This document shows, piece by piece, positions 1-64,000 of a stretch of DNA of 64,000 nucleotides. The stretch comes from Oceanococcus sp. HetDA_MAG_MS8 (GTDB lineage Bacteria; Pseudomonadota; Gammaproteobacteria; Nevskiales; Oceanococcaceae). The DNA lies in NCBI GenBank assembly GCA_019192445.1, contig JAHCMK010000005.1, positions 124,001-188,000 on the forward strand, given 5' to 3'. The position numbers and the translations under genes are program-made. The notes under the pieces are model-generated. The model was not told where the DNA came from. It worked only from the letters and a program-made list of their open reading frames with translations, and did not search any database. Position 1 is the first letter of the stretch. Each line of letters begins with the position of its first letter.

Positions 1-897
1 GCTGCTGCACTGCACGAAAGGCGCTAGTGTGCCAGATGCCGCAGGAAAAGGTGTTTCTGGTTGCTCTAGGGCCCATTGCAGTTGCTCGCCCACAGGCGCT
101 GTGGCGAGCTCTGCCGGGCAGGCGTAGCCGAAGGCTTGCCAAAGCGAGTGTAGCTTCGTGGGGGCATCGTGCGCGCGAATCCCTGTAGCACCCGTCGACT
201 TGCTGAGCTTATTGCCGTCCGAGCCTAACAAGATGGGATGGTGGGCGTATTGTGGAACTGGGGCACCGAGCGCTTGAAGTAGCAGCATCTGGCGACCCGT
301 CGATGGCAACAAATCACAGCCTCGCACGACATGAGTGATGCCCTGCTCAGCATCGTCGATGGTCACCGCAAACTGGTAGCTGTAGTCGCCCGTACGGCGG
401 CGTAGCACGGGGTCGCCACATTGGGCGGCAACATTGACCTGCTGTGGCCCCTGCCAGCGGTCGGTCCAGCTTAGCTGAGCATCTTCGGGTAGGCGAAAGC
501 GCAGTGCATGACCCTCCATAGGCAGCTGCTTATCGCGACAAATGCCGGGATAGCAGGTTTCGCCTGCGCGCCGAAAGAGGGCGAGGTCGCGCCGGGTACA
601 GGCACAGGCATAGATCCGGCCTTGCTCCCACCACTGCCTGACTAGACTTCGGTAACGGTCGCTGCGGGTGGATTGAGCCGGGAGTTCGGCGTCCCACTCC
701 AAACCAAAGTCACGAAGCTGCTGGCGAATGAGGTTCTGAAACTCTGGTTGACAGCGCTCAGTGTCGACGTCTTCGAAACGTAAGAGCCATTCCCCGCCCG
801 CGCGCCGAGCATCCAACCAAGACACCAGAGCCGCAAAAAGCGAGCCCTGGTGCAGTGGACCAGAAGGAGACGGAGCAAAGCGACCGCGGTAGCGCAT
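1..897 (-). CDS. gluQ: glutamyl-Q tRNA(Asp) synthetase, 3' end cut by window edge
   Basis: Truncated GluRS-like enzyme that charges glutamate onto the queuosine base of tRNA(Asp). The frame reads 299 codons from ATG at 897 to the window edge without a stop; the family is about 290-300 residues, so only a few are missing. The N-terminus MRYRGRFAPSPSGPLHQGSL has the class I HIGH-type signature, and KLSKS (about 200-213) is the KMSKS-like loop. It lies just downstream of dksA on the same strand, the order found in many gammaproteobacteria. Identification is firm from motifs and context. Confidence 0.93.
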   Translation of the reverse strand, partial: MRYRGRFAPSPSGPLHQGSLFAALVSWLDARRAGGEWLLRFEDVDTERCQPEFQNLIRQQLRDFGLEWDAELPAQSTRSDRYRSLVRQWWEQGRIYACACTRRDLALFRRAGETCYPGICRDKQLPMEGHALRFRLPEDAQLSWTDRWQGPQQVNVAAQCGDPVLRRRTGDYSYQFAVTIDDAEQGITHVVRGCDLLPSTGRQMLLLQALGAPVPQYAHHPILLGSDGNKLSKSTGATGIRAHDAPTKLHSLWQAFGYACPAELATAPVGEQLQWALEQPETPFPAASGTLAPFVQCSS

Positions 898-944
898 GGA
901 TTCCGGCGCGCAACATGCTTAGCGCCATAGGGGCGCGCGGCGGT

Positions 945-1379
945 TTAGCGGCCTAACTGACGCTCGCGAATTTCCTGCAGGCTCTTACAGTCCACGCAAA
1001 GATCGGCCGTGGGGCGTGCTTCCAGCCGACGAATGCCAATCTCGGAGCCGCAGGAGTCACAGAAGCCAAACTCGTCTTCATCTAGACGGCGCAGCGTTTT
1101 TTCAATTTTCCGAATTAACTTGCGCTCGCGGTCGCGGGTCCGCAGTTCCAAGCTAAATTCCGATTCTTGGGTTGCGCGGTCTGTGGGGTCTGGAAAGTTG
1201 GCCGCTTCGTCCTGCATGTGGTGCACGGTGCGATCCACTTCGGCCATCAAATTTGATTTCCACGCCTCAAGAATCTGCCGGAAATGCGCACGCTGTGCGG
1301 CGCTCATGTACTCCTCCCCCTCGGAGGGTTGATAGGGGGCAAAGGAGCCCAGTTCTGGGTTCGGCGTGCTGGTGCTCAT
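945..1379 (-). CDS. dksA: RNA polymerase-binding transcription factor DksA
   Basis: Binds the secondary channel of RNA polymerase and acts with ppGpp in the stringent response. The 144-residue product has the coiled-coil-tip motif DPTDRA (D-x-x-D-x-A), the stretch EFSLELRTRDRERKLIRKIE, and a four-cysteine zinc finger CDSCG...CVDC near the C-terminus. The ATG at 1379 is chosen because the protein then has the usual DksA length and begins MSTSTPNPEL; the frame stays open 66 codons further upstream, but that part is not DksA-like. It is followed by gluQ with a 47-bp gap, probably one transcript. Confidence 0.96.
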   Translation of the reverse strand: MSTSTPNPELGSFAPYQPSEGEEYMSAAQRAHFRQILEAWKSNLMAEVDRTVHHMQDEAANFPDPTDRATQESEFSLELRTRDRERKLIRKIEKTLRRLDEDEFGFCDSCGSEIGIRRLEARPTADLCVDCKSLQEIRERQLGR

Positions 1380-1531
1380 GTGTGTTGCGGTCAGAGTCAG
1401 TAAATGGAAACCGCGCATTGGTAGCAAATGTAATGCCGAAGCGCAAGCTCGCACTGCACAAAAAAACCATTTCTGCGCGCCACGCAGAGCCGCGCTATGC
1501 TGCACGAACAGCGCTGCACGACTCTGGTGGA

Positions 1532-2341
1532 ATGGATATTCGGCTTGAAGCCTTGTTGTTTGATGTCGACGGGACAATCGCCGATACCGAAGCGCTGGGT
1601 CACTTGCCCGCTTACAACCAGGCGTTTACCGAACTAGAGTTGCCCTGGACCTGGGACGCCGATCTCTACCGCGACGATCTTCTGTTGCAGCCTGGGGGGC
1701 AGGAGCGCATCCGTCACTTCGTGGCGGCACATAAGCCGCCTCTGGGGCAGCACGCCGATGCTGCGGAGCGCAATCTTGCGGCCTGGGTCAACCAGGTCCA
1801 TGCGGCTAAGTCGCGCATTTTTCGGCAAAGGGTGGAATCGGGGTCGGTGCCGCTGCGCCATGGCATCGGTCGTATCATTCGAGAGGCGCGTCATGCGGGA
1901 GTCCGCGTAGCCTTGGTCACCAATGCGTCTAGGCGCAGCTTGGAGCCCTTATTGGCGCATACGCTGGGTCCGGACCTGCAGCAGCAGCTCAGCCTGATCG
2001 TGAGCGGCGAAGAAGTGAAGCGTAAGAAACCCGCGCCGGATATTTATCGCAAAGCCCTAGAGAAGCTGCATGTGCCGGCGCATAACGCGGTGGCTATCGA
2101 AGACTCTGCCATGGGTCTGACAGCCGCGGCGCGCGCCGGATTGGCGACCTTGATCACCATCAATGCAGATACCCGTGAGCAGGATTTCACGGCCGCAGCA
2201 GCGGTGTGTGATGGTTTGGGGGAGCCTGACCATTCTTGGCGTGTCGAAGGCTTGAACATGCAGGAGTTCGGCTATGCCGATCTCAAGGCGCTGCAAACCT
2301 TGCTGCGTCGATACCACAGTCAACGGCCGCATTCCGACTAG
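1532..2341 (+). CDS. HAD-superfamily hydrolase, CbbY-like phosphatase
   Basis: A 269-residue HAD phosphatase. Motif I is FDVDGT near residue 10, the TNAS segment is motif II, and VSGEEVKRKKPAPDIY plus AIEDSAMGL cover motifs III and IV. The order FDVDGTIADTE...PGGQERIRHF resembles CbbY (xylulose-1,5-bisphosphate phosphatase) rather than Gph. The ATG at 1532 follows GGTGG; the same frame is open upstream to 1172 but there overlaps the divergent dksA gene. No Calvin-cycle gene is visible, so the substrate is unknown. Confidence 0.85.
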   Translation: MDIRLEALLFDVDGTIADTEALGHLPAYNQAFTELELPWTWDADLYRDDLLLQPGGQERIRHFVAAHKPPLGQHADAAERNLAAWVNQVHAAKSRIFRQRVESGSVPLRHGIGRIIREARHAGVRVALVTNASRRSLEPLLAHTLGPDLQQQLSLIVSGEEVKRKKPAPDIYRKALEKLHVPAHNAVAIEDSAMGLTAAARAGLATLITINADTREQDFTAAAAVCDGLGEPDHSWRVEGLNMQEFGYADLKALQTLLRRYHSQRPHSD

Positions 2342-2370
2342 CCTTCGGCCATCGTTCCATGAACATCAAA

Positions 2371-2397
2371 CGCACCGCAGAATTGACCTGCGGTGCG
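2371..2397. terminator. hairpin between convergent genes
   Basis: A perfect 10-bp stem CGCACCGCAG / CTGCGGTGCG with a 7-nt loop lies between the convergent CbbY-like gene and queF. On the minus strand it is followed by TTTGATGTT, so it probably ends queF transcription; the plus side has no T tract. Confidence 0.6.
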
Positions 2398-2412
2398 CTG
2401 GGAGGCTGATCT

Positions 2413-2802
2413 TTAATCGAGTGCGACCCGCGGCGGTGGGGTCCAGTCGGCGGCGCGGTGTTCGGCAATGACATCCGTGTAGATACCGCCGCGCACATAG
2501 AACTCGGCACGTAGGCGCAGGTAGCGGGGCTCTAGCTTGGCCACAAGGTCATCCGCGATCTTGTTGGTAATGGCCTCGTGGAAGGCGCCTACATCGCGAT
2601 AGGACCACAGATATAGCTTCAAAGACTTCAACTCGATGCAGCGCTGGTCGGCGATGTAGTCCAGATACAGCGTGGCAAAGTCGGGCTGTCCGGTCTTCGG
2701 GCATACGCAAGTAAATTCGGGCATACGCATGCGAATGACGAAGTCGCGCTCGGGCTTGGGGTTAGGAAAGGTTTCCAGATCCTGATTGGGGCTTGTGGAC
2801 AT
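2413..2802 (-). CDS. queF: NADPH-dependent 7-cyano-7-deazaguanine reductase (single-domain QueF)
   Basis: Reduces preQ0 to preQ1 in queuosine synthesis. The 129-residue single-module product has the catalytic cysteine in [14 protein letters not shown], then the substrate-binding [15 protein letters not shown] and FHEAITNKI. It is the short type, not the two-module form of E. coli (about 280 residues). ATG at 2802 is preferred to the TTG two codons upstream; neither has a clear ribosome-binding site. gluQ, which modifies the queuosine product, is nearby. Confidence 0.92.
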
Positions 2803-2872
2803 GGCCAAAAAATAAGCTGTCAGCGGGGGAGGCGGTAATTTACACTAGCCCGTTTTTGTCAGGGGGTTGGCT

Positions 2873-5800
2873 TTGCGTCTTTCGGCCATTCGGCTTGCCG
2901 GGTTCAAATCTTTCGTCGATAGAACGGAGCTGCGCCTGTCCAGCAACCTCACGTCGATTGTGGGGCCGAACGGCTGTGGTAAGTCCAACCTGATTGATGC
3001 CGTGCGCTGGGTGCTGGGCGAGTCCAGTGCGCGTCAGCTGCGCGGTAGCTCCCTCGAAGACGTCATCTTCTCCGGGTCGCGCACGCGTAAACCGGTGGGG
3101 CGGGCCTCCATTGAGCTGGTCTTCGACAACTCCGACAACACTCTGGTCGGTCAATGGGGGGCGTACACGGAGGTGGCGGTACGCCGGGAGCTCAGCCGGG
3201 ATGGGCAGTCGGTGTTCTACATCAATGGCCAGAAATGCCGGCGGAAGGACGTGACCGAGCTGTTCTTGGGCACGGGGCTGGGGCCGCGAGCAAATTACGC
3301 CATCATTGAACAAGGCACTATCAGTCGCCTGGTTGAAGCGCAGCCTGATGATCTACGCGGAATGCTCGAAGAGGCGGCCGGCGTCTCCCGCTATAAGGAA
3401 AAGCGACGGGAAACCGAGATTCGTATCCGACATACCCGTGAAAACCTGGAGCGCTTGAATGACCTGGTGAGCGAGATCGATGACCGCTTGGCCAAGCTCA
3501 AGCGCCAAGTGCGGGCGGCCGAGCGTTACAAGGAGTATCGCAGTCAGCAGCGTGGGCTGCGGGCCGCGCTTTATGGCTTGCGCTGGCGGGAGCTAGAGCA
3601 AGCCCAGCAAGGCGGGGATAACACCATCGCCCAGGCAAATTCCGCTGCCGACGCCACTCGTCAAGACCTCACAGATGCCATGGTGGCGGTACAAAACACC
3701 GAGCAAGCTCAAACCGCTAAGCAAGCGGCCAAACAACAGGCGGACGAGGCTTTCTACACCAGCCAAGCCGAGCTGGCACGGATCGACCAAGAGCTAGCGC
3801 ATCAGCAACAACTCCGTAGTGTCCGTGAAGATGAGTTGAAGCAACTCCGCAGCGATGCCCAGCGCCAGCAAAGCGCCTTGGAGCAGGCGCGAGAGGAGCA
3901 CAAGCGTGCGGACGCTGCTCTCCAGGAGATGGACGCCGAGCTGCAGCAGCTCACCAGCGCCGAGGAAGGCGAAGACCAGCGTCAAAGTACGGCGGCAGAG
4001 GCCTTGTCGGCGGCGCAGCAGTCCCTGCTTGAGGCGCGCCGGGCCGCTGAGGAGCCGCGCGCTAACCGCGCACGGGAGCAGGCTAGGTTGGAACAGCTGC
4101 GCTCCCAGCAGCAGCAACTACAACGACGCTTGGCACAGCTGGAGCAGGAGCTGGATCAGCTGCGTCAGAACCCGCCGCAGGGAAATCTTGAGGCGTTGGC
4201 CGCAGAGCTGAGCAGACTTCAGCAACAACGGGGCGACGCGGAGCAGGCTCAGGACCGCGCAACCGCCCGACTGCAGTCGGCGCGGGAGCAGCGTCAAGCG
4301 GCCCAGCAAGCGCAGCAAGCCGCGCTCGCCAGCCGTAATCAGGCTCAGGCGCGCCGAGATGTGCTGCAGGCCGAGCAAGAGCGTAGCCTGCGCGCCGCAG
4401 ACCGTAACGTGGAAAAGCAGCTACGAGATCAAGGTATGAGCTGGACGCAGGTTCTGGGTGAGGTGCTGCAGGTGCCAGCCGGCCGGGAAACCGCTGTAGA
4501 GGCCGTTCTACGGGAGTGGCTGCAGGCGCCTCTGGTGGAGCGTTTGCCGCAGGCCCAATTGCCTACGGCTTCTGCGGTTATTACTGCCAGCGTTGAAACC
4601 TTGCCAGATGCACCTGAGCAGTGCTTAGCCTATGGCGTTCACGCGCCTGCTGCTGTGTTGGCCATGCTGCAAGACGTGGCTTTTGTGCCCGACGTGAATC
4701 AGGTTGCCGAGGCTTTGCAGCGGTATCGAGCCTGCGCCTTACCCAACGGAGAAATGCGCTGGGCGGGCGCTGTGCGTGCGGCAAGTACAGATGACGAATC
4801 CGGTGGGGTCTTATTGCGGCAGAAGGCCTTGCAGGAAGCGCAATCACGGTGGGAGCAGGCGCAAGCCAGTGCGGAATCTGCCGAAGCCAGCCTGCGGCAA
4901 GCGCAAGAAGAACTGAGCGCGGCGGAGTCAGCTTGGTCTGCCACGGGGCAGCAGTTGAATCAGGTGCGTCATCAGCTCAACCAAGCGCAGGCGCAGATTG
5001 ATCGCGCGCAGGCCGAGCACGACCGGCACGGCAAGCGCTTAGAAGATTGTCAGGCGGCATTGCAGGCCAGCCAAAAAGATCAGCAAACGCTAGACGTCGA
5101 ATTAGAGCAAAGGCAGTCGGCATTGCGCGCTGCCGAAGCCGAGCTAGAGCAACGTGAGGTGGTTGCACAACAGGCAGACCAAAGCTGGCGTGAGGCGCAG
5201 CAGCAAGCTCAAGGTCTGCAACAGCAGTTGCAGGCTTTGCGGCAGAAGCTCAACGCCCTGCGTGGGCAGCGTGAACAGTGGCTGCGGCGCCGGGCTGCGG
5301 CAGAGTCACAAGTCAGTGCGCGCACGCAAAGTCTGGAGAACCTGCAAACCGCCATGACGCGGGCAGAGCAGGCTTTGCAGGAGTTGCCTCTGGAGCAAAG
5401 TCGTGGTCATCAGCGCGAAGAGGCGGCGGCGGTGCATGCCGCCAAGGTAGACGCGCGCAACCAGGCTCAACAAGCGCTGCAGCAGGCCCAGCAGCAGCAC
5501 CAGCAAGCGCAGAAGGCCCTGGAGCAGGCGCGGGCGGCGAATGAAGCTGCCTTGCAGGCTTTACAAGAGGCGAAGCTGGAGAGGGAAGGGCTACGTAGCC
5601 GCTTGGAGGCTTTGCGCGAGCAGATGCAAGAGCATGGCTTGAGTCCGCGGACTGCTCAGGAAGCCGTAGACGAGGACCACAGCTTGCGCGGCGTGCAACA
5701 GGCGCTGGAAGAACTTGAGAACAAACTCACTCGCCTTGGTGCAGTGAACTTGGCTGCGGTGGAGGAGTTTGCGGAGGAGTCAGCTCGGGCGGAGGACCTG

Positions 5801-6355
5801 CGCAAACAAGATGCCGATCTGCGCGCTGCTTTGGAGCAGCTGGAATCAGCGATGGCGCAGATTGACCGAGAAACACGAGCCTTGTTCAAAAAGACCTATG
5901 ACACCGTCAATGCCAAGTTTCAGGAGCGTTTTCCGCGCTTGTTCGGTGGCGGCGAGGCGGGATTGGAGCTTATGGGCGACGATGTGCTTAGTGCTGGCGT
6001 GAAGGTCATGGCCCGACCTCCAGGCAAGCGGAACGCCTCCATTGCCTTGCTCTCTGGCGGGGAAAAGGCGCTAACGGCAGTTGCGCTGGTTTTCGCGTTG
6101 TTCGAGCTCAACCCCGCGCCCTTCTGTATGCTCGACGAGGTGGATGCGCCGCTCGATGATGCCAACGTGGTTCGCTTCTGTGATGTTGTGCGCGAAATGA
6201 GCGAACACGTGCAATTCATCGTAGTCACGCATAATAAGGTGACAATGGAGATGGCTGACGCTTTGCACGGGGTAACCATGCAGGAGGCAGGCGTATCCCG
6301 CCTGGTGGGCGTGGACGTGAGTGCAGCTGTTGCAATGACTGAAGAACCGGCTTGA
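2873..6355 (+). CDS. smc: chromosome segregation ATPase SMC
   Basis: Core ATPase of the Smc-ScpAB condensin; scpA and scpB are also in this window. The 1160-residue protein has Walker A GPNGCGKS at 32-39, a long Q/A/E-rich coiled coil, a hinge at about 510-650, a second coiled coil, the ABC signature LLSGGEKALTA and Walker B CMLDEVDAPLDDAN. TTG at 2873 is chosen because AGGGGG (2861-2866) is spaced correctly and the product starts MRLSAIRLAGFKSFVD as in Pseudomonas; an in-frame TTG at 2867 abuts the Shine-Dalgarno. zipA begins 7 bp after the stop. Confidence 0.97.
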   Translation: MRLSAIRLAGFKSFVDRTELRLSSNLTSIVGPNGCGKSNLIDAVRWVLGESSARQLRGSSLEDVIFSGSRTRKPVGRASIELVFDNSDNTLVGQWGAYTEVAVRRELSRDGQSVFYINGQKCRRKDVTELFLGTGLGPRANYAIIEQGTISRLVEAQPDDLRGMLEEAAGVSRYKEKRRETEIRIRHTRENLERLNDLVSEIDDRLAKLKRQVRAAERYKEYRSQQRGLRAALYGLRWRELEQAQQGGDNTIAQANSAADATRQDLTDAMVAVQNTEQAQTAKQAAKQQADEAFYTSQAELARIDQELAHQQQLRSVREDELKQLRSDAQRQQSALEQAREEHKRADAALQEMDAELQQLTSAEEGEDQRQSTAAEALSAAQQSLLEARRAAEEPRANRAREQARLEQLRSQQQQLQRRLAQLEQELDQLRQNPPQGNLEALAAELSRLQQQRGDAEQAQDRATARLQSAREQRQAAQQAQQAALASRNQAQARRDVLQAEQERSLRAADRNVEKQLRDQGMSWTQVLGEVLQVPAGRETAVEAVLREWLQAPLVERLPQAQLPTASAVITASVETLPDAPEQCLAYGVHAPAAVLAMLQDVAFVPDVNQVAEALQRYRACALPNGEMRWAGAVRAASTDDESGGVLLRQKALQEAQSRWEQAQASAESAEASLRQAQEELSAAESAWSATGQQLNQVRHQLNQAQAQIDRAQAEHDRHGKRLEDCQAALQASQKDQQTLDVELEQRQSALRAAEAELEQREVVAQQADQSWREAQQQAQGLQQQLQALRQKLNALRGQREQWLRRRAAAESQVSARTQSLENLQTAMTRAEQALQELPLEQSRGHQREEAAAVHAAKVDARNQAQQALQQAQQQHQQAQKALEQARAANEAALQALQEAKLEREGLRSRLEALREQMQEHGLSPRTAQEAVDEDHSLRGVQQALEELENKLTRLGAVNLAAVEEFAEESARAEDLRKQDADLRAALEQLESAMAQIDRETRALFKKTYDTVNAKFQERFPRLFGGGEAGLELMGDDVLSAGVKVMARPPGKRNASIALLSGGEKALTAVALVFALFELNPAPFCMLDEVDAPLDDANVVRFCDVVREMSEHVQFIVVTHNKVTMEMADALHGVTMQEAGVSRLVGVDVSAAVAMTEEPA

Positions 6356-6362
6356 GGCAGTT

Positions 6363-9024
<2,662 letters not shown>

Positions 9025-9066
9025 GCGCCCTATTCAAGAGCAGGAGGGGAAGTACAGGTTTATCTT

Positions 9067-9091
9067 CTAGCCTATGTGGCCCAGAGGCTAG
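9067..9091 (+). terminator. possible terminator hairpin after ligA
   Basis: CTAGCCT (9067-9073) and AGGCTAG (9085-9091) form a 7-bp stem with an 11-nt loop, 43 bp after the ligA stop and followed only by TTGCG. It may end the smc-zipA-ligA transcript; the lack of a T tract makes this weak. Confidence 0.35.
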
Positions 9092-9128
9092 TTGCGCGCG
9101 TCCTCAACTAGGCGGTTGACCCGGTCCC

Positions 9129-9163
9129 TTGAATGCTAGTGAGTGACACTTTAGTATCACTAT
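9129..9163 (+). promoter_or_regulatory. toxin-antitoxin promoter with overlapping palindromic operator
   Basis: A good sigma70 pair is visible: TTGAAT (9129-9134), a 17-bp spacer, TAGTAT (9152-9157). The expected transcription start, about 7 nt past the -10 box, falls on the A of the antitoxin ATG at 9164. There is no Shine-Dalgarno, so the mRNA is probably leaderless. A 20-bp imperfect palindrome, 9142-9161 (arms AGTGA/TCACT, 8 of 10 positions matched), covers the -10 box and is a likely site for antitoxin autorepression. Confidence 0.65.
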
Positions 9164-9421
9164 ATGCGGACCGAACTCGTCACCACATTGAAGCGTAAAG
9201 CCAGCGATTTGCTGAGCGAATTAGCGCGCGACAAACAACCCATCATGATCACCCAACATGGGCTCCCATCGGCGTATCTCGTAGATATCGAGAGCTACGA
9301 GAAGCTTCAAGACAAGATTAGTGTACTGGAGGGAATCGCGCGAGGGGAGCGAGCCGTCGAAGATGGCCGCACGGTCTCCCATCAAGAGGCCAAGTCCAAA
9401 ATGGCCCGATGGCTGAGGTAA
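9164..9421 (+). CDS. type II antitoxin, Phd/YefM family
   Basis: An 85-residue antitoxin expected to bind the operator with its N-terminal half and neutralise the downstream toxin with its C-terminal half. The N-terminus TTLKRKASDLLSELARDKQ and the following PIMITQHGLPSAYLVDIESY form the Phd/YefM fold signature; the tail is charged and probably flexible. It overlaps the toxin start by 13 nt, so the two are translationally coupled. No ribosome-binding site precedes the ATG. Confidence 0.88.
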   Translation: MRTELVTTLKRKASDLLSELARDKQPIMITQHGLPSAYLVDIESYEKLQDKISVLEGIARGERAVEDGRTVSHQEAKSKMARWLR

Positions 9422-9717
9422 TCTGGACTGAACCCGCACTCGCGGATTTGGATGCAATTGCAGATTACATTGCGCTGGATAACCCTGAGGCTGCGAGGTC
9501 ACTCGTGGAAAATGTGTTCGCACACGTCGATCAACTCGAGTCGCACCCGGATAGCGGATCGCTGCCCAGCGAACTTGGCGGCAAGCGTTACCGACAGGTG
9601 ATTGAGCCACCCTGCCGCGTCATTTATCGGCATTCTAAAGTGGATGGGCGGGTCTTCATTTTGCACGTCATGCGCAGCGAGCAACGGCTGCGTCGCACTC
9701 AACTCTGCCGAAATTAA
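9409..9717 (+). CDS. type II toxin, RelE/ParE family
   Basis: A 102-residue ParE/RelE-fold toxin: VIWTEPALADLDAIADYIA, then a helical segment, GGKRYRQVIEPPCRVIYRH, and the closing strand VFILHVMRSEQRL. ParE members poison gyrase and RelE members cut mRNA on the ribosome; the sequence alone does not decide, though the overall pattern is closer to ParE. ATG at 9409 lies inside the antitoxin gene. Confidence 0.87.
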   Translation: MAEVIWTEPALADLDAIADYIALDNPEAARSLVENVFAHVDQLESHPDSGSLPSELGGKRYRQVIEPPCRVIYRHSKVDGRVFILHVMRSEQRLRRTQLCRN

Positions 9718-9898
9718 AGGCTGATCTTGAGTACGCAGTCGACCCTCGCTCTACACGACAACACCAGACTTATGTCGTCCTTGAACCTGATGTGCGGGCA
9801 GACGACGTTCATATAGCCGTCATGGAGTAAGTGCATAGTGAGAGGTTAGGCACCGTTACTCCCCCTTATTCACGGTGCAGAGAACCCTGAGAACTGCT
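9718..9898. other. intergenic, possible gene remnant
   Basis: About 180 bp between the toxin and the PHP lipoprotein gene. One plus-strand frame (about 9769-9831) reads TYVVLEPDVRADDVHIAVME then stop with no start codon, which may be the tail of a lost gene. No clear promoter was seen. Confidence 0.25.
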
Positions 9899-11257
9899 AT
9901 GAAACTCCCCAAGGTATTGCGCCTGCTGTGCTGCGCGGCGCCAATCGTGCTGTTGCCGGCATGTAATGATTCCACCGAGGTGACATCGGTGCCTGATCGA
10001 TCCGATGCGCCCGCCGTCTGCAAGGCCGCCCTGGAATGGCCGCATCTGCTGGGCTCCATGCATGAGCACAGCGGGTTCTCGGATGGGGCTGTGGGTACTA
10101 CGCCTGCTGATTATTTTGCCGCTGGCGCAGAGCTGGGGCTGGATTTCATGGGCAGCGCGGAGCACTCGGATAACGCCCGCCTGCCGATCACCGCCAACGG
10201 CGACTGCGCCTCGGCGGACTTGCCAGCCTGTGTTCAAGCGTCGCCGGATGGCGTGCTGAAATGGGAGCGCACCGCGGACATGGCCGCGCAAGCATCGACG
10301 CCAGACTTCACTGCCTTCCGCGGCTTCGAGTGGACCTCTGATCGCTTCGGTCACATCAATGTCTACTTCTCCAGCTTTGACTGGAACGCCAAGACCACCA
10401 CCGGCTATCTGATCTCCATGGAGGACTTCTGGCTTTGGTTTGGGCTGCCTGCGGATCTGTTGGGAGGGAATGATGGCTTGGCGGTGTTCAACCATCCCGG
10501 CCGTGAAGACACCTTGCATGCGGCCTGTGAAGAACTGGGGCCACTGGCTGAGACCTGCGGAACGGTTTACAACGGCGATCCGGCCTACAACTGGAACGAC
10601 TTCGAATACCGCGCCGAAGTAGCCCAGCGGGTGGTGGGCATCGAAATGTATGGCAAGTCCGGCGATTACTACGACGGCGACAACGGTGCCCCAGAGGGTG
10701 GTTGGTACGCGCATGCCCTGAGAAAGGGCTGGCACCTCGGCCCCATTGGCGCCGAAGACGAGCATGGCCAGTCTTGGGCGCGTCCGGAACGGGCCAAAAC
10801 CATCATGATTGCCCCGGATCGCAGCCCCGATAGCCTCAAGCAGGCCATGTTGGCTCGCCGCTTCTATGCCCTGGCGCATGCCTATAACGATGTGCGTGTG
10901 GAGTTCTCGGCACGGCCGGCACTGGAGACGGAGCCGCGCTGGCCCATGGGCAGCCGCGTCAGCCTTCCGGCCGGTCGCCAAATGACCTTTTCGGTCAATG
11001 TCTCGGGTGTGGCTTCGCCACGCATTGAGCTTGTGGGCGCGGGGGGCATCGTTGCCGCCGCTGCGAATGGTGCCGAGCTAACCTACGCCCAGGCCCCTGA
11101 CCAGCCTGAGGAGCAATGGTTATTTGCCCGCGTGATTGACACCGCCGACCAGGATGGTGATGAGCGCCTGGATGAAGTGGTGGCGGTCACCGCGCCGATC
11201 TGGTTTGCTCAGGGCGAGGACAAGGCCTCTTGCGACGGCAGCGCTTTCACGCGCTAA
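9899..11257 (+). CDS. PHP-domain (CehA/McbA-like) metallohydrolase lipoprotein
   Basis: A 452-residue putative lipoprotein with lipobox LPAC (Cys22). A PHP-type metal site is suggested by MHEHSGFSDG (His55, His57), SAEHSDN, FEWTSDRFGHINVYF and NHPGRED; such proteins (CehA/McbA) hydrolyse phosphoesters or carbamates, but the substrate here is unknown. The C-terminal 105 residues form a separate beta-rich module. ATG at 9899 gives a proper lipoprotein signal; the frame is open from 9875. The 317 bp at its 3' end recur at 15578-15894. A second, distant CehA-like lipoprotein lies at 47232-48875. Confidence 0.8.
   Translation: MKLPKVLRLLCCAAPIVLLPACNDSTEVTSVPDRSDAPAVCKAALEWPHLLGSMHEHSGFSDGAVGTTPADYFAAGAELGLDFMGSAEHSDNARLPITANGDCASADLPACVQASPDGVLKWERTADMAAQASTPDFTAFRGFEWTSDRFGHINVYFSSFDWNAKTTTGYLISMEDFWLWFGLPADLLGGNDGLAVFNHPGREDTLHAACEELGPLAETCGTVYNGDPAYNWNDFEYRAEVAQRVVGIEMYGKSGDYYDGDNGAPEGGWYAHALRKGWHLGPIGAEDEHGQSWARPERAKTIMIAPDRSPDSLKQAMLARRFYALAHAYNDVRVEFSARPALETEPRWPMGSRVSLPAGRQMTFSVNVSGVASPRIELVGAGGIVAAAANGAELTYAQAPDQPEEQWLFARVIDTADQDGDERLDEVVAVTAPIWFAQGEDKASCDGSAFTR
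10941..11257 (+). repeat. 317-bp repeat, copy 1 (3' end of PHP gene)
   Basis: This 3' segment matches 15578-15894 over its full length without indels. I count about 30 mismatches (about 90% identity), mostly at third codon positions. The two copies bracket the 11258-15577 accessory segment. Confidence 0.9.
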
Positions 11258-11334
11258 CAACATGGTGGGAACGGCGTCCTCGTGCTGACCACGGCAGCCG
11301 AAAGAATGGGGAGTTTTACAGCCTTGCCGGAACG

Positions 11335-11668
11335 CCTGGACATCACGCGTTCGTACGCCCATTAATGATGACGATCCATACTCTGAATATTTGTTTCGTT
11401 CGCTGAAATATCGAGCGGACTATCCCGTTGGTGGGTATATTGATATTGCTGGTGTTCGCCAAATGGTCGAGGCTGTTATACGTGGGTACGACGAGCGGCG
11501 TCGGCACACAGCGTTGTGATTCGTTTCGTCGGCATAGCGCTATTCCGGAGGAGATGCGGCGATTCTCCAAAACCGGAAGGCCGTTTCAAAAAGTGGCGTC
11601 AGTAAAGACCTGGCCGCGGGAAGAGATCAACCCGAAACTGGACCCTCATCGGTGCCGTTCGGCTGAAT
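11335..11668 (+). pseudogene. IS3-family transposase remnant (C-terminal part of OrfB)
   Basis: In the frame of the codon at 11352 the sequence reads DDDPYSEYLFRSLKYRADYP, the conserved IS3-family region around the last catalytic glutamate of the DDE triad. It continues with YDERRRHTAL and the expected C-terminal region, but has in-frame TGA and TAG codons just after HTAL. The N-terminal two thirds and the inverted repeats are missing. It marks past mobile-element activity at the left edge of the accessory segment. Confidence 0.75.
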
Positions 11669-11844
11669 GATCCCGCGTTCGATCAAACAAGAGTTTCATA
11701 ATATGAAGCTGAATGACAATGTGGACAACTTTGTTTGCCAGTACCGGAAGCGGACCACGTGCATGTTCGCCGCCACCGACTCGCGGTTAGGGTCCAATCA
11801 TGGGGGATACGAACTGACGTCCGGTGATGAGTTCAATCAGATAA

Positions 11845-12333
11845 TTATGAGCTGGCAGAAATTTCGCTGCGATAAACCTTCTTGGCATTGACATCCACGA
11901 TCTCCCAAGCTGTTAACTGGCAACCACTTGCCTTGGATAGCCTTGATGCGGAATCAACCCAACTCGTCAGCTGGCTCTGATTCATCTCGATCTGTCTTAT
12001 AGAAGATGTCGCTTTAACAACCCAACCCCCAGATCCCTCGTCCATTGCTGCAGACGAGGTGAAAATTTCCGCCAGCTCATGTAGCAGTGATTGAGCATCG
12101 GATTGAAGCGGGCATGCCGACTGAAACATAAATACCCACAAAGCGTGCTCTGCTAAATTTTCAGCATCAATCTGGCGCCATACTTCGAGAGCATTCGCCA
12201 GAATTATTGCACTTTGAGGCGGCACAGCGATAGCGGCATCGCGATAGCGATAATTATCGCTCGAACGATGAGTGTTGGAGGTTAGTATCGGAAATGAGAA
12301 ACCCCTTCCCGCGCAGCCTGCCAATATAGCCAA
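11845..12333 (-). CDS. hypothetical lipoprotein, start possibly frameshifted
   Basis: Unrecognised 162-residue product. The first codons (TTG at 12333) read LAILAGCAG, an apparent lipobox without a proper signal peptide. The adjacent frame upstream reads ITTALALVTSLGRLSASF; joining the frames at the six-A run at 12332-12337 would restore a signal, so this is either a homopolymer frameshift or a degraded start. The rest is soluble-looking with two further cysteines. It follows the 12409 lipoprotein on the same strand. Confidence 0.5.
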   Translation of the reverse strand: MAILAGCAGRGFSFPILTSNTHRSSDNYRYRDAAIAVPPQSAIILANALEVWRQIDAENLAEHALWVFMFQSACPLQSDAQSLLHELAEIFTSSAAMDEGSGGWVVKATSSIRQIEMNQSQLTSWVDSASRLSKASGCQLTAWEIVDVNAKKVYRSEISASS

Positions 12334-12408
12334 AAAATGACGCCGACAAACGTCCTAGCGATGTTACAAGTGCCAATGCTGTTGTTATTTGATGGCTCCA
12401 TCTTCGGT

Positions 12409-13446
12409 CTAATTCCTTATCCAGGAGAACGCCTGCTTTCCCCTTCGATCTTGGTCCGACTGACCGCGCGGAATGTACCCACAAACCTCATTCATGCAAA
12501 CTTCTTCGAAAGGCGAGTCGTCTAATTGAATTTCACGCAAGTTGACAGATTGATCCATGCCGTATGCTGCTACGAACCATCCCGCATCAGCGCCCCCTTG
12601 ACTGATGTCGAATTGGTATTGGCCCGGCCCCGCTGGGAATTCGCGAACCCCACCAGATGCCAAAACGTCCATTCCCTCGGGGTGGCTAATGACGGTGGCG
12701 CTGTACTCGTTGAGCGAACCGAAGTACGCGCCTGAGTTGTCGCTGTTGAGGCTGAGACTGGCCGAGGCGGCGGTTGTAGAGAGGTCACCGCTTTGGAACC
12801 CAACGCCTTCTGCGTTCGTGATGTCGCGAAAATAAGCTTCATCTCCCCATGTGGCGCCCACAACATCGAATGGGTCTTCACAAGTCACAGACCCCATGCG
12901 CTCGGGTCCTGAGTGCTCAGTGAATCGGTTGGATATCTGTGTGATGACGACATCTCCGCCGGGTGACTCGCCCGTGTACACCTCAAGGGCCTCTGAATAG
13001 ATCTCGCCCATCCTCTCGATCGATCGCAGCCCGAGCGCATCGAGGTACAGTACTTCCGCTTCGCCGCTGAATCTCGCTGAAGAAAATTCTGACGGCCATA
13101 TGACCTCTGGGAACTCAATCCGATTCATCGCCTCTACCCACGATACATCCGAAGCGTTTGATCGGGTCATAAAAATAATGGTGCATAGACCCTGGGTTTC
13201 GGGGAAGCGAAACCTAATGCGAGTGGATAAGCTGGATGATCCCGCTACGCTCATACTCCAATGGAACTCCGTTATATTGACTAATGGCTCAAAGGAGCGC
13301 GTGTTTCTATGGTCGCTAATGCCAGGCTCATATAAAGTCCCTCCTTCCACTCCCCCGAAACATCCAGTCAGAGAAATGGAAGCAATGATGGATGTCAGCA
13401 CCAATACACGAGTGCCGTTTTGACTGATATTCGTTGAATGGCCCAT
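12409..13446 (-). CDS. hypothetical lipoprotein
   Basis: Unrecognised 345-residue lipoprotein. The signal NGTRVLVLTSIIASISLTGC ends in a lipobox (Cys29), followed by FGG. The mature part is polar and beta-rich with paired cysteines late in the chain (CMNEVCGY). ATG at 13446 is preceded by GAGGAG at good spacing. It belongs to a minus-strand group of unknown genes (14649 to 11845) that looks less GC-rich than the flanks, suggesting transfer. Confidence 0.7.
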   Translation of the reverse strand: MGHSTNISQNGTRVLVLTSIIASISLTGCFGGVEGGTLYEPGISDHRNTRSFEPLVNITEFHWSMSVAGSSSLSTRIRFRFPETQGLCTIIFMTRSNASDVSWVEAMNRIEFPEVIWPSEFSSARFSGEAEVLYLDALGLRSIERMGEIYSEALEVYTGESPGGDVVITQISNRFTEHSGPERMGSVTCEDPFDVVGATWGDEAYFRDITNAEGVGFQSGDLSTTAASASLSLNSDNSGAYFGSLNEYSATVISHPEGMDVLASGGVREFPAGPGQYQFDISQGGADAGWFVAAYGMDQSVNLREIQLDDSPFEEVCMNEVCGYIPRGQSDQDRRGKQAFSWIRN

Positions 13447-13514
13447 CTATCTACTCCTCGCGAACTGGAGTTCGTAGCGCGCACACTGCAGCATGTTGGT
13501 TATAAGAATTATAG

Positions 13515-13540
13515 AGGGGTGAGCATTTATGCCCACCCCT
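13515..13540 (-). terminator. terminator after the 13573 gene
   Basis: AGGGGTGAGC / GCCCACCCCT is a 10-bp stem with one mismatch and a 6-nt loop. It lies 32 bp beyond the stop of the 13573-14385 gene on the minus strand and is followed there by an AT-rich tail (CTATAATTCTTATAA). It separates that gene from the 13446 lipoprotein gene. Confidence 0.6.
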
Positions 13541-13572
13541 GAAAAAAATCTGCCGTAATGAGCATGAGTCAC

Positions 13573-14385
13573 TCAGTTGCAATTACCGGAAATCATTACC
13601 GTCGGCGGAGTCCACTCTATGCCACCGTCCGCGCAAACACGATCTTTAATGAATTCGTGGAGCATTGTGTTTACGACCAAAGGAGCTCCGCGGGTAGCGG
13701 TAACCTTTGCAATTACTGTCGCTCCAAGCCACGCCAGAAGCATGGGTTTTCCTGTGGATGGACAGTCGTAGACAGTTGGGATTTCTTGAATTTGCGCATG
13801 GAGTGTAGCGGCACCTCCGAGGCCCATTATGCTGAAATCACCAGTTTCATACTCTCTATTGCAATAAGTTGTGGAGCCGGAGAGGAATGGCTCATTAAGA
13901 AATGGAGATGGTTCGCCATCTTCGTCGACCGGCGTCCAGAAAAAGGCGGTCTCCGTTTGCTGTTCTGCATAAACTGAAGAATGAGATTCCGATAGAGGCT
14001 GATAATACCCACCATTCCAACAGAATGAATTCCACTCGTAGCGGGAATTTCTAACATTAATCCCACTCACGATCTTGTTTATCAAGGGAGTCGCTTCATT
14101 CAGCTGGTGTGCAAAGACTGCTTCGTTGTCTATAACGTCGACAGTGAATCCACAGGAGACATTTCTTGTGTCGGCCGCCTCATCCGCTGCAGTAAGAGGG
14201 TCTGAAAACAAGTCAGAAAGTTCTAGCAAGGCTTCCAGCTCCACGAGTTCGACTCCGGCTGTGCCCACCGAAAATCCCGCCGGTCCAGAGACACCCGCTG
14301 CAACCCCAATTGGCAAGACTGTGGATGCGGGTATAGTGAAGCCAGCTGCATCAGTTGAGGTGGATCTTACAGTTCCCACCTCCAC
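13573..14385 (-). CDS. hypothetical protein
   Basis: Unrecognised 270-residue product. The N-terminal 60 residues are A/G/V-rich (VLPIGVAAGVSGPAGFSVG); the rest has six cysteines (CGF, FCWN, YCNRE, YDCPS, VCADG and C-terminal NCN), which suggests an exported disulfide protein although no classical signal peptide is seen. The start is GTG at 14385 (or GTG 14379), 10 bp after the preceding stop, so translation is probably coupled. Confidence 0.55.
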   Translation of the reverse strand: MEVGTVRSTSTDAAGFTIPASTVLPIGVAAGVSGPAGFSVGTAGVELVELEALLELSDLFSDPLTAADEAADTRNVSCGFTVDVIDNEAVFAHQLNEATPLINKIVSGINVRNSRYEWNSFCWNGGYYQPLSESHSSVYAEQQTETAFFWTPVDEDGEPSPFLNEPFLSGSTTYCNREYETGDFSIMGLGGAATLHAQIQEIPTVYDCPSTGKPMLLAWLGATVIAKVTATRGAPLVVNTMLHEFIKDRVCADGGIEWTPPTVMISGNCN

Positions 14386-14394
14386 GAGAGCGCG

Positions 14395-14649
14395 TCATTC
14401 TTCATAGTCGATCGCGCGATATACGTGCAATCTTCTGTTGCTTGAGTCTCGAGCACTAGAAGTATCCGTGAGTAGAAAACGGCACGACTCACCTTTATCG
14501 AGTCCTTCGATTTCGACGATCTCACTTTCTATGAAGTCAATGTCTCTACTTCCCAAATACTGAAATCCGTCAGCGTCGGATTGAAAAGGTATCGTCAATG
14601 TCGCGCCAGCGGCCAGATATACGACCCACGTTAATATTTCACTTCTCAT
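14395..14649 (-). CDS. small hypothetical exported protein
   Basis: An 84-residue product with a hydrophobic N-terminus (EILTWVVYLAAGATLTIPF) that resembles a signal peptide, then an acidic mature part with one cysteine. ATG at 14649 has a strong GGAGGG ribosome-binding site 4 nt upstream, which supports a real gene. It is the first gene of the unknown minus-strand group. No family recognised. Confidence 0.6.
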   Translation of the reverse strand: MRSEILTWVVYLAAGATLTIPFQSDADGFQYLGSRDIDFIESEIVEIEGLDKGESCRFLLTDTSSARDSSNRRLHVYRAIDYEE

Positions 14650-15577
14650 GTGTTCCCTCCGGTGTTGATTATGAACGAGGTCTCTTACACTGAGTCCTCG
14701 CAGCTTATGACGGGATCGTCCGGCCTGGGCCGATGATCCGCATCAATCTAAAGTGAATTTTTTTCGGTGCGCGCGGTCCGGATCGGCAGGGAAACGCGGT
14801 AGCGCCAGACTTTCCCGATCGAGGACGTGCGCCGGAACGATGTGGAAATCTGACAACACGGCGAGTGTTACGGCGAGTGTTATGGCGTTGGGTAATAGTC
14901 TCGGGCTCACTTGCAGAAACCGGCATACAACAGCTCGTGCCACGGGTTCAAAGCATCGTTTCTGATGGGACCCACGATCACGCTCGGCGCACAGCTGCCG
15001 TGCGCTGCCCCTCCGCATTGACGGAGGCCTTATCAATGAATACGGCCTGTGCAACGCACAGGCCGAGGCGCACTGACCTCTGTTGACATCCTTCCTCATT
15101 GTTCTCCAGCCTTGACCCGCAAGTTAGCCGCGTCGTCATGGCTTTTTCTTTTCTACGACAACCGTGCGCGGCTGTCAATCGCTATTGGCATGTGTGGGTC
15201 GCCGCTGACAGCCGGGGGGGGCGGTTGAGTAGGGGCCCAGCTTCTGACTTCCAGAGGAAAGTAATTAAAGGATCGTACGATCGCAGGTCCGATTCAGCGC
15301 GTGACGGAGTACAGCGTTCGTGTACGCATCAAGAATGATGGCTTAGGCACAGGATTGAATTGCGTCAATGACGAAGAGTCAACCCGGCTTCCTTAATCGC
15401 CAACCAAGGAGCGCTGCGTCTGCGCAGCGAGGGCGTTGTGACCAAAGTCATCGTCTACACGATCGGAGTGCCCAAGGCCTGCGCTTAGCAGATTTTCGAG
15501 TTGGCGCATGGCGTCATCCTGGTGGCGCCCGAAGATGAGCTTCAGCCCCTTCGGACGTAGAGCGGCATCGAATGCTT
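14650..15577. other. accessory region without a recognisable intact gene
   Basis: About 930 bp with only short, unconvincing frames. Visible items: a 12-bp tandem repeat (CGGCGAGTGTTA) near 14860-14885; a strong hairpin CGGCCTGTGC / GCACAGGCCG with a 3-nt loop (15043-15065) lacking a T tract; the palindrome GATCGTACGATC near 15272; and a minus-strand frame (15393-15686) whose right part overlaps the duplicated PHP segment antisense. The mosaic look fits remnants of mobile DNA. Confidence 0.5.
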
Positions 15578-15894
15578 GGCCCATGGGCAGCCGCGTGAGC
15601 CTGCCGGCCGGTCGCCAAATGACCTTCTCAGTCAAGGTCTCGGGTGTGGCTTCGCCACGCATTGAGCTGGTGGGCGCAGGTGGCATTGTTGCTTCCGCCG
15701 TGGATGGCGCCGAGCTGACCTACGCCCAGGCACCTGACCAGCCTGAAGAGCAGTGGTTATTCGCCCGCGTGATTGACACCGCCGACCAGGATGGCGATGA
15801 GCGCCTGGACGAAGTTGTGGCGGTCACCACGCCGATCTGGTTTGCTCAGGGCGAGGACAAGGCTTCTTGCGACGGCAGTGCCTTCGCACCCTAA
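15578..15894 (+). pseudogene. truncated PHP-lipoprotein paralogue (317-bp repeat, copy 2)
   Basis: This encodes the C-terminal 105 residues of a paralogue of the gene at 9899, in frame to a TAA at 15892. The PHP catalytic part and signal peptide are missing; similarity begins abruptly at GGCCCATGGG. Most differences from copy 1 are synonymous, so it was probably part of an intact second gene until truncated. The stop codon lies in the CTAA at the left end of the following MITE. Confidence 0.8.
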
Positions 15895-16035
15895 GGAGAC
15901 GCTGGGTAAATCGCTGCGCTTGCAATCTGACCCGCCGGAGATGCGCGCACTCCCCACATATCGCCCATATGCTGCGGGCGCTGTGCTCCGGTGGCGGGCC
16001 ACTTTGCCTGGCTCGCGGATGTCTTCAGCGCCTCC
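15891..16035 (-). repeat. MITE-like repeat, copy E (inverted orientation)
   Basis: On the minus strand this reads GGAGGCGCTGAAGACA...GTGGCCCGCCACCGGAGCAC...CAGATTGCAAGCGCAGCGAT...CAGCGTCTCC then TTAG, matching copy A (24632-24793) along its length. The ends are imperfect inverted repeats. It sits between the convergent truncated PHP gene and the M20 amidohydrolase gene, and its left CTAA holds the stop codon of the former. Confidence 0.75.
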
Positions 16036-16080
16036 ATGACAGGGTGGTGGTAAAAGCCGTCTTGGTCTCCTAGCGCCCCG

Positions 16081-17475
16081 TTAATCCTCTTTAAGCAGCG
16101 CCAAGGCAGCGGCAGTCATGGCGCGTACGCCTGTGTCGATGGTCTTTGCGGCATCTGGGGCGAAGCTGGGTGAGTGCAGAGATGGCAGGCTTTGACCACC
16201 CTTCTGGGCTTGGGCGTAGCGCTGCGGTTCCACGGCGCCCACCCAGAAAATCAGGCTGGGGATCTTGTCGCTGGTCCGGCCGTATTGAGAGAAGTCCTCG
16301 CCGCCCATCACGGCGGTGATGGTTTGCACCTGGTCCTTGCCGATTTCGCGGCCGATGGCGGCCATGGCGCGGCGGGTGAGGTCGGGATCGTTGTAGGTGG
16401 CCGGGGTGTAGTCGGTTTCCACGGCGACGGTGGGGGCGGGTGCTCCGAAGGCCGCTGCCTGACCCTTGGCAATGCGGCGGATGCCATCGAGTAACAGCTT
16501 GCGGGTGTCATCCGCGTAGGAGCGCACCGTGAGCAGCAGTTGGGCCTGCTCCGGAATGATGTTGTGCTTGGCGCCGGCCGTTATCGAGCCCACCGTGACC
16601 ACCGCGGGAGTTTGCGGGTCCACATTGCGGGCCACCAGGCTTTGCAGACTGGTGACGATATGGGCCGCAATCAGCACCGGATCCACCGTGGTGTGCGGGT
16701 AGGCCCCATGCCCACCCACCCCACGCACGGTGATGTCTACGCTGTCCACATTGGCCAGCGCCCAGCCGGAGGAATAGGACACCGTCCCTGCCGGCGTGGC
16801 GGCGGATACATGCAGGGCCAGGTTGTAATCGGGCCGGGGAAAACGCGCGTACAGCCCATCTTCCAGCATGGCTTGTGCGCCCAGGCCGATCTCTTCGGCA
16901 GGTTGGGCGATCAATACCAAAGTGCCGGACCAATCCCTGCGTTTGGCCACCAATTCGCGGGCGGTACCCACCCAGCTGGTCATGTGCACATCATGCCCGC
17001 AGGCATGCATCACCGGGCTGTCGACCCCGGTCCAGGTCTGACCTTCGACGGTGCTGGCGTAACTCACGCCCGTGTTCTCGGGCACGGGTAGTCCGTCCAT
17101 GTCGGTGCGGATCAAGACGGTAGGTCCGGGGCCATTGCGCAACACGCCGACCACGCCATAGCCGCCCACACCCGGCCTTAGCTCACCGACGGCACTATGG
17201 GCTTTGTCGCGCACCCAGGCATCTCCCAACCCCGTGCTCACAGAGAATCCGAGTTCCTGGAGTTCATGGGCGAGGTAACGGCTGGTTTGAACTTCCTTGA
17301 AGGAGAGCTCCGGATGGGCATGGAGGCCGCGATACACTCGCATAAGGTCATCACCAGCCTGTGGCATGGCAGGGCCGGCCGCATTGCTGGTGGCCGCCGC
17401 CATGATGCCCAACAAAAGCATCAGCTTGGCGAAGGGCCTTGCTGGGGTGCGAAGAATAAGACCGAGCATGGGCAC
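16081..17475 (-). CDS. M20D-family metal-dependent amidohydrolase, exported
   Basis: A 464-residue protein of the M20D aminoacylase/carboxypeptidase group, which hydrolyses N-acyl amino acids or similar amides. Metal-ligand motifs are HACGHDVHMTSW, PAEEIGLGA, LALHVSA and the late MGGEDFSQY; GVGGHGAYPHTTVDP belongs to the dimerisation domain. The N-terminus has a hydrophobic stretch (AKLMLLLGIMAAATSNAAG) that predicts export to the periplasm. It is monocistronic; substrate unknown. Confidence 0.88.
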   Translation of the reverse strand: MPMLGLILRTPARPFAKLMLLLGIMAAATSNAAGPAMPQAGDDLMRVYRGLHAHPELSFKEVQTSRYLAHELQELGFSVSTGLGDAWVRDKAHSAVGELRPGVGGYGVVGVLRNGPGPTVLIRTDMDGLPVPENTGVSYASTVEGQTWTGVDSPVMHACGHDVHMTSWVGTARELVAKRRDWSGTLVLIAQPAEEIGLGAQAMLEDGLYARFPRPDYNLALHVSAATPAGTVSYSSGWALANVDSVDITVRGVGGHGAYPHTTVDPVLIAAHIVTSLQSLVARNVDPQTPAVVTVGSITAGAKHNIIPEQAQLLLTVRSYADDTRKLLLDGIRRIAKGQAAAFGAPAPTVAVETDYTPATYNDPDLTRRAMAAIGREIGKDQVQTITAVMGGEDFSQYGRTSDKIPSLIFWVGAVEPQRYAQAQKGGQSLPSLHSPSFAPDAAKTIDTGVRAMTAAALALLKED

Positions 17476-17717
17476 TCACCCAAATAGAACCCCCCTCAGC
17501 ATAGGTGGCTGGACGCGAGCTGCAAAGCCTCGAGGCTATACTCCTCCGCCAACACGGGCAGGGCTGAGCGCCACGTCTATGGAGCTATGATTGGGCCAGT
17601 GCTTGGCTTGAACCCCTTTCCCTGCTTTGTGCTGTGCTGGGCGATTGAAGCAAGCAGCTATAGCCGACGCCCTCACCGGTCTTTTCATCCTTCCCGTCTG
17701 TCCAAGTGATTGCTGAT

Positions 17718-18329
17718 ATGGACGCTACTCAGGTGCTCGCCTTTGCCTTGAGCTTCTTTGTGATTGCCTTGAGCCCTGGGCTCTGTATGACCTTGGCGCT
17801 GTCGCTAGGTATCCGAATCGGGCTGCGCCGCAGCTTGTGGATGATGCTGGGGGAGCTCATTGGGATTACCCTGGTCGGTGCTGCCGCTCTGGCCGGCGTT
17901 GGTACTTTGCTCATGCAGTCGCCCGCTGTGTTTTCCGTCGCAAAGCTGCTGGGCGCTGCCTTCCTGTTGTGGTCGGCATGGGGCGCTTGGAATTCCCCTG
18001 CGCCCATTTCCCTGGACAGCCCTGAGCTTGTCGTCGGGGTTTCCCAACTGTTTTCCCAGGGCTTTGTGACCGCCGCATTGAATCCCAAAGCCTGGGTATT
18101 TTTTGCGGCGTTGCTGCCGCCATTCATCAACCCACAGCAACCGCTGTTACCGCAGGCCTGCGTCCTGCTGGGCCTGATGGTGGTCATCGAGTTTTGCTGT
18201 CTGCTGATCTACGCCCAGGGCGGCCGGGTGCTGCGCGACTCCTTGGTTCAGCGTGGATTGGGACAATGGCTTAACCGTACCAGCGCAGTCTTGATGGCGG
18301 GCGTCGCCATGTGGTTGATACTGAGTTGA
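17718..18329 (+). CDS. LysE/RhtB-family amino-acid exporter
   Basis: A 203-residue inner-membrane exporter with about six hydrophobic segments and the family signature ALSPGLCMTLALSLGIRIGLRRS near the N-terminus, then NPKAWVFFAALLPPF. Members export amino acids such as homoserine, threonine or lysine. ATG at 17718 is preferred; an in-frame GTG at 17706 is possible. A second, distant member lies at 54058-54690. Confidence 0.88.
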   Translation: MDATQVLAFALSFFVIALSPGLCMTLALSLGIRIGLRRSLWMMLGELIGITLVGAAALAGVGTLLMQSPAVFSVAKLLGAAFLLWSAWGAWNSPAPISLDSPELVVGVSQLFSQGFVTAALNPKAWVFFAALLPPFINPQQPLLPQACVLLGLMVVIEFCCLLIYAQGGRVLRDSLVQRGLGQWLNRTSAVLMAGVAMWLILS

Positions 18330-18477
18330 GCGCTGCTGTGCGCGAGTGACCGAGGGAACTCTGTTGCTTGGATACCCGGTGGTTGCACCCTGATGCTCGG
18401 TTGTTGTCCAAACTGGATGGACGACTTCCAGCCTCGGTAATATCGAGCGTAGTAGCATGAGGACACCCAAGGCGGCG

Positions 18478-19128
18478 ATGAGCATCTACATACCTCCAAC
18501 GAACCAAAAACCTTCTGAGGAGTCGCAGGATCATGGCAACTCTTCCAAAGCACCAGCAGCGTCCACGGCTTCGGCCGCAACTGGGTCCGAGTTTCCTCCG
18601 CCTCGCGGGAGAGGGAAGCTGGTGCTGGGCTTATTGCTGGTGATTGTTTGTTTAGCGAGTGCAGGCGCTGGCTATGCTCTGTGGGACAGTGGCGTTTTCC
18701 GGTCCCAGCCAAGCTTAGAAGGGCATGAATTTTCAGAAATCTTCCGAACCATCTCCAATGCTGCTGAGCTGCGCGCCACGGTGACTCGCAAACTGGAGCT
18801 CGATCGGGCGTATCTACAAGAGGCCCAAGAGCGTAACGAGGAACAAATGGCCTTGACATTTCAGATGAGTGTTAAACAGTCCATCGAGGATTACCGCAAC
18901 GCTGGCAGCAATTGGGCCAGTGCCCTGGTGACATTGCATCCGTTTTACTTGCGCCAGCCAGAGCAAGTCCAGGCTTACTTTGCTACGGCCAAAGCTGAGC
19001 TCAGCGCCACGCAAAAAACTGCCAAAGAAGCCATCGATACCTCATTGCGTTTGCTGGAATCGGTGCCAGCAAACGGCTCCGCTCAGGATTACTTCAGTGC
19101 GCAGCTAATCGCTGAGCCGCAGATCTGA
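18478..19128 (+). CDS. single-span membrane protein, first gene of the VWA/MotAB-like operon
   Basis: Unrecognised 216-residue protein: a disordered S/A/P-rich cytoplasmic N-terminus (1-46), one transmembrane segment at about 47-69 (LVLGLLLVIVCLASAGAGYALW), then a helical periplasmic domain of about 140 residues. ATG at 18478 follows AAGGCGG; ATG 18457 is an alternative. It is 42 bp upstream of the first coiled-coil lipoprotein and reads with six further genes, so it is probably a structural part of the same envelope complex. Confidence 0.7.
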   Translation: MSIYIPPTNQKPSEESQDHGNSSKAPAASTASAATGSEFPPPRGRGKLVLGLLLVIVCLASAGAGYALWDSGVFRSQPSLEGHEFSEIFRTISNAAELRATVTRKLELDRAYLQEAQERNEEQMALTFQMSVKQSIEDYRNAGSNWASALVTLHPFYLRQPEQVQAYFATAKAELSATQKTAKEAIDTSLRLLESVPANGSAQDYFSAQLIAEPQI

Positions 19129-19170
19129 AACACTGAGACCCAACCAGAGCCGCAACTCAGGAGAAACGCC

Positions 19171-19911
19171 ATGCCCTATGCTCAGCTCCGATATACGCCA
19201 GCTCTGATCTTGGCGATTCTGTTTGCCTCCTGCGCTACCCAATCCACAAGTAGTACCGAAGCCTTATTTGCTGCCGCAGGGGCTCCCATTGCTACACCCA
19301 AAAGCTCGAACAGTGCCGGCATATTTGCTCTGGGCGGCGCCGCGGGATGCGCTATTGCGGCTGCGCTGGTGGGGGGCAGTAAATCTGCGGTCGGCACTTC
19401 AGCCGCAGTGTGCGGAGCCGCGGGTGCCGTGGTTGGTGGTCTCTCTGACCAGGGCCGGAATCAATACAACGCTCAAAAAGTGGAATACCAGCGGCGCTTC
19501 AACGCTGCGGAAGACGAGATTTACCAAGCCGACCTGCAGGCGCGGCAGGCTGAAGAGGCTATCGCACAAACTCGACGTGAGCTAGAGCAACTCAACCGGC
19601 GAACCCGCTCGGACCAGGCCTATGTGGCGCAAGCCGAAGAACTACGCAATACCCTGAATACACAGCGTTTGGCCTTGAGAGAGCAACGCCTGAATCTGCA
19701 AACCCGCAAACGCTTGGTCGATGAAGAGTTAGCGGCCGTGCAGGATTTGTTGAATGCCACCCCGAATGACCAGCAGTTACTGCAAGCCAAAGCGACCTTA
19801 GAAGCACAGCGCAACAAGTTGCTCGCCTCCATACAGCGTCTCAATGGCGTGGAGCAAAGCATTCAGGAAGAAGTTGCCAGCGCCGACCAAACCATCAACC
19901 GGAGGCGCTGA
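19171..19911 (+). CDS. lipoprotein with glycine zipper and coiled coil
   Basis: A 246-residue lipoprotein with lipobox FASC (Cys21). Residues about 48-92 are a Gly/Ala-rich, glycine-zipper-like hydrophobic region (GGAAGCAIAAALVGG, CGAAGAVVGGL) that could insert in a membrane. Residues about 95-240 form a long alpha-helical coiled coil rich in Q, E, R and L. AGGAG precedes the ATG at 19171. Its stop overlaps the next start (TGATG), so the two lipoproteins are made together. No known family beyond the glycine zipper. Confidence 0.72.
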   Translation: MPYAQLRYTPALILAILFASCATQSTSSTEALFAAAGAPIATPKSSNSAGIFALGGAAGCAIAAALVGGSKSAVGTSAAVCGAAGAVVGGLSDQGRNQYNAQKVEYQRRFNAAEDEIYQADLQARQAEEAIAQTRRELEQLNRRTRSDQAYVAQAEELRNTLNTQRLALREQRLNLQTRKRLVDEELAAVQDLLNATPNDQQLLQAKATLEAQRNKLLASIQRLNGVEQSIQEEVASADQTINRRR

Positions 19912-20447
19912 TGCGGGTTGCACTACTCAGCGTGGTTTTGCCAATCATTCTGCTCGGTTGCGCTACCGATTGTGGGAAGAGCACCGCAGGGTGGAGTGCG
20001 GCTTGCGGGGTCAAGCATGCCATGGGCTCCAATACGCAGACTCAAGCCTATCTTGACGAGCAGCGGCAGCGTGCTGAAGAGCGCGAAGCGCAGGTGGCGG
20101 CCGCGCAAACACGCAGCCAAGAGCTGCAAGTGCAGCTACGAAGGGCACAGACCGAACTTGCGGCGGTTGAGCGGTCCACGTCCCCGCTGCGCCAGAAAGC
20201 CGCAGCATTACGTCAGGAAATGGGGAAGAAGACAGCGGAAATCGAGTTGATTCAGCAAGACATTCAGTCTCTGCAAAGCCAAATACAAGCACTAGAGGCT
20301 AAGAAAGATAAGGCCGATGCCGACTGGGCGCGGCGCCAAGCCCTCCTGGATGAGTTGGCCAGGCAGCAACAAACTATCAACGAACTGGACCGCTACATTG
20401 AGCAGCAGCTCCTGGATCGCGCAGCGGAAATTCTTCGCAATGCTTAG
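19911..20447 (+). CDS. coiled-coil lipoprotein
   Basis: A 178-residue lipoprotein: signal MRVALLSVVLPIILLGC with the lipid cysteine at 17, a short region with two further cysteines, then coiled coil from about residue 45 to the end. It resembles the coiled-coil part of the preceding lipoprotein, and the two may pair. GGAGG at 19901 serves the ATG at 19911, which overlaps the previous stop. The 3' end overlaps the next gene by 8 nt. Confidence 0.72.
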   Translation: MRVALLSVVLPIILLGCATDCGKSTAGWSAACGVKHAMGSNTQTQAYLDEQRQRAEEREAQVAAAQTRSQELQVQLRRAQTELAAVERSTSPLRQKAAALRQEMGKKTAEIELIQQDIQSLQSQIQALEAKKDKADADWARRQALLDELARQQQTINELDRYIEQQLLDRAAEILRNA

Positions 20448-21594
20448 GCACTGGGCCTGCGCTGGGTTGCTTCTTGCGCCGCTGTGGGTTTTGGCCGCGC
20501 CTGTGGTCTTCGACGATGGAACCTACAAGGCTTTGCTGGAATCCGAGGCCTGCCAAGCCCCAGTGACCGTACGGGTCGAAGCGACATCACCAGACGATTT
20601 TGGCTATCTGAATCAGCGCTTCCAGGATGCCATTTCGCAAATTGCCACCAAGGCATGGCTACGCTGCCCCCAGGCCCGTGAGCTACACATACAAGCCATG
20701 ATGTCTCCGGCGACACAGCCGGTGATGGAGTTCCCGGTGCGGGTGGCTGAGCAGTGGAGGATTACTCCGCCACAAACGACGGACCCAACCCGGGTCGCTG
20801 AACCCGCTGCGACTCCGGAAGCTGCGCCGTCGATGGAGCCCACCACAGCCATTGAGCCAGGAGCGGCTCAGCGCCCCAGTCCGCCAGCGGATGTTAAGGA
20901 ATGGTCCGGCCGCGACCAGCCTGTGGAGGATGCCACTCTGGCGCGCGCGGTGGGCAAGCCTGAGCACATGGTTCAGGCGCTGTCGCCGGAAGAAAAACTA
21001 GCGCTCATGGAGCTTCTGGCCGCGCAAGCAGGTTCGCAGGCTGCTTGGCAGAAACTCGTCGCGCAGGCCCAGTCGGGGTCAAGGACCGCCAAGCTAGCTT
21101 TGGCGAATGTGCTGCTTAGAACCAAAGATCATGCGCCCATGAACACCCCCGAGTTTCTCCAACAGGTGGTGCAGATGCCCGAGGGCGTGGCTGAGCAAGG
21201 TTCCCTAGCCGCCGCACGCTACCTTTTGGAAGACCTCACTCAGGCGAGTGACGGGGCCCAGCTAGCTATGCTGCCAGAGATCGATGTAGACCAAAGCCAC
21301 GATGTACTGCAGGTGGCGTTTGCCGAACTGGAGCAGACTCAGACGCCTGACAATCCTTCCGGAGCCGACGAGTCCCCGTCTGCCGACGCGGCAACGGCTG
21401 CCGCTAAAACAGATTCTCAGACGCCAGATGCAGGCGCCATAGCTGCTGATAGTGCCAGTGCGCCGCAACCCCCAACGTTGCCCCAGAACCTGCCCCGGGG
21501 TGGTATTCCGCCGCTACCGCCAGGCCGACCCTATGATCCCGACGTAGGCCCGGATAATCCCAGCGCGGGCAGCGCCACGACGGTCATTGACTAG
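20440..21594 (+). CDS. periplasmic protein with proline-rich tail
   Basis: An unrecognised 384-residue exported protein. The signal peptide LRHWACAGLLLAPLWVLAA precedes a globular N-terminal domain with two cysteines (EACQAP, LRCPQA), a P/A/T/E-rich linker (about 95-150), a helical middle region (ALSPEEKLALMELLAAQAG, AAWQKLVAQAQSGSRTAKLA) that loosely recalls Sel1/TPR-type helices, and a long P/D/S-rich tail. ATG at 20440 overlaps the upstream stop. It lies 18 bp before the MotA-like gene. Confidence 0.7.
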   Translation: MLRHWACAGLLLAPLWVLAAPVVFDDGTYKALLESEACQAPVTVRVEATSPDDFGYLNQRFQDAISQIATKAWLRCPQARELHIQAMMSPATQPVMEFPVRVAEQWRITPPQTTDPTRVAEPAATPEAAPSMEPTTAIEPGAAQRPSPPADVKEWSGRDQPVEDATLARAVGKPEHMVQALSPEEKLALMELLAAQAGSQAAWQKLVAQAQSGSRTAKLALANVLLRTKDHAPMNTPEFLQQVVQMPEGVAEQGSLAAARYLLEDLTQASDGAQLAMLPEIDVDQSHDVLQVAFAELEQTQTPDNPSGADESPSADAATAAAKTDSQTPDAGAIAADSASAPQPPTLPQNLPRGGIPPLPPGRPYDPDVGPDNPSAGSATTVID

Positions 21595-21612
21595 CGCAAC
21601 CGAGACACCTGA

Positions 21613-22407
21613 ATGAATGCACTCAATAGCTGGCTACGCTGGTTGAGCGTTTTGCTCCTGGCCACCGTCGCCATTGGGACCAGCTTTGCCGTGAGCTGGA
21701 CGAATCCCGGTTTGTCCAATGTGGTGGAGTACACCATGTATGGGGTGATCCTGGGCCTGGCTGCCACTCTGATCGGCCGACAGTATGGGGTGATGCGGAT
21801 GCTGCAAAACGAAGCCGACCGGGCCGGCGATGTGGTTCGCGAACTTGCCCCCGCCATCGATCGTGACCGCGAAAGCACTGGTGATGGTAAGCCTTCGCAA
21901 CATACCCGTGAGGCCATTCAAAGGCTGGCTCACAAGATCCCCAACCTGCAAGAGTCCACACCACGTGGCAGTCGCCGGTACTACTTTGAGCGCCACATCG
22001 CTGCGCTGGAATCGATGAGCCAGAGTGGCCACGAACCCTCGCAAGCTGTGCTCATTGAAATTCTCCATGAGCGCTTATCAGCGGACAATAAGGCGGTGGA
22101 ACTCTTTGCCAGTGTGCTCATCACCTTGGGGCTCATAGGGACCATTTTGGGGCTGATGTTGATGATGAACAGTCTCACCGATGTGATGATGGCGAGTGGA
22201 GGCGGTGATGGTCTGTTACGCGCCCTGGCGGGGGACGAGGGGCCGCTGGCCGGGTTGGGAGTGGCCTTTATGACCACGCTGATGGGCTCTGTGCTGGGCG
22301 GTGTTGTTCTGCGAGTGCTAACGGGGATTGTCGAGCGTTCCATATCGGAGTTCGTGGCGCTGGTGGCCGAACTCAGCGAAGTTCACATTATTGGCCGCTT
22401 GAAGTAA
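21613..22407 (+). CDS. MotA/TolQ/ExbB-family proton-channel subunit
   Basis: A 264-residue four-span inner-membrane protein with stator topology: TM1 about 9-29, TM2 38-57, a cytoplasmic loop of about 100 residues, TM3 163-186 (ASVLITLGLIGTILGLMLMM) and TM4 212-236 (GLGVAFMTTLMGSVLGGVVL). The TLGLIGT and FMTTLMG segments match the channel-lining helices of TolQ/ExbB/MotA, including conserved threonines. Such proteins form pentamers around two MotB/ExbD-like helices and use ion flow to turn or pull a partner. The next two genes encode the expected partners, 4 and 3 bp apart. Confidence 0.85.
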   Translation: MNALNSWLRWLSVLLLATVAIGTSFAVSWTNPGLSNVVEYTMYGVILGLAATLIGRQYGVMRMLQNEADRAGDVVRELAPAIDRDRESTGDGKPSQHTREAIQRLAHKIPNLQESTPRGSRRYYFERHIAALESMSQSGHEPSQAVLIEILHERLSADNKAVELFASVLITLGLIGTILGLMLMMNSLTDVMMASGGGDGLLRALAGDEGPLAGLGVAFMTTLMGSVLGGVVLRVLTGIVERSISEFVALVAELSEVHIIGRLK

Positions 22408-22411
22408 GCCT

Positions 22412-23419
22412 ATGGCGCGCAAGCCGTCTTCGCCAGATACCTTCTTTGAGACGGTGTCTGATCTGATGTTCGGAACCATGGCCATCATGGTCATGTTGAT
22501 GTGCGTATTCATGGCCCTCAACCAGCCCCGAGACCCCGCTTCCCCTCCGGTGGAACCGCAGCCAGAAGCCGAGCTGCCAACCATTGCCCCCTTCGATATT
22601 CCGCAGATGGGCCGCCTACCCGAAGAACAGGCAGTGGCAGCTCTGGAAGAGCGTTTGCAAGAGCTCCAACAAAGCCTGGAACAGGCGCAAAGCCAAAAGG
22701 AACAGTTGGAGCAGGTCACGGCCCAGTATCAGGGCTTGGAGGGCAAAGAGATTCGCGATGTGGAGCTCGCAGTGATGATCGATGTTACCGGCAGCATGCA
22801 GCGTGAAATTGATCAATTGCGCGAGAGCATTGCGCTGCTGGCTAAGGCCATGCCGCGTATCGTCAAAACTTTTCGCATCAGTGTGGTCGCCTATCGTCGA
22901 GACCCGCAAAATATCGACGTGACCCGTGTGTTCCCCATGCAAACTATCCGCCAGCTCAACGCCGATGGTGGTAGCAGCCTGCGGGCCTTGGAAAACTTTG
23001 TAGCGCCCATTCGCGCCGAGGCGGGTAGTGCCCCTTTTGAGCGGGCCGCTGACCTAGCCCTACAACAGTTTTCGGCGGCGGAGGCTTTTGATGGCCAACA
23101 GGCCCTGTTTGTGATCGGCGATGTTGGGCCGTACGAAGACCAATATCGCGATCAGACCATCAGTGCTGCGAATCAAGCCAGTGCGACGGCGGTTCAAAAT
23201 CGCATCAGGCAGTGGACCAGGGAGGGGCTCCGCCGGCGCGCCATCTGGCTGTATACGGGCACCGACGAAATCAACGCAAGCTCAGGTGCCCAGCGCATCA
23301 AGTTCCAGCGCAGTCAGGATTTCTTCAAAGCCGCCGCCGCCAGCCTGCAGCAGGACGATGCCTATTCCGAGTCGCCTGGTGACATGCTGCCGCTGCTCGT
23401 CCTGGCAGCTCTGGGCTAG
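22412..23419 (+). CDS. MotB/ExbD-like membrane protein with periplasmic VWA domain (1)
   Basis: A 335-residue protein: a short cytoplasmic N-terminus, one transmembrane helix (VSDLMFGTMAIMVMLMCVFM) with Asp17 at the position of the proton-carrying Asp of MotB/ExbD/TolR, a P/E-rich linker, a short coiled coil (about 70-112) and a C-terminal von Willebrand A domain. The MIDAS motif is DVTGS (Asp124, Thr126, Ser128), with Thr at the usual first Ser; FVIGDVGP is the later VWA strand. MotB has a peptidoglycan-binding OmpA domain here instead. It is a paralogue of the next gene. Confidence 0.83.
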   Translation: MARKPSSPDTFFETVSDLMFGTMAIMVMLMCVFMALNQPRDPASPPVEPQPEAELPTIAPFDIPQMGRLPEEQAVAALEERLQELQQSLEQAQSQKEQLEQVTAQYQGLEGKEIRDVELAVMIDVTGSMQREIDQLRESIALLAKAMPRIVKTFRISVVAYRRDPQNIDVTRVFPMQTIRQLNADGGSSLRALENFVAPIRAEAGSAPFERAADLALQQFSAAEAFDGQQALFVIGDVGPYEDQYRDQTISAANQASATAVQNRIRQWTREGLRRRAIWLYTGTDEINASSGAQRIKFQRSQDFFKAAAASLQQDDAYSESPGDMLPLLVLAALG

Positions 23420-23422
23420 TTC

Positions 23423-24472
23423 ATGTTCTCGCGCCGAGGGAAAACAACCCATGGAGGATTTTATGAGTCCTTTAGCGATGTGATTTTCGCCACCATGGCC
23501 ATCTTCATTTTGTTGATGACCGTCTTTATGGTGGTCATCAAAACCGGTCAGGCTCTACCCAAGACACCCATTGTCAGTTCCACGCCGCAGGAGCCGACCT
23601 TAGCCAATCAACAAGCCGAGCTATTGCGCGAACGTTTTGAGCAAGAGCTGATCCTCCAGTCTCGGCAACAGGCCGCTGCCGCGCGTCGCGATGAGCTTCA
23701 GGCGCTGGTGTCGGGTCTGCAAGAGCAGCTCCAAGTCACCCAAGCGGAGATAGAAGCCGAGCAAGTCTCCGCGATTGATGCCCAGCGCAGTATCAATACC
23801 GTCACCATCAAAGAACGCATCGTCGAGATCGTGGTCGTGATCGATGCGTCCAACTCAATGCGCGACGAAATTCGCGAGCTGCGTCAGGTGGTCGGGCGTA
23901 TGGCCCAGCTCTTTCCCTATGTCACCAAGGAGTTTCGGATTGGCATCATCGCGCACGCGCACGCCCGGAATGCCTCGCGAATGGAGCGTTTCGCCTTGAG
24001 TACCATTCGCCGTACTAGTGATGATGGGGGTGTCAGCTACCGGCGTGTGGCAGACTGGCTCAGCGCCATTCGCCCGCGCGGCGGAGCCTCTCGCGTACTC
24101 GAAGCCTCGGAGCTGGCGGTCGGTATGTTTGGCCGCCCACAAGCCAATCATCACCAGATTGTGATGGTCATTGGTGATGTGGGGCCTACAGAGATGGACC
24201 TCGGCGGTGCCATGCATCCTTTTGCGACCCAGCGCATGTCCCGCATGCAGCAGGTTTTGACGCGCTTTGCCAGCAGCCACCAAGACCGCAAGCTCATCAT
24301 GCATTTCTCCGGCTTGGATAACCTGCGCGGCTACGATGCTCTGAAATACCGCCAGGCCCGGCGCTTATTCAAAGACATCGCCAACATCTCCGGACAATCG
24401 GGCACCTACAGCGAAAACCCAACCACCATGTTCGTCGACTTCTTAGTGGCCTCGCTGGAGCAAAAATCGTAG
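23423..24472 (+). CDS. MotB/ExbD-like membrane protein with periplasmic VWA domain (2)
   Basis: A 349-residue paralogue of the preceding protein with the same plan: transmembrane helix FSDVIFATMAIFILLMTVFM with Asp19 at the proton-site position, a coiled coil (about 60-125), then a VWA domain with canonical MIDAS DASNS (Asp141, Ser143, Ser145) and MVIGDVGP. Both copies share the TIR...DGG.S.R stretch. Adjacent paralogues suggest the stator carries a heterodimer. It is the last gene of the operon; a 7-bp hairpin (24584-24600) follows, without a T tract. Confidence 0.83.
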   Translation: MFSRRGKTTHGGFYESFSDVIFATMAIFILLMTVFMVVIKTGQALPKTPIVSSTPQEPTLANQQAELLRERFEQELILQSRQQAAAARRDELQALVSGLQEQLQVTQAEIEAEQVSAIDAQRSINTVTIKERIVEIVVVIDASNSMRDEIRELRQVVGRMAQLFPYVTKEFRIGIIAHAHARNASRMERFALSTIRRTSDDGGVSYRRVADWLSAIRPRGGASRVLEASELAVGMFGRPQANHHQIVMVIGDVGPTEMDLGGAMHPFATQRMSRMQQVLTRFASSHQDRKLIMHFSGLDNLRGYDALKYRQARRLFKDIANISGQSGTYSENPTTMFVDFLVASLEQKS

Positions 24473-24631
24473 CCAGCGCGGTACACATGTACGCGTGGGC
24501 TTTGCTCCAACGGGGCGTTCAGGAGATCCGGCCATCCGGGTTTGAAGCGGATAGCGACTTATCGCCATGCCGTTATCGGGAGCTCCATGCTCAGCATGGA
24601 AATGATGTTGGGAATGATCATCGTGGGCGGG

Positions 24632-24793
24632 CTAGGGAGGCGCTTAAGAAAGCCGCGAGCGAAGCAAGGTGGCCCGCCGCCGAAGCGCAGAAGCTGCAGC
24701 ATATAGGCAATATGTGAGGCTTCTTTTTTTTACTGGCGAGCACCGCCGGTGGGTCAGATTGCGAGCACAGCGATTTATTCAGCGCCTCCCTAG
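24632..24793 (+). repeat. MITE-like repeat, copy A with CTAG target duplication
   Basis: A 154-bp element (24636-24789) has terminal inverted repeats GGAGGCGCTTAAGAAA and, read inward from the right, GGAGGCGCTGAATAAA. It is flanked on both sides by CTAG (24632-24635 and 24790-24793). It encodes nothing convincing and contains a T8 run. The GGA termini and the YTAR-type 4-bp duplication are like IS5-family targets, so a non-autonomous IS5-type MITE is plausible. Length and termini are clear; family assignment is inferred. Confidence 0.82.
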
Positions 24794-24850
24794 AGTAGGC
24801 GAAGACCTTCTCGGATCTTTGTTCTCATGCGTCATTGTCGACTCGCAAGG

Positions 24851-25453
24851 ATGATTCATGCCCCGCTGCGTATGGGGATTTTGTTGGTTGTATGTGGGTA
24901 CTTGCTGAGTTGCGGGCGTTCCACGCCGCCGCCTGATTTAAGCGCTAGTCGCACCATCCTTGCCTTTGGGGATAGCCTCACCTTCGGTTATGGGGCTAAG
25001 CAATCCCAGAGCTACCCCAGTGTCCTCGCAGAGCTCACCGGGAAGCGCGTCATTAATGCGGGTGTGAACGGGGAAACCACCTCTGCGGGTGTGCGGCGGA
25101 TCTCAGAGTTACTGGAAGAACACCGCCCCGATGTGGTGCTGCTCCTGGAGGGCGGCAATGACCTACTCCGTCGTCAGAGCGTAGCAAGTATAAAAACCAA
25201 CTTGCTAAGGATGATTGAGTTGAGTCAAAGCCACGGGGCGCAGGTTGTTCTGATTGCGGTTCCAAAGCCTGCGATTTTCGGTTTGTCGGACCACGAGGTC
25301 TATGCCGAGGTGGCGACTCAGGCCCAGGTATTTTTGCTGGCTGATGTGGTCAGTGAGGTTCTATCCGACGCTGACTTACGCTCCGATAAAATTCACCCGA
25401 ACGCAGCCGGTTATCGCCAGATGGCCGAAGCCCTCGCCGTGTTCTTCCTCTAG
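24851..25453 (+). CDS. GDSL/SGNH-family esterase lipoprotein (TesA-like arylesterase)
   Basis: A 200-residue SGNH hydrolase. Block I is LAFGDSLTFGYG with the nucleophilic serine, block II GVNGETT, block III GGNDLLRR, and block V SDKIHPNAAGY gives the catalytic Asp and His. This matches the TesA/arylesterase group, which hydrolyses acyl-CoA or short esters. A lipobox LLSC predicts lipid anchoring, unlike periplasmic E. coli TesA. ATG at 24851 follows AAGG; the frame is open from 24827. The TAG stop is the CTAG at the left end of MITE copy B. Confidence 0.87.
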   Translation: MIHAPLRMGILLVVCGYLLSCGRSTPPPDLSASRTILAFGDSLTFGYGAKQSQSYPSVLAELTGKRVINAGVNGETTSAGVRRISELLEEHRPDVVLLLEGGNDLLRRQSVASIKTNLLRMIELSQSHGAQVVLIAVPKPAIFGLSDHEVYAEVATQAQVFLLADVVSEVLSDADLRSDKIHPNAAGYRQMAEALAVFFL

Positions 25454-25671
25454 GGATGCGCTCTGAGAAAACAGTAATTGAGGGCCTCAGCGAGCGAGGC
25501 AAGGTCGTCCGCCGCTGGAGCGACAACCGTTTTGACCGCATCAAAACGGCGCGTAGCCCCGCCGGGGCGAGCCGTATGGATGCTTCGAACAAGCCGCCGC
25601 AAGTTGGGCCTATGTGAGGTGCCTGCCGTCGCCTGGCGAGTGCCGCCGCCAGGTCAGATGAGGGGCGCAGC
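25450..25671 (+). repeat. MITE-like repeat, copy B, between convergent genes
   Basis: The left end CTAG-GGATGCGCTCTGAGAAA matches copy A; the inner blocks GCGAGCGAGGCAAGG and GTGAGG...GGCGAGTGCCGCCGCCAGGTCAGATG also match. The right end is degenerate at the ybiT stop. It carries extra material with a perfect 9-bp hairpin CCGTTTTGA/TCAAAACGG (25527-25549) and GCCCC/GGGGC (about 25555), which may terminate both convergent transcripts. The left CTAG contains the esterase stop codon. Confidence 0.65.
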
Positions 25672-25672
25672 C

Positions 25673-27265
25673 TCAGGCTTGGCTGCGTAAATAGTCCTCG
25701 TAGCCCCCACCGAAATCTTCGTAGCGGTCACCTTTGAGTTCAATGATGCGAGTGGCCAAGCTGGAGACAAACTCGCGGTCATGGCTGACGAAGATCAAGG
25801 TGCCTTCGAAAAGCTCCAAAGCCATGTTCAGCGACTCGATGGACTCCATGTCCATGTGGTTGGTGGGCTCGTCCATAACGATGATGTTGGGCCGCTGCAG
25901 CATGATTTTGCCGAAGAGCATGCGGCCCTGCTCGCCTCCTGATAGGACGCGCAAAGGCTTGGTGATGGCATCGGCCGAGAAGAGCAGGCGGCCTAGGATG
26001 CCGCGAATGACTTGGTCATCGTCGCCGGGTTGGCGCCATTGGCTCATCCACTCGAATAGGGTCATATCGGAGTCGAAATCTGCCGAATGATCCTGGGCGT
26101 AATAGCCGATGTTGGCATTCTCAGACCAATTCACACTGCCGCTGTCTGGCGCGTATTCGGCTTCGCCCATGAGCATGCGCAGCAGGGTGGATTTGCCGAT
26201 TCCGTTTTCCCCAATTACAGCCACCCGTTCGCCCACTTCAACAGTGAACGAGAGTTTGTTGAAAATGGCGTGCTCGCCAAAGGCCTTGCTGGTTTCTTCC
26301 ACGACTAGGGCATTGCGGAAGAGCTTCTTTTCCATCTCGAAGCGGATGTAGGGGTTGGATCGGCTGGAGACTTTAACCTCGGCCAGTTCAATTTTGTCGA
26401 TCTGCCGGGCGCGGGAGGTAGCCTGCTTGGCCTTGGAGGCGTTGGCAGAGAAACGAGCCACAAAGGCTTGCAGCTCTTTGATTTGCGCCTTCTTCTTGGC
26501 ATTGTCCGAAATGAGCTGAGCACGGGCCTGGGTCGAGGCCAACATGTAGTCATCGTAGTTGCCGGGGTATACCCGCAGTTCGCCGAAATCCAGGTCGGCC
26601 ATGTGCGTGCAGACGCTGTTGAGAAAGTGGCGATCGTGGGAGATGATGATCATGGTGGAGTCGCGCTGATTGAGCGTATCTTCCAACCATTGGATGGTGT
26701 GGATGTCGAGGTTGTTGGTGGGCTCGTCCAGCAACAGGATGTCTGGCTCGGAGAACAGGGCCTGGGCGAGTAGTACGCGCAGCTTCCAGCCTGGAGCAAT
26801 CTCACTCATCAAACCGTAGTGCTGCGCTTCGGGAATTCCGAGGCCTAGTAGCAAGTCGCCAGCACGTGCCTCGGCGCTATAACCGTCAAACTCCATGAAC
26901 TGGGCCTCCAGCTCACCGGCGCGCATGCCATCCTCTTCGCTCATCTCAGGCTGAGCGTAGATGCGATCACGCTCTTCTTTGACCGCCCAGAGTTCGGTAT
27001 GGCCCATGATGACGGTGTCGATGACCGTGTACTTTTCGAAGCCGAACTGATCCTGACGCAGCTTGCCGATGCGCTCGCCAGGATCCAGACTGACGTTACC
27101 CGAGGTTTGCTGTAAGTCGCCGCCCAGAATCTTCATTAAGGTGGACTTGCCGCAGCCGTTGGCGCCGATCAGGCCATAGCGGTTGCCTTCGCCAAACTTC
27201 TGCGAAATATTCTCGAATAGTGGCTTGGCGCCGAATTGCTGGGTGATGTTGTTGGCAGCGAGCAC
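25673..27265 (-). CDS. ybiT: ABC-F ATPase YbiT
   Basis: A soluble 530-residue protein with two ABC domains and no membrane part: Walker [10 protein letters not shown] and GENGIGKST, Walker [12 protein letters not shown] and [11 protein letters not shown], joined by a charged linker ([19 protein letters not shown]). Length and sequence follow E. coli YbiT closely from end to end. ABC-F proteins act on the ribosome; the exact role of YbiT is not settled. It is monocistronic and convergent with the esterase gene. Confidence 0.95.
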
Positions 27266-27509
27266 GGTGATCGTCCTTGGAGATTTGGCGCCTGCGCCCT
27301 GTGTTCGACAACAATCGCAACAGACGGAGGCGGCGAGGGCACCTTGGCAAACCTCGCAATAGGCTAGTTGGGGAAGGCGCGGGCGCTGGATGGGCCGCGC
27401 AATGGATGTATTGTCCCATGCCCGGAGCTACTGCGCAGGGCTGCTAAAGTGGCAGCCATGTACTGATATGGTGAAGATCCAGGTTGATGTTGAAAGCAGA
27501 GGCAGGGCT

Positions 27510-27938
27510 ATGCAGTTCGATCTAACCCCCCTGAGCGCCGAGCGCAAACAGGAACTGGCCGCCAAGCTCAATGACGAGGAGCGGCGGGTGCTTTTGAACC
27601 AGGGCACGGAGCATCCCTTTTGCGGTGGCCTTCTGGATAACAAGCAGGCTGGTGTGTACGCCTGCAAGCTCTGCGCGCTGCCCATTTTCCGCTCCGATTC
27701 CAAGTTTGATTCGGGTAGTGGCTGGCCGAGCTTTCATAGCCCTTACGCCCCCAATCACATTCGTGAGATTCGCGACACCAGTCACGGCATGATTCGTACG
27801 GAAATTCGTTGCGCGCGCTGTGATGGTCACCTAGGGCATGTCTTTCCGGATGGCCCACCTCCCACGGGCATGCGCTACTGCCTAAATTCTGTGTCTATGG
27901 ATTTTTTTGCCGAAGGCGAGGCCTTACCTGAGCTATGA
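27510..27938 (+). CDS. msrB: peptide-methionine (R)-S-oxide reductase MsrB
   Basis: Repairs methionine-R-sulfoxide. The 142 residues have two zinc CxxC pairs (Cys52/55 and Cys101/104), GWPSF and the catalytic cysteine Cys124 in RYCLNSVSM. At the usual resolving-cysteine site the sequence is DSGSGWPSF (Ser70), while Cys38 in HPFCGG is available as an alternative, as reported for some Xanthomonas-type enzymes. ATG at 27510 follows GGCAGGG; an in-frame ATG at 27468 would add 14 residues not expected in the family. Confidence 0.94.
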
Positions 27939-27995
27939 ACACACGCGGCGCTGGCCGCCTGCGGTTCGTCTCGTCGGTGCTCTGCCTGTGGTTGT

Positions 27996-28868
27996 TTAGT
28001 CGTACAGGGGGCGGGAGAGCTGCTCTACTCGATAGCATCGTTGCTGCTCACACACTCGGTAGGTGGCGGGCATAAGTCGCTTTAGCTTGTTCTCGCTCTG
28101 GAGTTGCTCCAGTGTGTCTAAGGTGGCTTCGACCTCGGCGAAATCGAGCTGTGCCTTGTGCGGTGCTAAGTCGTAGCGCCACCACTGCAATACCAAAAAC
28201 CGCTCCACTAGCGAAGGAGCGAAGCGGTCGCGAATGACCCTTGCAGGAGATCCCACCGCAATGGTGTAAGCCGGTATGTCTTGGGTGACGACACTCCTTG
28301 CGCCAATGACCGCACCATCACCAATACTGACGCCGCGCTTGATGAAACACCCTGCGCCAATGTAGGCCTCGTGCCCAATCTTGGTGAGTGGTGCACTCTC
28401 AGCCCAGGCTGGCTCATCGCTGTCTGCAGGTGCGAGGCGTGCAAAATCTGCGAACTCATACATGGCCGGGATGTGGCTGGGCCGAGTAAAGGCGAAGGGG
28501 TGGTTGCTAAACCAATCCATGGGGTGTTCAGGAGGGCCAATGATGCTGGACTCGCCAATTTGGGCGTACCGCCCCAGGCGTGTGCGATACACACTGGTAG
28601 TGCCTGCTGCATTGAAAAAGGTGAAAGCGCCAATGGAGCAGGACTTTACACGGTGCCCGAAGAGCCAGGCCGGACGTTCAAAGACCGTTTCTGCTTTGAG
28701 TAAGCTCCCAGGGGTTAAGGCCAAGCCATACCGGGCTAAATCGCCTGCATCCAGTGCTGCCGTCGCTGGAGGCTGTTCAGCAGCCGCAGCGGTTGTACTT
28801 GGCCGCGGGAGTCGAGCATTGTGCAGAGGCGCTTGAGGTGTTGTGGAATAAGGCGCAAGGTGCTGCAT
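27996..28868 (-). CDS. hexapeptide-repeat acyltransferase (XAT/CatB-like)
   Basis: A 290-residue putative O-acetyltransferase with left-handed beta-helix repeats: an incomplete set from [40 protein letters not shown], a loop holding HPFAFTRP, then [53 protein letters not shown], typical of xenobiotic/polysaccharide acetyltransferases. A 50-residue low-complexity N-terminal extension and a helical C-terminus are additional. AGGA precedes ATG 28868. The substrate (sugar or antibiotic) is unknown. Confidence 0.8.
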
Positions 28869-29139
28869 GGGTATGGTCCTAGCTCGGCGAGCGGGTATAT
28901 GACGTCGGAGGGATTCTCTGGTGGGGTGCAGAGGTCCTAATCACCACCGGGGCGAAGTTGTGAGTGTGCCGCTAGCCACAGTAGGCAAAAGCCGGTGGCT
29001 TAAGTGCAGCGGTGTAGTCGACCCCGATTGGCCATGTCAGTTTCTGCTCACAGCCTGTCGTAGACCTTCGCTCGTTGAATGTGCCGAGTTCGCTCGCGCC
29101 GTGGGTCGGGATCAATGCGACTGAGCCTTGCATTCTGCG
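28869..29139. other. intergenic, nothing recognised
   Basis: About 270 bp between the acyltransferase start and the DUF427 gene end, with no convincing gene, terminator or repeat. A 67-codon plus-strand frame (28921-29124) has no ribosome-binding site or recognisable product. Confidence 0.4.
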
Positions 29140-29649
29140 TTACCAATGTCCGGTACCAGGCTCACCTTTAAAAGGGCCGACCAGCTCAGGGGTAATCCAC
29201 CCGCCGTAAAAGCGGCCAGCTTGAGGGCGTACTCGGACCTGATCCACAAAGCAGGCAACAGCGGCTGGGTAAAAGGCAACATGGTCTTTGATTGCGGCAT
29301 ACGGTTGCGCTGGTGAGGCATAGCTCCAAGCGATTGGCGTACCGGGTTGCGTTTTCAGGGCCCAATACTGCGCATCACCTTTCCACTCGCAGCGTGACGC
29401 TCCCGGCGCTGGGACTAGTTGATCCCAGTCCACACAGTCCGCAGGAAGATAAAACGTGGGTGGACTCGCCGTTTCACACAGTCTGAAACTCGTACTGGTC
29501 GCGGCTAACTGACGCTCGTCAGATCTAACCACCACGCGGCGGTGGTCGGCCATCAGTTGCGGTGGGCGAGGGTAATCCCAGACCGATTCCTGACCAGGTT
29601 TGGGTGCGATGGCAAAAGAGGGGCGTGTCTGACCCTTGTATTTCCACAT
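29140..29649 (-). CDS. DUF427 family protein
   Basis: A 169-residue soluble protein with the DUF427 pattern: VWDYPRPPQLMADHRRVVV, LCETASPPTFYLPADCVDW, CEWKGDAQYWAL and IAWSYASPAQPYAAIKDHVAFYP. The family fold is known but its reaction is not. ATG at 29649 has GAGGA 8-12 nt upstream; the frame is open to 29709. It is divergent from the HMG-CoA reductase gene with 156 bp between them. Confidence 0.85.
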   Translation of the reverse strand: MWKYKGQTRPSFAIAPKPGQESVWDYPRPPQLMADHRRVVVRSDERQLAATSTSFRLCETASPPTFYLPADCVDWDQLVPAPGASRCEWKGDAQYWALKTQPGTPIAWSYASPAQPYAAIKDHVAFYPAAVACFVDQVRVRPQAGRFYGGWITPELVGPFKGEPGTGHW

Positions 29650-29805
29650 GGCGATGTCCTCGACCCGGCGCCCGCTTGAGATGCCGGCCTTCAGGTAGAC
29701 AGAGTGCAATCCCTTTGTTGGGATGCGGTCCGAACAGAGTACCCTTGCTCAGATAGCGCCGCAGCGTCGTGAACTTTGCAGCAGCCTGTCACTGAGAGGA
29801 GCCCC

Positions 29806-30984
29806 ATGCGAAAGCCTATTCCCCGCATCAAGCATCAAGACTACTCCGAAGAGGCCGCGGCTCTGAGGCGCGCATTTGTTCAGGAGCAGACGGGAGAGTC
29901 CCTGCAGCATACGGCGCATTACTCCGTGGAGCCGGAGTCACTAGCAGGCAATATCGAGAACTTCATCGGCGTGGTGCAGATGCCCGTTGGAGTCGCCGGT
30001 CCGCTGCTGATCAATGGGCAACATGCGCAGGGTGAGTTTTATGTTCCATTGGCGACCACCGAGGGCACCTTAGTCGCCTCCTACAGTCGTGGTATGCGCG
30101 TCCTGTCTGAGTCCGGCGGCGTCACGGTGACCGTGGTTGAGGAGTTCATGCAGCGTGCGCCCTTGTTCGAATTTGCCAGTGCCCGACAGGCTGTGCGTTT
30201 TTCCCATTGGCTAGACGAGGTCTTCGCGCAGATCAAATCCGCGGCAGAGGCCAGCACATCGGTGGGGCAACTGCAGTTCATTCAAAAATGGGTGGTGGCT
30301 AATAAGCTGTATACCCGCTTCAACTACACCACTGGTGATGCAGCGGGCCAAAACATGACGGGCAAGGCCACGCACGCGGCATGCCAATGGATACTCTCGC
30401 AGAGTCCGGTGGAGGTGCTGTACTACGCCTTAAGCGGCGGTATAGAAACCGACAAGAAGCATTCCCATATGAATATGTTGCACACGCGGGGCAAACGTGT
30501 GATTGCTGAGGCGACAATCAAATCGGATGTACTGCGTTCGTTAATGCGCGCAGATCCGGAGGCTGTTTTTCGTTTACGCACCCGCGCTATGGCGGGAGCC
30601 GTTTTGGCGGGCTCCGCCTATAACGGCCCACACTCTGCAAACGGTATTGCGGCCTTGTTCATTGCTACCGGGCAGGACGAAGCCAATGTGGTGGAGTCGC
30701 ATACGGGTATCACCTTTGCCGAGCTCACCCCGGCCGGGGATTTGTACTACTCAGTGACTTTGCCGTCGGTCATTTGTGCCAGTTATGGAGGTGGTACTGG
30801 GTTGGCGACGCAGCGTGAATGCCTCAACATGCTGGGCTGTTATGGGCAAGGTAAGGCGCGGAAGCTGGCAGAAATTATTGGGGCGACGGTTCTTGCCGGA
30901 GACCTCTCATTAGCGGCGGCTATCGTGGCTGACGAGTGGGTATCCAGTCACGACCAGCTTGGTCGTAACCGTCCCAGCTCCTAA
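29806..30984 (+). CDS. hydroxymethylglutaryl-CoA reductase, class I type
   Basis: A 392-residue catalytic domain of HMG-CoA reductase, which interconverts HMG-CoA and mevalonate. Motifs: ENFIGVVQMPVGVAGPLLI, PLATTEGTLVASYSRG with the catalytic Glu, TGDAAGQNM with the catalytic Asp, GGGTGLATQ and DEWVSSHDQLGRNR with the catalytic His. There is no membrane domain, as expected in prokaryotes. ATG at 29806 follows GAGAGGAG. Most gammaproteobacteria make isoprenoids by the MEP route, so this gene is unusual. No other mevalonate-pathway gene is visible here. Confidence 0.92.
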   Translation: MRKPIPRIKHQDYSEEAAALRRAFVQEQTGESLQHTAHYSVEPESLAGNIENFIGVVQMPVGVAGPLLINGQHAQGEFYVPLATTEGTLVASYSRGMRVLSESGGVTVTVVEEFMQRAPLFEFASARQAVRFSHWLDEVFAQIKSAAEASTSVGQLQFIQKWVVANKLYTRFNYTTGDAAGQNMTGKATHAACQWILSQSPVEVLYYALSGGIETDKKHSHMNMLHTRGKRVIAEATIKSDVLRSLMRADPEAVFRLRTRAMAGAVLAGSAYNGPHSANGIAALFIATGQDEANVVESHTGITFAELTPAGDLYYSVTLPSVICASYGGGTGLATQRECLNMLGCYGQGKARKLAEIIGATVLAGDLSLAAAIVADEWVSSHDQLGRNRPSS

Positions 30985-31027
30985 GCACACGCCGACTGGG
31001 GTCGCCGAGACGATGTGCTGTAGATGG

Positions 31028-31699
31028 ATGGTCACGATGGGGATGAACCAATTGTTGAAGCCGCTATTGATGATCATGATCCTAGGCAGCTTTGGTTTTG
31101 CGAGTGTATCCATGGCCACAGAAGAAGCGGAATATCGGGTGCTTGTGGCAGATAAGCCCTACGAACTGCGGTATTACCAAGGGCATGTGCTCGCTGAAAC
31201 CTTGGTTGAGGCCGAGTTCAAAAAAGCCGGAAACAAGGCTTTCCGCAGACTGTTTCGGTATATCTCTGGTGATAATCAGGCTGCGCAAAAGGTGTCTATG
31301 ACGGCGCCAGTCGGGCAGGTTCAGTCTGGTCAGACAATCGATATGACCGCCCCTGTGGGCCAAAGCAAAGTGCAGGGTCAGTGGGCTATAAGCTTCATGC
31401 TGCCAGCAAAATTTAGCGCGCAGACGGCGCCGCAGCCCACACACCCTGAGGTCTATATTCGTGCCGTTCCGCCACGTTACATGGCGGCTATTCGCTACTC
31501 GGGATTTTGGAGCGAGGCACGCTATCGCGAGCACTTGCGCCTTTTAGAAGGCTGGATCGCGGACCGCGGTTATCAGGCTATTGGCGAAGCTGTTTGGGCC
31601 CGCTACAACCCACCCATGCTGCCTTGGTTTTTACGCCGCAACGAAATTTTGGTGCCTGTGGATGCACCAGATCACGGCCCAAGGCATGAGGCGCCCTGA
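31028..31699 (+). CDS. SOUL-family heme-binding-like protein, exported
   Basis: A 223-residue SOUL/HBP-family protein. After an N-terminal signal-like segment (KPLLMIMILGSFGFASVSMA) come the family blocks YRVLVADKPYELRYYQGHVLAET, AFRRLFRYISGDN, KVSMTAPVG (repeated as IDMTAPVG), ISFMLPAKF and RYSGFWSEARY. SOUL proteins bind heme or tetrapyrroles, with unclear roles in bacteria. The start is uncertain among ATG 31028, 31037 and 31043. It is 43 bp after the HMG-CoA reductase stop and may be co-transcribed. Confidence 0.85.
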   Translation: MVTMGMNQLLKPLLMIMILGSFGFASVSMATEEAEYRVLVADKPYELRYYQGHVLAETLVEAEFKKAGNKAFRRLFRYISGDNQAAQKVSMTAPVGQVQSGQTIDMTAPVGQSKVQGQWAISFMLPAKFSAQTAPQPTHPEVYIRAVPPRYMAAIRYSGFWSEARYREHLRLLEGWIADRGYQAIGEAVWARYNPPMLPWFLRRNEILVPVDAPDHGPRHEAP

Positions 31700-31884
31700 G
31701 TAGACAGCGCCAGACGGGAGGCTGAGCAGTGGACTGAGGCGTCTGGCCCCATGGCGTGATCTGTGGCTGGAGCATGACGCCGGCGTGTCAGTGTTTTTAT
31801 GCCCTGCGAGGGGCTGCCAAAGGTATTGGCGGTGCTGAGCTCAGCCGGCAATGCTGCGCAACAAAAGTTATGGCCCGGACCTGC

Positions 31885-32754
31885 TTAGCTTTCTAGGTCT
31901 ATGGGACGTGGCGGCCCCCAGAACCTCCAGCTCATGAAGCTGCCAATCAGCCAATACTGATCTTCAGGGCGCAGCGGGCTGTCGGCAAAGGCGGTGCCGC
32001 GCAAATCGTCGTAGCCCACATACCCCGAGACCAATAAGCGGCCTTGCAGCCAGTCCAGGCTGAAGTTGGCACGGGTGCCGTTATAGCCACCACGGCTGCG
32101 AAAGGCCGGGCGCTGCGCTGTTGCCAGTTCCGCAGGAACGTCATAGAAGTAGGCGTGGAGTTTTTGCTGTGCCCAAATAGGGCCAACGGCAACACGCGCA
32201 CGAATAGCCTGTTGACTGGACACCACTCCGCTGCGCCAATGCAGGGCAACGCGAGGTTGTAGAGTCCATCCCAGCCACTGCGGCTGCTCGAAGTCCACAC
32301 TCATCACGCCGCGCAGCAGAGTTTCGGCTCGCCAGTGCCAGGGGCCATATTGTGCTGAGCGCCAGCCTAGTGCTGGTCCTAGTTCCACGGTGGGATCCAG
32401 GTCCGGCATGTCGGTGCGCAGGGCCGAAGCGTCGCTATCGACCGGCAAGGAGCCACTGGCCGAGAAGCGCAGCAGGCCATGCGCGCCAAAACGTTTTTGT
32501 GCTTCTAAGCCTTCGCTGCCAATTTCAGCTTGGGGTGTCCACACGGAGAAGGTGGGCAGGGGCAAGACCAAGGACTCGGCTTCGGAGGCGCCGCGCCAGG
32601 CTGGATAGCCTGCACCGGCAACTCCAACACCCGCGTTCCACTGCAAATCATCAGGCAGCCAGTCCCAAGCTTGGGCTGAAAACGCATGCAGGCATAGCAA
32701 AAAGCCCAGCGTCAGCCGCCACTGGCTTCGCCTTCGCGGCGGCTTTCTCTTCAT
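31885..32754 (-). CDS. MipA/OmpV-family outer-membrane protein
   Basis: A 289-residue beta-barrel of the MipA/OmpV family. A signal peptide (LTLGFLLCLHAFSAQA) is followed by the family N-terminus GVGVAGAGYPAWRGASEAESLVLPLPTFSVW, alternating strands, and a C-terminal SFMSWRFWGPP. In E. coli, MipA scaffolds MltA and PBP1B. It follows bolA by 6 bp and may be the last gene of the yciB-yciI-bolA transcript. A pair of short inverted arms (GCCAGACG/CGTCTGGC, about 31711-31750) follows the gene downstream. Confidence 0.85.
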   Translation of the reverse strand: MKRKPPRRRSQWRLTLGFLLCLHAFSAQAWDWLPDDLQWNAGVGVAGAGYPAWRGASEAESLVLPLPTFSVWTPQAEIGSEGLEAQKRFGAHGLLRFSASGSLPVDSDASALRTDMPDLDPTVELGPALGWRSAQYGPWHWRAETLLRGVMSVDFEQPQWLGWTLQPRVALHWRSGVVSSQQAIRARVAVGPIWAQQKLHAYFYDVPAELATAQRPAFRSRGGYNGTRANFSLDWLQGRLLVSGYVGYDDLRGTAFADSPLRPEDQYWLIGSFMSWRFWGPPRPIDLES

Positions 32755-32760
32755 CGTCCC

Positions 32761-33036
32761 TTACTCGGCTGCGTCTATGGATAAGGCGTGGATCTCGCTA
32801 CCCATCATGTCGTCTACGGCTGCATAAACCGCCCGATGACGAGCCAGTGGCGGCATGCCAGCAAATTCAGCAGCCCGAATGTGGACGAAGAAATGACCCG
32901 CTCCGCTGGCAGCGCCGGCATGGCCGGCATGCTGAGCGCTGTCGTCGCGTATGCTCAGCTCGCGGGGGCTGAAGGCCTTGTTGAAGCGCTCCTCCATCAT
33001 GCGGATGCGCTCAGGGTTACGGGCGGGAACGCTCAT
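32761..33036 (-). CDS. bolA: BolA family protein
   Basis: A 91-residue BolA-fold protein, an iron-sulfur partner of monothiol glutaredoxins and a stress regulator. Diagnostic blocks are DDSAQHAGHAGAASGAGHF and RHRAVYAAVDDMMGSEIHALSI. Its start overlaps the yciI stop by 4 nt, so the two are coupled. The order yciB-yciI-bolA is common in Pseudomonas-like genomes. Confidence 0.93.
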   Translation of the reverse strand: MSVPARNPERIRMMEERFNKAFSPRELSIRDDSAQHAGHAGAASGAGHFFVHIRAAEFAGMPPLARHRAVYAAVDDMMGSEIHALSIDAAE

Positions 33037-33332
33037 GGTAATACCGGCTTGAAAGGGTGTACTTCGACGCTTTGAAAGACGCCTGCGGTGACGTAAGGGT
33101 CTGCGTGCGCCCAGGTGCGGGCAGACTCGATATTGGGAAACTCCAACACCATCAGGCTGCCGGCGAATCCGGCAGGCCCTGGATCGTCATTGTCGATAGC
33201 GGGCAGAGGGCCCGCCAGCAAGACGCGACCGTCTTCGCGCAGCGCCTGCATACGCTCCAGGTGCGCAGGCCGCACTTCCATACGCTTGGCCAGGCTATCC
33301 GGCGCATCGCGGCCGATGATGGCATACCACAT
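33033..33332 (-). CDS. yciI: YciI family protein
   Basis: A 99-residue YCII-domain protein with a ferredoxin-like fold: MWYAIIGRD at the start, RPAHLERMQALREDGRVLLAGPLP, GSLMVLEFPNIESARTWAHADPY and VEVHPFKPV. The active-site His of the family is in RPAHL. Its function is not firmly known. It follows yciB by 3 bp and overlaps bolA. Confidence 0.92.
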   Translation of the reverse strand: MWYAIIGRDAPDSLAKRMEVRPAHLERMQALREDGRVLLAGPLPAIDNDDPGPAGFAGSLMVLEFPNIESARTWAHADPYVTAGVFQSVEVHPFKPVLP

Positions 33333-33335
33333 GAT

Positions 33336-33875
33336 TTAATCCTTCTCCGGAATGTTCATGTATGGCGCAGTAAAGGGCAGGTGCGCCATCACAAACAAAA
33401 ACCAAGCCGCCGGGAAGCCAAAGGTTTTGACTAAGGCCCAGTTTTCGTCGCTCAGTTGAACGGCCAAAATGGCATTCACCACAGCCGATGCGGCAAAAAA
33501 CAGCACCCAAGCGAGGTTCACTCGCCGCCACAGCTTATCGGGTAGGTCGACCATGGCCTGAGGCAGGCGAGCCAGCAGGACCTTATCGCCCACAAAGTGG
33601 CTGCCCAGCAGGATTGCGCTGATGATGCCGTACACCGCCGTGGGCTTGTACTTGATAAACAAAGGATCGCGGATGGCCAGCGTCAGGCTGCCCAGCACCA
33701 CAGCAACAACCGCCGTGCCTAGGTGCATTTTGTGCCAAATGCGCTCGGTTACCCGGTAATACAGCACCAGCGCAACCAAGGCCAACATGAGCCATAGGGT
33801 GGCCGTGTAGATGTCGGCCCAGAGCACGCCAGCTAAGAAGAGCAGGGCCGGAGAGGAGTCAAGCAGTTGTCGCAT
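33336..33875 (-). CDS. yciB: inner-membrane protein YciB (septation protein A family)
   Basis: A 179-residue protein with about five transmembrane segments and the family core SPALLFLAGVLWADIYTAT, GSLTLAIRDPLFIKYKPTAVYG, and LWRRVNLAWVLFFAASAVVNAILA. YciB is linked to septation and envelope integrity. It is divergent from yciO with about 48 bp between the starts. Confidence 0.94.
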   Translation of the reverse strand: MRQLLDSSPALLFLAGVLWADIYTATLWLMLALVALVLYYRVTERIWHKMHLGTAVVAVVLGSLTLAIRDPLFIKYKPTAVYGIISAILLGSHFVGDKVLLARLPQAMVDLPDKLWRRVNLAWVLFFAASAVVNAILAVQLSDENWALVKTFGFPAAWFLFVMAHLPFTAPYMNIPEKD

Positions 33876-33923
33876 GCCCCAATTATAGAGACACTGCGGA
33901 ATTAACCCCCGCCCTCAGTCAAC

Positions 33924-34544
33924 GTGCAAACTTTCACCATCCACCCTGAGAACCCGCAGCCCCGCCTGATCGCACAAACGGTGGCTAGTCTCCGTAGTGG
34001 AGCCGTGATCGCCATGCCTACGGATAGCACCTATGCCTATGCCTGCGCGCTGGATGCTAAAGACGCAGCAGATCGCATTCGACGATTGCGGGGATTTGGC
34101 AAGGACCACCTGTTTACTTTGATCTGCCCAGATCTGTCGTCGATTTCGCAGTTCGCCCGCGTGGATAACTGGCATTTCCGTATCCTGAAGGCGGGAACCC
34201 CAGGGCCGTATACCTTCATCCTCAAAGCCAGTCATCAGGTTCCGCGGCGCGTCCAAGGGGATCGTCGCAAGACGGTGGGTGTGCGGGTTTGCGCGCACCC
34301 CATCTCGCAGGCGTTGGTGGCGGAATTAGGGGAGCCTTTGCTGGCTTGCACGGCTTTTCTGCCTGGCTCTGATACAGCCGTGACTCAGGGCTGGGAGTTC
34401 GATGAATTGCCGCCCAAGCAGCTGGACTTGCTGATTGACGGCGGCGAAACCAACCATGCCCCTACCACCGTGGTGGACTTGTCGCAGGAACCTCCGGAGT
34501 TATTACGTGAAGGCCTCGGGGATCCCGCGCGCCTAGGCTTATAA
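33924..34544 (+). CDS. yciO: YciO/YrdC/Sua5-family protein
   Basis: A 206-residue protein of the threonylcarbamoyl-AMP synthase fold (YciO branch): LRSGAVIAMPTDSTYAYACALD, then LRGFGKDHLFTLICPDLSSIS, the GPYTFILKASHQVPRR signature and RKTVGVRVCAHPI. The true TsaC/Sua5 that makes t6A37 is usually a separate gene, so the physiological role of this paralogue is unsure. The start is GTG at 33924. trpS follows after 27 bp. Confidence 0.88.
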   Translation: MQTFTIHPENPQPRLIAQTVASLRSGAVIAMPTDSTYAYACALDAKDAADRIRRLRGFGKDHLFTLICPDLSSISQFARVDNWHFRILKAGTPGPYTFILKASHQVPRRVQGDRRKTVGVRVCAHPISQALVAELGEPLLACTAFLPGSDTAVTQGWEFDELPPKQLDLLIDGGETNHAPTTVVDLSQEPPELLREGLGDPARLGL

Positions 34545-34571
34545 TGCTGGGCTTTTGCGAGGACGTACTCC

Positions 34572-35564
34572 GTGACGCAACCGGTCCTGCTCTCGGGCAT
34601 CCAGCCCTCTGGCCAACTGACCTTGGGCAATTACATCGGTGCCATCCGTAACTGGACGGCGCTGCAAGCGGATTACGACTGCACTTTCCTGCTGGTGGAC
34701 TTACATGCCATCACCGTGCGGCAGGACCCAGCCGCTTTGCGTGAGCGCTGCTTAGAGTTTTTAGCGCTTTACATGGCCTGCGGGATTGACCCGGAGAGCA
34801 GCACCATCGTGGCCCAAAGCCAGGTGCGTGGACATGGTCATCTGGCCTGGATCCTGGACTGCTATACCCAAATGGGAGAGCTGAACCGGATGACCCAGTT
34901 CAAGGATAAGTCGCGCAAACATGCCGACAACATTAACGCCGGGCTCTTTAATTACCCGGTGTTAATGGCCGCGGATATTCTGCTCTATCAGGCGCAGCTG
35001 GTTCCGGTGGGCGATGACCAGAAACAGCATTTGGAGCTCACGCGCAACATCGCGCAGCGTTTTAATCAAGTGTACGGCGAGGTCTTCACGGTGCCTGAGC
35101 CCTTCATCCCACCTGTAGGCGCGCGGGTGATGGGGCTGCAAGAGCCTACGGCTAAAATGAGCAAGTCGGATGATGCGCCGACCAATGCCTTGTACCTCTT
35201 GGATGAGCCCAAGGTGCTCACCCGAAAAATCAAACGCGCGGTCACCGATATGGATGGCACGGTGCGTTATGACCGCGAAGCTAAACCCGGAGTCAGTAAC
35301 CTGCTGCAAATCTTTGCGGCGGTCACCGACCGCAAGATCGACGATCTGGAAGCCGAGTACGCCGATGCGGGCTATGGCAAATTCAAAGGCGATATCGCCG
35401 AAGCGGTAGTGGCCAAACTAGAGCCCATTCAGCAACGCTACCGAGAGTGGCGCGCCGATCAAGCTGCAATGGATGCCGTGCTCGCTCGTGGTGCGCAAGT
35501 GGCACGCGAGCGGTCCGAGGCGACTATTGCAAAAGTGCACGAGGTGCTTGGGTTCTTGCAATGA
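34572..35564 (+). CDS. trpS: tryptophanyl-tRNA synthetase
   Basis: Charges tRNA(Trp). The 330-residue class Ic enzyme has the HIGH-type motif PSGQLTLGNYIGA near the N-terminus and KMSKS in EPTAKMSKSD, both at normal positions. The start is GTG at 34572 with AGGA about 8 nt upstream. Its stop overlaps the scpA start (ATGA), giving a trpS-scpA-scpB-rluB operon as in other gammaproteobacteria. Confidence 0.97.
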   Translation: MTQPVLLSGIQPSGQLTLGNYIGAIRNWTALQADYDCTFLLVDLHAITVRQDPAALRERCLEFLALYMACGIDPESSTIVAQSQVRGHGHLAWILDCYTQMGELNRMTQFKDKSRKHADNINAGLFNYPVLMAADILLYQAQLVPVGDDQKQHLELTRNIAQRFNQVYGEVFTVPEPFIPPVGARVMGLQEPTAKMSKSDDAPTNALYLLDEPKVLTRKIKRAVTDMDGTVRYDREAKPGVSNLLQIFAAVTDRKIDDLEAEYADAGYGKFKGDIAEAVVAKLEPIQQRYREWRADQAAMDAVLARGAQVARERSEATIAKVHEVLGFLQ

Positions 35565-36379
35565 GCCAGGTGGCTGCCCCCGATTCTGCTTCCGCTGAGC
35601 CGCCCGCTGAGGATATTCGTGTTCGCGGTGAGCCTTTAGCGGAGCTGCCCGACGATCTTTTCATTCCGCCAGAAGCGCTGCGGGTGGTCTTGGATGCTTT
35701 CGAGGGGCCGCTGGATTTATTGCTGTATTTGATTAGGCGCCAAAACTTGGATGTGCTGGATATCCCAGTGGCGATGATCACTGCCCAGTATTTGGAGTAC
35801 ATCCGGCTCATGGATGTATTGCGCCTGGAGCTGGCCGGTGAATACTTGGTCATGGCAGCCTGGCTGGCGGAAATTAAGTCTCGCTTGCTGCTACCCAAGG
35901 TGGTCGAAGAGGACGGCGAAGAAGTGGACCCTCGGGCCGAGCTCTCCCGCCGCCTTCAAGCCTATGCACAGGTCCGCATTGGCGCCCAGGAATTGGACCT
36001 ACTGCCGCGGGTGCACCGGGATATTTGGCCTGCACAGGCCCGCTATGAGGCGCCAGAGGCCAGCCTGCCCCCACCACCGGCACTCAAAGAGCTGCTCCTT
36101 GCTTTGCATGATGTACTGCGCCGTACCGAATTGGTGAAAGCGCACAGCATCAGCCGCGAGCCACTGTCGGTGCGCGAACGTATGAGCCGTGTTTTGCAGT
36201 ATCTTGGCCAGCATCGCAGTGGAAGCCTGCTCAGCTTATGGTCACAGGATGAGGGGCGCGCAGGGCTCATCGTGACGTTTTTGGCCATATTGGAACTGAC
36301 GCGCAATGGCGTCGTCGCCCTGGTGCAGCCAGTGGCTTATGGCGATGTGGAATTACGCTTGGCGGGACCTCAAGAATGA
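35561..36379 (+). CDS. scpA: segregation and condensation protein ScpA
   Basis: Kleisin subunit that bridges the Smc heads. The 272 residues contain the family N-terminus LDAFEGPLDLLLYLIRRQNLDVLDIPVAMITAQYLEYI and LAGEYLVMAAWLAEIKSRLLLP; the C-terminal winged helix holds VTFLAILELTRNGVVALVQ. ATG at 35561 overlaps the trpS stop by 4 nt. smc itself is about 30 kb away (2873-6355). Confidence 0.95.
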   Translation: MSQVAAPDSASAEPPAEDIRVRGEPLAELPDDLFIPPEALRVVLDAFEGPLDLLLYLIRRQNLDVLDIPVAMITAQYLEYIRLMDVLRLELAGEYLVMAAWLAEIKSRLLLPKVVEEDGEEVDPRAELSRRLQAYAQVRIGAQELDLLPRVHRDIWPAQARYEAPEASLPPPPALKELLLALHDVLRRTELVKAHSISREPLSVRERMSRVLQYLGQHRSGSLLSLWSQDEGRAGLIVTFLAILELTRNGVVALVQPVAYGDVELRLAGPQE

Positions 36380-37143
36380 GTCAACAAGCTCTCACCGAAA
36401 TTGTGCGTGCCCTGTTGCTGGCCGCCGATGCACCCTTGTCATTAAGCCGCATGCTGGATCTGCTGCGCGAAGCGCGCAATGTGGATCGAAGTCAGCTTCG
36501 CGAGGCGATTGAGAGCCTGCAGCAGGACCTAGAAAGCACCAGCTTAGAGTTGGTTGAGGTCGCTAGCGGGTTACGGATCCAAATTCGTGAAAGCTATACG
36601 CCTTGGATCCGGAAATTGTGGCAAGAGAAGCCGCAAAAGTACTCTCGGGCCCTGCTCGAAACGCTGGCCTTGATTTGCTATCGACAGCCACTCACGCGTG
36701 GCGACATTGAGGAAATTCGCGGGGTGAGCCTGTCGGCGAATATTCTCAAAACGCTGTTGGAGCGGGGTTGGATTCAGGAGGTTGGTCATCGTGAGGGCCC
36801 TGGTCGGCCTGCGCTTTTGGCGACGACGCGCCAATTTTTAGATGACTTCAATCTGCGGAGCCTGGATCAGCTACCGCCATTGCCAGATCTGGATGACCCA
36901 CAGCGGCTGCAGGCGGCTTTGGAAGCCCTTGATATCGATATGGAGGGCTTGGTTGCCCCCGTTGATGAAGCCCCGGAAGGCCGCAGCGATGCTGCGCAGG
37001 CCGAAGATGCTGGGACTGATCCGGCGGCTCAGGCGCAATCTCACCCTGAGCAAGCTGTGGTCCCGGTACCAAGCCACCAAGCCGCTGAGCAGCCGCCCGC
37101 AACGGCGAACCCTGCCGAGGATAAACCCCAGAATGAGTCGTAG
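36376..37143 (+). CDS. scpB: segregation and condensation protein ScpB
   Basis: Dimeric winged-helix partner of ScpA in the Smc complex. The 255 residues include EIVRALLLAADAPLS at the start, LVEVASGLRIQIRESYTPWIRKLW, and the conserved ALLETLALICYRQPLTRGDIEEIRGVSLS, followed by an acidic P/A/Q-rich tail from about residue 195. It overlaps scpA by 4 nt and rluB by 11 nt. Confidence 0.95.
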   Translation: MSQQALTEIVRALLLAADAPLSLSRMLDLLREARNVDRSQLREAIESLQQDLESTSLELVEVASGLRIQIRESYTPWIRKLWQEKPQKYSRALLETLALICYRQPLTRGDIEEIRGVSLSANILKTLLERGWIQEVGHREGPGRPALLATTRQFLDDFNLRSLDQLPPLPDLDDPQRLQAALEALDIDMEGLVAPVDEAPEGRSDAAQAEDAGTDPAAQAQSHPEQAVVPVPSHQAAEQPPATANPAEDKPQNES

Positions 37144-38044
37144 ATCGGGCCCTCAAGGGGGCGCTGGCCGGCGGCCTAGTCGTCCCCGCCAAGCCGAGCG
37201 CGCGGCTGCCAAACGGCGCGCTGAAGCAGCGGCGAATAAGCCGCAAGACCCGCCAGAGCGTGTGCAACGTTTGCTCTCCCGTTTGGGCTTAGGCTCTAGG
37301 CGTGAGATTGAGGGATGGATTAGCGAGGGGCGGCTGCACATCAATGGTGAGCCCGCCGCTGTTGGCGCTCAGGCGACGGCCAATGACCGCTTCGAACTGG
37401 ATGGCAAGCCCCTGCGCTTGCGTCATCAGGCTCCGCCGCGCGTTTTGGTGTACCGCAAGCGAGTGGGCGAGGTGGTCAGTCGCAATGACCCCCAGCAGCG
37501 CCACACCATCTTTGAGCGCCTGCCACGCCTGCAAGGCGGCCGCTGGATTGCCGTAGGCCGCTTGGATATCAATACCAGCGGCGTATTGCTGGTGACCAAT
37601 GACGGTGAGCTGGCGGCGCGCTTGATGCACCCGTCTTATGAAATTGAGCGCGAATATGCGGTGCGGGTGCTGGGCGGACTTAGCGAGAGCGCCTTGCAGC
37701 AGCTGCGCGAAGGCGTGATGCTGGACGACGGTTTGGCGCGAGTGACTTCTATCCGGCCGGAAACCGACCCCGATCGTAGTGTGGCTAATCATTGGTACAG
37801 GCTCAGCCTGGCCGAGGGGCGCAACCGCGAAGTCAGGCGCATGATTGAAGCGGTTGGTGGTCAGGTGTCGCGCTTATTGCGCGTGCGTTATGGCCCGGTA
37901 GAGGTGCCCCGTGGGGTTGCCAGCGGCCGGAGCCGTGACCTCACCGCCGAAGAGTTTGCCGCCGTTTATGAGGCGGTGGGCTTAGCTGTGCCGCAGCGCG
38001 AGGAAAAGCGTGGGCGCCAAGCGCGTAGCAGAGGTCCGGGCTGA
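37133..38044 (+). CDS. rluB: 23S rRNA pseudouridine(2605) synthase RluB
   Basis: A 303-residue pseudouridine synthase of the RsuA/RluB group. A basic N-terminal extension precedes an S4 RNA-binding domain (VQRLLSRLGLGSRREIEGWISEGRLHINGE) and the catalytic domain with GRLDINTSGVLLVTNDG (nucleophilic Asp) and SLAEGRNREVRRMIEAVGG. ATG at 37133 lies within the scpB 3' end. It is the last gene of the trpS operon. Confidence 0.94.
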   Translation: MSRRSGPQGGAGRRPSRPRQAERAAAKRRAEAAANKPQDPPERVQRLLSRLGLGSRREIEGWISEGRLHINGEPAAVGAQATANDRFELDGKPLRLRHQAPPRVLVYRKRVGEVVSRNDPQQRHTIFERLPRLQGGRWIAVGRLDINTSGVLLVTNDGELAARLMHPSYEIEREYAVRVLGGLSESALQQLREGVMLDDGLARVTSIRPETDPDRSVANHWYRLSLAEGRNREVRRMIEAVGGQVSRLLRVRYGPVEVPRGVASGRSRDLTAEEFAAVYEAVGLAVPQREEKRGRQARSRGPG

Positions 38045-38157
38045 AGACCTGCCCCAGACCCACCTCGGGTTTAGCCAAGGTGAGTTCACGAAAAGCTAGC
38101 CAGGCACGTTTGTTAGCTCTTGGCGCAGGTTTGCGCTGCCATTGGCGTGGCCTGGGT

Positions 38158-38835
38158 CTAGCCCAGGCGGTAGCCCAACTTAGGCACGGTTTGCAGCAAG
38201 GCTTTATCGAAGGGCTTGTCGATTGCGGCGCGCAGAGTGTGAATATGCGCGCGCAGTGCATCAGAGTCCGGTGGCTCGTCGCCCCAAATTTGGGTCGCTA
38301 GGGTGTCCCGACTCACTAGATTCGGCGAGTCGCGCATCAGCGTGGCCAGCAGCTTGAGGTGAATAGGGGAGAGATGGATGGGTTGGCCAGCGCGACTGGC
38401 CTGCTTACGCTCTAAGTCCAGCTCTAGGTCACCCACGCGCAAAACATGCCCGACTTTTGGCCGACCACGGCGGAGCAGGGCCCGCATGCGCGCCATAAGC
38501 TCGGTAATCTCGAAGGGCTTGCAGAGGTAATCGTCGGCTCCGGCCTCCAGACCTTCGACGCGCTCATCGACGGTGCTGCGTAGAGTTAGCATGAGAATTG
38601 GCACCGACACATGCAGGTGGTCGCGCAATTCACGACACAGGGCAAAGCCGTTCATGCCCGGCATATTGATATCGAGCAGAACGAGGTCGTATTCGTTGTC
38701 CTGAATCAGCTGGAGCCCGCTGCTACCGTCCCCAGCCAAGTCGACGATGTAACCGCGATCATCCAACTCTGCGAAAAGCAGGTCTTGAATGTCCTCGTCG
38801 TCATCAACGATGAGTATGCGTGCGTGGTTATCCAC
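38158..38835 (-). CDS. OmpR/PhoB-family response regulator (orphan)
   Basis: A 225-residue two-domain regulator. The receiver has the acidic pocket LIVDDDED, the phospho-acceptor Asp in LVLLDINMPGMNGF, Thr in MLTLRST and Lys in CKPFE; the C-terminal winged helix has LSPIHLKLLATLMRDSPNLVSRDTL and LRAAIDKPFDKALLQTVPKLGYRL. No histidine kinase gene is adjacent, so partner and targets are unknown. AGGA precedes the ATG. Confidence 0.93.
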   Translation of the reverse strand: MDNHARILIVDDDEDIQDLLFAELDDRGYIVDLAGDGSSGLQLIQDNEYDLVLLDINMPGMNGFALCRELRDHLHVSVPILMLTLRSTVDERVEGLEAGADDYLCKPFEITELMARMRALLRRGRPKVGHVLRVGDLELDLERKQASRAGQPIHLSPIHLKLLATLMRDSPNLVSRDTLATQIWGDEPPDSDALRAHIHTLRAAIDKPFDKALLQTVPKLGYRLG

Positions 38836-38929
38836 CGTATATGTCCTTCAGTGCCTCAGTTCTTTGTATAACCCATTCTGGTTCGCAGCACAGCATGTGT
38901 GGTCCGTTACTTGCCCATAACTTCTGTGT

Positions 38930-39616
38930 TTAGCGAACTTCAGCGGGAGTGCCTTCCTTGGGGCTAAGAAGCCACTCAGCCCAAGGTTGGCACACTTGGG
39001 CGGGATTGGCGAGCGTACGCGGGTCCTCACCGGGGTAGACCAAGCCCCGAATGGGGCTGGGTAGGGCCGGCGGAACGACACGTCGCACCTCCAAGCTTTG
39101 CTCGGCTTCGGCGGCAACCTGTTCCAGTAATGTGTCCAAGCCGGCCTTGGCAATACCATAGGCTCCCCAAAAGGCTTTGCCGCTACGTCCGACTTCGTCG
39201 CTGACTCCTAGCACGCGCCCGTGAGCAGCTTGCTTGAGTAAAGGCAGGAATTGATGCAGCAGCCAGATAGGGGCGTGGAGGTTGACCTTAAGAATGGTGT
39301 CCACATCCGCGGGCTTGAGGTGATCCAAGGGGTGAAGCCCGGTATGCGTAGCCGCGCACAGTACCAGCGCATCCAAACCTTGGTCTTCCAAAGCTTGGCG
39401 TAATTCCGTGATATGGGCTGGGTTTGCCTTGGAAAAATCGAGTGGTACCAGGATTGGCGCCTGACCTCCGGCCTCTTGAACCGCATCGTCCAGCGCTGCC
39501 AGTTTATCTTCGCGGCGACCCATGGCAATCAGTTCTACCTGGGGGTCGCGGCGTACTAGCTCCAAACACAGGGCACGGCCGAGGACGCCCGTGGCGCCGG
39601 TGATCAAGATTCGCAT
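38930..39616 (-). CDS. short-chain dehydrogenase (YciK-like)
   Basis: A 228-residue SDR with the cofactor motif TGATGVLGRALCLELVRRD, GRREDKL, LVLCAATHTG in place of NNAG, and catalytic Tyr-x3-Lys in GAYGIAKAG. The position after ubiG and mupP matches Pseudomonas yciK, whose substrate is unknown. It starts 37 bp after the mupP stop. Confidence 0.85.
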   Translation of the reverse strand: MRILITGATGVLGRALCLELVRRDPQVELIAMGRREDKLAALDDAVQEAGGQAPILVPLDFSKANPAHITELRQALEDQGLDALVLCAATHTGLHPLDHLKPADVDTILKVNLHAPIWLLHQFLPLLKQAAHGRVLGVSDEVGRSGKAFWGAYGIAKAGLDTLLEQVAAEAEQSLEVRRVVPPALPSPIRGLVYPGEDPRTLANPAQVCQPWAEWLLSPKEGTPAEVR

Positions 39617-39652
39617 GGTTTGTTTGGTCAGCTGTATCAGTGAGAAAAGGAT

Positions 39653-40309
39653 TTATCGCTGGGGGATGAGTGTGCTGAGTTCACGCACCTCGCGCGCATA
39701 CAGGTCGGCGCCCCAGGTGCTGCTGTCATCCTCGGGTTCCACATAACCCCAGCCGCAGGCAATGGTCTGCATGCCAGCCTCCCGTCCGGATTGTATGTCG
39801 CGCGGAGCGTCCCCCAAATATCGGCAACGCGATGCCGAGATGCCTATGTGGGCTGCCGCCAGCCAGAGTAGATCGGGAGCAGGTTTGGCGCGGGTCCCGC
39901 TGTCGCCCCCGAGGAGCACCGCAGGGCGTAACTGCAAGGCCTCAATCAGCGGTCGTGCTAATGCGATGGGTTTGTTGGTGACAATACCCCAGGCAATGTC
40001 TGCAGACTCCAGCTGATTCAGAATATGGCTCACGTCTGGGAAAAGGCGGGTGTGCTCGCAAAGATTGCTTGCGTAGAGGTCTAGGAACTCTTGGCGGGCA
40101 GCTGCGAACTCGGGCTGCGACTCCGACAAGTCCAGACCATACTTCAAGAGTCCGCGGGCACCATTACTCGCCTGGTGGCGTAGTTGCTCCTCTGGTAGCG
40201 GATCAAGGTCCCTGCTTTGGCGCATGCGATTGACGGCGGCAATCAGGTCAGGGGCGGTGTCGGCCAGGGTGCCGTCCAAGTCGAACAGCCAGGCTTGCCG
40301 GGCTTTCAT
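39653..40309 (-). CDS. mupP: HAD phosphatase, probably MupP (N-acetylmuramic acid 6-phosphate phosphatase)
   Basis: A 218-residue HAD phosphatase: LFDLDGTLADTAPDLIAAVN (motif I), IVTNKP (II), TRAKPAPDLL (III) and YLGDAPRDIQSGREAGM (IV). Gph (phosphoglycolate phosphatase) looks similar, but the ubiG-mupP-yciK order is that of Pseudomonas, where this gene is the muropeptide-recycling enzyme MupP. It overlaps ubiG by 4 nt. The assignment to MupP rests on synteny. Confidence 0.82.
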   Translation of the reverse strand: MKARQAWLFDLDGTLADTAPDLIAAVNRMRQSRDLDPLPEEQLRHQASNGARGLLKYGLDLSESQPEFAAARQEFLDLYASNLCEHTRLFPDVSHILNQLESADIAWGIVTNKPIALARPLIEALQLRPAVLLGGDSGTRAKPAPDLLWLAAAHIGISASRCRYLGDAPRDIQSGREAGMQTIACGWGYVEPEDDSSTWGADLYAREVRELSTLIPQR

Positions 40310-41013
40310 GGCTTGGTCGCCGTCAAAAAGTAATTCACGCGCAGGTCTTGATGCAGCTTAAAACTGCGGGTCAGCGGGTTGTAGCCCAACCCGCGCGTGC
40401 TTTGCACTTCCAAGCCAACTTCGCGACAACAGCGGGCTAGCTCCGAAGGGCGAATAAATTTGGTGTAGTCATGGGTCCCGCGCGGCACCATATTGAGCAG
40501 GTATTCCGCGCCGACGATGGCTTGGATGAGCGCCATGGGGTGGCGATTCAGTGTAGAAAATACCACGCTGCCGCCAGGGCGGAGTAAGTCGGCACACGCG
40601 GCGACCACCGACTCTGGCGCCGGAACATGTTCCAGCATCTCCATACAACAAATGAGGTCGAAACTCCCTGGCTGAGCCTGGGCACAGTCTTCGGCGGATT
40701 GCTCGCGGTAATCGATGCTGAGCCCGGACTCTTGAGCATGGCTTCGGGCCACGGCCAGAGCCTCGCGGCTCAGATCCAAGGCCGTTACCTGGGCGCCAGC
40801 CTGCGCCAAAGCTTCGCTGAGGATGCCGCCCCCACAACCGATATCCAAGACTTTGCGCTCGGCCACTGGGCTTGCCTCGCATATCACCTGCATACGCAGG
40901 GGATTGATCTGGTGCAGTGCGCCCATGGGGCCCTGGGGGTCCCACCAGTTTGCCGCGAGTTGGTCGAAGTTTCGTAGTTCCTTCGCGTCGGCGTTTAGGC
41001 TAGGTGTTGTCAT
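40306..41013 (-). CDS. ubiG: ubiquinone biosynthesis O-methyltransferase UbiG
   Basis: A 235-residue SAM methyltransferase that performs both O-methylations of ubiquinone. Motif I is VLDIGCGGGILSEALAQAGAQVTALD; CCMEMLEHVPAPES and VFSTLNRHPMALIQAIVGAEYLL are UbiG-typical, and the N-terminus has FDQLAANWWDPQGPMGALHQINPLR. It overlaps the mtaD 3' end by 14 nt and mupP by 4 nt. Confidence 0.96.
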   Translation of the reverse strand: MTTPSLNADAKELRNFDQLAANWWDPQGPMGALHQINPLRMQVICEASPVAERKVLDIGCGGGILSEALAQAGAQVTALDLSREALAVARSHAQESGLSIDYREQSAEDCAQAQPGSFDLICCMEMLEHVPAPESVVAACADLLRPGGSVVFSTLNRHPMALIQAIVGAEYLLNMVPRGTHDYTKFIRPSELARCCREVGLEVQSTRGLGYNPLTRSFKLHQDLRVNYFLTATKP

Positions 41014-42310
41014 TACGCATCCTCTGTTGCCATTCGGCCACGGTGTTTTTGATTTGCGATGTGTCCAACCCCTGAATACTGCCTTGGTTGACGCGGGCCT
41101 GGCCCGCTATCCATACCTGACTGATGTGGTTACGTTGAGCGCTGTAAACCAGATGGGAGAGAGGGTCAAAAATTGGCTGCGATAACCAGTCATCACAGCG
41201 CAAAGCCACCATGTCAGCAGCTTTGCCAGGCTCTAGGCTGCCAATGTGGTCCTCCATTCCTAAAGCTTTGGCACCACCAATAGTGGCCATTTCCAATGCT
41301 TGAAAGGCCGGTAAGGCATCGGCGCGTTGCGCGACGCCCTTGCCGAGCAGAGCGGCTGTACGCATTTCACCAAGGAGGTCTAAGTCATTATTGCTGGCGG
41401 CGCCATCGGTGCCCAGAGCGAGATTAACGCCGGCCTCCGCCAAAGCCGCAGTGGGGCAAAAGCCACTGGCCAGTTTGAGGTTCGACTCTGGGCAATGCAC
41501 AACGCTGGCACCCGCATCGGCCAGCAGCTGCATTTCGGCCGCCTCCATTTGGGTGCAGTGCACGGCGGTGAGCATTTCGTTCACCAGGCCGAGGTCTTGC
41601 AGTCTGGCCAACGGGCGATGACCATTTTGGCTTTGTGCCTCAGTCACTTCATGCGCCGTTTCATGCACATGCATATGCACACGCACGCCCAGCTCATCGG
41701 CCAGCGCACGGATGCGACTCAGGCTCTCATCGCCAACGGTGTAGGGGGCATGCGGAGCAAACATGGTGCCCACCCTAGCGTGCCCTTGCAGGCTGTCATG
41801 GAGCTCCCGGCCACGGGCAAAATAAGCATCTGGGCTGTCGGCATAGGGCGTGGGGAAGTCGAGCACAATCATCCCCACGCGGCCGCGCATGCCGAGTTGA
41901 TCCAAGGCAGCGACAGTGGCCTGGGGATGGAAGTACATGTCGTTCACGCAGGTAACACCGCTGCGCAGACTTTCGGCCAAGCCCAGCAGAGCACCGTCAT
42001 GGCAAAACTCGGCGTTTATCATCCGCCCCTCTAGCGGCCAGATATGTTCTTGCAGCCAAGTCATTAAGGGCAGGTCGTCGGCGACACCGCGCATCAGCGT
42101 CATGGCAAGGTGGGTATGTGCGTTGACCAAGCCGGGAATCAGCAGATGCTGGTCCAAGTGCTGGTCAGGCTCCAGCTCTGGAAAGTCTTTCGCCGGACCA
42201 ATAGCCTCAATACGGCCCTGGCTCATTACGACGATGCCGTCGTCGATGACCTCTGCCTGCGGAACCACGGGAATGATCCAGCGGGCGCGAATGATCTGTG
42301 TGTCTGTCAT
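41000..42310 (-). CDS. mtaD: 5-methylthioadenosine/S-adenosylhomocysteine deaminase (MtaD type)
   Basis: A 436-residue amidohydrolase-fold deaminase acting on methylthioadenosine/SAH. Metal motif LVNAHTHLAM, then HMHVHETAHEV, VVHCPESNLKLASGFCP and LALGTDGAASNNDLDLLGEM with the catalytic Asp. ATG at 42310 (MTDTQIIRARWI) fits the family; the frame is open to 42403, into the mtnA gene. It is divergent from mtnA (57 bp); together they process methylthioadenosine, with inosine and ribose-phosphate intermediates in Pseudomonas. Confidence 0.9.
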   Translation of the reverse strand: MTDTQIIRARWIIPVVPQAEVIDDGIVVMSQGRIEAIGPAKDFPELEPDQHLDQHLLIPGLVNAHTHLAMTLMRGVADDLPLMTWLQEHIWPLEGRMINAEFCHDGALLGLAESLRSGVTCVNDMYFHPQATVAALDQLGMRGRVGMIVLDFPTPYADSPDAYFARGRELHDSLQGHARVGTMFAPHAPYTVGDESLSRIRALADELGVRVHMHVHETAHEVTEAQSQNGHRPLARLQDLGLVNEMLTAVHCTQMEAAEMQLLADAGASVVHCPESNLKLASGFCPTAALAEAGVNLALGTDGAASNNDLDLLGEMRTAALLGKGVAQRADALPAFQALEMATIGGAKALGMEDHIGSLEPGKAADMVALRCDDWLSQPIFDPLSHLVYSAQRNHISQVWIAGQARVNQGSIQGLDTSQIKNTVAEWQQRMRNDNT

Positions 42311-42367
42311 ACCAGCCCTATGGTCAGCGACAATAGTCACTGTTGCCCAAAAAATTGAATTGTACCG

Positions 42368-43375
42368 ATGACCCGAGCATTGCTGGCCCCTTTGCAATGG
42401 CAAGATGAGGCCTTACTGATTTTGGACCAGCGCCTGCTACCCCAAGATACGCATTGGATTCGCTGTGTGCGCATGGTGGATGCTGTCCAGACCATTGCCA
42501 ACATGGCCGTCCGTGGAGCCCCGGCCATTGGTCTGACCGGCGCCTACGCCTTGGCTTTGGCTAGACGCGAGGGTTTGGAGTTGGCTGCGGCTGCGCGGAC
42601 TATTAAGGCGGCGCGACCCACAGCGGTTCATCTGGCCTGGGCCGTGGACGCGGCCATGGCAGCCGTACCCGATGGAGACCCGGCCCAGTTGCTAGCGTTG
42701 GCTCAAGCTATGCAGGCCGAAGACGCGCAGCTCAATCAGCGAATGGCGGAGCATGGCGCCGCTTTGCTCCCGCCAGGTGGAATCGTGATTACGCACTGTA
42801 ATACGGGGGCGCTAGCGACTGGGGGCTGGGGGACGGCCTTAGGGGTTATTCGTACGGCGCATGCTCAAGGTCGTGTTCGCGAGGTCATCGTGGACGAAAC
42901 GCGGCCTTGGTTGCAGGGGGCAAGGCTGACTGCCTGGGAGCTGGCACAAGAGGGGATTCCTCATCGGTTGATTGCGGACGGTGCGGCGGCCTGGGCGATG
43001 CGCCAGTTGCGCCCAAGCTGGGTGATTGTGGGCGCGGACCGGATCGCTGCCAATGGGGATGCCGCCAACAAAATTGGCACCTTTAGCCTGGCGGTTTTGG
43101 CCCGCAGTCTGGGCGTGAAAATGATGGTGGTGGCCCCCCTAGCGACGATTGACTGGGGTTTGGCTTATGGCCACGGCATTCCCATCGAGGAACGCAGTGC
43201 CAGCGAGCTCACATCTCTGCGCGGGCAGCCTTTGGCTCCTGCTCAAACTCCGGCCTGGAATCCCGTATTCGATGTCACACCAGCGCACTTGATTGATGCC
43301 CTGGTCACGGAAGCGGGGGTGGTGCTGCAGCCGGATGCCCGCAAATTGGCGGCTTGGCGACGCTCACAGGGCTGA
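42368..43375 (+). CDS. mtnA: S-methyl-5-thioribose-1-phosphate isomerase
   Basis: A methionine-salvage isomerase of 335 residues. Hallmarks: MAVRGAPAIGLTGAYALAL, ILTHCNTG-type motif VITHCNTGALATGGWGTALG with the catalytic Cys, VDETRPWLQGARLTAWEL, and VGADRIAANGDAANKIGTF with the catalytic Asp. It starts 57 bp from mtaD in the opposite direction, so they probably share a regulatory region. Confidence 0.96.
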   Translation: MTRALLAPLQWQDEALLILDQRLLPQDTHWIRCVRMVDAVQTIANMAVRGAPAIGLTGAYALALARREGLELAAAARTIKAARPTAVHLAWAVDAAMAAVPDGDPAQLLALAQAMQAEDAQLNQRMAEHGAALLPPGGIVITHCNTGALATGGWGTALGVIRTAHAQGRVREVIVDETRPWLQGARLTAWELAQEGIPHRLIADGAAAWAMRQLRPSWVIVGADRIAANGDAANKIGTFSLAVLARSLGVKMMVVAPLATIDWGLAYGHGIPIEERSASELTSLRGQPLAPAQTPAWNPVFDVTPAHLIDALVTEAGVVLQPDARKLAAWRRSQG

Positions 43376-43378
43376 TGC

Positions 43379-43930
43379 TGCCGAGCCGGAGGCCGGCGGC
43401 GCAACGCGCTGGGGCCATCCTGGCGTAGCACGACGCCTGGTGATGGCAAGGCTCAACGCAGCGGACATGCGCGGAGGCCCGGCGCGGGGCGGATCAGGCC
43501 CGCAGGGGAGCGGGCAGGACGCCCGCTCCCGCCAGCCGGGTCAGGAGACCCGTCTGGCGGCCCCGACCCGTGCCGGATCAGCAGGAGCGCTCAGTCCGCG
43601 GAGGTGGGCCTTGGCATCTGCGCGAAGGTTTTTCCCTGCGGCTCGCGGGGATTGGCCGAGATCCCTGCCGCAAGCCGCCGGCCTCCGGCCCGGCACACGC
43701 TACGCGCTGTTTCGGTCCGCCTGCGGGGCCTGCAGAAACCCGCATCCTGCGGGTCTGCAGGGGCCAGACGTCGTGTCTGGCCCCGCTGCGCGGCCTGATC
43801 CTCCAGCGGCCCGGCGCTCCGCTACAGTGCCGAGCCGGAGGCCGGCGGCGCAACGCGCTGGGGACCTTGCCATCCGCAGCACACGTCATACCGCAGCCTC
43901 GCATCATGTCTCGGGCAATGAGGGGTGCGC
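43379..43930. repeat. hairpin-rich noncoding repeat block between convergent genes
   Basis: A 36-bp direct repeat starting TGCCGAGCCGGAGGCCGG occurs identically at 43379-43414 and 43828-43863. Between the copies lie several GC-rich hairpins: GGAGCGGGC/GCCCGCTCC, CGGGTC/GACCCG, ACCCGC/GCGGGT nested in CTGCAG arms, and GGGGCCAGAC/GTCTGGCCCC (about 43759-43783). Outside arms ATGGCAAGG and CCTTGCCAT are inverted. No gene is supported. It may be a REP/BIME-type array or a large terminator for mtnA and phoD. Confidence 0.7.
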
Positions 43931-43934
43931 CGGC

Positions 43935-45542
43935 CTATACCGGTGTAGAGGCGCCGTCCTCAGGAGCCAAGGCGGGCGCGTCGCTCTTTTCGGCGCTTGG
44001 GCTGCCAATACGCTGCACACGGTTGCTGCCGTGGTCGCAGGCGTAGGACTCGCCAAAGGCTTCTACCTCGCTGGGCATGGCAACCGTATCCACAAACCAC
44101 CAATCGGCCTGCATGCGTTCCGGCGTGATGTCCATGACCATGTACCCGCGCATGTCGGTTTCGATGAACTTCACATGGAGGTTCTGGCCCACAAAGCCGA
44201 GATCACCATTGTCCAGCGGGAAGGCGGAAGTGACCGAGTTGGACACAAACTCCACGGCCAGTGAGCCCTCGCCGGTGACAGGGTTGTAGGCTAGCGGGTT
44301 GTTGGGGTCGCGGACCACGTCCAGCGCCCAGGCCGAATGGATGTCGCCGGTGATAAACCCACAGTTGGGCACCTCTTCGAGCAAATCGAAGATGCGTTCG
44401 CGGGCCACCTGGAAGCCATCCCATTGGTCGGCATTCAAATACAGACCGCCGCAGGTGGGCTGGTCGGGCAGACCAAAGATTTTCCATTGTCCCAGCATCA
44501 CGCTGGTCCCGATCATGCGCCATTGCGCGGTGGAGTTGCGCAGTTCCTCGCCCAACCAGGCTTCCTGCACCTCGCCCAGCATCTGGCGGCTGGGATCGGT
44601 CAGGGCCGGTTCGCACAAAGCGGGCGAGTCGGCGGGTGGTTCATCGCGCAGCAGGCGGGTGTCCAGCATCACCAGGTCCAGCAACTCGCCGTATTGCAGC
44701 TTGCGATACAGGTGGGCATTGGGGTTACTCAGCGGGTTGAACTGCTCGCGGACGGGCAGCCACTCGAAGTAGGCCTGGATGGAAGCGGCCTTGCGGTCGC
44801 TCCAGTCCCCTTCACCCTCGCCATGGGCCCGAGCTCCCTCGCGGAAGGAGTTGTTGGCCGATTCGTGATCGTCCCAGATGGTGATGAAGGGATGTTGGCG
44901 ATGGCATTCCAGCAGATCGGGGTCGGTGCGGTACTGCTGAAAGCGTTGCCGATAACCCTCCAGCGTGAACACTTCACCACCAGGCTTGGTGTCGCGTACG
45001 GCGTTAGACGCGCCGGCATAGAAATAATCGCCCAGATGAATGACGGCATCCAGGTCGGCACGCCGGGCAATCTGCTGGTAGGCATTGAAGTAGCCGTTGC
45101 CATAGTTGGAGCAGGCCACCACGGCAAACCGCAGGTGCTCATTGCTGCCTAAGGGGGCTGTGCGCGTACGACCCAGCGGAGATTGCTCATCCCCCACGCT
45201 GAAGCGGTAGTAGTAAGTCGTGCCGGGAAAGGGGAGGGCGATGTCCTCTTTGATCGTGAAGTCGCGCCCGGCCTCTGTGATGCCCGAGGCGGTTGCCACA
45301 ACCTGGGTCAGAGCAGGGTCGGTGGCCACAACCAGGGAATACTCCACCGGGCTGATGCCGTCCGCGGGCAGGGCACGGGTCCAGAACACCACCCGGTCGG
45401 CAAGGGGGTCACCGCTGGCCACGCCATGGGTGAAGACCGAAGATGAGCGGGCTGTGGCCTGGGTTTGCGAAGGAGATTGACAGGCAGAGAGGATCGCGGA
45501 GGCCGCGCAGGCCTGCAAAAACGTGCGTCGATTGTGGGGCAT
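43935..45542 (-). CDS. PhoD-like alkaline phosphatase, Tat-exported lipoprotein
   Basis: A 535-residue PhoD-family phosphomono/diesterase. The N-terminus HNRRTFLQACAASAILSAC has a twin-arginine motif and a lipobox, predicting Tat export with lipid anchoring. Motifs: FTHGVASGDPLADRVVFWTRA, VVACSNYGNGYFNAYQQIA, VIHLGDYFYAG, FITIWDDHESANN and FITGDIHSAWAL are the metal-site blocks. ATG at 45542 follows GAGG; the frame continues to 45698 without family sequence. A possible Pho box lies upstream. Confidence 0.9.
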   Translation of the reverse strand: MPHNRRTFLQACAASAILSACQSPSQTQATARSSSVFTHGVASGDPLADRVVFWTRALPADGISPVEYSLVVATDPALTQVVATASGITEAGRDFTIKEDIALPFPGTTYYYRFSVGDEQSPLGRTRTAPLGSNEHLRFAVVACSNYGNGYFNAYQQIARRADLDAVIHLGDYFYAGASNAVRDTKPGGEVFTLEGYRQRFQQYRTDPDLLECHRQHPFITIWDDHESANNSFREGARAHGEGEGDWSDRKAASIQAYFEWLPVREQFNPLSNPNAHLYRKLQYGELLDLVMLDTRLLRDEPPADSPALCEPALTDPSRQMLGEVQEAWLGEELRNSTAQWRMIGTSVMLGQWKIFGLPDQPTCGGLYLNADQWDGFQVARERIFDLLEEVPNCGFITGDIHSAWALDVVRDPNNPLAYNPVTGEGSLAVEFVSNSVTSAFPLDNGDLGFVGQNLHVKFIETDMRGYMVMDITPERMQADWWFVDTVAMPSEVEAFGESYACDHGSNRVQRIGSPSAEKSDAPALAPEDGASTPV

Positions 45543-45605
45543 GGGGGAGTCGGCCTCACTGGCCGAAATGTCAGGTTCTCGGGCGTGGGAGGATACGCGT
45601 GAGCT

Positions 45606-45623
45606 GTGACATCTCCGTGAAAA
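45606..45623 (-). promoter_or_regulatory. candidate Pho box upstream of phoD-like gene
   Basis: On the minus strand the 18 bp read TTTTCACGGAGATGTCAC: two 7-bp half-sites (TTTTCAC, ATGTCAC) on an 11-bp period, like the PhoB consensus CTGTCAT-n4-CTGTCAT (4 and 5 of 7 matches). It is 64 bp upstream of the phoD-like ATG, a sensible place, but the match is weak. Confidence 0.35.
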
Positions 45624-45743
45624 CCTCAAGCCCTTTATTTGGCCGACTAGACCTCGATAGCGCTTCGGACCGAGAGCAGGGGAGTGCCGCCCAAGCACTT
45701 CCTCGCGTATTTATTCCATATCTTCGGTTCGAGCCCCGCAGAT

Positions 45744-47147
<1,404 letters not shown>

Positions 47148-47231
47148 CGGATCCTCCTGGACTCATAGCCACGTTCACGCTACCACTGTTGGGCAGCGCT
47201 GATCAGGGGGTTGGTGAGTGGCGGCGGGTGA

Positions 47232-48875
47232 TTAGTTTGACGTGGGCTGGAGGAAAACAGGGTTGCTAATCAATGTGCGGCTGGCGATGTCGCGGGTCTC
47301 AAAGCGCCAGATACTGCCCAGTGGGCCTTCATCAAAGGGAACCCGAAACATTGTGAAGTTGCCAACATAGGGATCCGTAGTGACCACCTGGGAGTGCACG
47401 GGGACTTGGTCACGATAAAGGGTGAGGATCTGGCCACTCGCCCCCTGTAAGCTGATTTGTGCGGTGGCTTGGTCGGCTTGCAGTTGGCTGCCGAAGCTGC
47501 CTTGTTGGCCATCGCTGGTCGTGACCATGAGCTCGGCTGTGGGGGAGTCGTTTACCCCCCGTACTTGAACGTAGGCGCGGCCCTGTTGCAGGGCCTCGCG
47601 AATGCCACTGCGCGATAACTCAGCCGAATAGATTTGCGTGGCCGAGCTGCCGTAGCCAACGCGCTCACGCTCGGCAGGGCTGGCGACGCCCTTGTAATCC
47701 GAAGCAGACACGGCGGTCATGAAGAAACCTTGGCGCAGCTTGTCCAACCACCAGTCTATGGCGGTAGTGATGAAGGGGTTTTCGATTTGGACGCCGAGCG
47801 AGGGTAGGCCCACATCTGCGCCATCAACAAGTGGCGGTCCGGTGACTACTTCCACCGTATCGACGGCTGAAAAATCCGTGAAGGCGTCTAGCTCGTAGGC
47901 GCAGCCCCGGCATAGGTTCGAGAATAGAGGTGGGGGGAAAATTGTGGGATGGTTGATTTGAAACAGCGCGCCGGCTGCTTTGGCCTGTTGCTGAATCAGG
48001 CTCATCGTGATGTCGCCATAGCCATGGCGGTACTCGGGGCTGCCGTTCACCGTGCCATGCACGTTCACGTGACCAAAGTAGGTAATCACCTCGCGCCCCG
48101 GCCAGAGCAGGAGTTCGGGGTTGGCAGCTTGTGCCTGCGCCAGTTCCCCGTGGTGGCGCTGGGTGACGTAGTCGGTGAGCATCAGCAGGTCTAGCCCGGC
48201 TGCGCGGGCTTGCTCAATCACGCCGGTCCAGTCAGGTGCTTGGGGGTTGGAGTGATAGCCATGCATGTGGAAGTCGCCGGCATACCAGCCCGGCGTGCTC
48301 CGTGCCACGTAGTTGGGGTCTAGCGGGGCTTTGGGGCGAGTCTCCAGGGTTTGTGCCTCTGGCAGGCAGCGGATGTGGACCTCGGCATCAGCGCCCTGGC
48401 TGCCTGTGGCGGCGAGCCCCAGTTCCACATGCCAGATACCCGGCTGGATAGGGCCGGGCTCAAAGCCGCGATCGGCACTATCCGCCTGGATGAAGACTGG
48501 CCCGCTATCGCTATCCAGTCGTCCTTGCCTGCTGCCGCCCCAGCCACGAAAGCCAGACTCCAGTCCACGGCTGTCCCACAGTCCCAGATCTACCGTTGTT
48601 GCCGTCAAGGGGTTGCCAGGGACAAAGTCACGACTGGTCCAGCCATACAGCACTTCAATGCGCTGTGTGCCTGCCGGCACGTTAAACGGCAAATAGGCGT
48701 AGCTGCGCCGCTCGGATGGCTCGAAACCCCGCTCTAGCACCAGGGCATCGCGGTCACACATAGGGGGAAGCTCGGATATGTCGCGCCCGAGGTCTGCTCG
48801 GCCGCCACCGCAGCCGGCCAACAGGGCAAGGAGCAAGCCGAGTCCGGTGCAAGCCAAGACTGAGTTCGGCCGCAT
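47232..48875 (-). CDS. PHP-domain (CehA/McbA-like) lipoprotein
   Basis: A 547-residue putative lipoprotein (lipobox LAGC, then GGG). The N-terminal ~200 residues are a beta-rich domain; from about 210 comes a PHP-type metal site: GWYAGDFHMHGYHSNPQAPDW, LLMLTDYVTQRHHGEL, FGHVNVHG and FQINHPTIF; a beta-rich C-terminal module follows. CehA-like enzymes hydrolyse carbamates or phosphoesters; the substrate is unknown. ATG at 48875 gives the cleanest signal peptide; in-frame ATG 48902 is an alternative. It is a distant relative of the 9899 protein. Confidence 0.78.
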   Translation of the reverse strand: MRPNSVLACTGLGLLLALLAGCGGGRADLGRDISELPPMCDRDALVLERGFEPSERRSYAYLPFNVPAGTQRIEVLYGWTSRDFVPGNPLTATTVDLGLWDSRGLESGFRGWGGSRQGRLDSDSGPVFIQADSADRGFEPGPIQPGIWHVELGLAATGSQGADAEVHIRCLPEAQTLETRPKAPLDPNYVARSTPGWYAGDFHMHGYHSNPQAPDWTGVIEQARAAGLDLLMLTDYVTQRHHGELAQAQAANPELLLWPGREVITYFGHVNVHGTVNGSPEYRHGYGDITMSLIQQQAKAAGALFQINHPTIFPPPLFSNLCRGCAYELDAFTDFSAVDTVEVVTGPPLVDGADVGLPSLGVQIENPFITTAIDWWLDKLRQGFFMTAVSASDYKGVASPAERERVGYGSSATQIYSAELSRSGIREALQQGRAYVQVRGVNDSPTAELMVTTSDGQQGSFGSQLQADQATAQISLQGASGQILTLYRDQVPVHSQVVTTDPYVGNFTMFRVPFDEGPLGSIWRFETRDIASRTLISNPVFLQPTSN

Positions 48876-48959
48876 GAGCGCGTGAGCAACAACGAATGTC
48901 ATCTGAGATCGCGAGGTGTGGGTGCAGAGATAGTGCCAACAAGGCATGACAAGGGTGGG

Positions 48960-49964
48960 TCAGAGCCCAAAGGGCATGTCCAAGACGATATTGGCATTAA
49001 AAAAGCGTTCTCTGAGCGTACTGCCGTCGGGCTCACGAAACCATCCATTGCCTATGCTGGCCAGTAAGAAGAGTTCTCGGGGAATCAGAGGACAGCGATA
49101 GATGGTGCGCATGCCGTACTCACGCATACTTTCCGCCCGACCAGTATCGCCGGTGGCGTAGAACTCCAGAGCGATGCCGGTTGCCGCTCCCAGGCTCTGG
49201 TAGAGAACCATGGCGCCCCGCCAATCTACCGATTGTGTGACCCCTGATTTGGTGCCCACATAGTCCCAACGAAGCAGGGTGGTATCGGAGGTGGTCACCG
49301 CTGCATCGAGGCCGAAGGTGACGCCCAAATCGTCCTTGTTGGTCCAAAACGGAATCAGACGCAGATTCACTAAATGGGCGTTGCCCGTGGTGATGTTCCA
49401 CAAAATACGTTGGCGTAGAAAGATTTCGGGATCATCCAAACTGCGCGCGCCAACGTCAAAGGAAGAACGAATGCGATACCCCGTGGGCAGTCTATAGCCC
49501 AGGCCGGCCAGCCACTGTTCTTCGTCCTCGAGTACCGGAAACTCCTCGCGTAGGGCCAAGCCCTCAGAACGGCCGGAGACAAAGTCATTATCTGGCTCCC
49601 GGCCCACAAAGGCGCTGAGCCGGTCCTCCCAATTTGGCAGATTCACCCGTACTCGAAGACGCAGGTTGAAGTCCCAGCTTTCTCGCTCCGAAAAACCCAC
49701 GGCCACAGAGAGGCGCCCATGGCTTTGGCGGGCGGCCTGCACATCAGCTACGCCACCCAACATCCCGTCTACCCACAGGTTAGCTTCACATAGCCACTCA
49801 CTGAGCCCTTCGCGGGCCATATCAATGAGATTTCTGTCGCTATGCTTGGTGGTGTCGCAGTGGAAATACAACATCTCGGGCTCGGGTACTGGTGTATCGC
49901 GATCACTCAGTGCCCAGCTTTGCGGCGACGCCGCCCCTACCAGCGCTACCAACACACAATGCAC
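48960..49964 (-). CDS. putative outer-membrane beta-barrel protein
   Basis: An unrecognised protein of about 334 residues with a signal-like N-terminus (HCVLVALVGAASPQSWALS) and amphipathic strands throughout (LRLRVRVNLPNWEDRLSAFVGRE, YRIRSSFDVGARS, GIALEFYATGDTG), ending FNANIVLDMPFGL. This fits an outer-membrane barrel. The start is unsure: GTG 49964 is chosen; the open frame reaches ATG 50075, which would overlap the divergent gmk start. Confidence 0.62.
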   Translation of the reverse strand: MHCVLVALVGAASPQSWALSDRDTPVPEPEMLYFHCDTTKHSDRNLIDMAREGLSEWLCEANLWVDGMLGGVADVQAARQSHGRLSVAVGFSERESWDFNLRLRVRVNLPNWEDRLSAFVGREPDNDFVSGRSEGLALREEFPVLEDEEQWLAGLGYRLPTGYRIRSSFDVGARSLDDPEIFLRQRILWNITTGNAHLVNLRLIPFWTNKDDLGVTFGLDAAVTTSDTTLLRWDYVGTKSGVTQSVDWRGAMVLYQSLGAATGIALEFYATGDTGRAESMREYGMRTIYRCPLIPRELFLLASIGNGWFREPDGSTLRERFFNANIVLDMPFGL

Positions 49965-50068
49965 TACATGGCTACGCCAAAGTCGACGGCGTTGGCACTT
50001 CTGTCGAGCAGACTGTGCTGAGGACAAATACACTGCGCAGGAACCTATCTCAGCATGTTGAACAGTCC

Positions 50069-50644
50069 ATGGCACAGGGCATACTGCTCATTCTTACGGC
50101 TCCTTCTGGAGCGGGTAAAACCACCTTGGCGCATCGCTTGATCGAGCGCTGGGAGCAGCGCGGCCGTCAGGCGCGCTTTTCGGTGAGCTACACCACAAGG
50201 TCGCCACGGCCGGGTGAGCAAGATGGCGTGGATTACCACTTCGTCGATGACGCCACCTTTGAAAACATGGTGCAAGCTGGAGACTTCTTGGAGCATGCTG
50301 GGGTGTATGGGCGGCGCTATGGCACGGGACGCGCGGCTACCGAATCAGCGCTGAGAAGCCATGACCTAGTGATCCTCGACATCGACTGGCAAGGGGCCAG
50401 ACAGGTGCGCGAACAGTGGCCTGAGGTATTGAGCGTATTCATTCAGCCTCCGTCTTTGGAAGAGTTAGAGCGGCGCTTACGCGGCCGCGGCCAAGATAGC
50501 GATACGGTCATCGCCAGCCGCATGGCGCAGGCAGAGGCAGAGCTCAGCCATGCCGGTGAGTTTGACGTACGCATAATCAATGCCGATTTGGACCAGGCCT
50601 TGGCGGAGCTCGATCAGGTGCTCGATGGTGACCAGCTGCAGTGA
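50069..50644 (+). CDS. gmk: guanylate kinase
   Basis: Phosphorylates GMP to GDP. The 191-residue product has P-loop LTAPSGAGKTTLAHRL, the GMP-binding SVSYTTRSPRPGEQDGVDYHFV and FLEHAGVYGRRYGT, and LVILDIDWQGARQVRE. ATG at 50069 is selected by family length. In many relatives gmk is followed by rpoZ and spoT; here it is followed after 12 bp by the convergent gdhA. Confidence 0.96.
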   Translation: MAQGILLILTAPSGAGKTTLAHRLIERWEQRGRQARFSVSYTTRSPRPGEQDGVDYHFVDDATFENMVQAGDFLEHAGVYGRRYGTGRAATESALRSHDLVILDIDWQGARQVREQWPEVLSVFIQPPSLEELERRLRGRGQDSDTVIASRMAQAEAELSHAGEFDVRIINADLDQALAELDQVLDGDQLQ

Positions 50645-50656
50645 AATACGGTCCTA

Positions 50657-52009
50657 TCAGATCACCCCATAGGCGAGCATGGCGGAGGCCACTTTTTCAA
50701 AGCCGGCAATATTGGCGCCGCGCAGATAATTCACCGGCCCCTCGGAGGACTCTCCATGTTCTACGCAGCGCCGATGGATGTCGCCCATGATTTGCCGCAG
50801 GCGTTGGTTGAGCTCCTCACGTCCCCAACTCAGGCGCATGCTGTTTTGAGTCATCTCGAGTCCAGACACGGCAACACCGCCGGCATTGGCGGCCTTGCTG
50901 GGCGCAAATAGCACGCCCGCGCCTTGGAAAGCCTCAATGGCAGGTTTGGTGCAAGGCATATTGGCCCCTTCTGCGACGGCCTGGCAGCCATTGTGAATGA
51001 GCTGTTTGGCGGCTTCGCCATCCAGTTCGTTCTGCGTGGCACAGGGGAATATCAGTTCTCCCTCTAAGCTCCAGGGGGCTTGTCCTTCCAGATACTCCGC
51101 TTTGTATTCTTGGGTGTAATCGCGAATACGGCCGCGTTTGTTGAGTTTGAGATCTTTGAGAAAAGCGAGTTTCTCTGCATTTAAACCCTCAGGGTCATAA
51201 ATACTCCCGTCGGAGTCGCTCAGGCTATGCACCTTGCCGCCGAGCTCTATGATTTTTTCGCTGGTATATAAGGCGACATTACCGGAGCCTGATACCAGAC
51301 ACTTGCGCCCGTCCAGATCTTCACCGCGGTGTTTGAGCATGTCCTCCATGAAGTACACACAGCCATAACCGGTGGCCTCCACCCGAATCTCGGAGCCGCC
51401 AAAGGCTAAGCCCTTACCCGTGAGTACACCCACAAACTCATTGCGAATACGTTTGTATTGGCCGAATAAGTAGCTAATCTCGCGAGCGCCGACGCCGATA
51501 TCACCGGCGGGGACGTCGCAGTAGGGGCCAATGTGGCGGTGCATCTCCGTCATGAAGGCTTGGCAGAATCGCATCACCTCGCGGTCGCTTTTGCCCTTGG
51601 GGTTGAAGTCCGAGCCTCCTTTGCCACCGCCCATAGGGAGTCCGGTGAGCGAGTTCTTAAAGGTTTGCTCGAAGGCCAAAAACTTCAACACCGACTGGGT
51701 GAGGTGCTGGTGGAAACGTAAGCCGCCCTTGTAGGGGCCGATGGCATTGCAGTGTTGTACGCGGTAGCCGCGTTGGGTGCGAACCTGCCCTTGGTCATCT
51801 TCCCAGCACACGCGAAAGCTCACAATCCGGTCGGGTTCGGTGAGCCTTTCTAAAATCTGCGCTTGCGCGAACTCAGGACGCGTGTCCAGGTAGGGAAGAA
51901 TATGTTCAGCCACCTCACACACGGCCTGATGAAACTCGGGCTCGGCAGGGTTGCGGCGTTTGAGCCCCTGCATGAACTGGTCGAGTTGGTCTTTATGTTT
52001 ATTCGTCAT
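50657..52009 (-). CDS. gdhA: NADP-specific glutamate dehydrogenase
   Basis: A 450-residue assimilatory glutamate dehydrogenase (2-oxoglutarate + NH3 to glutamate). Motifs include GPYKGGLRFHQHL, the active-site LPMGGGKGGSDFNPKGKSD with the catalytic Lys, DVPAGDIGVGAREI and the cofactor region CLVSGSGNVALYTSEKI. ATG at 52009 with GGAGA upstream gives the usual length; the frame remains open to 52162. Confidence 0.96.
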   Translation of the reverse strand: MTNKHKDQLDQFMQGLKRRNPAEPEFHQAVCEVAEHILPYLDTRPEFAQAQILERLTEPDRIVSFRVCWEDDQGQVRTQRGYRVQHCNAIGPYKGGLRFHQHLTQSVLKFLAFEQTFKNSLTGLPMGGGKGGSDFNPKGKSDREVMRFCQAFMTEMHRHIGPYCDVPAGDIGVGAREISYLFGQYKRIRNEFVGVLTGKGLAFGGSEIRVEATGYGCVYFMEDMLKHRGEDLDGRKCLVSGSGNVALYTSEKIIELGGKVHSLSDSDGSIYDPEGLNAEKLAFLKDLKLNKRGRIRDYTQEYKAEYLEGQAPWSLEGELIFPCATQNELDGEAAKQLIHNGCQAVAEGANMPCTKPAIEAFQGAGVLFAPSKAANAGGVAVSGLEMTQNSMRLSWGREELNQRLRQIMGDIHRRCVEHGESSEGPVNYLRGANIAGFEKVASAMLAYGVI

Positions 52010-52341
52010 GCCGGTTGTCTCCAGTGAATAGTGATGCCCCGTAGGCAGGCAGTTGCAGTGCCACCACGCCCCATCATGACAATGTTTCAAGGCTTGGGTC
52101 TGCGACTTTAGCCCTAGGCTGCAGGGATTTCGCCTCCTCCGTGAGCCGGTGGCTGGCAGCATCGGCTGGGCCCTGTGATGCCTAAGCTTTCATCCACAAC
52201 GCCACTATGGGCAGGGCTTTGGCCTCAACCCCAGCCAACGATCGGGAGTGCTCCACGCCGGCTTCCCGCTGGTGAGCATCGCTGGAGCTGTGGGTGAAAA
52301 ATGGGGCTCAGCGCTACAGTCTGCGCTAACGACTGGGTATC
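52010..52341. other. divergent intergenic region gdhA/merR
   Basis: About 330 bp that must hold the promoters of gdhA and the MerR-type gene. I see no confident -35/-10 pair. A short imperfect inverted repeat AGCGCT...TGCGCT (about 52310-52328), just ahead of the MerR-type start, could be an autoregulatory site but is weak. Confidence 0.35.
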
Positions 52342-53196
52342 ATGCGCGATATGCCGGATTTAGCAGCCAACGCCCACGACCAAGACCTCAGCGGACAATC
52401 TTCGCGGGAATACACCGTGGACGAGCTTGCCCGCGTGGCCGGAACGACGGTGCGTAATGTTCGGGCCTATCAGGATCGTGGCCTTCTGCCAGCACCGGAA
52501 ATTCGTGGCCGAACTGGGTACTACAACCATAATCACCTGGCTCGCTTACGCATCATCGCCAGCATGCTGGGACGGGGCTACACCCTGAACTCCATTGGTG
52601 AACTCATGGTGGCTTGGCAGGAGGGGCGTGACCTCACCGAGCTGTTGGGTTTGGAGGTGGCGGTGACGCAGCCTTTTGTGGAGGAGCTGCCAGAAACAAC
52701 GACGCTACAAAAGCTCAAGGACGATTTTCACGGTGAGTTCACCGCCGCCACGCTAAGTAAAGCGGTGGCTCTGGACGTGGTGCGGATGCGCGGAAAAACT
52801 CTGGAGATCCCCAGCCCGCGATTAATGGCCGCTGGAAAAGCCCTAGCAGCCTATGGCATCCCGCTGGAGGAAATGCTGGATCTTATTGCGGGCTTGCGGG
52901 CAAATGTCGAGAGGGTCGCGCAGGGCATGGTCGAGATGGTGGCGCGCCACGTGGTTGACCCGCAGTGGCAAGGCGGGCTGCCCCCGTCGGACAAAATTGG
53001 CGACTTGGCGGCGGTGATCTGGAATTTACGCCCATTGGTTGAGAAGGCCGTACTGCCAGAGGTGTCGCGTGCAATGCACAAGGCACTGGAGAATCAGTTG
53101 GGCGATCGGCTGTCGGTGGTGATGGATCACCTCCCCGAGCGTCTGGATGCAGCGCCCAGCGGGGCCGCAGTCAAGCCCCGGTCAGACGCCGATTAA
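52342..53196 (+). CDS. MerR-family transcriptional regulator
   Basis: A 284-residue regulator with an N-terminal MerR winged helix (YTVDELARVAGTTVRNVRAYQDRGLLPAPEIRGRTGYYNHNHLARLRIIASMLGRGYTL region, about 24-85) and a long helical C-terminal domain of about 190 residues without a cysteine-rich metal site. The effector is therefore unknown and probably organic. Start ATG 52342 or 52351. Its 3' end overlaps the convergent SDR gene by 26 bp, and the two may be functionally linked. Confidence 0.88.
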   Translation: MRDMPDLAANAHDQDLSGQSSREYTVDELARVAGTTVRNVRAYQDRGLLPAPEIRGRTGYYNHNHLARLRIIASMLGRGYTLNSIGELMVAWQEGRDLTELLGLEVAVTQPFVEELPETTTLQKLKDDFHGEFTAATLSKAVALDVVRMRGKTLEIPSPRLMAAGKALAAYGIPLEEMLDLIAGLRANVERVAQGMVEMVARHVVDPQWQGGLPPSDKIGDLAAVIWNLRPLVEKAVLPEVSRAMHKALENQLGDRLSVVMDHLPERLDAAPSGAAVKPRSDAD

Positions 53197-53935
53197 GTGC
53201 AATAGCGGCGGAGTCTGGAAGCATCCGCAGCACCTGTCTAAAGGCATGCGTGCCCAAGCCGACGAGGTAATGCAGCCGTGGCTTTTTCTCCGTAGCCGCT
53301 TTGAGCACCACCTGAGCCACATCTTCCGCCACCAGCTTCACCCCTAAACTTTTGGTGGCGGCCACCTGGGTCATTCCGCCGACCATGCGGGTATTCACGA
53401 ACAAGGGCATAAGATCGCAGACATGAATACCTTGCGCCGCCCACTCCAAATGCAGGCCCTCGGTGAAGCCGCGCACGGCAAACTTACTGGCGGCATAGCT
53501 CACCAGTGCAGGCTGACCGAACAGGGCTGAGGCGGAGGATAAGTTGATAACCCGGCTGCCAGATCGCAAGTAGGGGTAGGCCGTGTGGCAAGCGGTCATG
53601 ATGCCTTTGACATTGACATCCATGATGGCCAGGTGCTTATCCAAAGACACTTCGGTAAAGGGCCCGTCTGCCAGGATGCCCGCATTGTTGAGGAGCACGT
53701 CCAGAGGCTGTTCTGAAAATGTCGTGAAGGCCTCCAGAGCGTCTTGCCAGGCCTGTCCATCACACACATCGAGGTGGCCAAGAAAGATCTGCTGCTCGGA
53801 GTAAACCGCTGCCCATTCCTGTAACAGGGGTAAGTCGATGTCGAAGGCGCCGACGGTCCAGCCTTGGCTTAAGAACAGCTCTGCTGTGGCGCGGCCGATG
53901 CCTTGAGCGGCACCCGTAATCATGATGGTTGGCAT
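53171..53935 (-). CDS. short-chain dehydrogenase/reductase
   Basis: A 254-residue classical SDR: cofactor motif ITGAAQGIGRATAELF, acidic FDIDLPLL after beta-2 (favouring NAD), NNAGI, catalytic Ser in INLSSASALFG and Tyr-x3-Lys in SYAASKFAVRG. The substrate is unknown. It is convergent with, and overlaps, the MerR-type gene by 26 bp. Confidence 0.9.
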   Translation of the reverse strand: MPTIMITGAAQGIGRATAELFLSQGWTVGAFDIDLPLLQEWAAVYSEQQIFLGHLDVCDGQAWQDALEAFTTFSEQPLDVLLNNAGILADGPFTEVSLDKHLAIMDVNVKGIMTACHTAYPYLRSGSRVINLSSASALFGQPALVSYAASKFAVRGFTEGLHLEWAAQGIHVCDLMPLFVNTRMVGGMTQVAATKSLGVKLVAEDVAQVVLKAATEKKPRLHYLVGLGTHAFRQVLRMLPDSAAIALNRRLTGA

Positions 53936-54057
53936 GCATGGTCTCCTGGATCGCTGGCGGCAGTATACGGTCAGCCCTGCCGCCCGCTCATGCGTGTGTT
54001 GCCAGATGCTCGTTGTCGCTGATCCCTACCCATGCTCGCCATGCGAGGGCCTGCTTT

Positions 54058-54690
54058 CTAGCTAGTTAAAGCCAGCCTCAGGCCGAGGGCGATAAATAAT
54101 GAGCCCAGGCCACGGTCGACCCAGGCAGCGGCATTGCGGTTACTGCTAATCGCCAGACTCAGCCGGCTGCCCAGCAGCACGGCAGGAACCTCCACAAAGG
54201 CAGCCAACACGATGACCAGGCTTCCGTGCAAGGCGAGCTGCGCCCCGACTGGGCCGGCATCGGCAACCACAAACTGCGGTAAGAAGGCTAAGAAGAACAG
54301 AGCGAGTTTGGGGTTGAGTGCAGAGACCAGCATGCCTTGACGATAAATGCGCCCATGCGCCCGTGGTGGAGCGGCTTGACCCTCGACGGAGAAGCGCCCA
54401 TCGGAGCGCAGGGCCTGAACGCCCAGCCAGACCAGGTAGGCGGCTCCCAACCATTTCACCACGGTAAAGGCGCGGCCGGAGGCTGCCAGAACGGCGGACA
54501 AGCCCAGAGCCGCGAGGGCAACATGGGTAAAGGCCCCCGTCCAAATTCCCATCACAGCGACAAAGCCGGCCCGTTGACCATGCCGGATGGTCTGGCCGAG
54601 GATGTAAGCCAGATCTGGGCCAGGCGACAAATTCAGCAGCATTGTGGCCGAGACAAAAGCGGCCCAGTGGGCCCAGGTGTAGTCGAACAT
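54058..54690 (-). CDS. LysE/RhtB-family amino-acid exporter
   Basis: A 210-residue membrane exporter: FVSATMLLNLSPGPDLAYILGQTIRHGQRAGF is the LysE signature, then GAAYLVWLGVQALR and SALNPKLALFFLAFLPQFV. About six hydrophobic segments. ATG at 54690 is preferred to the TTG at 54708. It is followed by a GNAT gene on the same strand upstream; the relation is unclear. Confidence 0.9.
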   Translation of the reverse strand: MFDYTWAHWAAFVSATMLLNLSPGPDLAYILGQTIRHGQRAGFVAVMGIWTGAFTHVALAALGLSAVLAASGRAFTVVKWLGAAYLVWLGVQALRSDGRFSVEGQAAPPRAHGRIYRQGMLVSALNPKLALFFLAFLPQFVVADAGPVGAQLALHGSLVIVLAAFVEVPAVLLGSRLSLAISSNRNAAAWVDRGLGSLFIALGLRLALTS

Positions 54691-54782
54691 GGGAGTAGGG
54701 TCCAACAAGAATGCAGGGATGCAGAGTCGTCACAGCAGCAGTGAGGCCGCCACCAATCACGCAGGTTTTTTCCTGCAGGAGG

Positions 54783-55310
54783 CTAGGGCTTACGCATGCG
54801 GATGATCGCTAAGGGGTCTGCTTTGGCTAAGGGTACCCAAACCCGTTCGATCTCACGATAGCCATGGCGCAGATAAAAGCGCTCACCGCTTAGGGTGGAG
54901 CCGAGTTCAAAAGCCCTAAAACCCTGCAGTTTGGCCTGGTCTTCACAATGGTGGATGATGCGGCTGCCCAAGCCTTGACGGGCAAAGGCGGGAGCGACGA
55001 AAAAGGCGCGTATGCGGGCGGCGTCCGTAGCGGGCTGAAGTTTTGAGTCTGGCTGCGTTTTGTGCGCATCGGCACCGAAGAGGGTGCTGCGGTAGCTCCA
55101 GCCGCCGCAGGCTGCTAGCTCCTCTCCAACCTCAGCGACATAGTAGGTTTGGTCCTGGATAAGTTGGCTGTCGATGCCAAAGATTGTCCCTAGCGCGGCG
55201 CGTCGCTGGGCCGCGTCGTAATCGGCAGCCTGGAGCTGTTCTACGGAGCGAGATATTAAGCGTCGCAGAGCAGGAATATCAGACGCGAGTGCTGGCCGAA
55301 TGCTAACCAT
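54783..55310 (-). CDS. GNAT-family N-acetyltransferase
   Basis: A 175-residue acetyltransferase with ISIRPA-type start (VSIRPALASDIPALRRLIS), YYVAEVGEELAACGGW, and the acetyl-CoA motif RAFFVAPAFARQGLGSRIIHHCEDQAKLQG, then FYLRHGYREIERV. Substrate unknown. ATG at 55310 is chosen; the open frame extends to 55409, but that would overlap the preceding DUF1295 gene. Confidence 0.87.
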   Translation of the reverse strand: MVSIRPALASDIPALRRLISRSVEQLQAADYDAAQRRAALGTIFGIDSQLIQDQTYYVAEVGEELAACGGWSYRSTLFGADAHKTQPDSKLQPATDAARIRAFFVAPAFARQGLGSRIIHHCEDQAKLQGFRAFELGSTLSGERFYLRHGYREIERVWVPLAKADPLAIIRMRKP

Positions 55311-55338
55311 GTGCGGTGCGGTTGTGGGGGAGGCCAGC

Positions 55339-56274
55339 TCAGCTGAGAGATTTTTCTGAGCGCGGAAACCAGGGGAAGAAGCGGTTGGTACGCTGCTGAT
55401 AATCGGCATAAGCCGGACGTTTACGCACCGAGTAGTACTCGGCGGGCACGGCCCCTGTGAGATATACCAAGGTGGTGTACATCATGCCCGATGCGGCCAC
55501 GCTGCCTAGACCCAACACCCCCCAAATGAAAGCGGGTTCAGAGTCCTTGAGGGCCCACCAAGAGGGTGCCGCGGCAATCACTAAGCCCGTCCAAACCAAC
55601 CATTCCGCAAAGTAGTTTGGGTGACGGCTGAATCGCCACAGGCCAATATTGCACACACCCTGAGGGTCTGCGTTTTTATGAATGAACACCAATTTCTGGG
55701 CATCCGCCGTAGACTCAAGCAGATAAGCGATCAGCCAGAGGCCGAGGCCGCTGAGCTCCCAAGCACTGAGCTCAGCCGAGGGGTTAATCGCTAATAAAAA
55801 GCCAGGCAGTGCCAGCACAGAGGCATTAGCCAAACCTTGGGCCATAATTTCGGCCAAGACGTGGAGGCGGATGTGGCGGGTGCCGGCTTTCTCAAACACC
55901 ATATGCCGATACTGATAACGCGGAAACTCGGTGTGAAATATCACCCCGGTTTTCCGTGCCATGGTCAGAGCGCCAAGGCCCATGCGTAAGCCAATCAATA
56001 AGTACACGCTGGCCGTCAATGCCCGGCGCACCAGCGCGCCATCACCAAGCACCAGGATGAGAACGCCGATGGTAGCCACGCCAAAAGGCCACGCGATGTC
56101 TACATAGGACATGCGCTGTGTGCGCAGGTAAGGAATGCAGGCTACGGCCGTGAAAAGCAGCAGCTGTAGCGCCGCATTCACGCCCAGCATGGTCACCAAA
56201 GCGCCACTTTGCGCCTGCATGCCCACAACCCAGGTCACGGTAAATACAACGCACAACACCACACCAAAGCTCAT
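55339..56274 (-). CDS. DUF1295 / steroid 5-alpha-reductase-like membrane protein
   Basis: A 311-residue multi-span membrane protein of the DUF1295 (3-oxo-5-alpha-steroid 4-dehydrogenase-like) family. The C-terminal core has VCNIGLWRFSRHPNYFAEWLVWTGL, YYSVRKRPAYADYQQRTNRFFPWF; the N-terminal part has about five hydrophobic segments. Members reduce C=C bonds in lipids with NADPH, but the substrate is not known here. ATG at 56274 has GGAGG upstream; the frame is open to 56535. Confidence 0.85.
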   Translation of the reverse strand: MSFGVVLCVVFTVTWVVGMQAQSGALVTMLGVNAALQLLLFTAVACIPYLRTQRMSYVDIAWPFGVATIGVLILVLGDGALVRRALTASVYLLIGLRMGLGALTMARKTGVIFHTEFPRYQYRHMVFEKAGTRHIRLHVLAEIMAQGLANASVLALPGFLLAINPSAELSAWELSGLGLWLIAYLLESTADAQKLVFIHKNADPQGVCNIGLWRFSRHPNYFAEWLVWTGLVIAAAPSWWALKDSEPAFIWGVLGLGSVAASGMMYTTLVYLTGAVPAEYYSVRKRPAYADYQQRTNRFFPWFPRSEKSLS

Positions 56275-56535
56275 CCTGGCCTCCCGATTCCTTTGTTCAT
56301 GAAGTGGCACAGATTTGTTGCGTTGTTGTGCGACACCCCTATCGCATCTTAACCAACTTTGGTGGCGGCGAGCCTCTGCCTCATCGCCTGTCTTTGAGCA
56401 GTCGGCTGGTCCGCGTTGCGGATGATGGTCCGTGGGGCTACGCATGAGACTATGCGGACACTCGTTATGCCGTGACGGGAACGGCGAAGGTGGGCGCGGG
56501 TCTCGTCCGCGATGCGAGCGGACTTCTGCACACAT
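56275..56535. other. intergenic, nothing recognised
   Basis: About 260 bp upstream of the DUF1295 gene and downstream of the btuB operon hairpin. It should hold the DUF1295 promoter; no confident motif, gene or MITE was seen. Confidence 0.4.
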
Positions 56536-56568
56536 GGGGCGGCGGAATAACCGCTCATCCGCCGCCCC
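56536..56568 (-). terminator. strong hairpin ending the btuB operon
   Basis: GGGGCGGCGGA / TCCGCCGCCCC forms a perfect 11-bp stem with an 11-nt loop, 6 bp beyond the stop of the lipoprotein gene. There is no T tract on the minus strand, so it may act as a 3' stabiliser or a Rho-aided stop. Confidence 0.6.
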
Positions 56569-56574
56569 GTATCG

Positions 56575-57774
56575 CTACTGCGGTGACGCGCTTTGAATAA
56601 AGCTGATGTTGATAGGCACCAGATCGAGTGGGCTGCGGTTGAGCAGGCTGTCTGTTTGCGTGTCGAGCAGCAGTATTTCAGGTTGGCTGCCATCCACACC
56701 GGCACTTCCCACCCACAGGCGGCCTTGGGGGCCAAGCTGCAAGGTGCTCAGCTGAGTTTGCTGGGTGGCGTTGACCGCGGAGAGGGTGATGGCCTCACTG
56801 TCGGGGTCGTAGCGGTATAGGCTGCTTCCTCCAAAGGCAGCGCCGGCCGTGAACCAGATCTGACCGCGCGCATCACGGGCCATGCCCAGGATCTGCCCAC
56901 GCGGGTTGTCCTCAGCCGTGCCATCGTCCACCAGCAATGTGCTGCTGCCATCGGCCAAGGACACGCGCGCAATCCCCCCCTCGTAGACGGGATTGAAACT
57001 CCCATCAAATCCGCCGTCACCCTGCACCAGAAGCGTTTGTCCATCCGGCGTGGGGATCAGCGTCGAGGGGTTGCGAATGGGCAGGGTGTAGCCCTGAGTG
57101 CCCGCCGTAGCAGGGTCTAAATCCACAACACGGTCATCCGCAAGATCAATGGCAATCAACAGCCCCGCCTGCGTGGCGGCAAAGTTGGGGTTCAGACGCT
57201 GCAGCGCCACCCAAAGCCGCCCACCGATGATCACCGCGTCGCTCATTTGCGGAACGCCGTCGCTATCAAAACCGGAGAGGTCAATGGTGCTGCGGAAGAA
57301 ATCGGCCTCAGTGGCAGCCTGCGGGTTAACCACCCAGAGCGCGCCACTGCCATAGCGCAGCAAATATCCCAGACCCGGGCCAGCGGGAACCAGCAAGGAA
57401 GGATTGCTTTGGGTGTCCTCCTCGGCGCTTTCGGTGGAGAAGGTGGCTTCTGCAACGCCCGGTGCATCGCTGGTGTAACGGCTCAGCGTGTTGCTGCCAA
57501 AGCGTGCCAAGCGATACAGCGTGCTGCCATCGCCGATGACCCTCAGGTCAGAGGAGCCGGGGTCTAGCGGGGCACTGTTCAGGCCGCCGTCCAGGTCCAG
57601 CAGCAGGTGAGCACCACTGCTGAAGTCTGCAGCGCGTGCTGCCACCACGGCCGTGTTGCCGGCGGGCAGTGCGTTGTTGCCAGGGTTGATCGAGTCCGAC
57701 TCGCTGCATGCACCCAGGGTGAGTGCGCAGGCTAGCCATGCTCCAGCGGAAAAGGGCCTAGACAATCGGTTCAT
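56575..57774 (-). CDS. beta-propeller-like lipoprotein in cobalamin operon (BtuG-like candidate)
   Basis: A 399-residue lipoprotein with lipobox TLGAC (Cys23). The mature part shows repeating beta-blade patterns such as GDGSTLYRLARFG, LGYLLRYGSGALWVV, IIGGRLWVALQR, TPDGQTLLVQGDGG, ARDARGQIWFTAG and LGPQGRLWVGSAG, consistent with a six- or seven-bladed YncE-like propeller. It begins 33 bp after the btuB stop, in the same riboswitch-controlled transcript. In Bacteroides, BtuG is a propeller lipoprotein that caps BtuB and captures B12; similar function here is inferred from architecture and context only. Confidence 0.7.
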   Translation of the reverse strand: MNRLSRPFSAGAWLACALTLGACSESDSINPGNNALPAGNTAVVAARAADFSSGAHLLLDLDGGLNSAPLDPGSSDLRVIGDGSTLYRLARFGSNTLSRYTSDAPGVAEATFSTESAEEDTQSNPSLLVPAGPGLGYLLRYGSGALWVVNPQAATEADFFRSTIDLSGFDSDGVPQMSDAVIIGGRLWVALQRLNPNFAATQAGLLIAIDLADDRVVDLDPATAGTQGYTLPIRNPSTLIPTPDGQTLLVQGDGGFDGSFNPVYEGGIARVSLADGSSTLLVDDGTAEDNPRGQILGMARDARGQIWFTAGAAFGGSSLYRYDPDSEAITLSAVNATQQTQLSTLQLGPQGRLWVGSAGVDGSQPEILLLDTQTDSLLNRSPLDLVPINISFIQSASPQ

Positions 57775-57807
57775 ATGTCCTCTTTTTTTGTGCGAAGGGA
57801 ATGAGTA

Positions 57808-59559
57808 TTAAAAGGACCGGCGCAGACTGAGCTGCCAGTGCCGGCCGGGTTCCGGAAAGCCATTGAATCGGGCATAGCGCGCGTCGCTGAGGTTGCGGCC
57901 CTCCAGGCGCCACAACCATTGCTGCCACCGGCCCTGCAGCTGCAGGTCGTGGCGCCGCACGGTGGGCGTGGCCAGCAGATTCAGGCTGTCGAAAAAGGCG
58001 CCGTCTTCAAACGCGAAGAGGTAGCGCAGCTCCAGCGATCCGGGCAGCGCCCACAGGCTGCTCCAAATGGCTTGGATGGGGGCGCGTCCGGGGAGTTGGC
58101 GGCCCGTGGTCACGCGGTTGCTGCGATCCTCGGTATGCAGCAGATCTACATTGAGGCCATGTTGTCCGCAGCGACCCCAGTTCCGTTGCAGATTCATGCT
58201 GAGGCCAGCGACTAGAGCGCGGCCGGCGTTCTGGCTACGCCCCAGGCCCTGGGCGGTGTATTGCGGGACGATGGCATCTTGCAGCCAGCGCACAAAGCCT
58301 TGGGCCTGAAAGTCAGGCTGCTGCCACTGCAGTTGCCACTCCCAGGCGTGTTCCGGGGCCAAGTCCGGATTGCCCTGGAAGAGTCCGCGGTTACCGTAAC
58401 GCTCAAATAAGCTGGGAATCCGACTACGCAGCTGGATGGCGCTGCTCAGATGGACTTGCGGGGCCCAACGCAGGCCGAGCTGGCCGGCCAGGCCCTGGTC
58501 ATCGCCCAGTTGCGGGCTGAGGTCGGCATAGGGCTGGAGCTGTACCCAGCTTTGCAGCGTGCCCGCCGCCCCGACCCATGACCAGGGCAGCTCCAACTGC
58601 ACGCGGGTGACGTCCACATCGCCGGCGGCACCACGGGCATCGCGTGCCCGGTAGCGATAAAGCCCCAGCCGGTATTCGCCATCCATCCGCTCTTGCGGAA
58701 GGGCGAGTTCAATACTGGCGGTTTGCGCGCGGGTTTCGCTGGCCGCCAGGGCCACCTGCGCGCGGCGGTCGCTGAAGTCTTCATCCATCCAGCCCAGACT
58801 CAGACTCAGCCCGCTGTTGAGTCGCGTGGCCCAGAACGCCAAGGCTGTACGTAGCTGGGCTTCATTCGTGGCAGTGTTGCGCTGATTGGGTAGCGCCTCC
58901 TCGTTCCACACCAGCAGGGCGCGGTGCGCTGACTCCCCTGCCCAGAGCAGGCTGCCCTGGGCGGTTTGCGCATTATTACGCGGTTCATCGGCCCGCCGTT
59001 GGGGGTCGCTGGGGTCAAAAGGCTTGAAGGGGTTGCGCAGGGGGAAGTCGTTGTCGGCCCCTTGAATTTGAGCATGCCAGCCCTGCCAGCCGCCCAGTCC
59101 CAGATGCTGGCTGCCAAAACTACCCACGCTGGCCTCGGCGTAGGCGTTGTTGGACTCTCGAGTGTGCAGGTGGAGGTCGCCGGCGAGTCCGCGGCTGCGT
59201 TCATAGTCCAGGGTGGCAGCGTCCAGGGCAGCGGCCGGAAGCAGGGAGAGATTGAAGGCCGCGCCACCCAAAGTCGGTAGCGCAACTCCATCGAGCAGCA
59301 CCTGGACTTGGCGGCTGCTGCTGCCGCGCAGGCTGGCTTCGCTGTAGGCGCCCAATCCACCCCGGCTGCGGACCTGCATGCCGGGTAGCTGCCGAAGCGC
59401 CAGGTTGAGGTCCGGGCGCAAGCCGTCCAGGGCCACCCGCGCAGCGGGCGCTGAAGATTCCACAGATACTGGCGGCAGTTCGGTACGCGCACTCAGCCCC
59501 GATGCCACCAGCATCAGAGCCCATGCGCATCCCCCCTGCCAGGATGCACGGTTATTCAT
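57808..59559 (-). CDS. btuB: TonB-dependent cobalamin receptor (BtuB-like)
   Basis: A 583-residue outer-membrane receptor for cobalamin. After a signal peptide (CAWALMLVASGLSA) come a TonB-box-like ELPPVSVES and a plug domain (LRQLPGMQVRSRGGLGAYSEASLRGSSSRQVQVLLDGV), then a 22-strand-type barrel ending LSLRRSF with a C-terminal Phe. Length is close to E. coli BtuB (about 614 with signal). The assignment rests on the cobalamin riboswitch just upstream. ATG 59559 has GGAGGGCAAGG upstream; a TTG at 59580 is in frame. Confidence 0.85.
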   Translation of the reverse strand: MNNRASWQGGCAWALMLVASGLSARTELPPVSVESSAPAARVALDGLRPDLNLALRQLPGMQVRSRGGLGAYSEASLRGSSSRQVQVLLDGVALPTLGGAAFNLSLLPAAALDAATLDYERSRGLAGDLHLHTRESNNAYAEASVGSFGSQHLGLGGWQGWHAQIQGADNDFPLRNPFKPFDPSDPQRRADEPRNNAQTAQGSLLWAGESAHRALLVWNEEALPNQRNTATNEAQLRTALAFWATRLNSGLSLSLGWMDEDFSDRRAQVALAASETRAQTASIELALPQERMDGEYRLGLYRYRARDARGAAGDVDVTRVQLELPWSWVGAAGTLQSWVQLQPYADLSPQLGDDQGLAGQLGLRWAPQVHLSSAIQLRSRIPSLFERYGNRGLFQGNPDLAPEHAWEWQLQWQQPDFQAQGFVRWLQDAIVPQYTAQGLGRSQNAGRALVAGLSMNLQRNWGRCGQHGLNVDLLHTEDRSNRVTTGRQLPGRAPIQAIWSSLWALPGSLELRYLFAFEDGAFFDSLNLLATPTVRRHDLQLQGRWQQWLWRLEGRNLSDARYARFNGFPEPGRHWQLSLRRSF

Positions 59560-59594
59560 CGCGCGCCTTGCCCTCCGCAAGCCGGTGAAAAGAG

Positions 59595-59765
59595 TGGTCC
59601 AGGCCGGTCTCCGGGCTGATCGCGTTGGTCAGGCATTCTGGCCTTCCCAGACCTTGGCAGGCCCAGTGGCATGATCGAACGCCGCGCGAATTACCGTTGC
59701 GGGGGCAGCGCCGGCTTTTTACCGGCTTCCCGTTTCACCTGCCACCACTCCCGATGGGGCAGACA
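59595..59765 (-). ncRNA. cobalamin riboswitch
   Basis: On the minus strand the conserved B12-box sequence is complete: GGTGAAACGGGAA, then GCTGCCCCCGCAACGGTAA, ATGCCACTGGGCCTGC, GGTCTGGGAAGG, and CAGCCCGGAGACCGGCC. It lies directly upstream of the btuB-like gene. The expression platform probably acts on translation: CTTGC-GGAGG-GCAAG (about 59566-59582) puts the Shine-Dalgarno in a small hairpin. High adenosylcobalamin would lower expression. Confidence 0.93.
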
Positions 59766-59981
59766 CCTTTCCCTCTAAGTTTCGGAGCATAGCGACATTG
59801 ACCAATTGCTGCAGCTCCCAACGGTCATGGGCTGGCAGCGCAACTGCGACCGTATCTTCCGTGTAGAACCTGCACCATGTGCATGGGGGACGCCTAAACA
59901 TTTATCGGAAGGGCCAGTCTGAGCAGCCGCGGTCGCTGCAGATTAGACTGGCCGGCCACATCTTTAACGCAATCTCATCCC

Positions 59982-60755
59982 ATGACGCCGAGTCCTCGAT
60001 TGCAGGCCGCTATAGACGCCGCTCAAGCTGCCGCCGACCTCATTCGTAAAGGCTACCGCAGCCAATTCGATGTTCAGATCAAAGCCGATGCCAGCCCGGT
60101 AACCGAGGTGGACATCGCCTGTGAACACCGCATTCGAGAAATTCTGGATGCAGCCTGCCCAGGGTATGGGTTCTTCGGCGAGGAAACCGGTCGTTCCGAC
60201 AGTGACTCGGAGTTCATGTGGTTGGTTGATCCGCTGGATGGAACCAAGAGCTTTGTCCGTGGTTATCCCTTCATATCCACCCAGATTGCTCTGATGCAGG
60301 GGGAGGAGCTGGTTCTGGGCGTCTCCTGCGCCCCGTTGTTCGATGAGTTGGCCTGCGCTGAAAAGGGCCAAGGGGCATGGCTCAACGGTGAGTCTCTGCA
60401 GGTCAGTGATGTTAACGAATGGAGTCAAGCCACCCTGTCCACGGGGAATATTGCGGGTTTGGCCCAGCAGCCGGCTCGTTGGCAGGCCTTGGGCACCCTG
60501 TTGCCGAAGTTGCATCGTATTCGCGGCTATGGCGATTTTTACCACTATCACCTGCTCAGCGCCGGTCGAATTGATGCGGTACTGGAGTCCGATCTGAATA
60601 TCTTGGATATTGCCGCCAACACCGTGATCCTGCGTGAGGCTGGTGGTGTGATCACCGACCTCGATGGAGGCCCCATTGGGCTACAGACCACATCTACCGT
60701 TGCCGGGAATGCGCATCTACAGCCGCGTCTGCTAGAGCTGATGCACGCACCCTGA
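59982..60755 (+). CDS. inositol-monophosphatase-family phosphatase (possible histidinol-phosphatase)
   Basis: A 257-residue Mg-dependent IMPase-family enzyme: metal blocks FGEETG, WLVDPLDGTKSFVRGYPFISTQIAL, and ESDLNILDIAANTVILREAGG. The DPLDGTKSFVRG and RGYGDFYHYHLLSAGRIDAVLE segments are nearest to the HisN-type histidinol-phosphatase branch, although inositol-1-phosphatase or CysQ activity cannot be excluded. It is divergent from the btuB operon and convergent with pilQ. No his gene is near. Confidence 0.82.
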   Translation: MTPSPRLQAAIDAAQAAADLIRKGYRSQFDVQIKADASPVTEVDIACEHRIREILDAACPGYGFFGEETGRSDSDSEFMWLVDPLDGTKSFVRGYPFISTQIALMQGEELVLGVSCAPLFDELACAEKGQGAWLNGESLQVSDVNEWSQATLSTGNIAGLAQQPARWQALGTLLPKLHRIRGYGDFYHYHLLSAGRIDAVLESDLNILDIAANTVILREAGGVITDLDGGPIGLQTTSTVAGNAHLQPRLLELMHAP

Positions 60756-60894
60756 GCCGGCTACGAATTCTTCGCCAGCCATTGCACTTAAGAAGCCGCC
60801 TCTATCCTCGGGAGGGCTGCTGCCGTACGTCCGGCTGGCACTCTCCTAGCGGGTCGCGCCTACGTCCTTCGATAGCCGGGGGGCACAGGGCTCG

Positions 60895-61020
60895 GGCGCG
60901 AGCATCGTCAGATGGAGCGCCGCCGGAGCACGTAGACCGCAGCGTACTAAACGTACGTGAGGATCTCGCGCACCGCCGGCGTTTCATGTCACGAGTGCAG
61001 CGATTTCGTCTCGGCGTCTA
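60895..61020 (+). repeat. MITE-like repeat, copy C
   Basis: The core GGAGCGCCGCCGGAGCAC, GACCGCAGCGT.CTAAA and GTACGTGAGGATCTCGCGCACCGCC... matches copy D (61069-61207) almost base for base over about 90 bp. Its right part GTGCAGCGATTTCG matches copy A. The left end is not definable. C and D are tandem in the IMPase/pilQ convergent junction. Confidence 0.65.
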
Positions 61021-61068
61021 AGCCGCCGGTGATCGGTTGAGGGGGTTCTGCAGCCACTGCAAGTGGAG

Positions 61069-61207
61069 GGAACGCTGAGTTAATCCGCGAGCGTAGTCAG
61101 GTGGAGCGCCGCCGGAGCACAGAGACCGCAGCGTGCTAAATGTACGTGAGGATCTCGCGCACCGCCGGCGTTTCAGATGACAAGCGCAGCGATGAAATCA
61201 GCGTTTC
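61069..61207 (+). repeat. MITE-like repeat, copy D, abutting the pilQ stop
   Basis: Left end GGAACGCTGAGTTAA and right end (inward) GGAAACGCTGATTTCA are imperfect inverted repeats. The interior is that of copy C. The right flank CTAG (61208-61211) includes the pilQ TAG stop codon (complement of 61208-61210), as the left CTAG of copy B includes the esterase stop. Confidence 0.7.
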
Positions 61208-63373
61208 CTAGCGAACGACGACGTCCTCGGCGACAATCTTTGGCGTAATGAAGATCAGCAGCTCGCGCGCTTGATTATCGATGGATTTCTGCCGGAACAG
61301 GGCGCCCAGGTAGGGGATATCCCCGAGCAGGGGCACTTTAGTGACCGTGCTTTGTTGGTCCTGCTCGTAGATACCGCCCAGTACCAAGGTCTCGCCATTG
61401 CCGACCAAGACCTGTGTGTTCAACCGGCGAGTGTCGATCCCGACAGCGAGTCCGCCGCCGGACTGCGGTGTGAGCTGGCCGCGGGCATCACGCGTGACTT
61501 GCAACTGCATGATGATTTTGTCGTCCGGAGTAATCTGCGGCGTGACGCGCAGTGACAGCACAGCCTTTTTGAACTGCACTTGGTTTTGTGTGGCTGTTGC
61601 CGAGTTGAAGGGAATTTCTTCGCCTTGCTCAATGTAGGCCTCCATACCGTTTGAGGTCATCACTCGCGGTGAGGAGATGACCTCGCCTTTGCCTTCAGCT
61701 TGAACAGCGGACAATTCCAGGTCTAGAAGAAAATCCCCGCTGAGAACCGACAGAGCGATGTTTGACGGGTTCAATCCTGGGGCCGAGGCCGGGAAGTCAA
61801 TATTCGGTAGGAACTGCGGGCCGGTAATGGGAATTTGTTGGCCGCGGCGAATGCTATCCACAATGAAGGGTGCCAGACTACCGCGCAGGCTTTCAGCGCC
61901 ACCACCTTGTTGTTGCTGCTGTTGTTGTTGGCCACCTTGCCCCGAGGTCAGGGCGGTCGCGTAAGCTTGCTGCGACCCACCAGCAGCGATGCCGATGATG
62001 GTGTCCCCGGCGCTCTCGCCGCCGGTAACGCCAGCACGCACCCCTAAGGAGCGGCTGAAGTCATCATTGGCAATGACAATTCGGGCTTCGATCAGCACCT
62101 GACGAACAGGAATGTCGAGTTGCCGCACCAGCTGGCGGATATCCGCTAAGCGTTCACGTGTGTCTTGGACGATGAGCACGCTGGTACGCTCGTCCACGTT
62201 CACTCGGCCGCGGTCCGAGAGAAAAGCCCCCGATTCGCTGGCAAGCAACTCGGCTAAGTCCACTGCATTGGCATAGTTGATCTGGATCACTTCGGTGACC
62301 AGCGGCGCCAGTTCCATGCGTTGTTGCATGGCCTGTAGCTGTTCTTTTTCGTTGGCGGCCACTTCTTGAGTCGGCGCGATCCACATCACATCGCCTTCAA
62401 TGGACTTGGTTAGGCCCTTGGTGCGCAGCACGATGTCCAGTGCCTGGTCCCAGGGCACGTTTTCTAAGCGCAGGGTCAGTTCGCCGACCACAGAATCAGA
62501 CACCACCAGGTTTTTGCCCGCAACGTCTGCAATGATTTGCAGTAATGCGCGCAGTTCGATGTCCTGGAAGCTGAAGTTGATGCGCTCGCCCGTGTACTCG
62601 GGCTCCTCACGGGCGCGGCGGGCAATTTCGTCCGGGGTGAGGGGGGCGAGTTCCACCGTGAAGGTTTTGCCAACCTGATAAGCCACACGCTCAAACTCGG
62701 CATTCGCGACCGGGCGAATGCTGACGCGTGAACTAGGCCCCTGGGTGCTCACGGTGACCTGACTGACGGGCGTGGCGAAATCCAGAACATCCAACTTTTG
62801 CGCGGGGGTGTCTAACTGGGTGTTGAAGAACTCGGCAACCACCAAGCCGCCTTCATCCCGGACATCAACGCTGGCTTGGGCGGTCGATAAGCTAATCTGA
62901 ATTTGCCCAGCTCCGGTTTCCGAGCGCCGGAAATCAATATCTTCGATGCGGGCCGCAGGAAGTTCAGCACGGGACTGTGCTCCAGGCGTACTCACAGCGG
63001 GTTGAATGGTGGCCAGAATCTGGTTGCCGCTACGCTCTAAGGAGTGTGGGGTTAACTCATCTAAGCTCAAGACAATACGAGTCCGCGCCTCTGTTTCAAG
63101 CACGATGTAGGACTCAACCACACCTTGATTGACCGCTCGCTGTGGCTGTGTGAGGCCAACTTCGGTTTGCGGTAGATCAATCGAGATGCGCGCCGGAGAT
63201 TCCAGCGCAAAGCTGCTGGGTTGCGGTGCTGGGCCGTCAAAGCGCAGCTTGAGCTGCACCGGAGCGCCGGAGCGCGTTGGCTCTACATCAATGGCGGTGA
63301 GGGTGGCGGCATGAGCCCACAGCGGAGTCAACGTTGTTGCAGCAAGCAAGGCAATTCGCAGGCAGGTTTTCAT
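61208..63373 (-). CDS. pilQ: type IVa pilus secretin PilQ
   Basis: A 721-residue outer-membrane secretin through which the pilus passes. Signal peptide (LLAATTLTPLWAHA), two AMIN domains (about 25-260), STN/N0 (INFSFQDIELRALLQIIADVAGKNLVVSDSV), N1 (QINYANAVDLAELLASESG) and the secretin C-domain (EAYIEQGEEIPFNSATATQN, LGDIPYLGALFRQKSIDNQARELLIFITPKIV). An eight-glutamine run with flanking Gly (GQGGQQQQQQQQGGG) interrupts the region before the pore domain. It overlaps pilP by 4 nt. Confidence 0.96.
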   Translation of the reverse strand: MKTCLRIALLAATTLTPLWAHAATLTAIDVEPTRSGAPVQLKLRFDGPAPQPSSFALESPARISIDLPQTEVGLTQPQRAVNQGVVESYIVLETEARTRIVLSLDELTPHSLERSGNQILATIQPAVSTPGAQSRAELPAARIEDIDFRRSETGAGQIQISLSTAQASVDVRDEGGLVVAEFFNTQLDTPAQKLDVLDFATPVSQVTVSTQGPSSRVSIRPVANAEFERVAYQVGKTFTVELAPLTPDEIARRAREEPEYTGERINFSFQDIELRALLQIIADVAGKNLVVSDSVVGELTLRLENVPWDQALDIVLRTKGLTKSIEGDVMWIAPTQEVAANEKEQLQAMQQRMELAPLVTEVIQINYANAVDLAELLASESGAFLSDRGRVNVDERTSVLIVQDTRERLADIRQLVRQLDIPVRQVLIEARIVIANDDFSRSLGVRAGVTGGESAGDTIIGIAAGGSQQAYATALTSGQGGQQQQQQQQGGGAESLRGSLAPFIVDSIRRGQQIPITGPQFLPNIDFPASAPGLNPSNIALSVLSGDFLLDLELSAVQAEGKGEVISSPRVMTSNGMEAYIEQGEEIPFNSATATQNQVQFKKAVLSLRVTPQITPDDKIIMQLQVTRDARGQLTPQSGGGLAVGIDTRRLNTQVLVGNGETLVLGGIYEQDQQSTVTKVPLLGDIPYLGALFRQKSIDNQARELLIFITPKIVAEDVVVR

Positions 63374-63897
63374 TCTTCTTCTCCCGTCAACGACACGCTG
63401 GCGGTGCGCTTGGTATAGCCCCCCAGGCCGTCCGGTACGATTTCTTCAAGCTGTACTTCGGCCGCTGTAATGGCGGAAATCCGCCCGTAGTTTTGTCCCA
63501 TGTAATTTCCGACTTGTACGCGGTGCACTTTGTTGTCCGGCGCTTCGATAACGGCAAACTCTTGCCCTTGAAATCCCAAACGCCCTTTGAGTCTGAGCGC
63601 TTCCAGAGGGAAAGCCTCAAGCGGCTCCCGGTTGCGATTGGGGTCTGGGGCTAGAGTCGATGTGCTCACCGCTGCGGTGGCATCCGTAAGACCCTGAGCA
63701 AAGGGCAAGAAGGGGTCGCGCGCCTCAGCTTGAGTGTAGCGGTGCGGTTCATACACCAACACCTGAGGAATAGGTTCAACCGCGGTCGATTTGCGCGACT
63801 TCACTTCTGCGATGTAGGAATCCAGATCATCGCCGTCACTACCGCAAGCGCTGAGCAAGGCCAGTCCGGCAATGGCTCCCAGACGCAGGCTCGTCAT
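63370..63897 (-). CDS. pilP: type IVa pilus alignment lipoprotein PilP
   Basis: A 175-residue lipoprotein (lipobox LLSAC) linking the PilMNO inner-membrane subcomplex to PilQ. The family signature is YTQAEARDPFLPF, then LEAFPLEALRLKGRLGFQGQEFAVIEAPDNKVHRVQVGNYMGQNYGRISAI region with the HQ1-like beta domain, and LGGYTKRTASVSLTGEE. It overlaps pilQ and pilO by 4 nt each. Confidence 0.95.
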   Translation of the reverse strand: MTSLRLGAIAGLALLSACGSDGDDLDSYIAEVKSRKSTAVEPIPQVLVYEPHRYTQAEARDPFLPFAQGLTDATAAVSTSTLAPDPNRNREPLEAFPLEALRLKGRLGFQGQEFAVIEAPDNKVHRVQVGNYMGQNYGRISAITAAEVQLEEIVPDGLGGYTKRTASVSLTGEEE

Positions 63898-64000
63898 GGG
63901 CTAGCCTCCTCTTCTAGGTAGCGATAGGTTTTGGCCACCGCAGTCATGCGCAGGAGGCCATCTTTGTCCGGGTGCGGAGCTAGGCGTGTGCGATGGATGG
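63894..64000 (-). CDS. pilO: type IVa pilus protein PilO, C-terminal end only
   Basis: The last 34 codons read LRMTAVAKTYRYLEEEASP then TGA at 63896-63894, matching the PilO C-terminus. The start is beyond the window. The ATGA overlap with pilP shows a pilM-N-O-P-Q type operon. Confidence 0.88.
   Translation of the reverse strand, partial: IHRTRLAPHPDKDGLLRMTAVAKTYRYLEEEASP

What the first reader, a model, noticed from the sequence alone, without database searches (positions are those of the whole stretch)
18478..24472. Candidate undescribed ion-driven envelope machine: MotA/ExbB-like channel with two MotB-like VWA proteins
Seen: seven plus-strand genes with gaps or overlaps of -8 to +42 bp encode a single-span protein, two coiled-coil lipoproteins, a periplasmic protein, a four-span MotA/TolQ/ExbB-like subunit and two proteins whose single helix carries the stator aspartate (Asp17, Asp19) but whose periplasmic part is a VWA domain. 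Known: MotAB, ExbBD, TolQR and ZorAB all couple ion flow to movement through this helix pair; MotB and ZorB carry OmpA-type peptidoglycan domains. Inference: this is a stator that moves or loads VWA domains in the periplasm, linked to the outer membrane by the lipoproteins. It could serve envelope maintenance, transport or defence. The module has no match among systems I can name.
Basis: partly seen in the sequence, partly recalled or inferred. Interest (0 to 1): 0.88.

Follow-up and report, generated by a model that had tools for sequence, protein, structure and literature searches.

The report
Proton motor with VWA grip heads
A seven-gene bacterial cassette encodes a membrane motor of the flagellar-stator family whose moving parts end in protein-gripping VWA domains and are co-inherited with two lipoproteins; in some sister cassettes it sits beside secreted toxin-like genes, one with its antidote, which suggests that it may move proteins through the cell envelope during bacterial competition.

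Summary
Observation confirmed. Window 18478-24472 holds seven tightly packed + strand genes: a single-span protein, two coiled-coil lipoproteins, a periplasmic protein, a MotA/TolQ/ExbB-type channel and two MotB-like proteins with the stator aspartate (Asp17, Asp19) and VWA heads (gene 6 checked by AlphaFold2 and Foldseek). The set recurs in order in Oceanococcus; five genes (channel, VWA shaft, single span, both lipoproteins) recur together in other gammaproteobacteria, Planctomycetota and Verrucomicrobiota. It is rare and patchy.

The core idea is already in print: PMC12204202 (2025) predicts TolQ-like pentamers with paired, Asp-bearing trans-pore-helix vWA proteins as force transducers. What I read there does not mention the lipoprotein and single-span partners, and its main text never uses the word toxin. 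New lead: in 5 of 5 sister loci whose contig continues past gene F, a secreted basic protein (H) follows. One H carries a barnase-type RNase and is followed by barstar; two H proteins share their N-terminal but not their C-terminal part. I propose an ion-driven envelope machine that handles exported proteins, in some lineages polymorphic toxins. No toxin-like gene was seen next to the window's block. New variant of a known kind.

The parts
18478..19128 (+). gene 1 (C): single-span protein with periplasmic helical part
   Evidence: relatives in the far lineage by hhalign 98.2% (88); leave-one-out recovers 9 of 11 C rows
19171..19911 (+). gene 2 (D): lipoprotein-like, glycine-zipper-like stretch and coiled coil
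   Evidence: Rick_17kDa_Anti 15.3 bits, below cut-off; 99.4%; 9 of 9
19911..20447 (+). gene 3 (E): coiled-coil lipoprotein-like
   Evidence: 98.5%; 8 of 9
20440..21594 (+). gene 4: exported periplasmic protein of unknown fold; relatives in L015, L016 and L032 only
21613..22407 (+). gene 5 (A): MotA/TolQ/ExbB-type channel subunit, likely four spans
22412..23419 (+). gene 6 (B1): shaft helix with Asp17, coiled coil, VWA head
23423..24472 (+). gene 7 (B2): shaft helix with Asp19, coiled coil, VWA head

Best explanation
The cassette encodes an ion-driven inner-membrane motor of the 5:2 kind: a gene 5 pentamer around a dimer of the helices of genes 6 and 7, whose shafts carry metal-dependent VWA heads in the periplasm. 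Ion flow past Asp17/Asp19 would turn or pull the heads, which grip and release a client presented by the single-span protein and the two lipoproteins that reach towards the outer membrane. The machine most likely moves or releases exported proteins in the envelope; in some sister loci the linked cargo looks like a polymorphic toxin, so the best guess for its role is interbacterial antagonism or cargo export. Shown: gene content, conserved block, Asp and Thr, VWA fold of gene 6, toxin-like neighbours in sister loci. Inferred: stoichiometry, ion flow, motion, client and toxin role. The cargo of the window's own copy is unknown.
For: Channel family match; invariant Asp in 14 of 14 B rows, Thr in 11 of 11 A rows and intact MIDAS in 13 of 13 VWA rows; VWA model and PDB matches; A-B-C-D-E kept together across three phyla; peptidoglycan-binding domain fused to D in L034 and in the cut copy of L033; F followed by H in 5 of 5 loci whose contig continues; barnase-type H plus barstar in Marinobacter; L034 and L036 H share the N-terminal part (signal removed: score 105, best of 1000 shuffles 75) but not the C-terminal part (score 30, reached by 708 of 1000 shuffles); a small ORF overlaps the L034 H gene; patchy distribution and mobile or defence-rich surroundings of L034, L035, L038.
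Against: No toxin-like gene was seen beside the block in the window, Oceanococcus or L032 (ORF lists read by eye: 1, 24, 31). Only one H has a firm toxin domain; H of L035 and L038 match no family, L038 has DUF2947 of unknown role next to it, L039 H is a repeat protein. The other nine H pairs lie below the best shuffle. In Marinobacter the F-H-barstar genes are on the opposite strand to A-E. Gene 4 is not detectably related to F. Islands gather unrelated genes, so neighbours may be passengers. No outer-membrane pore was recognised.
Confidence: 0.38

Rival explanations
1. A Tol-Pal-like envelope machine: the motor pulls or recycles the two lipoproteins to keep outer membrane and cell wall together or to place them at particular sites; the toxin-like neighbours of sister loci are unrelated passengers.
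For: Two conserved lipoproteins beside the motor; peptidoglycan-binding domain on D in L033/L034; no toxin-like gene seen at the window block.
Against: Patchy and rare and in part on mobile or defence-rich DNA, unlike housekeeping Tol-Pal; no TolR, TolA, TolB or OmpA-type match in the seven proteins.
Confidence: 0.27
2. A Zorya-like anti-phage sensor: envelope damage is sensed by the VWA heads and lipoproteins, ion flow is triggered, and the cell is protected or killed.
For: Weak best PADLOC matches to ZorA1 (gene 5, E 0.00036) and ZorB1 (gene 7, E 0.0018); L035 copy adjoins a type IIG restriction enzyme, helicase and AAA protein.
Against: No ZorA-type cytoplasmic tail (gene 5 has 264 aa and its last span starts near 215), no ZorB-type peptidoglycan-binding domain, no nuclease or helicase in the block; both lipoproteins and the single-span partner have no counterpart in the Zorya passages read.
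Confidence: 0.17
3. An adhesion or gliding machine: the motor moves VWA heads that bind surface or wall ligands to attach or move the cell.
For: MIDAS intact; PDB neighbours include integrin and LapA-adhesin VWA domains; L040 keeps the shaft but has a fibrinogen-like head; PMC12204202 suggests a gliding role for its other, TolA-like vWA family.
Against: I saw no recurring gliding or adhesin gene beside the module in the ORF lists (31, judged by eye); by topology the heads are periplasmic.
Confidence: 0.1

Closest known systems
TPH-vWA force transducers with TolQ-like pentamers (PMC12204202, Mol Biol Evol 2025; section 8 read)
   Same: TolQ-like gene beside paired vWA proteins whose single helix carries the stator Asp; no tolR/exbD match in the block; Proteobacteria and Verrucomicrobia
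   Different: Lipoprotein and single-span partners and toxin-like neighbours are not mentioned in what I read; Planctomycetota are included here; whether this lineage is within the Idiomarina-based family of that paper could not be tested
Zorya ZorAB (PMC11890865, passages read)
   Same: MotA-type channel, Asp-bearing shaft; weak best PADLOC matches
   Different: No long ZorA tail, no ZorB peptidoglycan-binding domain, no effector in the block
MotAB, TolQR and ExbBD motors
   Same: Channel family PF01618, shaft Asp, pore threonines
   Different: Periplasmic head is VWA, not an OmpA-type or TolR/ExbD-type domain
Polymorphic toxin systems (PMC3482391, passages read)
   Same: In sister loci: exported proteins with shared N-terminal part and different C-terminal parts (L034, L036); barnase/barstar pair in Marinobacter
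   Different: MotA, TolQ and vWA occur 0 times in the main text held (300,000 of 357,715 characters); no such toxin was seen beside the window block

Membership tests
MotA/TolQ/ExbB 5:2 motor superfamily | Channel subunit of PF01618 | tested here: met
   30.5 bits, cut-off 22.9
MotA/TolQ/ExbB 5:2 motor superfamily | Adjacent single-span partner with conserved Asp; pore threonines | tested here: met
   Asp in 14 of 14 B rows, Thr in 11 of 11 A rows; position in a pore not modelled
MotA/TolQ/ExbB 5:2 motor superfamily | 5:2 stoichiometry and ion flow | not testable with these tools
   Only single chains could be modelled
TPH-vWA class of PMC12204202 | vWA domain behind an Asp-bearing trans-pore helix, in a pair, beside a TolQ-like gene and without tolR/exbD | tested here: met
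   no ExbD/TolR match among the seven proteins at E<=1 (10)
TPH-vWA class of PMC12204202 | Sequence relationship to the Idiomarina family used there | not tested
Zorya | Long cytoplasmic ZorA tail | tested here: not met
   Gene 5 is 264 aa, last span from about 215 (109)
Zorya | Peptidoglycan-binding (Pal/OmpA-like) domain on ZorB | tested here: not met
   VWA instead
Zorya | ZorC/D or ZorE effector in the operon | tested here: not met
   No such match above coiled-coil noise in the seven proteins
Tol-Pal | TolR, TolA, TolB and Pal (OmpA domain) | tested here: not met
   None among Pfam matches of the seven proteins at E<=1 (10)
Flagellar MotAB | OmpA-type domain on MotB | tested here: not met
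   VWA instead
Polymorphic toxin system (sister loci) | Shared N-terminal part, variable toxin domain, adjacent immunity gene | tested here: inconclusive
   Clear toxin and immunity domains for L036; L034 shares its N-terminal part and has an overlapping small ORF (80) but only a sub-threshold Ntox10 hint; L035, L038, L039 unresolved
Polymorphic toxin system (window) | Toxin and immunity genes beside the block | tested here: not met
   None seen in the ORF list of 15000-30000 (by eye; not every flanking ORF was scanned)

The most novel reading that the evidence does not exclude
A mobile, proton-motor-driven toxin delivery machine: exported polymorphic toxins are handed by the TPR-like F protein to VWA heads of a 5:2 motor, which push or pull them across the outer membrane along a lipoprotein path; the window and Oceanococcus hold a two-headed branch that has lost its cargo gene or keeps it elsewhere.
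Probability: 0.25. Interest if true: 0.92.

Novelty: new variant of a known kind. Interest (0 to 1): 0.62.

Why it matters
Stator-type motors are known to drive swimming, gliding, nutrient import, envelope upkeep and phage defence. The VWA-headed class is in print as a structural prediction of unknown function. This module gives a member of that class a fixed set of partners (single-span protein and two lipoproteins) and a first functional lead (toxin-like neighbours), so its role becomes testable, for example in Marinobacter. The swap of the VWA head for a fibrinogen-like head on the same shaft (L040) suggests that the motor may be a base for exchangeable periplasmic heads.

Tried and rejected
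Rejected: membership in Zorya, MotAB or Tol-Pal (features not met, see the membership test). Rejected: that all seven genes are the widely conserved unit; genes 1, 2, 3, 5 and one VWA gene are, while gene 4 is not detectably related to the F proteins of the other loci. Weak B-profile hits in sampled genomes are partial matches; those opened were a VWA protein beside a trypsin-like gene (L018), two-gene A+B pairs (L158, L159), kinase/phosphatase-linked relatives (L155, L156), VWA proteins of other gene sets (L160, L161) and TM-VWA proteins without an A match (L157, L168). The rest were not opened.

Led nowhere: viral contigs (34 pattern matches, no relative); plasmids with gene 7, Marinobacter B, F, and H proteins or parts of them (no match; one weak match over 27% of F); PDB search with the channel profile (77, none) and with H of L034 and L035 (46, 47, nothing convincing); AlphaFold2 of the L034 H C-terminal part (92, pLDDT 35). 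A clean empty site in the other genome of the genus was not shown: around its best esterase match only the esterase aligned with window ORFs. Base composition of the block does not stand out from its right flank.

Rows dropped or treated apart: L031 is the same contig as L015 (59,762 bases) and L016 is close to L015, so only L015 entered the family sets; L154 is on a contig of the same length as L033 (14,927 bases) and was counted with it; L040 was left out of the B tree; L033 and L040 are not in the D and E sets (L033 ends in D; none seen in L040). In leave-one-out window rows were sought only among the seven window proteins, the others among all ORFs of their locus. C failed in L035 and L038, and E in L038 (another ORF scored instead); these are placed by position only. 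The trees have weak inner support, and the grouping of all paired B genes is at 59/69.
Full report
OBSERVATION. The seven ORFs lie as described, with spacings of +42, -1, -8, +18, +4 and +3 bases. No sigma-70-type promoter-like site was found in 18200-24900, and terminator-like sites were about as many as in shuffles (8 found, mean 6.2, sd 2.5), so one transcript is plausible but unproven. Gene 5 matches MotA_ExbB (PF01618) at 30.5 bits (cut-off 22.9); gene 7 matches VWA_2 at 29.6 (cut-off 27); gene 6 matches VWA models only below cut-off; genes 1 and 4 match nothing at E<=1. In PADLOC the best matches are ZorA1 for gene 5 (E 0.00036) and ZorB1 for gene 7 (E 0.0018), both weak.

SHAFT PROTEINS. 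An AlphaFold2 model of gene 6 on 14 relatives has mean pLDDT 80.6: helix 9-36, helix 71-107, then a domain 114-334 with most values over 90. Foldseek against the PDB gives 273 chains at E<=0.001, led by a NorD VWA domain (1.1e-6), with integrin, anthrax-receptor, Ku and LapA-adhesin VWA domains among the first 50. A profile search of PDB sequences finds integrin and von Willebrand domains and, weakly, Motility protein B (6ysl, E 0.041, profile positions 26-88). Asp17 of gene 6 aligns with Asp19 of gene 7 and is invariant in 14 of 14 B rows; the metal site is complete in 13 of 13 rows with a VWA head; T171, T177, T221 and T222 of the channel are invariant in 11 of 11 A rows.

CONSERVATION OF THE BLOCK. 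Gene 7 was found in 3 of 100 relatives: the window's genome and two of the same family, not in the other genome of its genus (same result with a profile in 4 genomes). In one of them, Oceanococcus sp. (L015, the same contig as JASBUL010000058.1, L031), all seven genes recur in the same order. L016 has relatives of genes 1-5 and two B genes. A pattern-based scan of one genome for each of 84,980 species gave 10 loci out of 213 pattern matches: Oceanococcus, an uncultured gammaproteobacterium (L032), two Lamellibrachia endosymbionts (L033, L034), Phycisphaerales (L035), Marinobacter maritimus (L036), another Planctomycetota bacterium (L037), Rubritalea (L038), Puniceicoccaceae (L039) and a Pseudomonadales bacterium (L040). 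With the window and L016 that makes 12 genomes. In L032-L039 the order is A-B-(B)-C-D-E, where A = gene 5, B = genes 6/7, C = gene 1, D = gene 2 and E = gene 3. All five are placed in 10 of 12; L033 ends inside D, and L040 has A, a C-like gene and a B with another head, but no D or E seen. Two B genes occur in 4 of 12 (window, L015, L016, L032).

Leave-one-out profiles recovered A in 11 of 11, B in 14 of 14, C in 9 of 11, D in 9 of 9 and E in 8 of 9 rows (for the window only its seven proteins were searched). Profile-profile comparison of the window lineage (window, L015, L032) with the far lineage gives probabilities of 98.2 (C), 99.4 (D) and 98.5 (E), against 0, 12 and 59 for three mismatched pairs; gene 4 and F show no match. 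The 59 is a warning that coiled coil inflates such values for D and E; gene position and lipoprotein-like starts support them independently.

DISTRIBUTION. Matches with a B profile: 13 of 369 class genomes, 35 of 398 Pseudomonadota, 5 of 337 Verrucomicrobiota, 11 of 163 of the Marinobacter family, 79 of 274 Planctomycetota, 71 of 195 of the endosymbiont's order, and 3 of 147 of the L035 class at E<=1e-15. Full-length matches in these were the seed genomes themselves and G1633, whose contig has the length of the L033 contig. Two genomes (G1817, G1427) have matches over positions 27-311 and 44-306; no A match lies in the 20 kb around them. Only part of the first-look candidates was scored in several calls, so misses are possible. 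The L034 module lies between two 300-base repeats at 98% identity, pieces of an adjoining gene that I read as CheW-like (recalled). The L035 module follows a type IIG restriction enzyme, a helicase and an AAA protein. The L038 module lies between a TraG/D-type coupling protein and a phage integrase.

TOXIN LINK IN SISTER LOCI. A gene F (exported or single-span start, weak Sel1/TPR matches) follows E in L034, L035, L037, L038 and L039; in L036 it lies downstream on the other strand. F proteins are related (L034-L036 51% identity, E 4e-115; 103). In L037 the contig ends in F; in the other 5 of 5 it is followed by H, a protein with a signal-like start and a Pro/Lys/Arg-rich stretch (in L038 with one gene between). 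Marinobacter H ends in a barnase-type ribonuclease (Pfam E 1.7e-12; barnase and relatives in the PDB at E 0.0018-0.0099) and overlaps by 4 bases a barstar gene (E 3.4e-24; 31, 37). H of L034 and H of L036 are related: whole-length score 138 against a best of 70 in 300 shuffles. The relation is in the N-terminal part: with the signal removed the score is 105 (best of 1000 shuffles 75), while the C-terminal parts score 30, reached by 708 of 1000 shuffles. The other nine H pairs lie below the best shuffle; the closest to significance, L036-L038, was reached by 3 of 300 and L035-L038 by 7 of 300. The L034 H gene overlaps by 4 bases a 103-aa ORF (80); its C-terminal part has a sub-threshold Ntox10 match (E 0.077) that the whole protein did not show. 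L038 H is followed by a DUF2947 gene (E 1e-18), role unknown. L035 H matches no family, and an 88-aa ORF 104 bases downstream was not assessed. L039 H is a repeat protein. So a toxin is clear in one locus, fairly supported in a second and open in three. No H-like gene was seen beside the window, Oceanococcus or L032 blocks (ORF lists read by eye; 1, 24, 31).

WHAT IS IN PRINT. The first library search led to PMC12204202 (section 8 read in full; further passages). It describes vWA proteins with a trans-pore helix, predominantly in heterologous pairs, beside a tolQ-like gene without tolR/exbD, with the conserved Asp, mainly in Proteobacteria and Verrucomicrobia, modelled inside the pentamer. 'Toxin' occurs 0 times in its main text. 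Six further searches (titles and abstract starts of the listed papers seen, for 64 only 12 of 162) and one without result (104) showed no paper that links such a motor to toxins. Of PMC12505986 I saw the abstract and passages; of PMC12905483, PMC3482391 and PMC11890865 passages. The library holds open-licence papers only, so this does not prove absence.

MECHANISM. From family knowledge, ion flow past the shaft Asp in a MotA/ExbB-type pore drives relative rotation. Here the load is a pair of metal-dependent VWA domains on coiled coils; VWA domains bind partners through a metal ion (established knowledge). The simplest machine is a motor that grips, moves and releases a protein client. The two lipoproteins have alanine after the cysteine, which would send them to the outer membrane by the recalled Lol rule; with the single-span protein and F or gene 4 they are the likely path outward. 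The H genes of sister loci suggest exported toxins as cargo; that step is inference.

VERDICT. Observation confirmed; interpretation partly supported; motor core already predicted in print; accessory set and toxin-like neighbours not found in print here. New variant of a known kind, interest 0.62; the bolder reading (toxin delivery by a stator-type motor) gets probability 0.25.

Noticed in passing
L040:9968-10837: The B-type shaft (57% identity to gene 7 over the helix) carries a Fibrinogen_C-like head (PF00147, E 6.7e-9) in place of VWA, in an A-C-B arrangement.
   Followed up: partly
L155 and L156: VWA shafts of another subfamily lie among protein kinases, with a PP2C phosphatase and a trypsin/FHA protein in L155, and a MotA_ExbB fragment at the contig edge in L156: possibly a phospho-signalling motor.
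   Followed up: no
L158:7594-9406 and L159:8386-10218: Two-gene pairs of a MotA-like channel and a VWA-type shaft without the lipoprotein partners.
   Followed up: partly
L034:8458-8757 and 16691-16990: 300-base direct repeat at 98% identity around the whole module, as if inserted with duplication of part of the neighbouring gene.
   Followed up: partly
L039:1976-2818 and L040:9074-9955: The C proteins of these loci begin with a CxxC...CxxC stretch like a zinc ribbon (sequence; weak Pfam matches below cut-off for L040; none for L039), which the other C proteins lack.
   Followed up: no
L039:5341-6177: The H protein is built of repeats of the kind F-N-[KR]-x-[AS] (sequence), unlike the other H proteins.
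   Followed up: no
G000 (whole genome): 13 MotA_ExbB matches, 12 over cut-off, including the window's own.
   Followed up: no
window 29776-30984: Hydroxymethylglutaryl-CoA reductase gene (PF00368, E 4.5e-121), uncommon in gammaproteobacteria as far as I recall.
   Followed up: no
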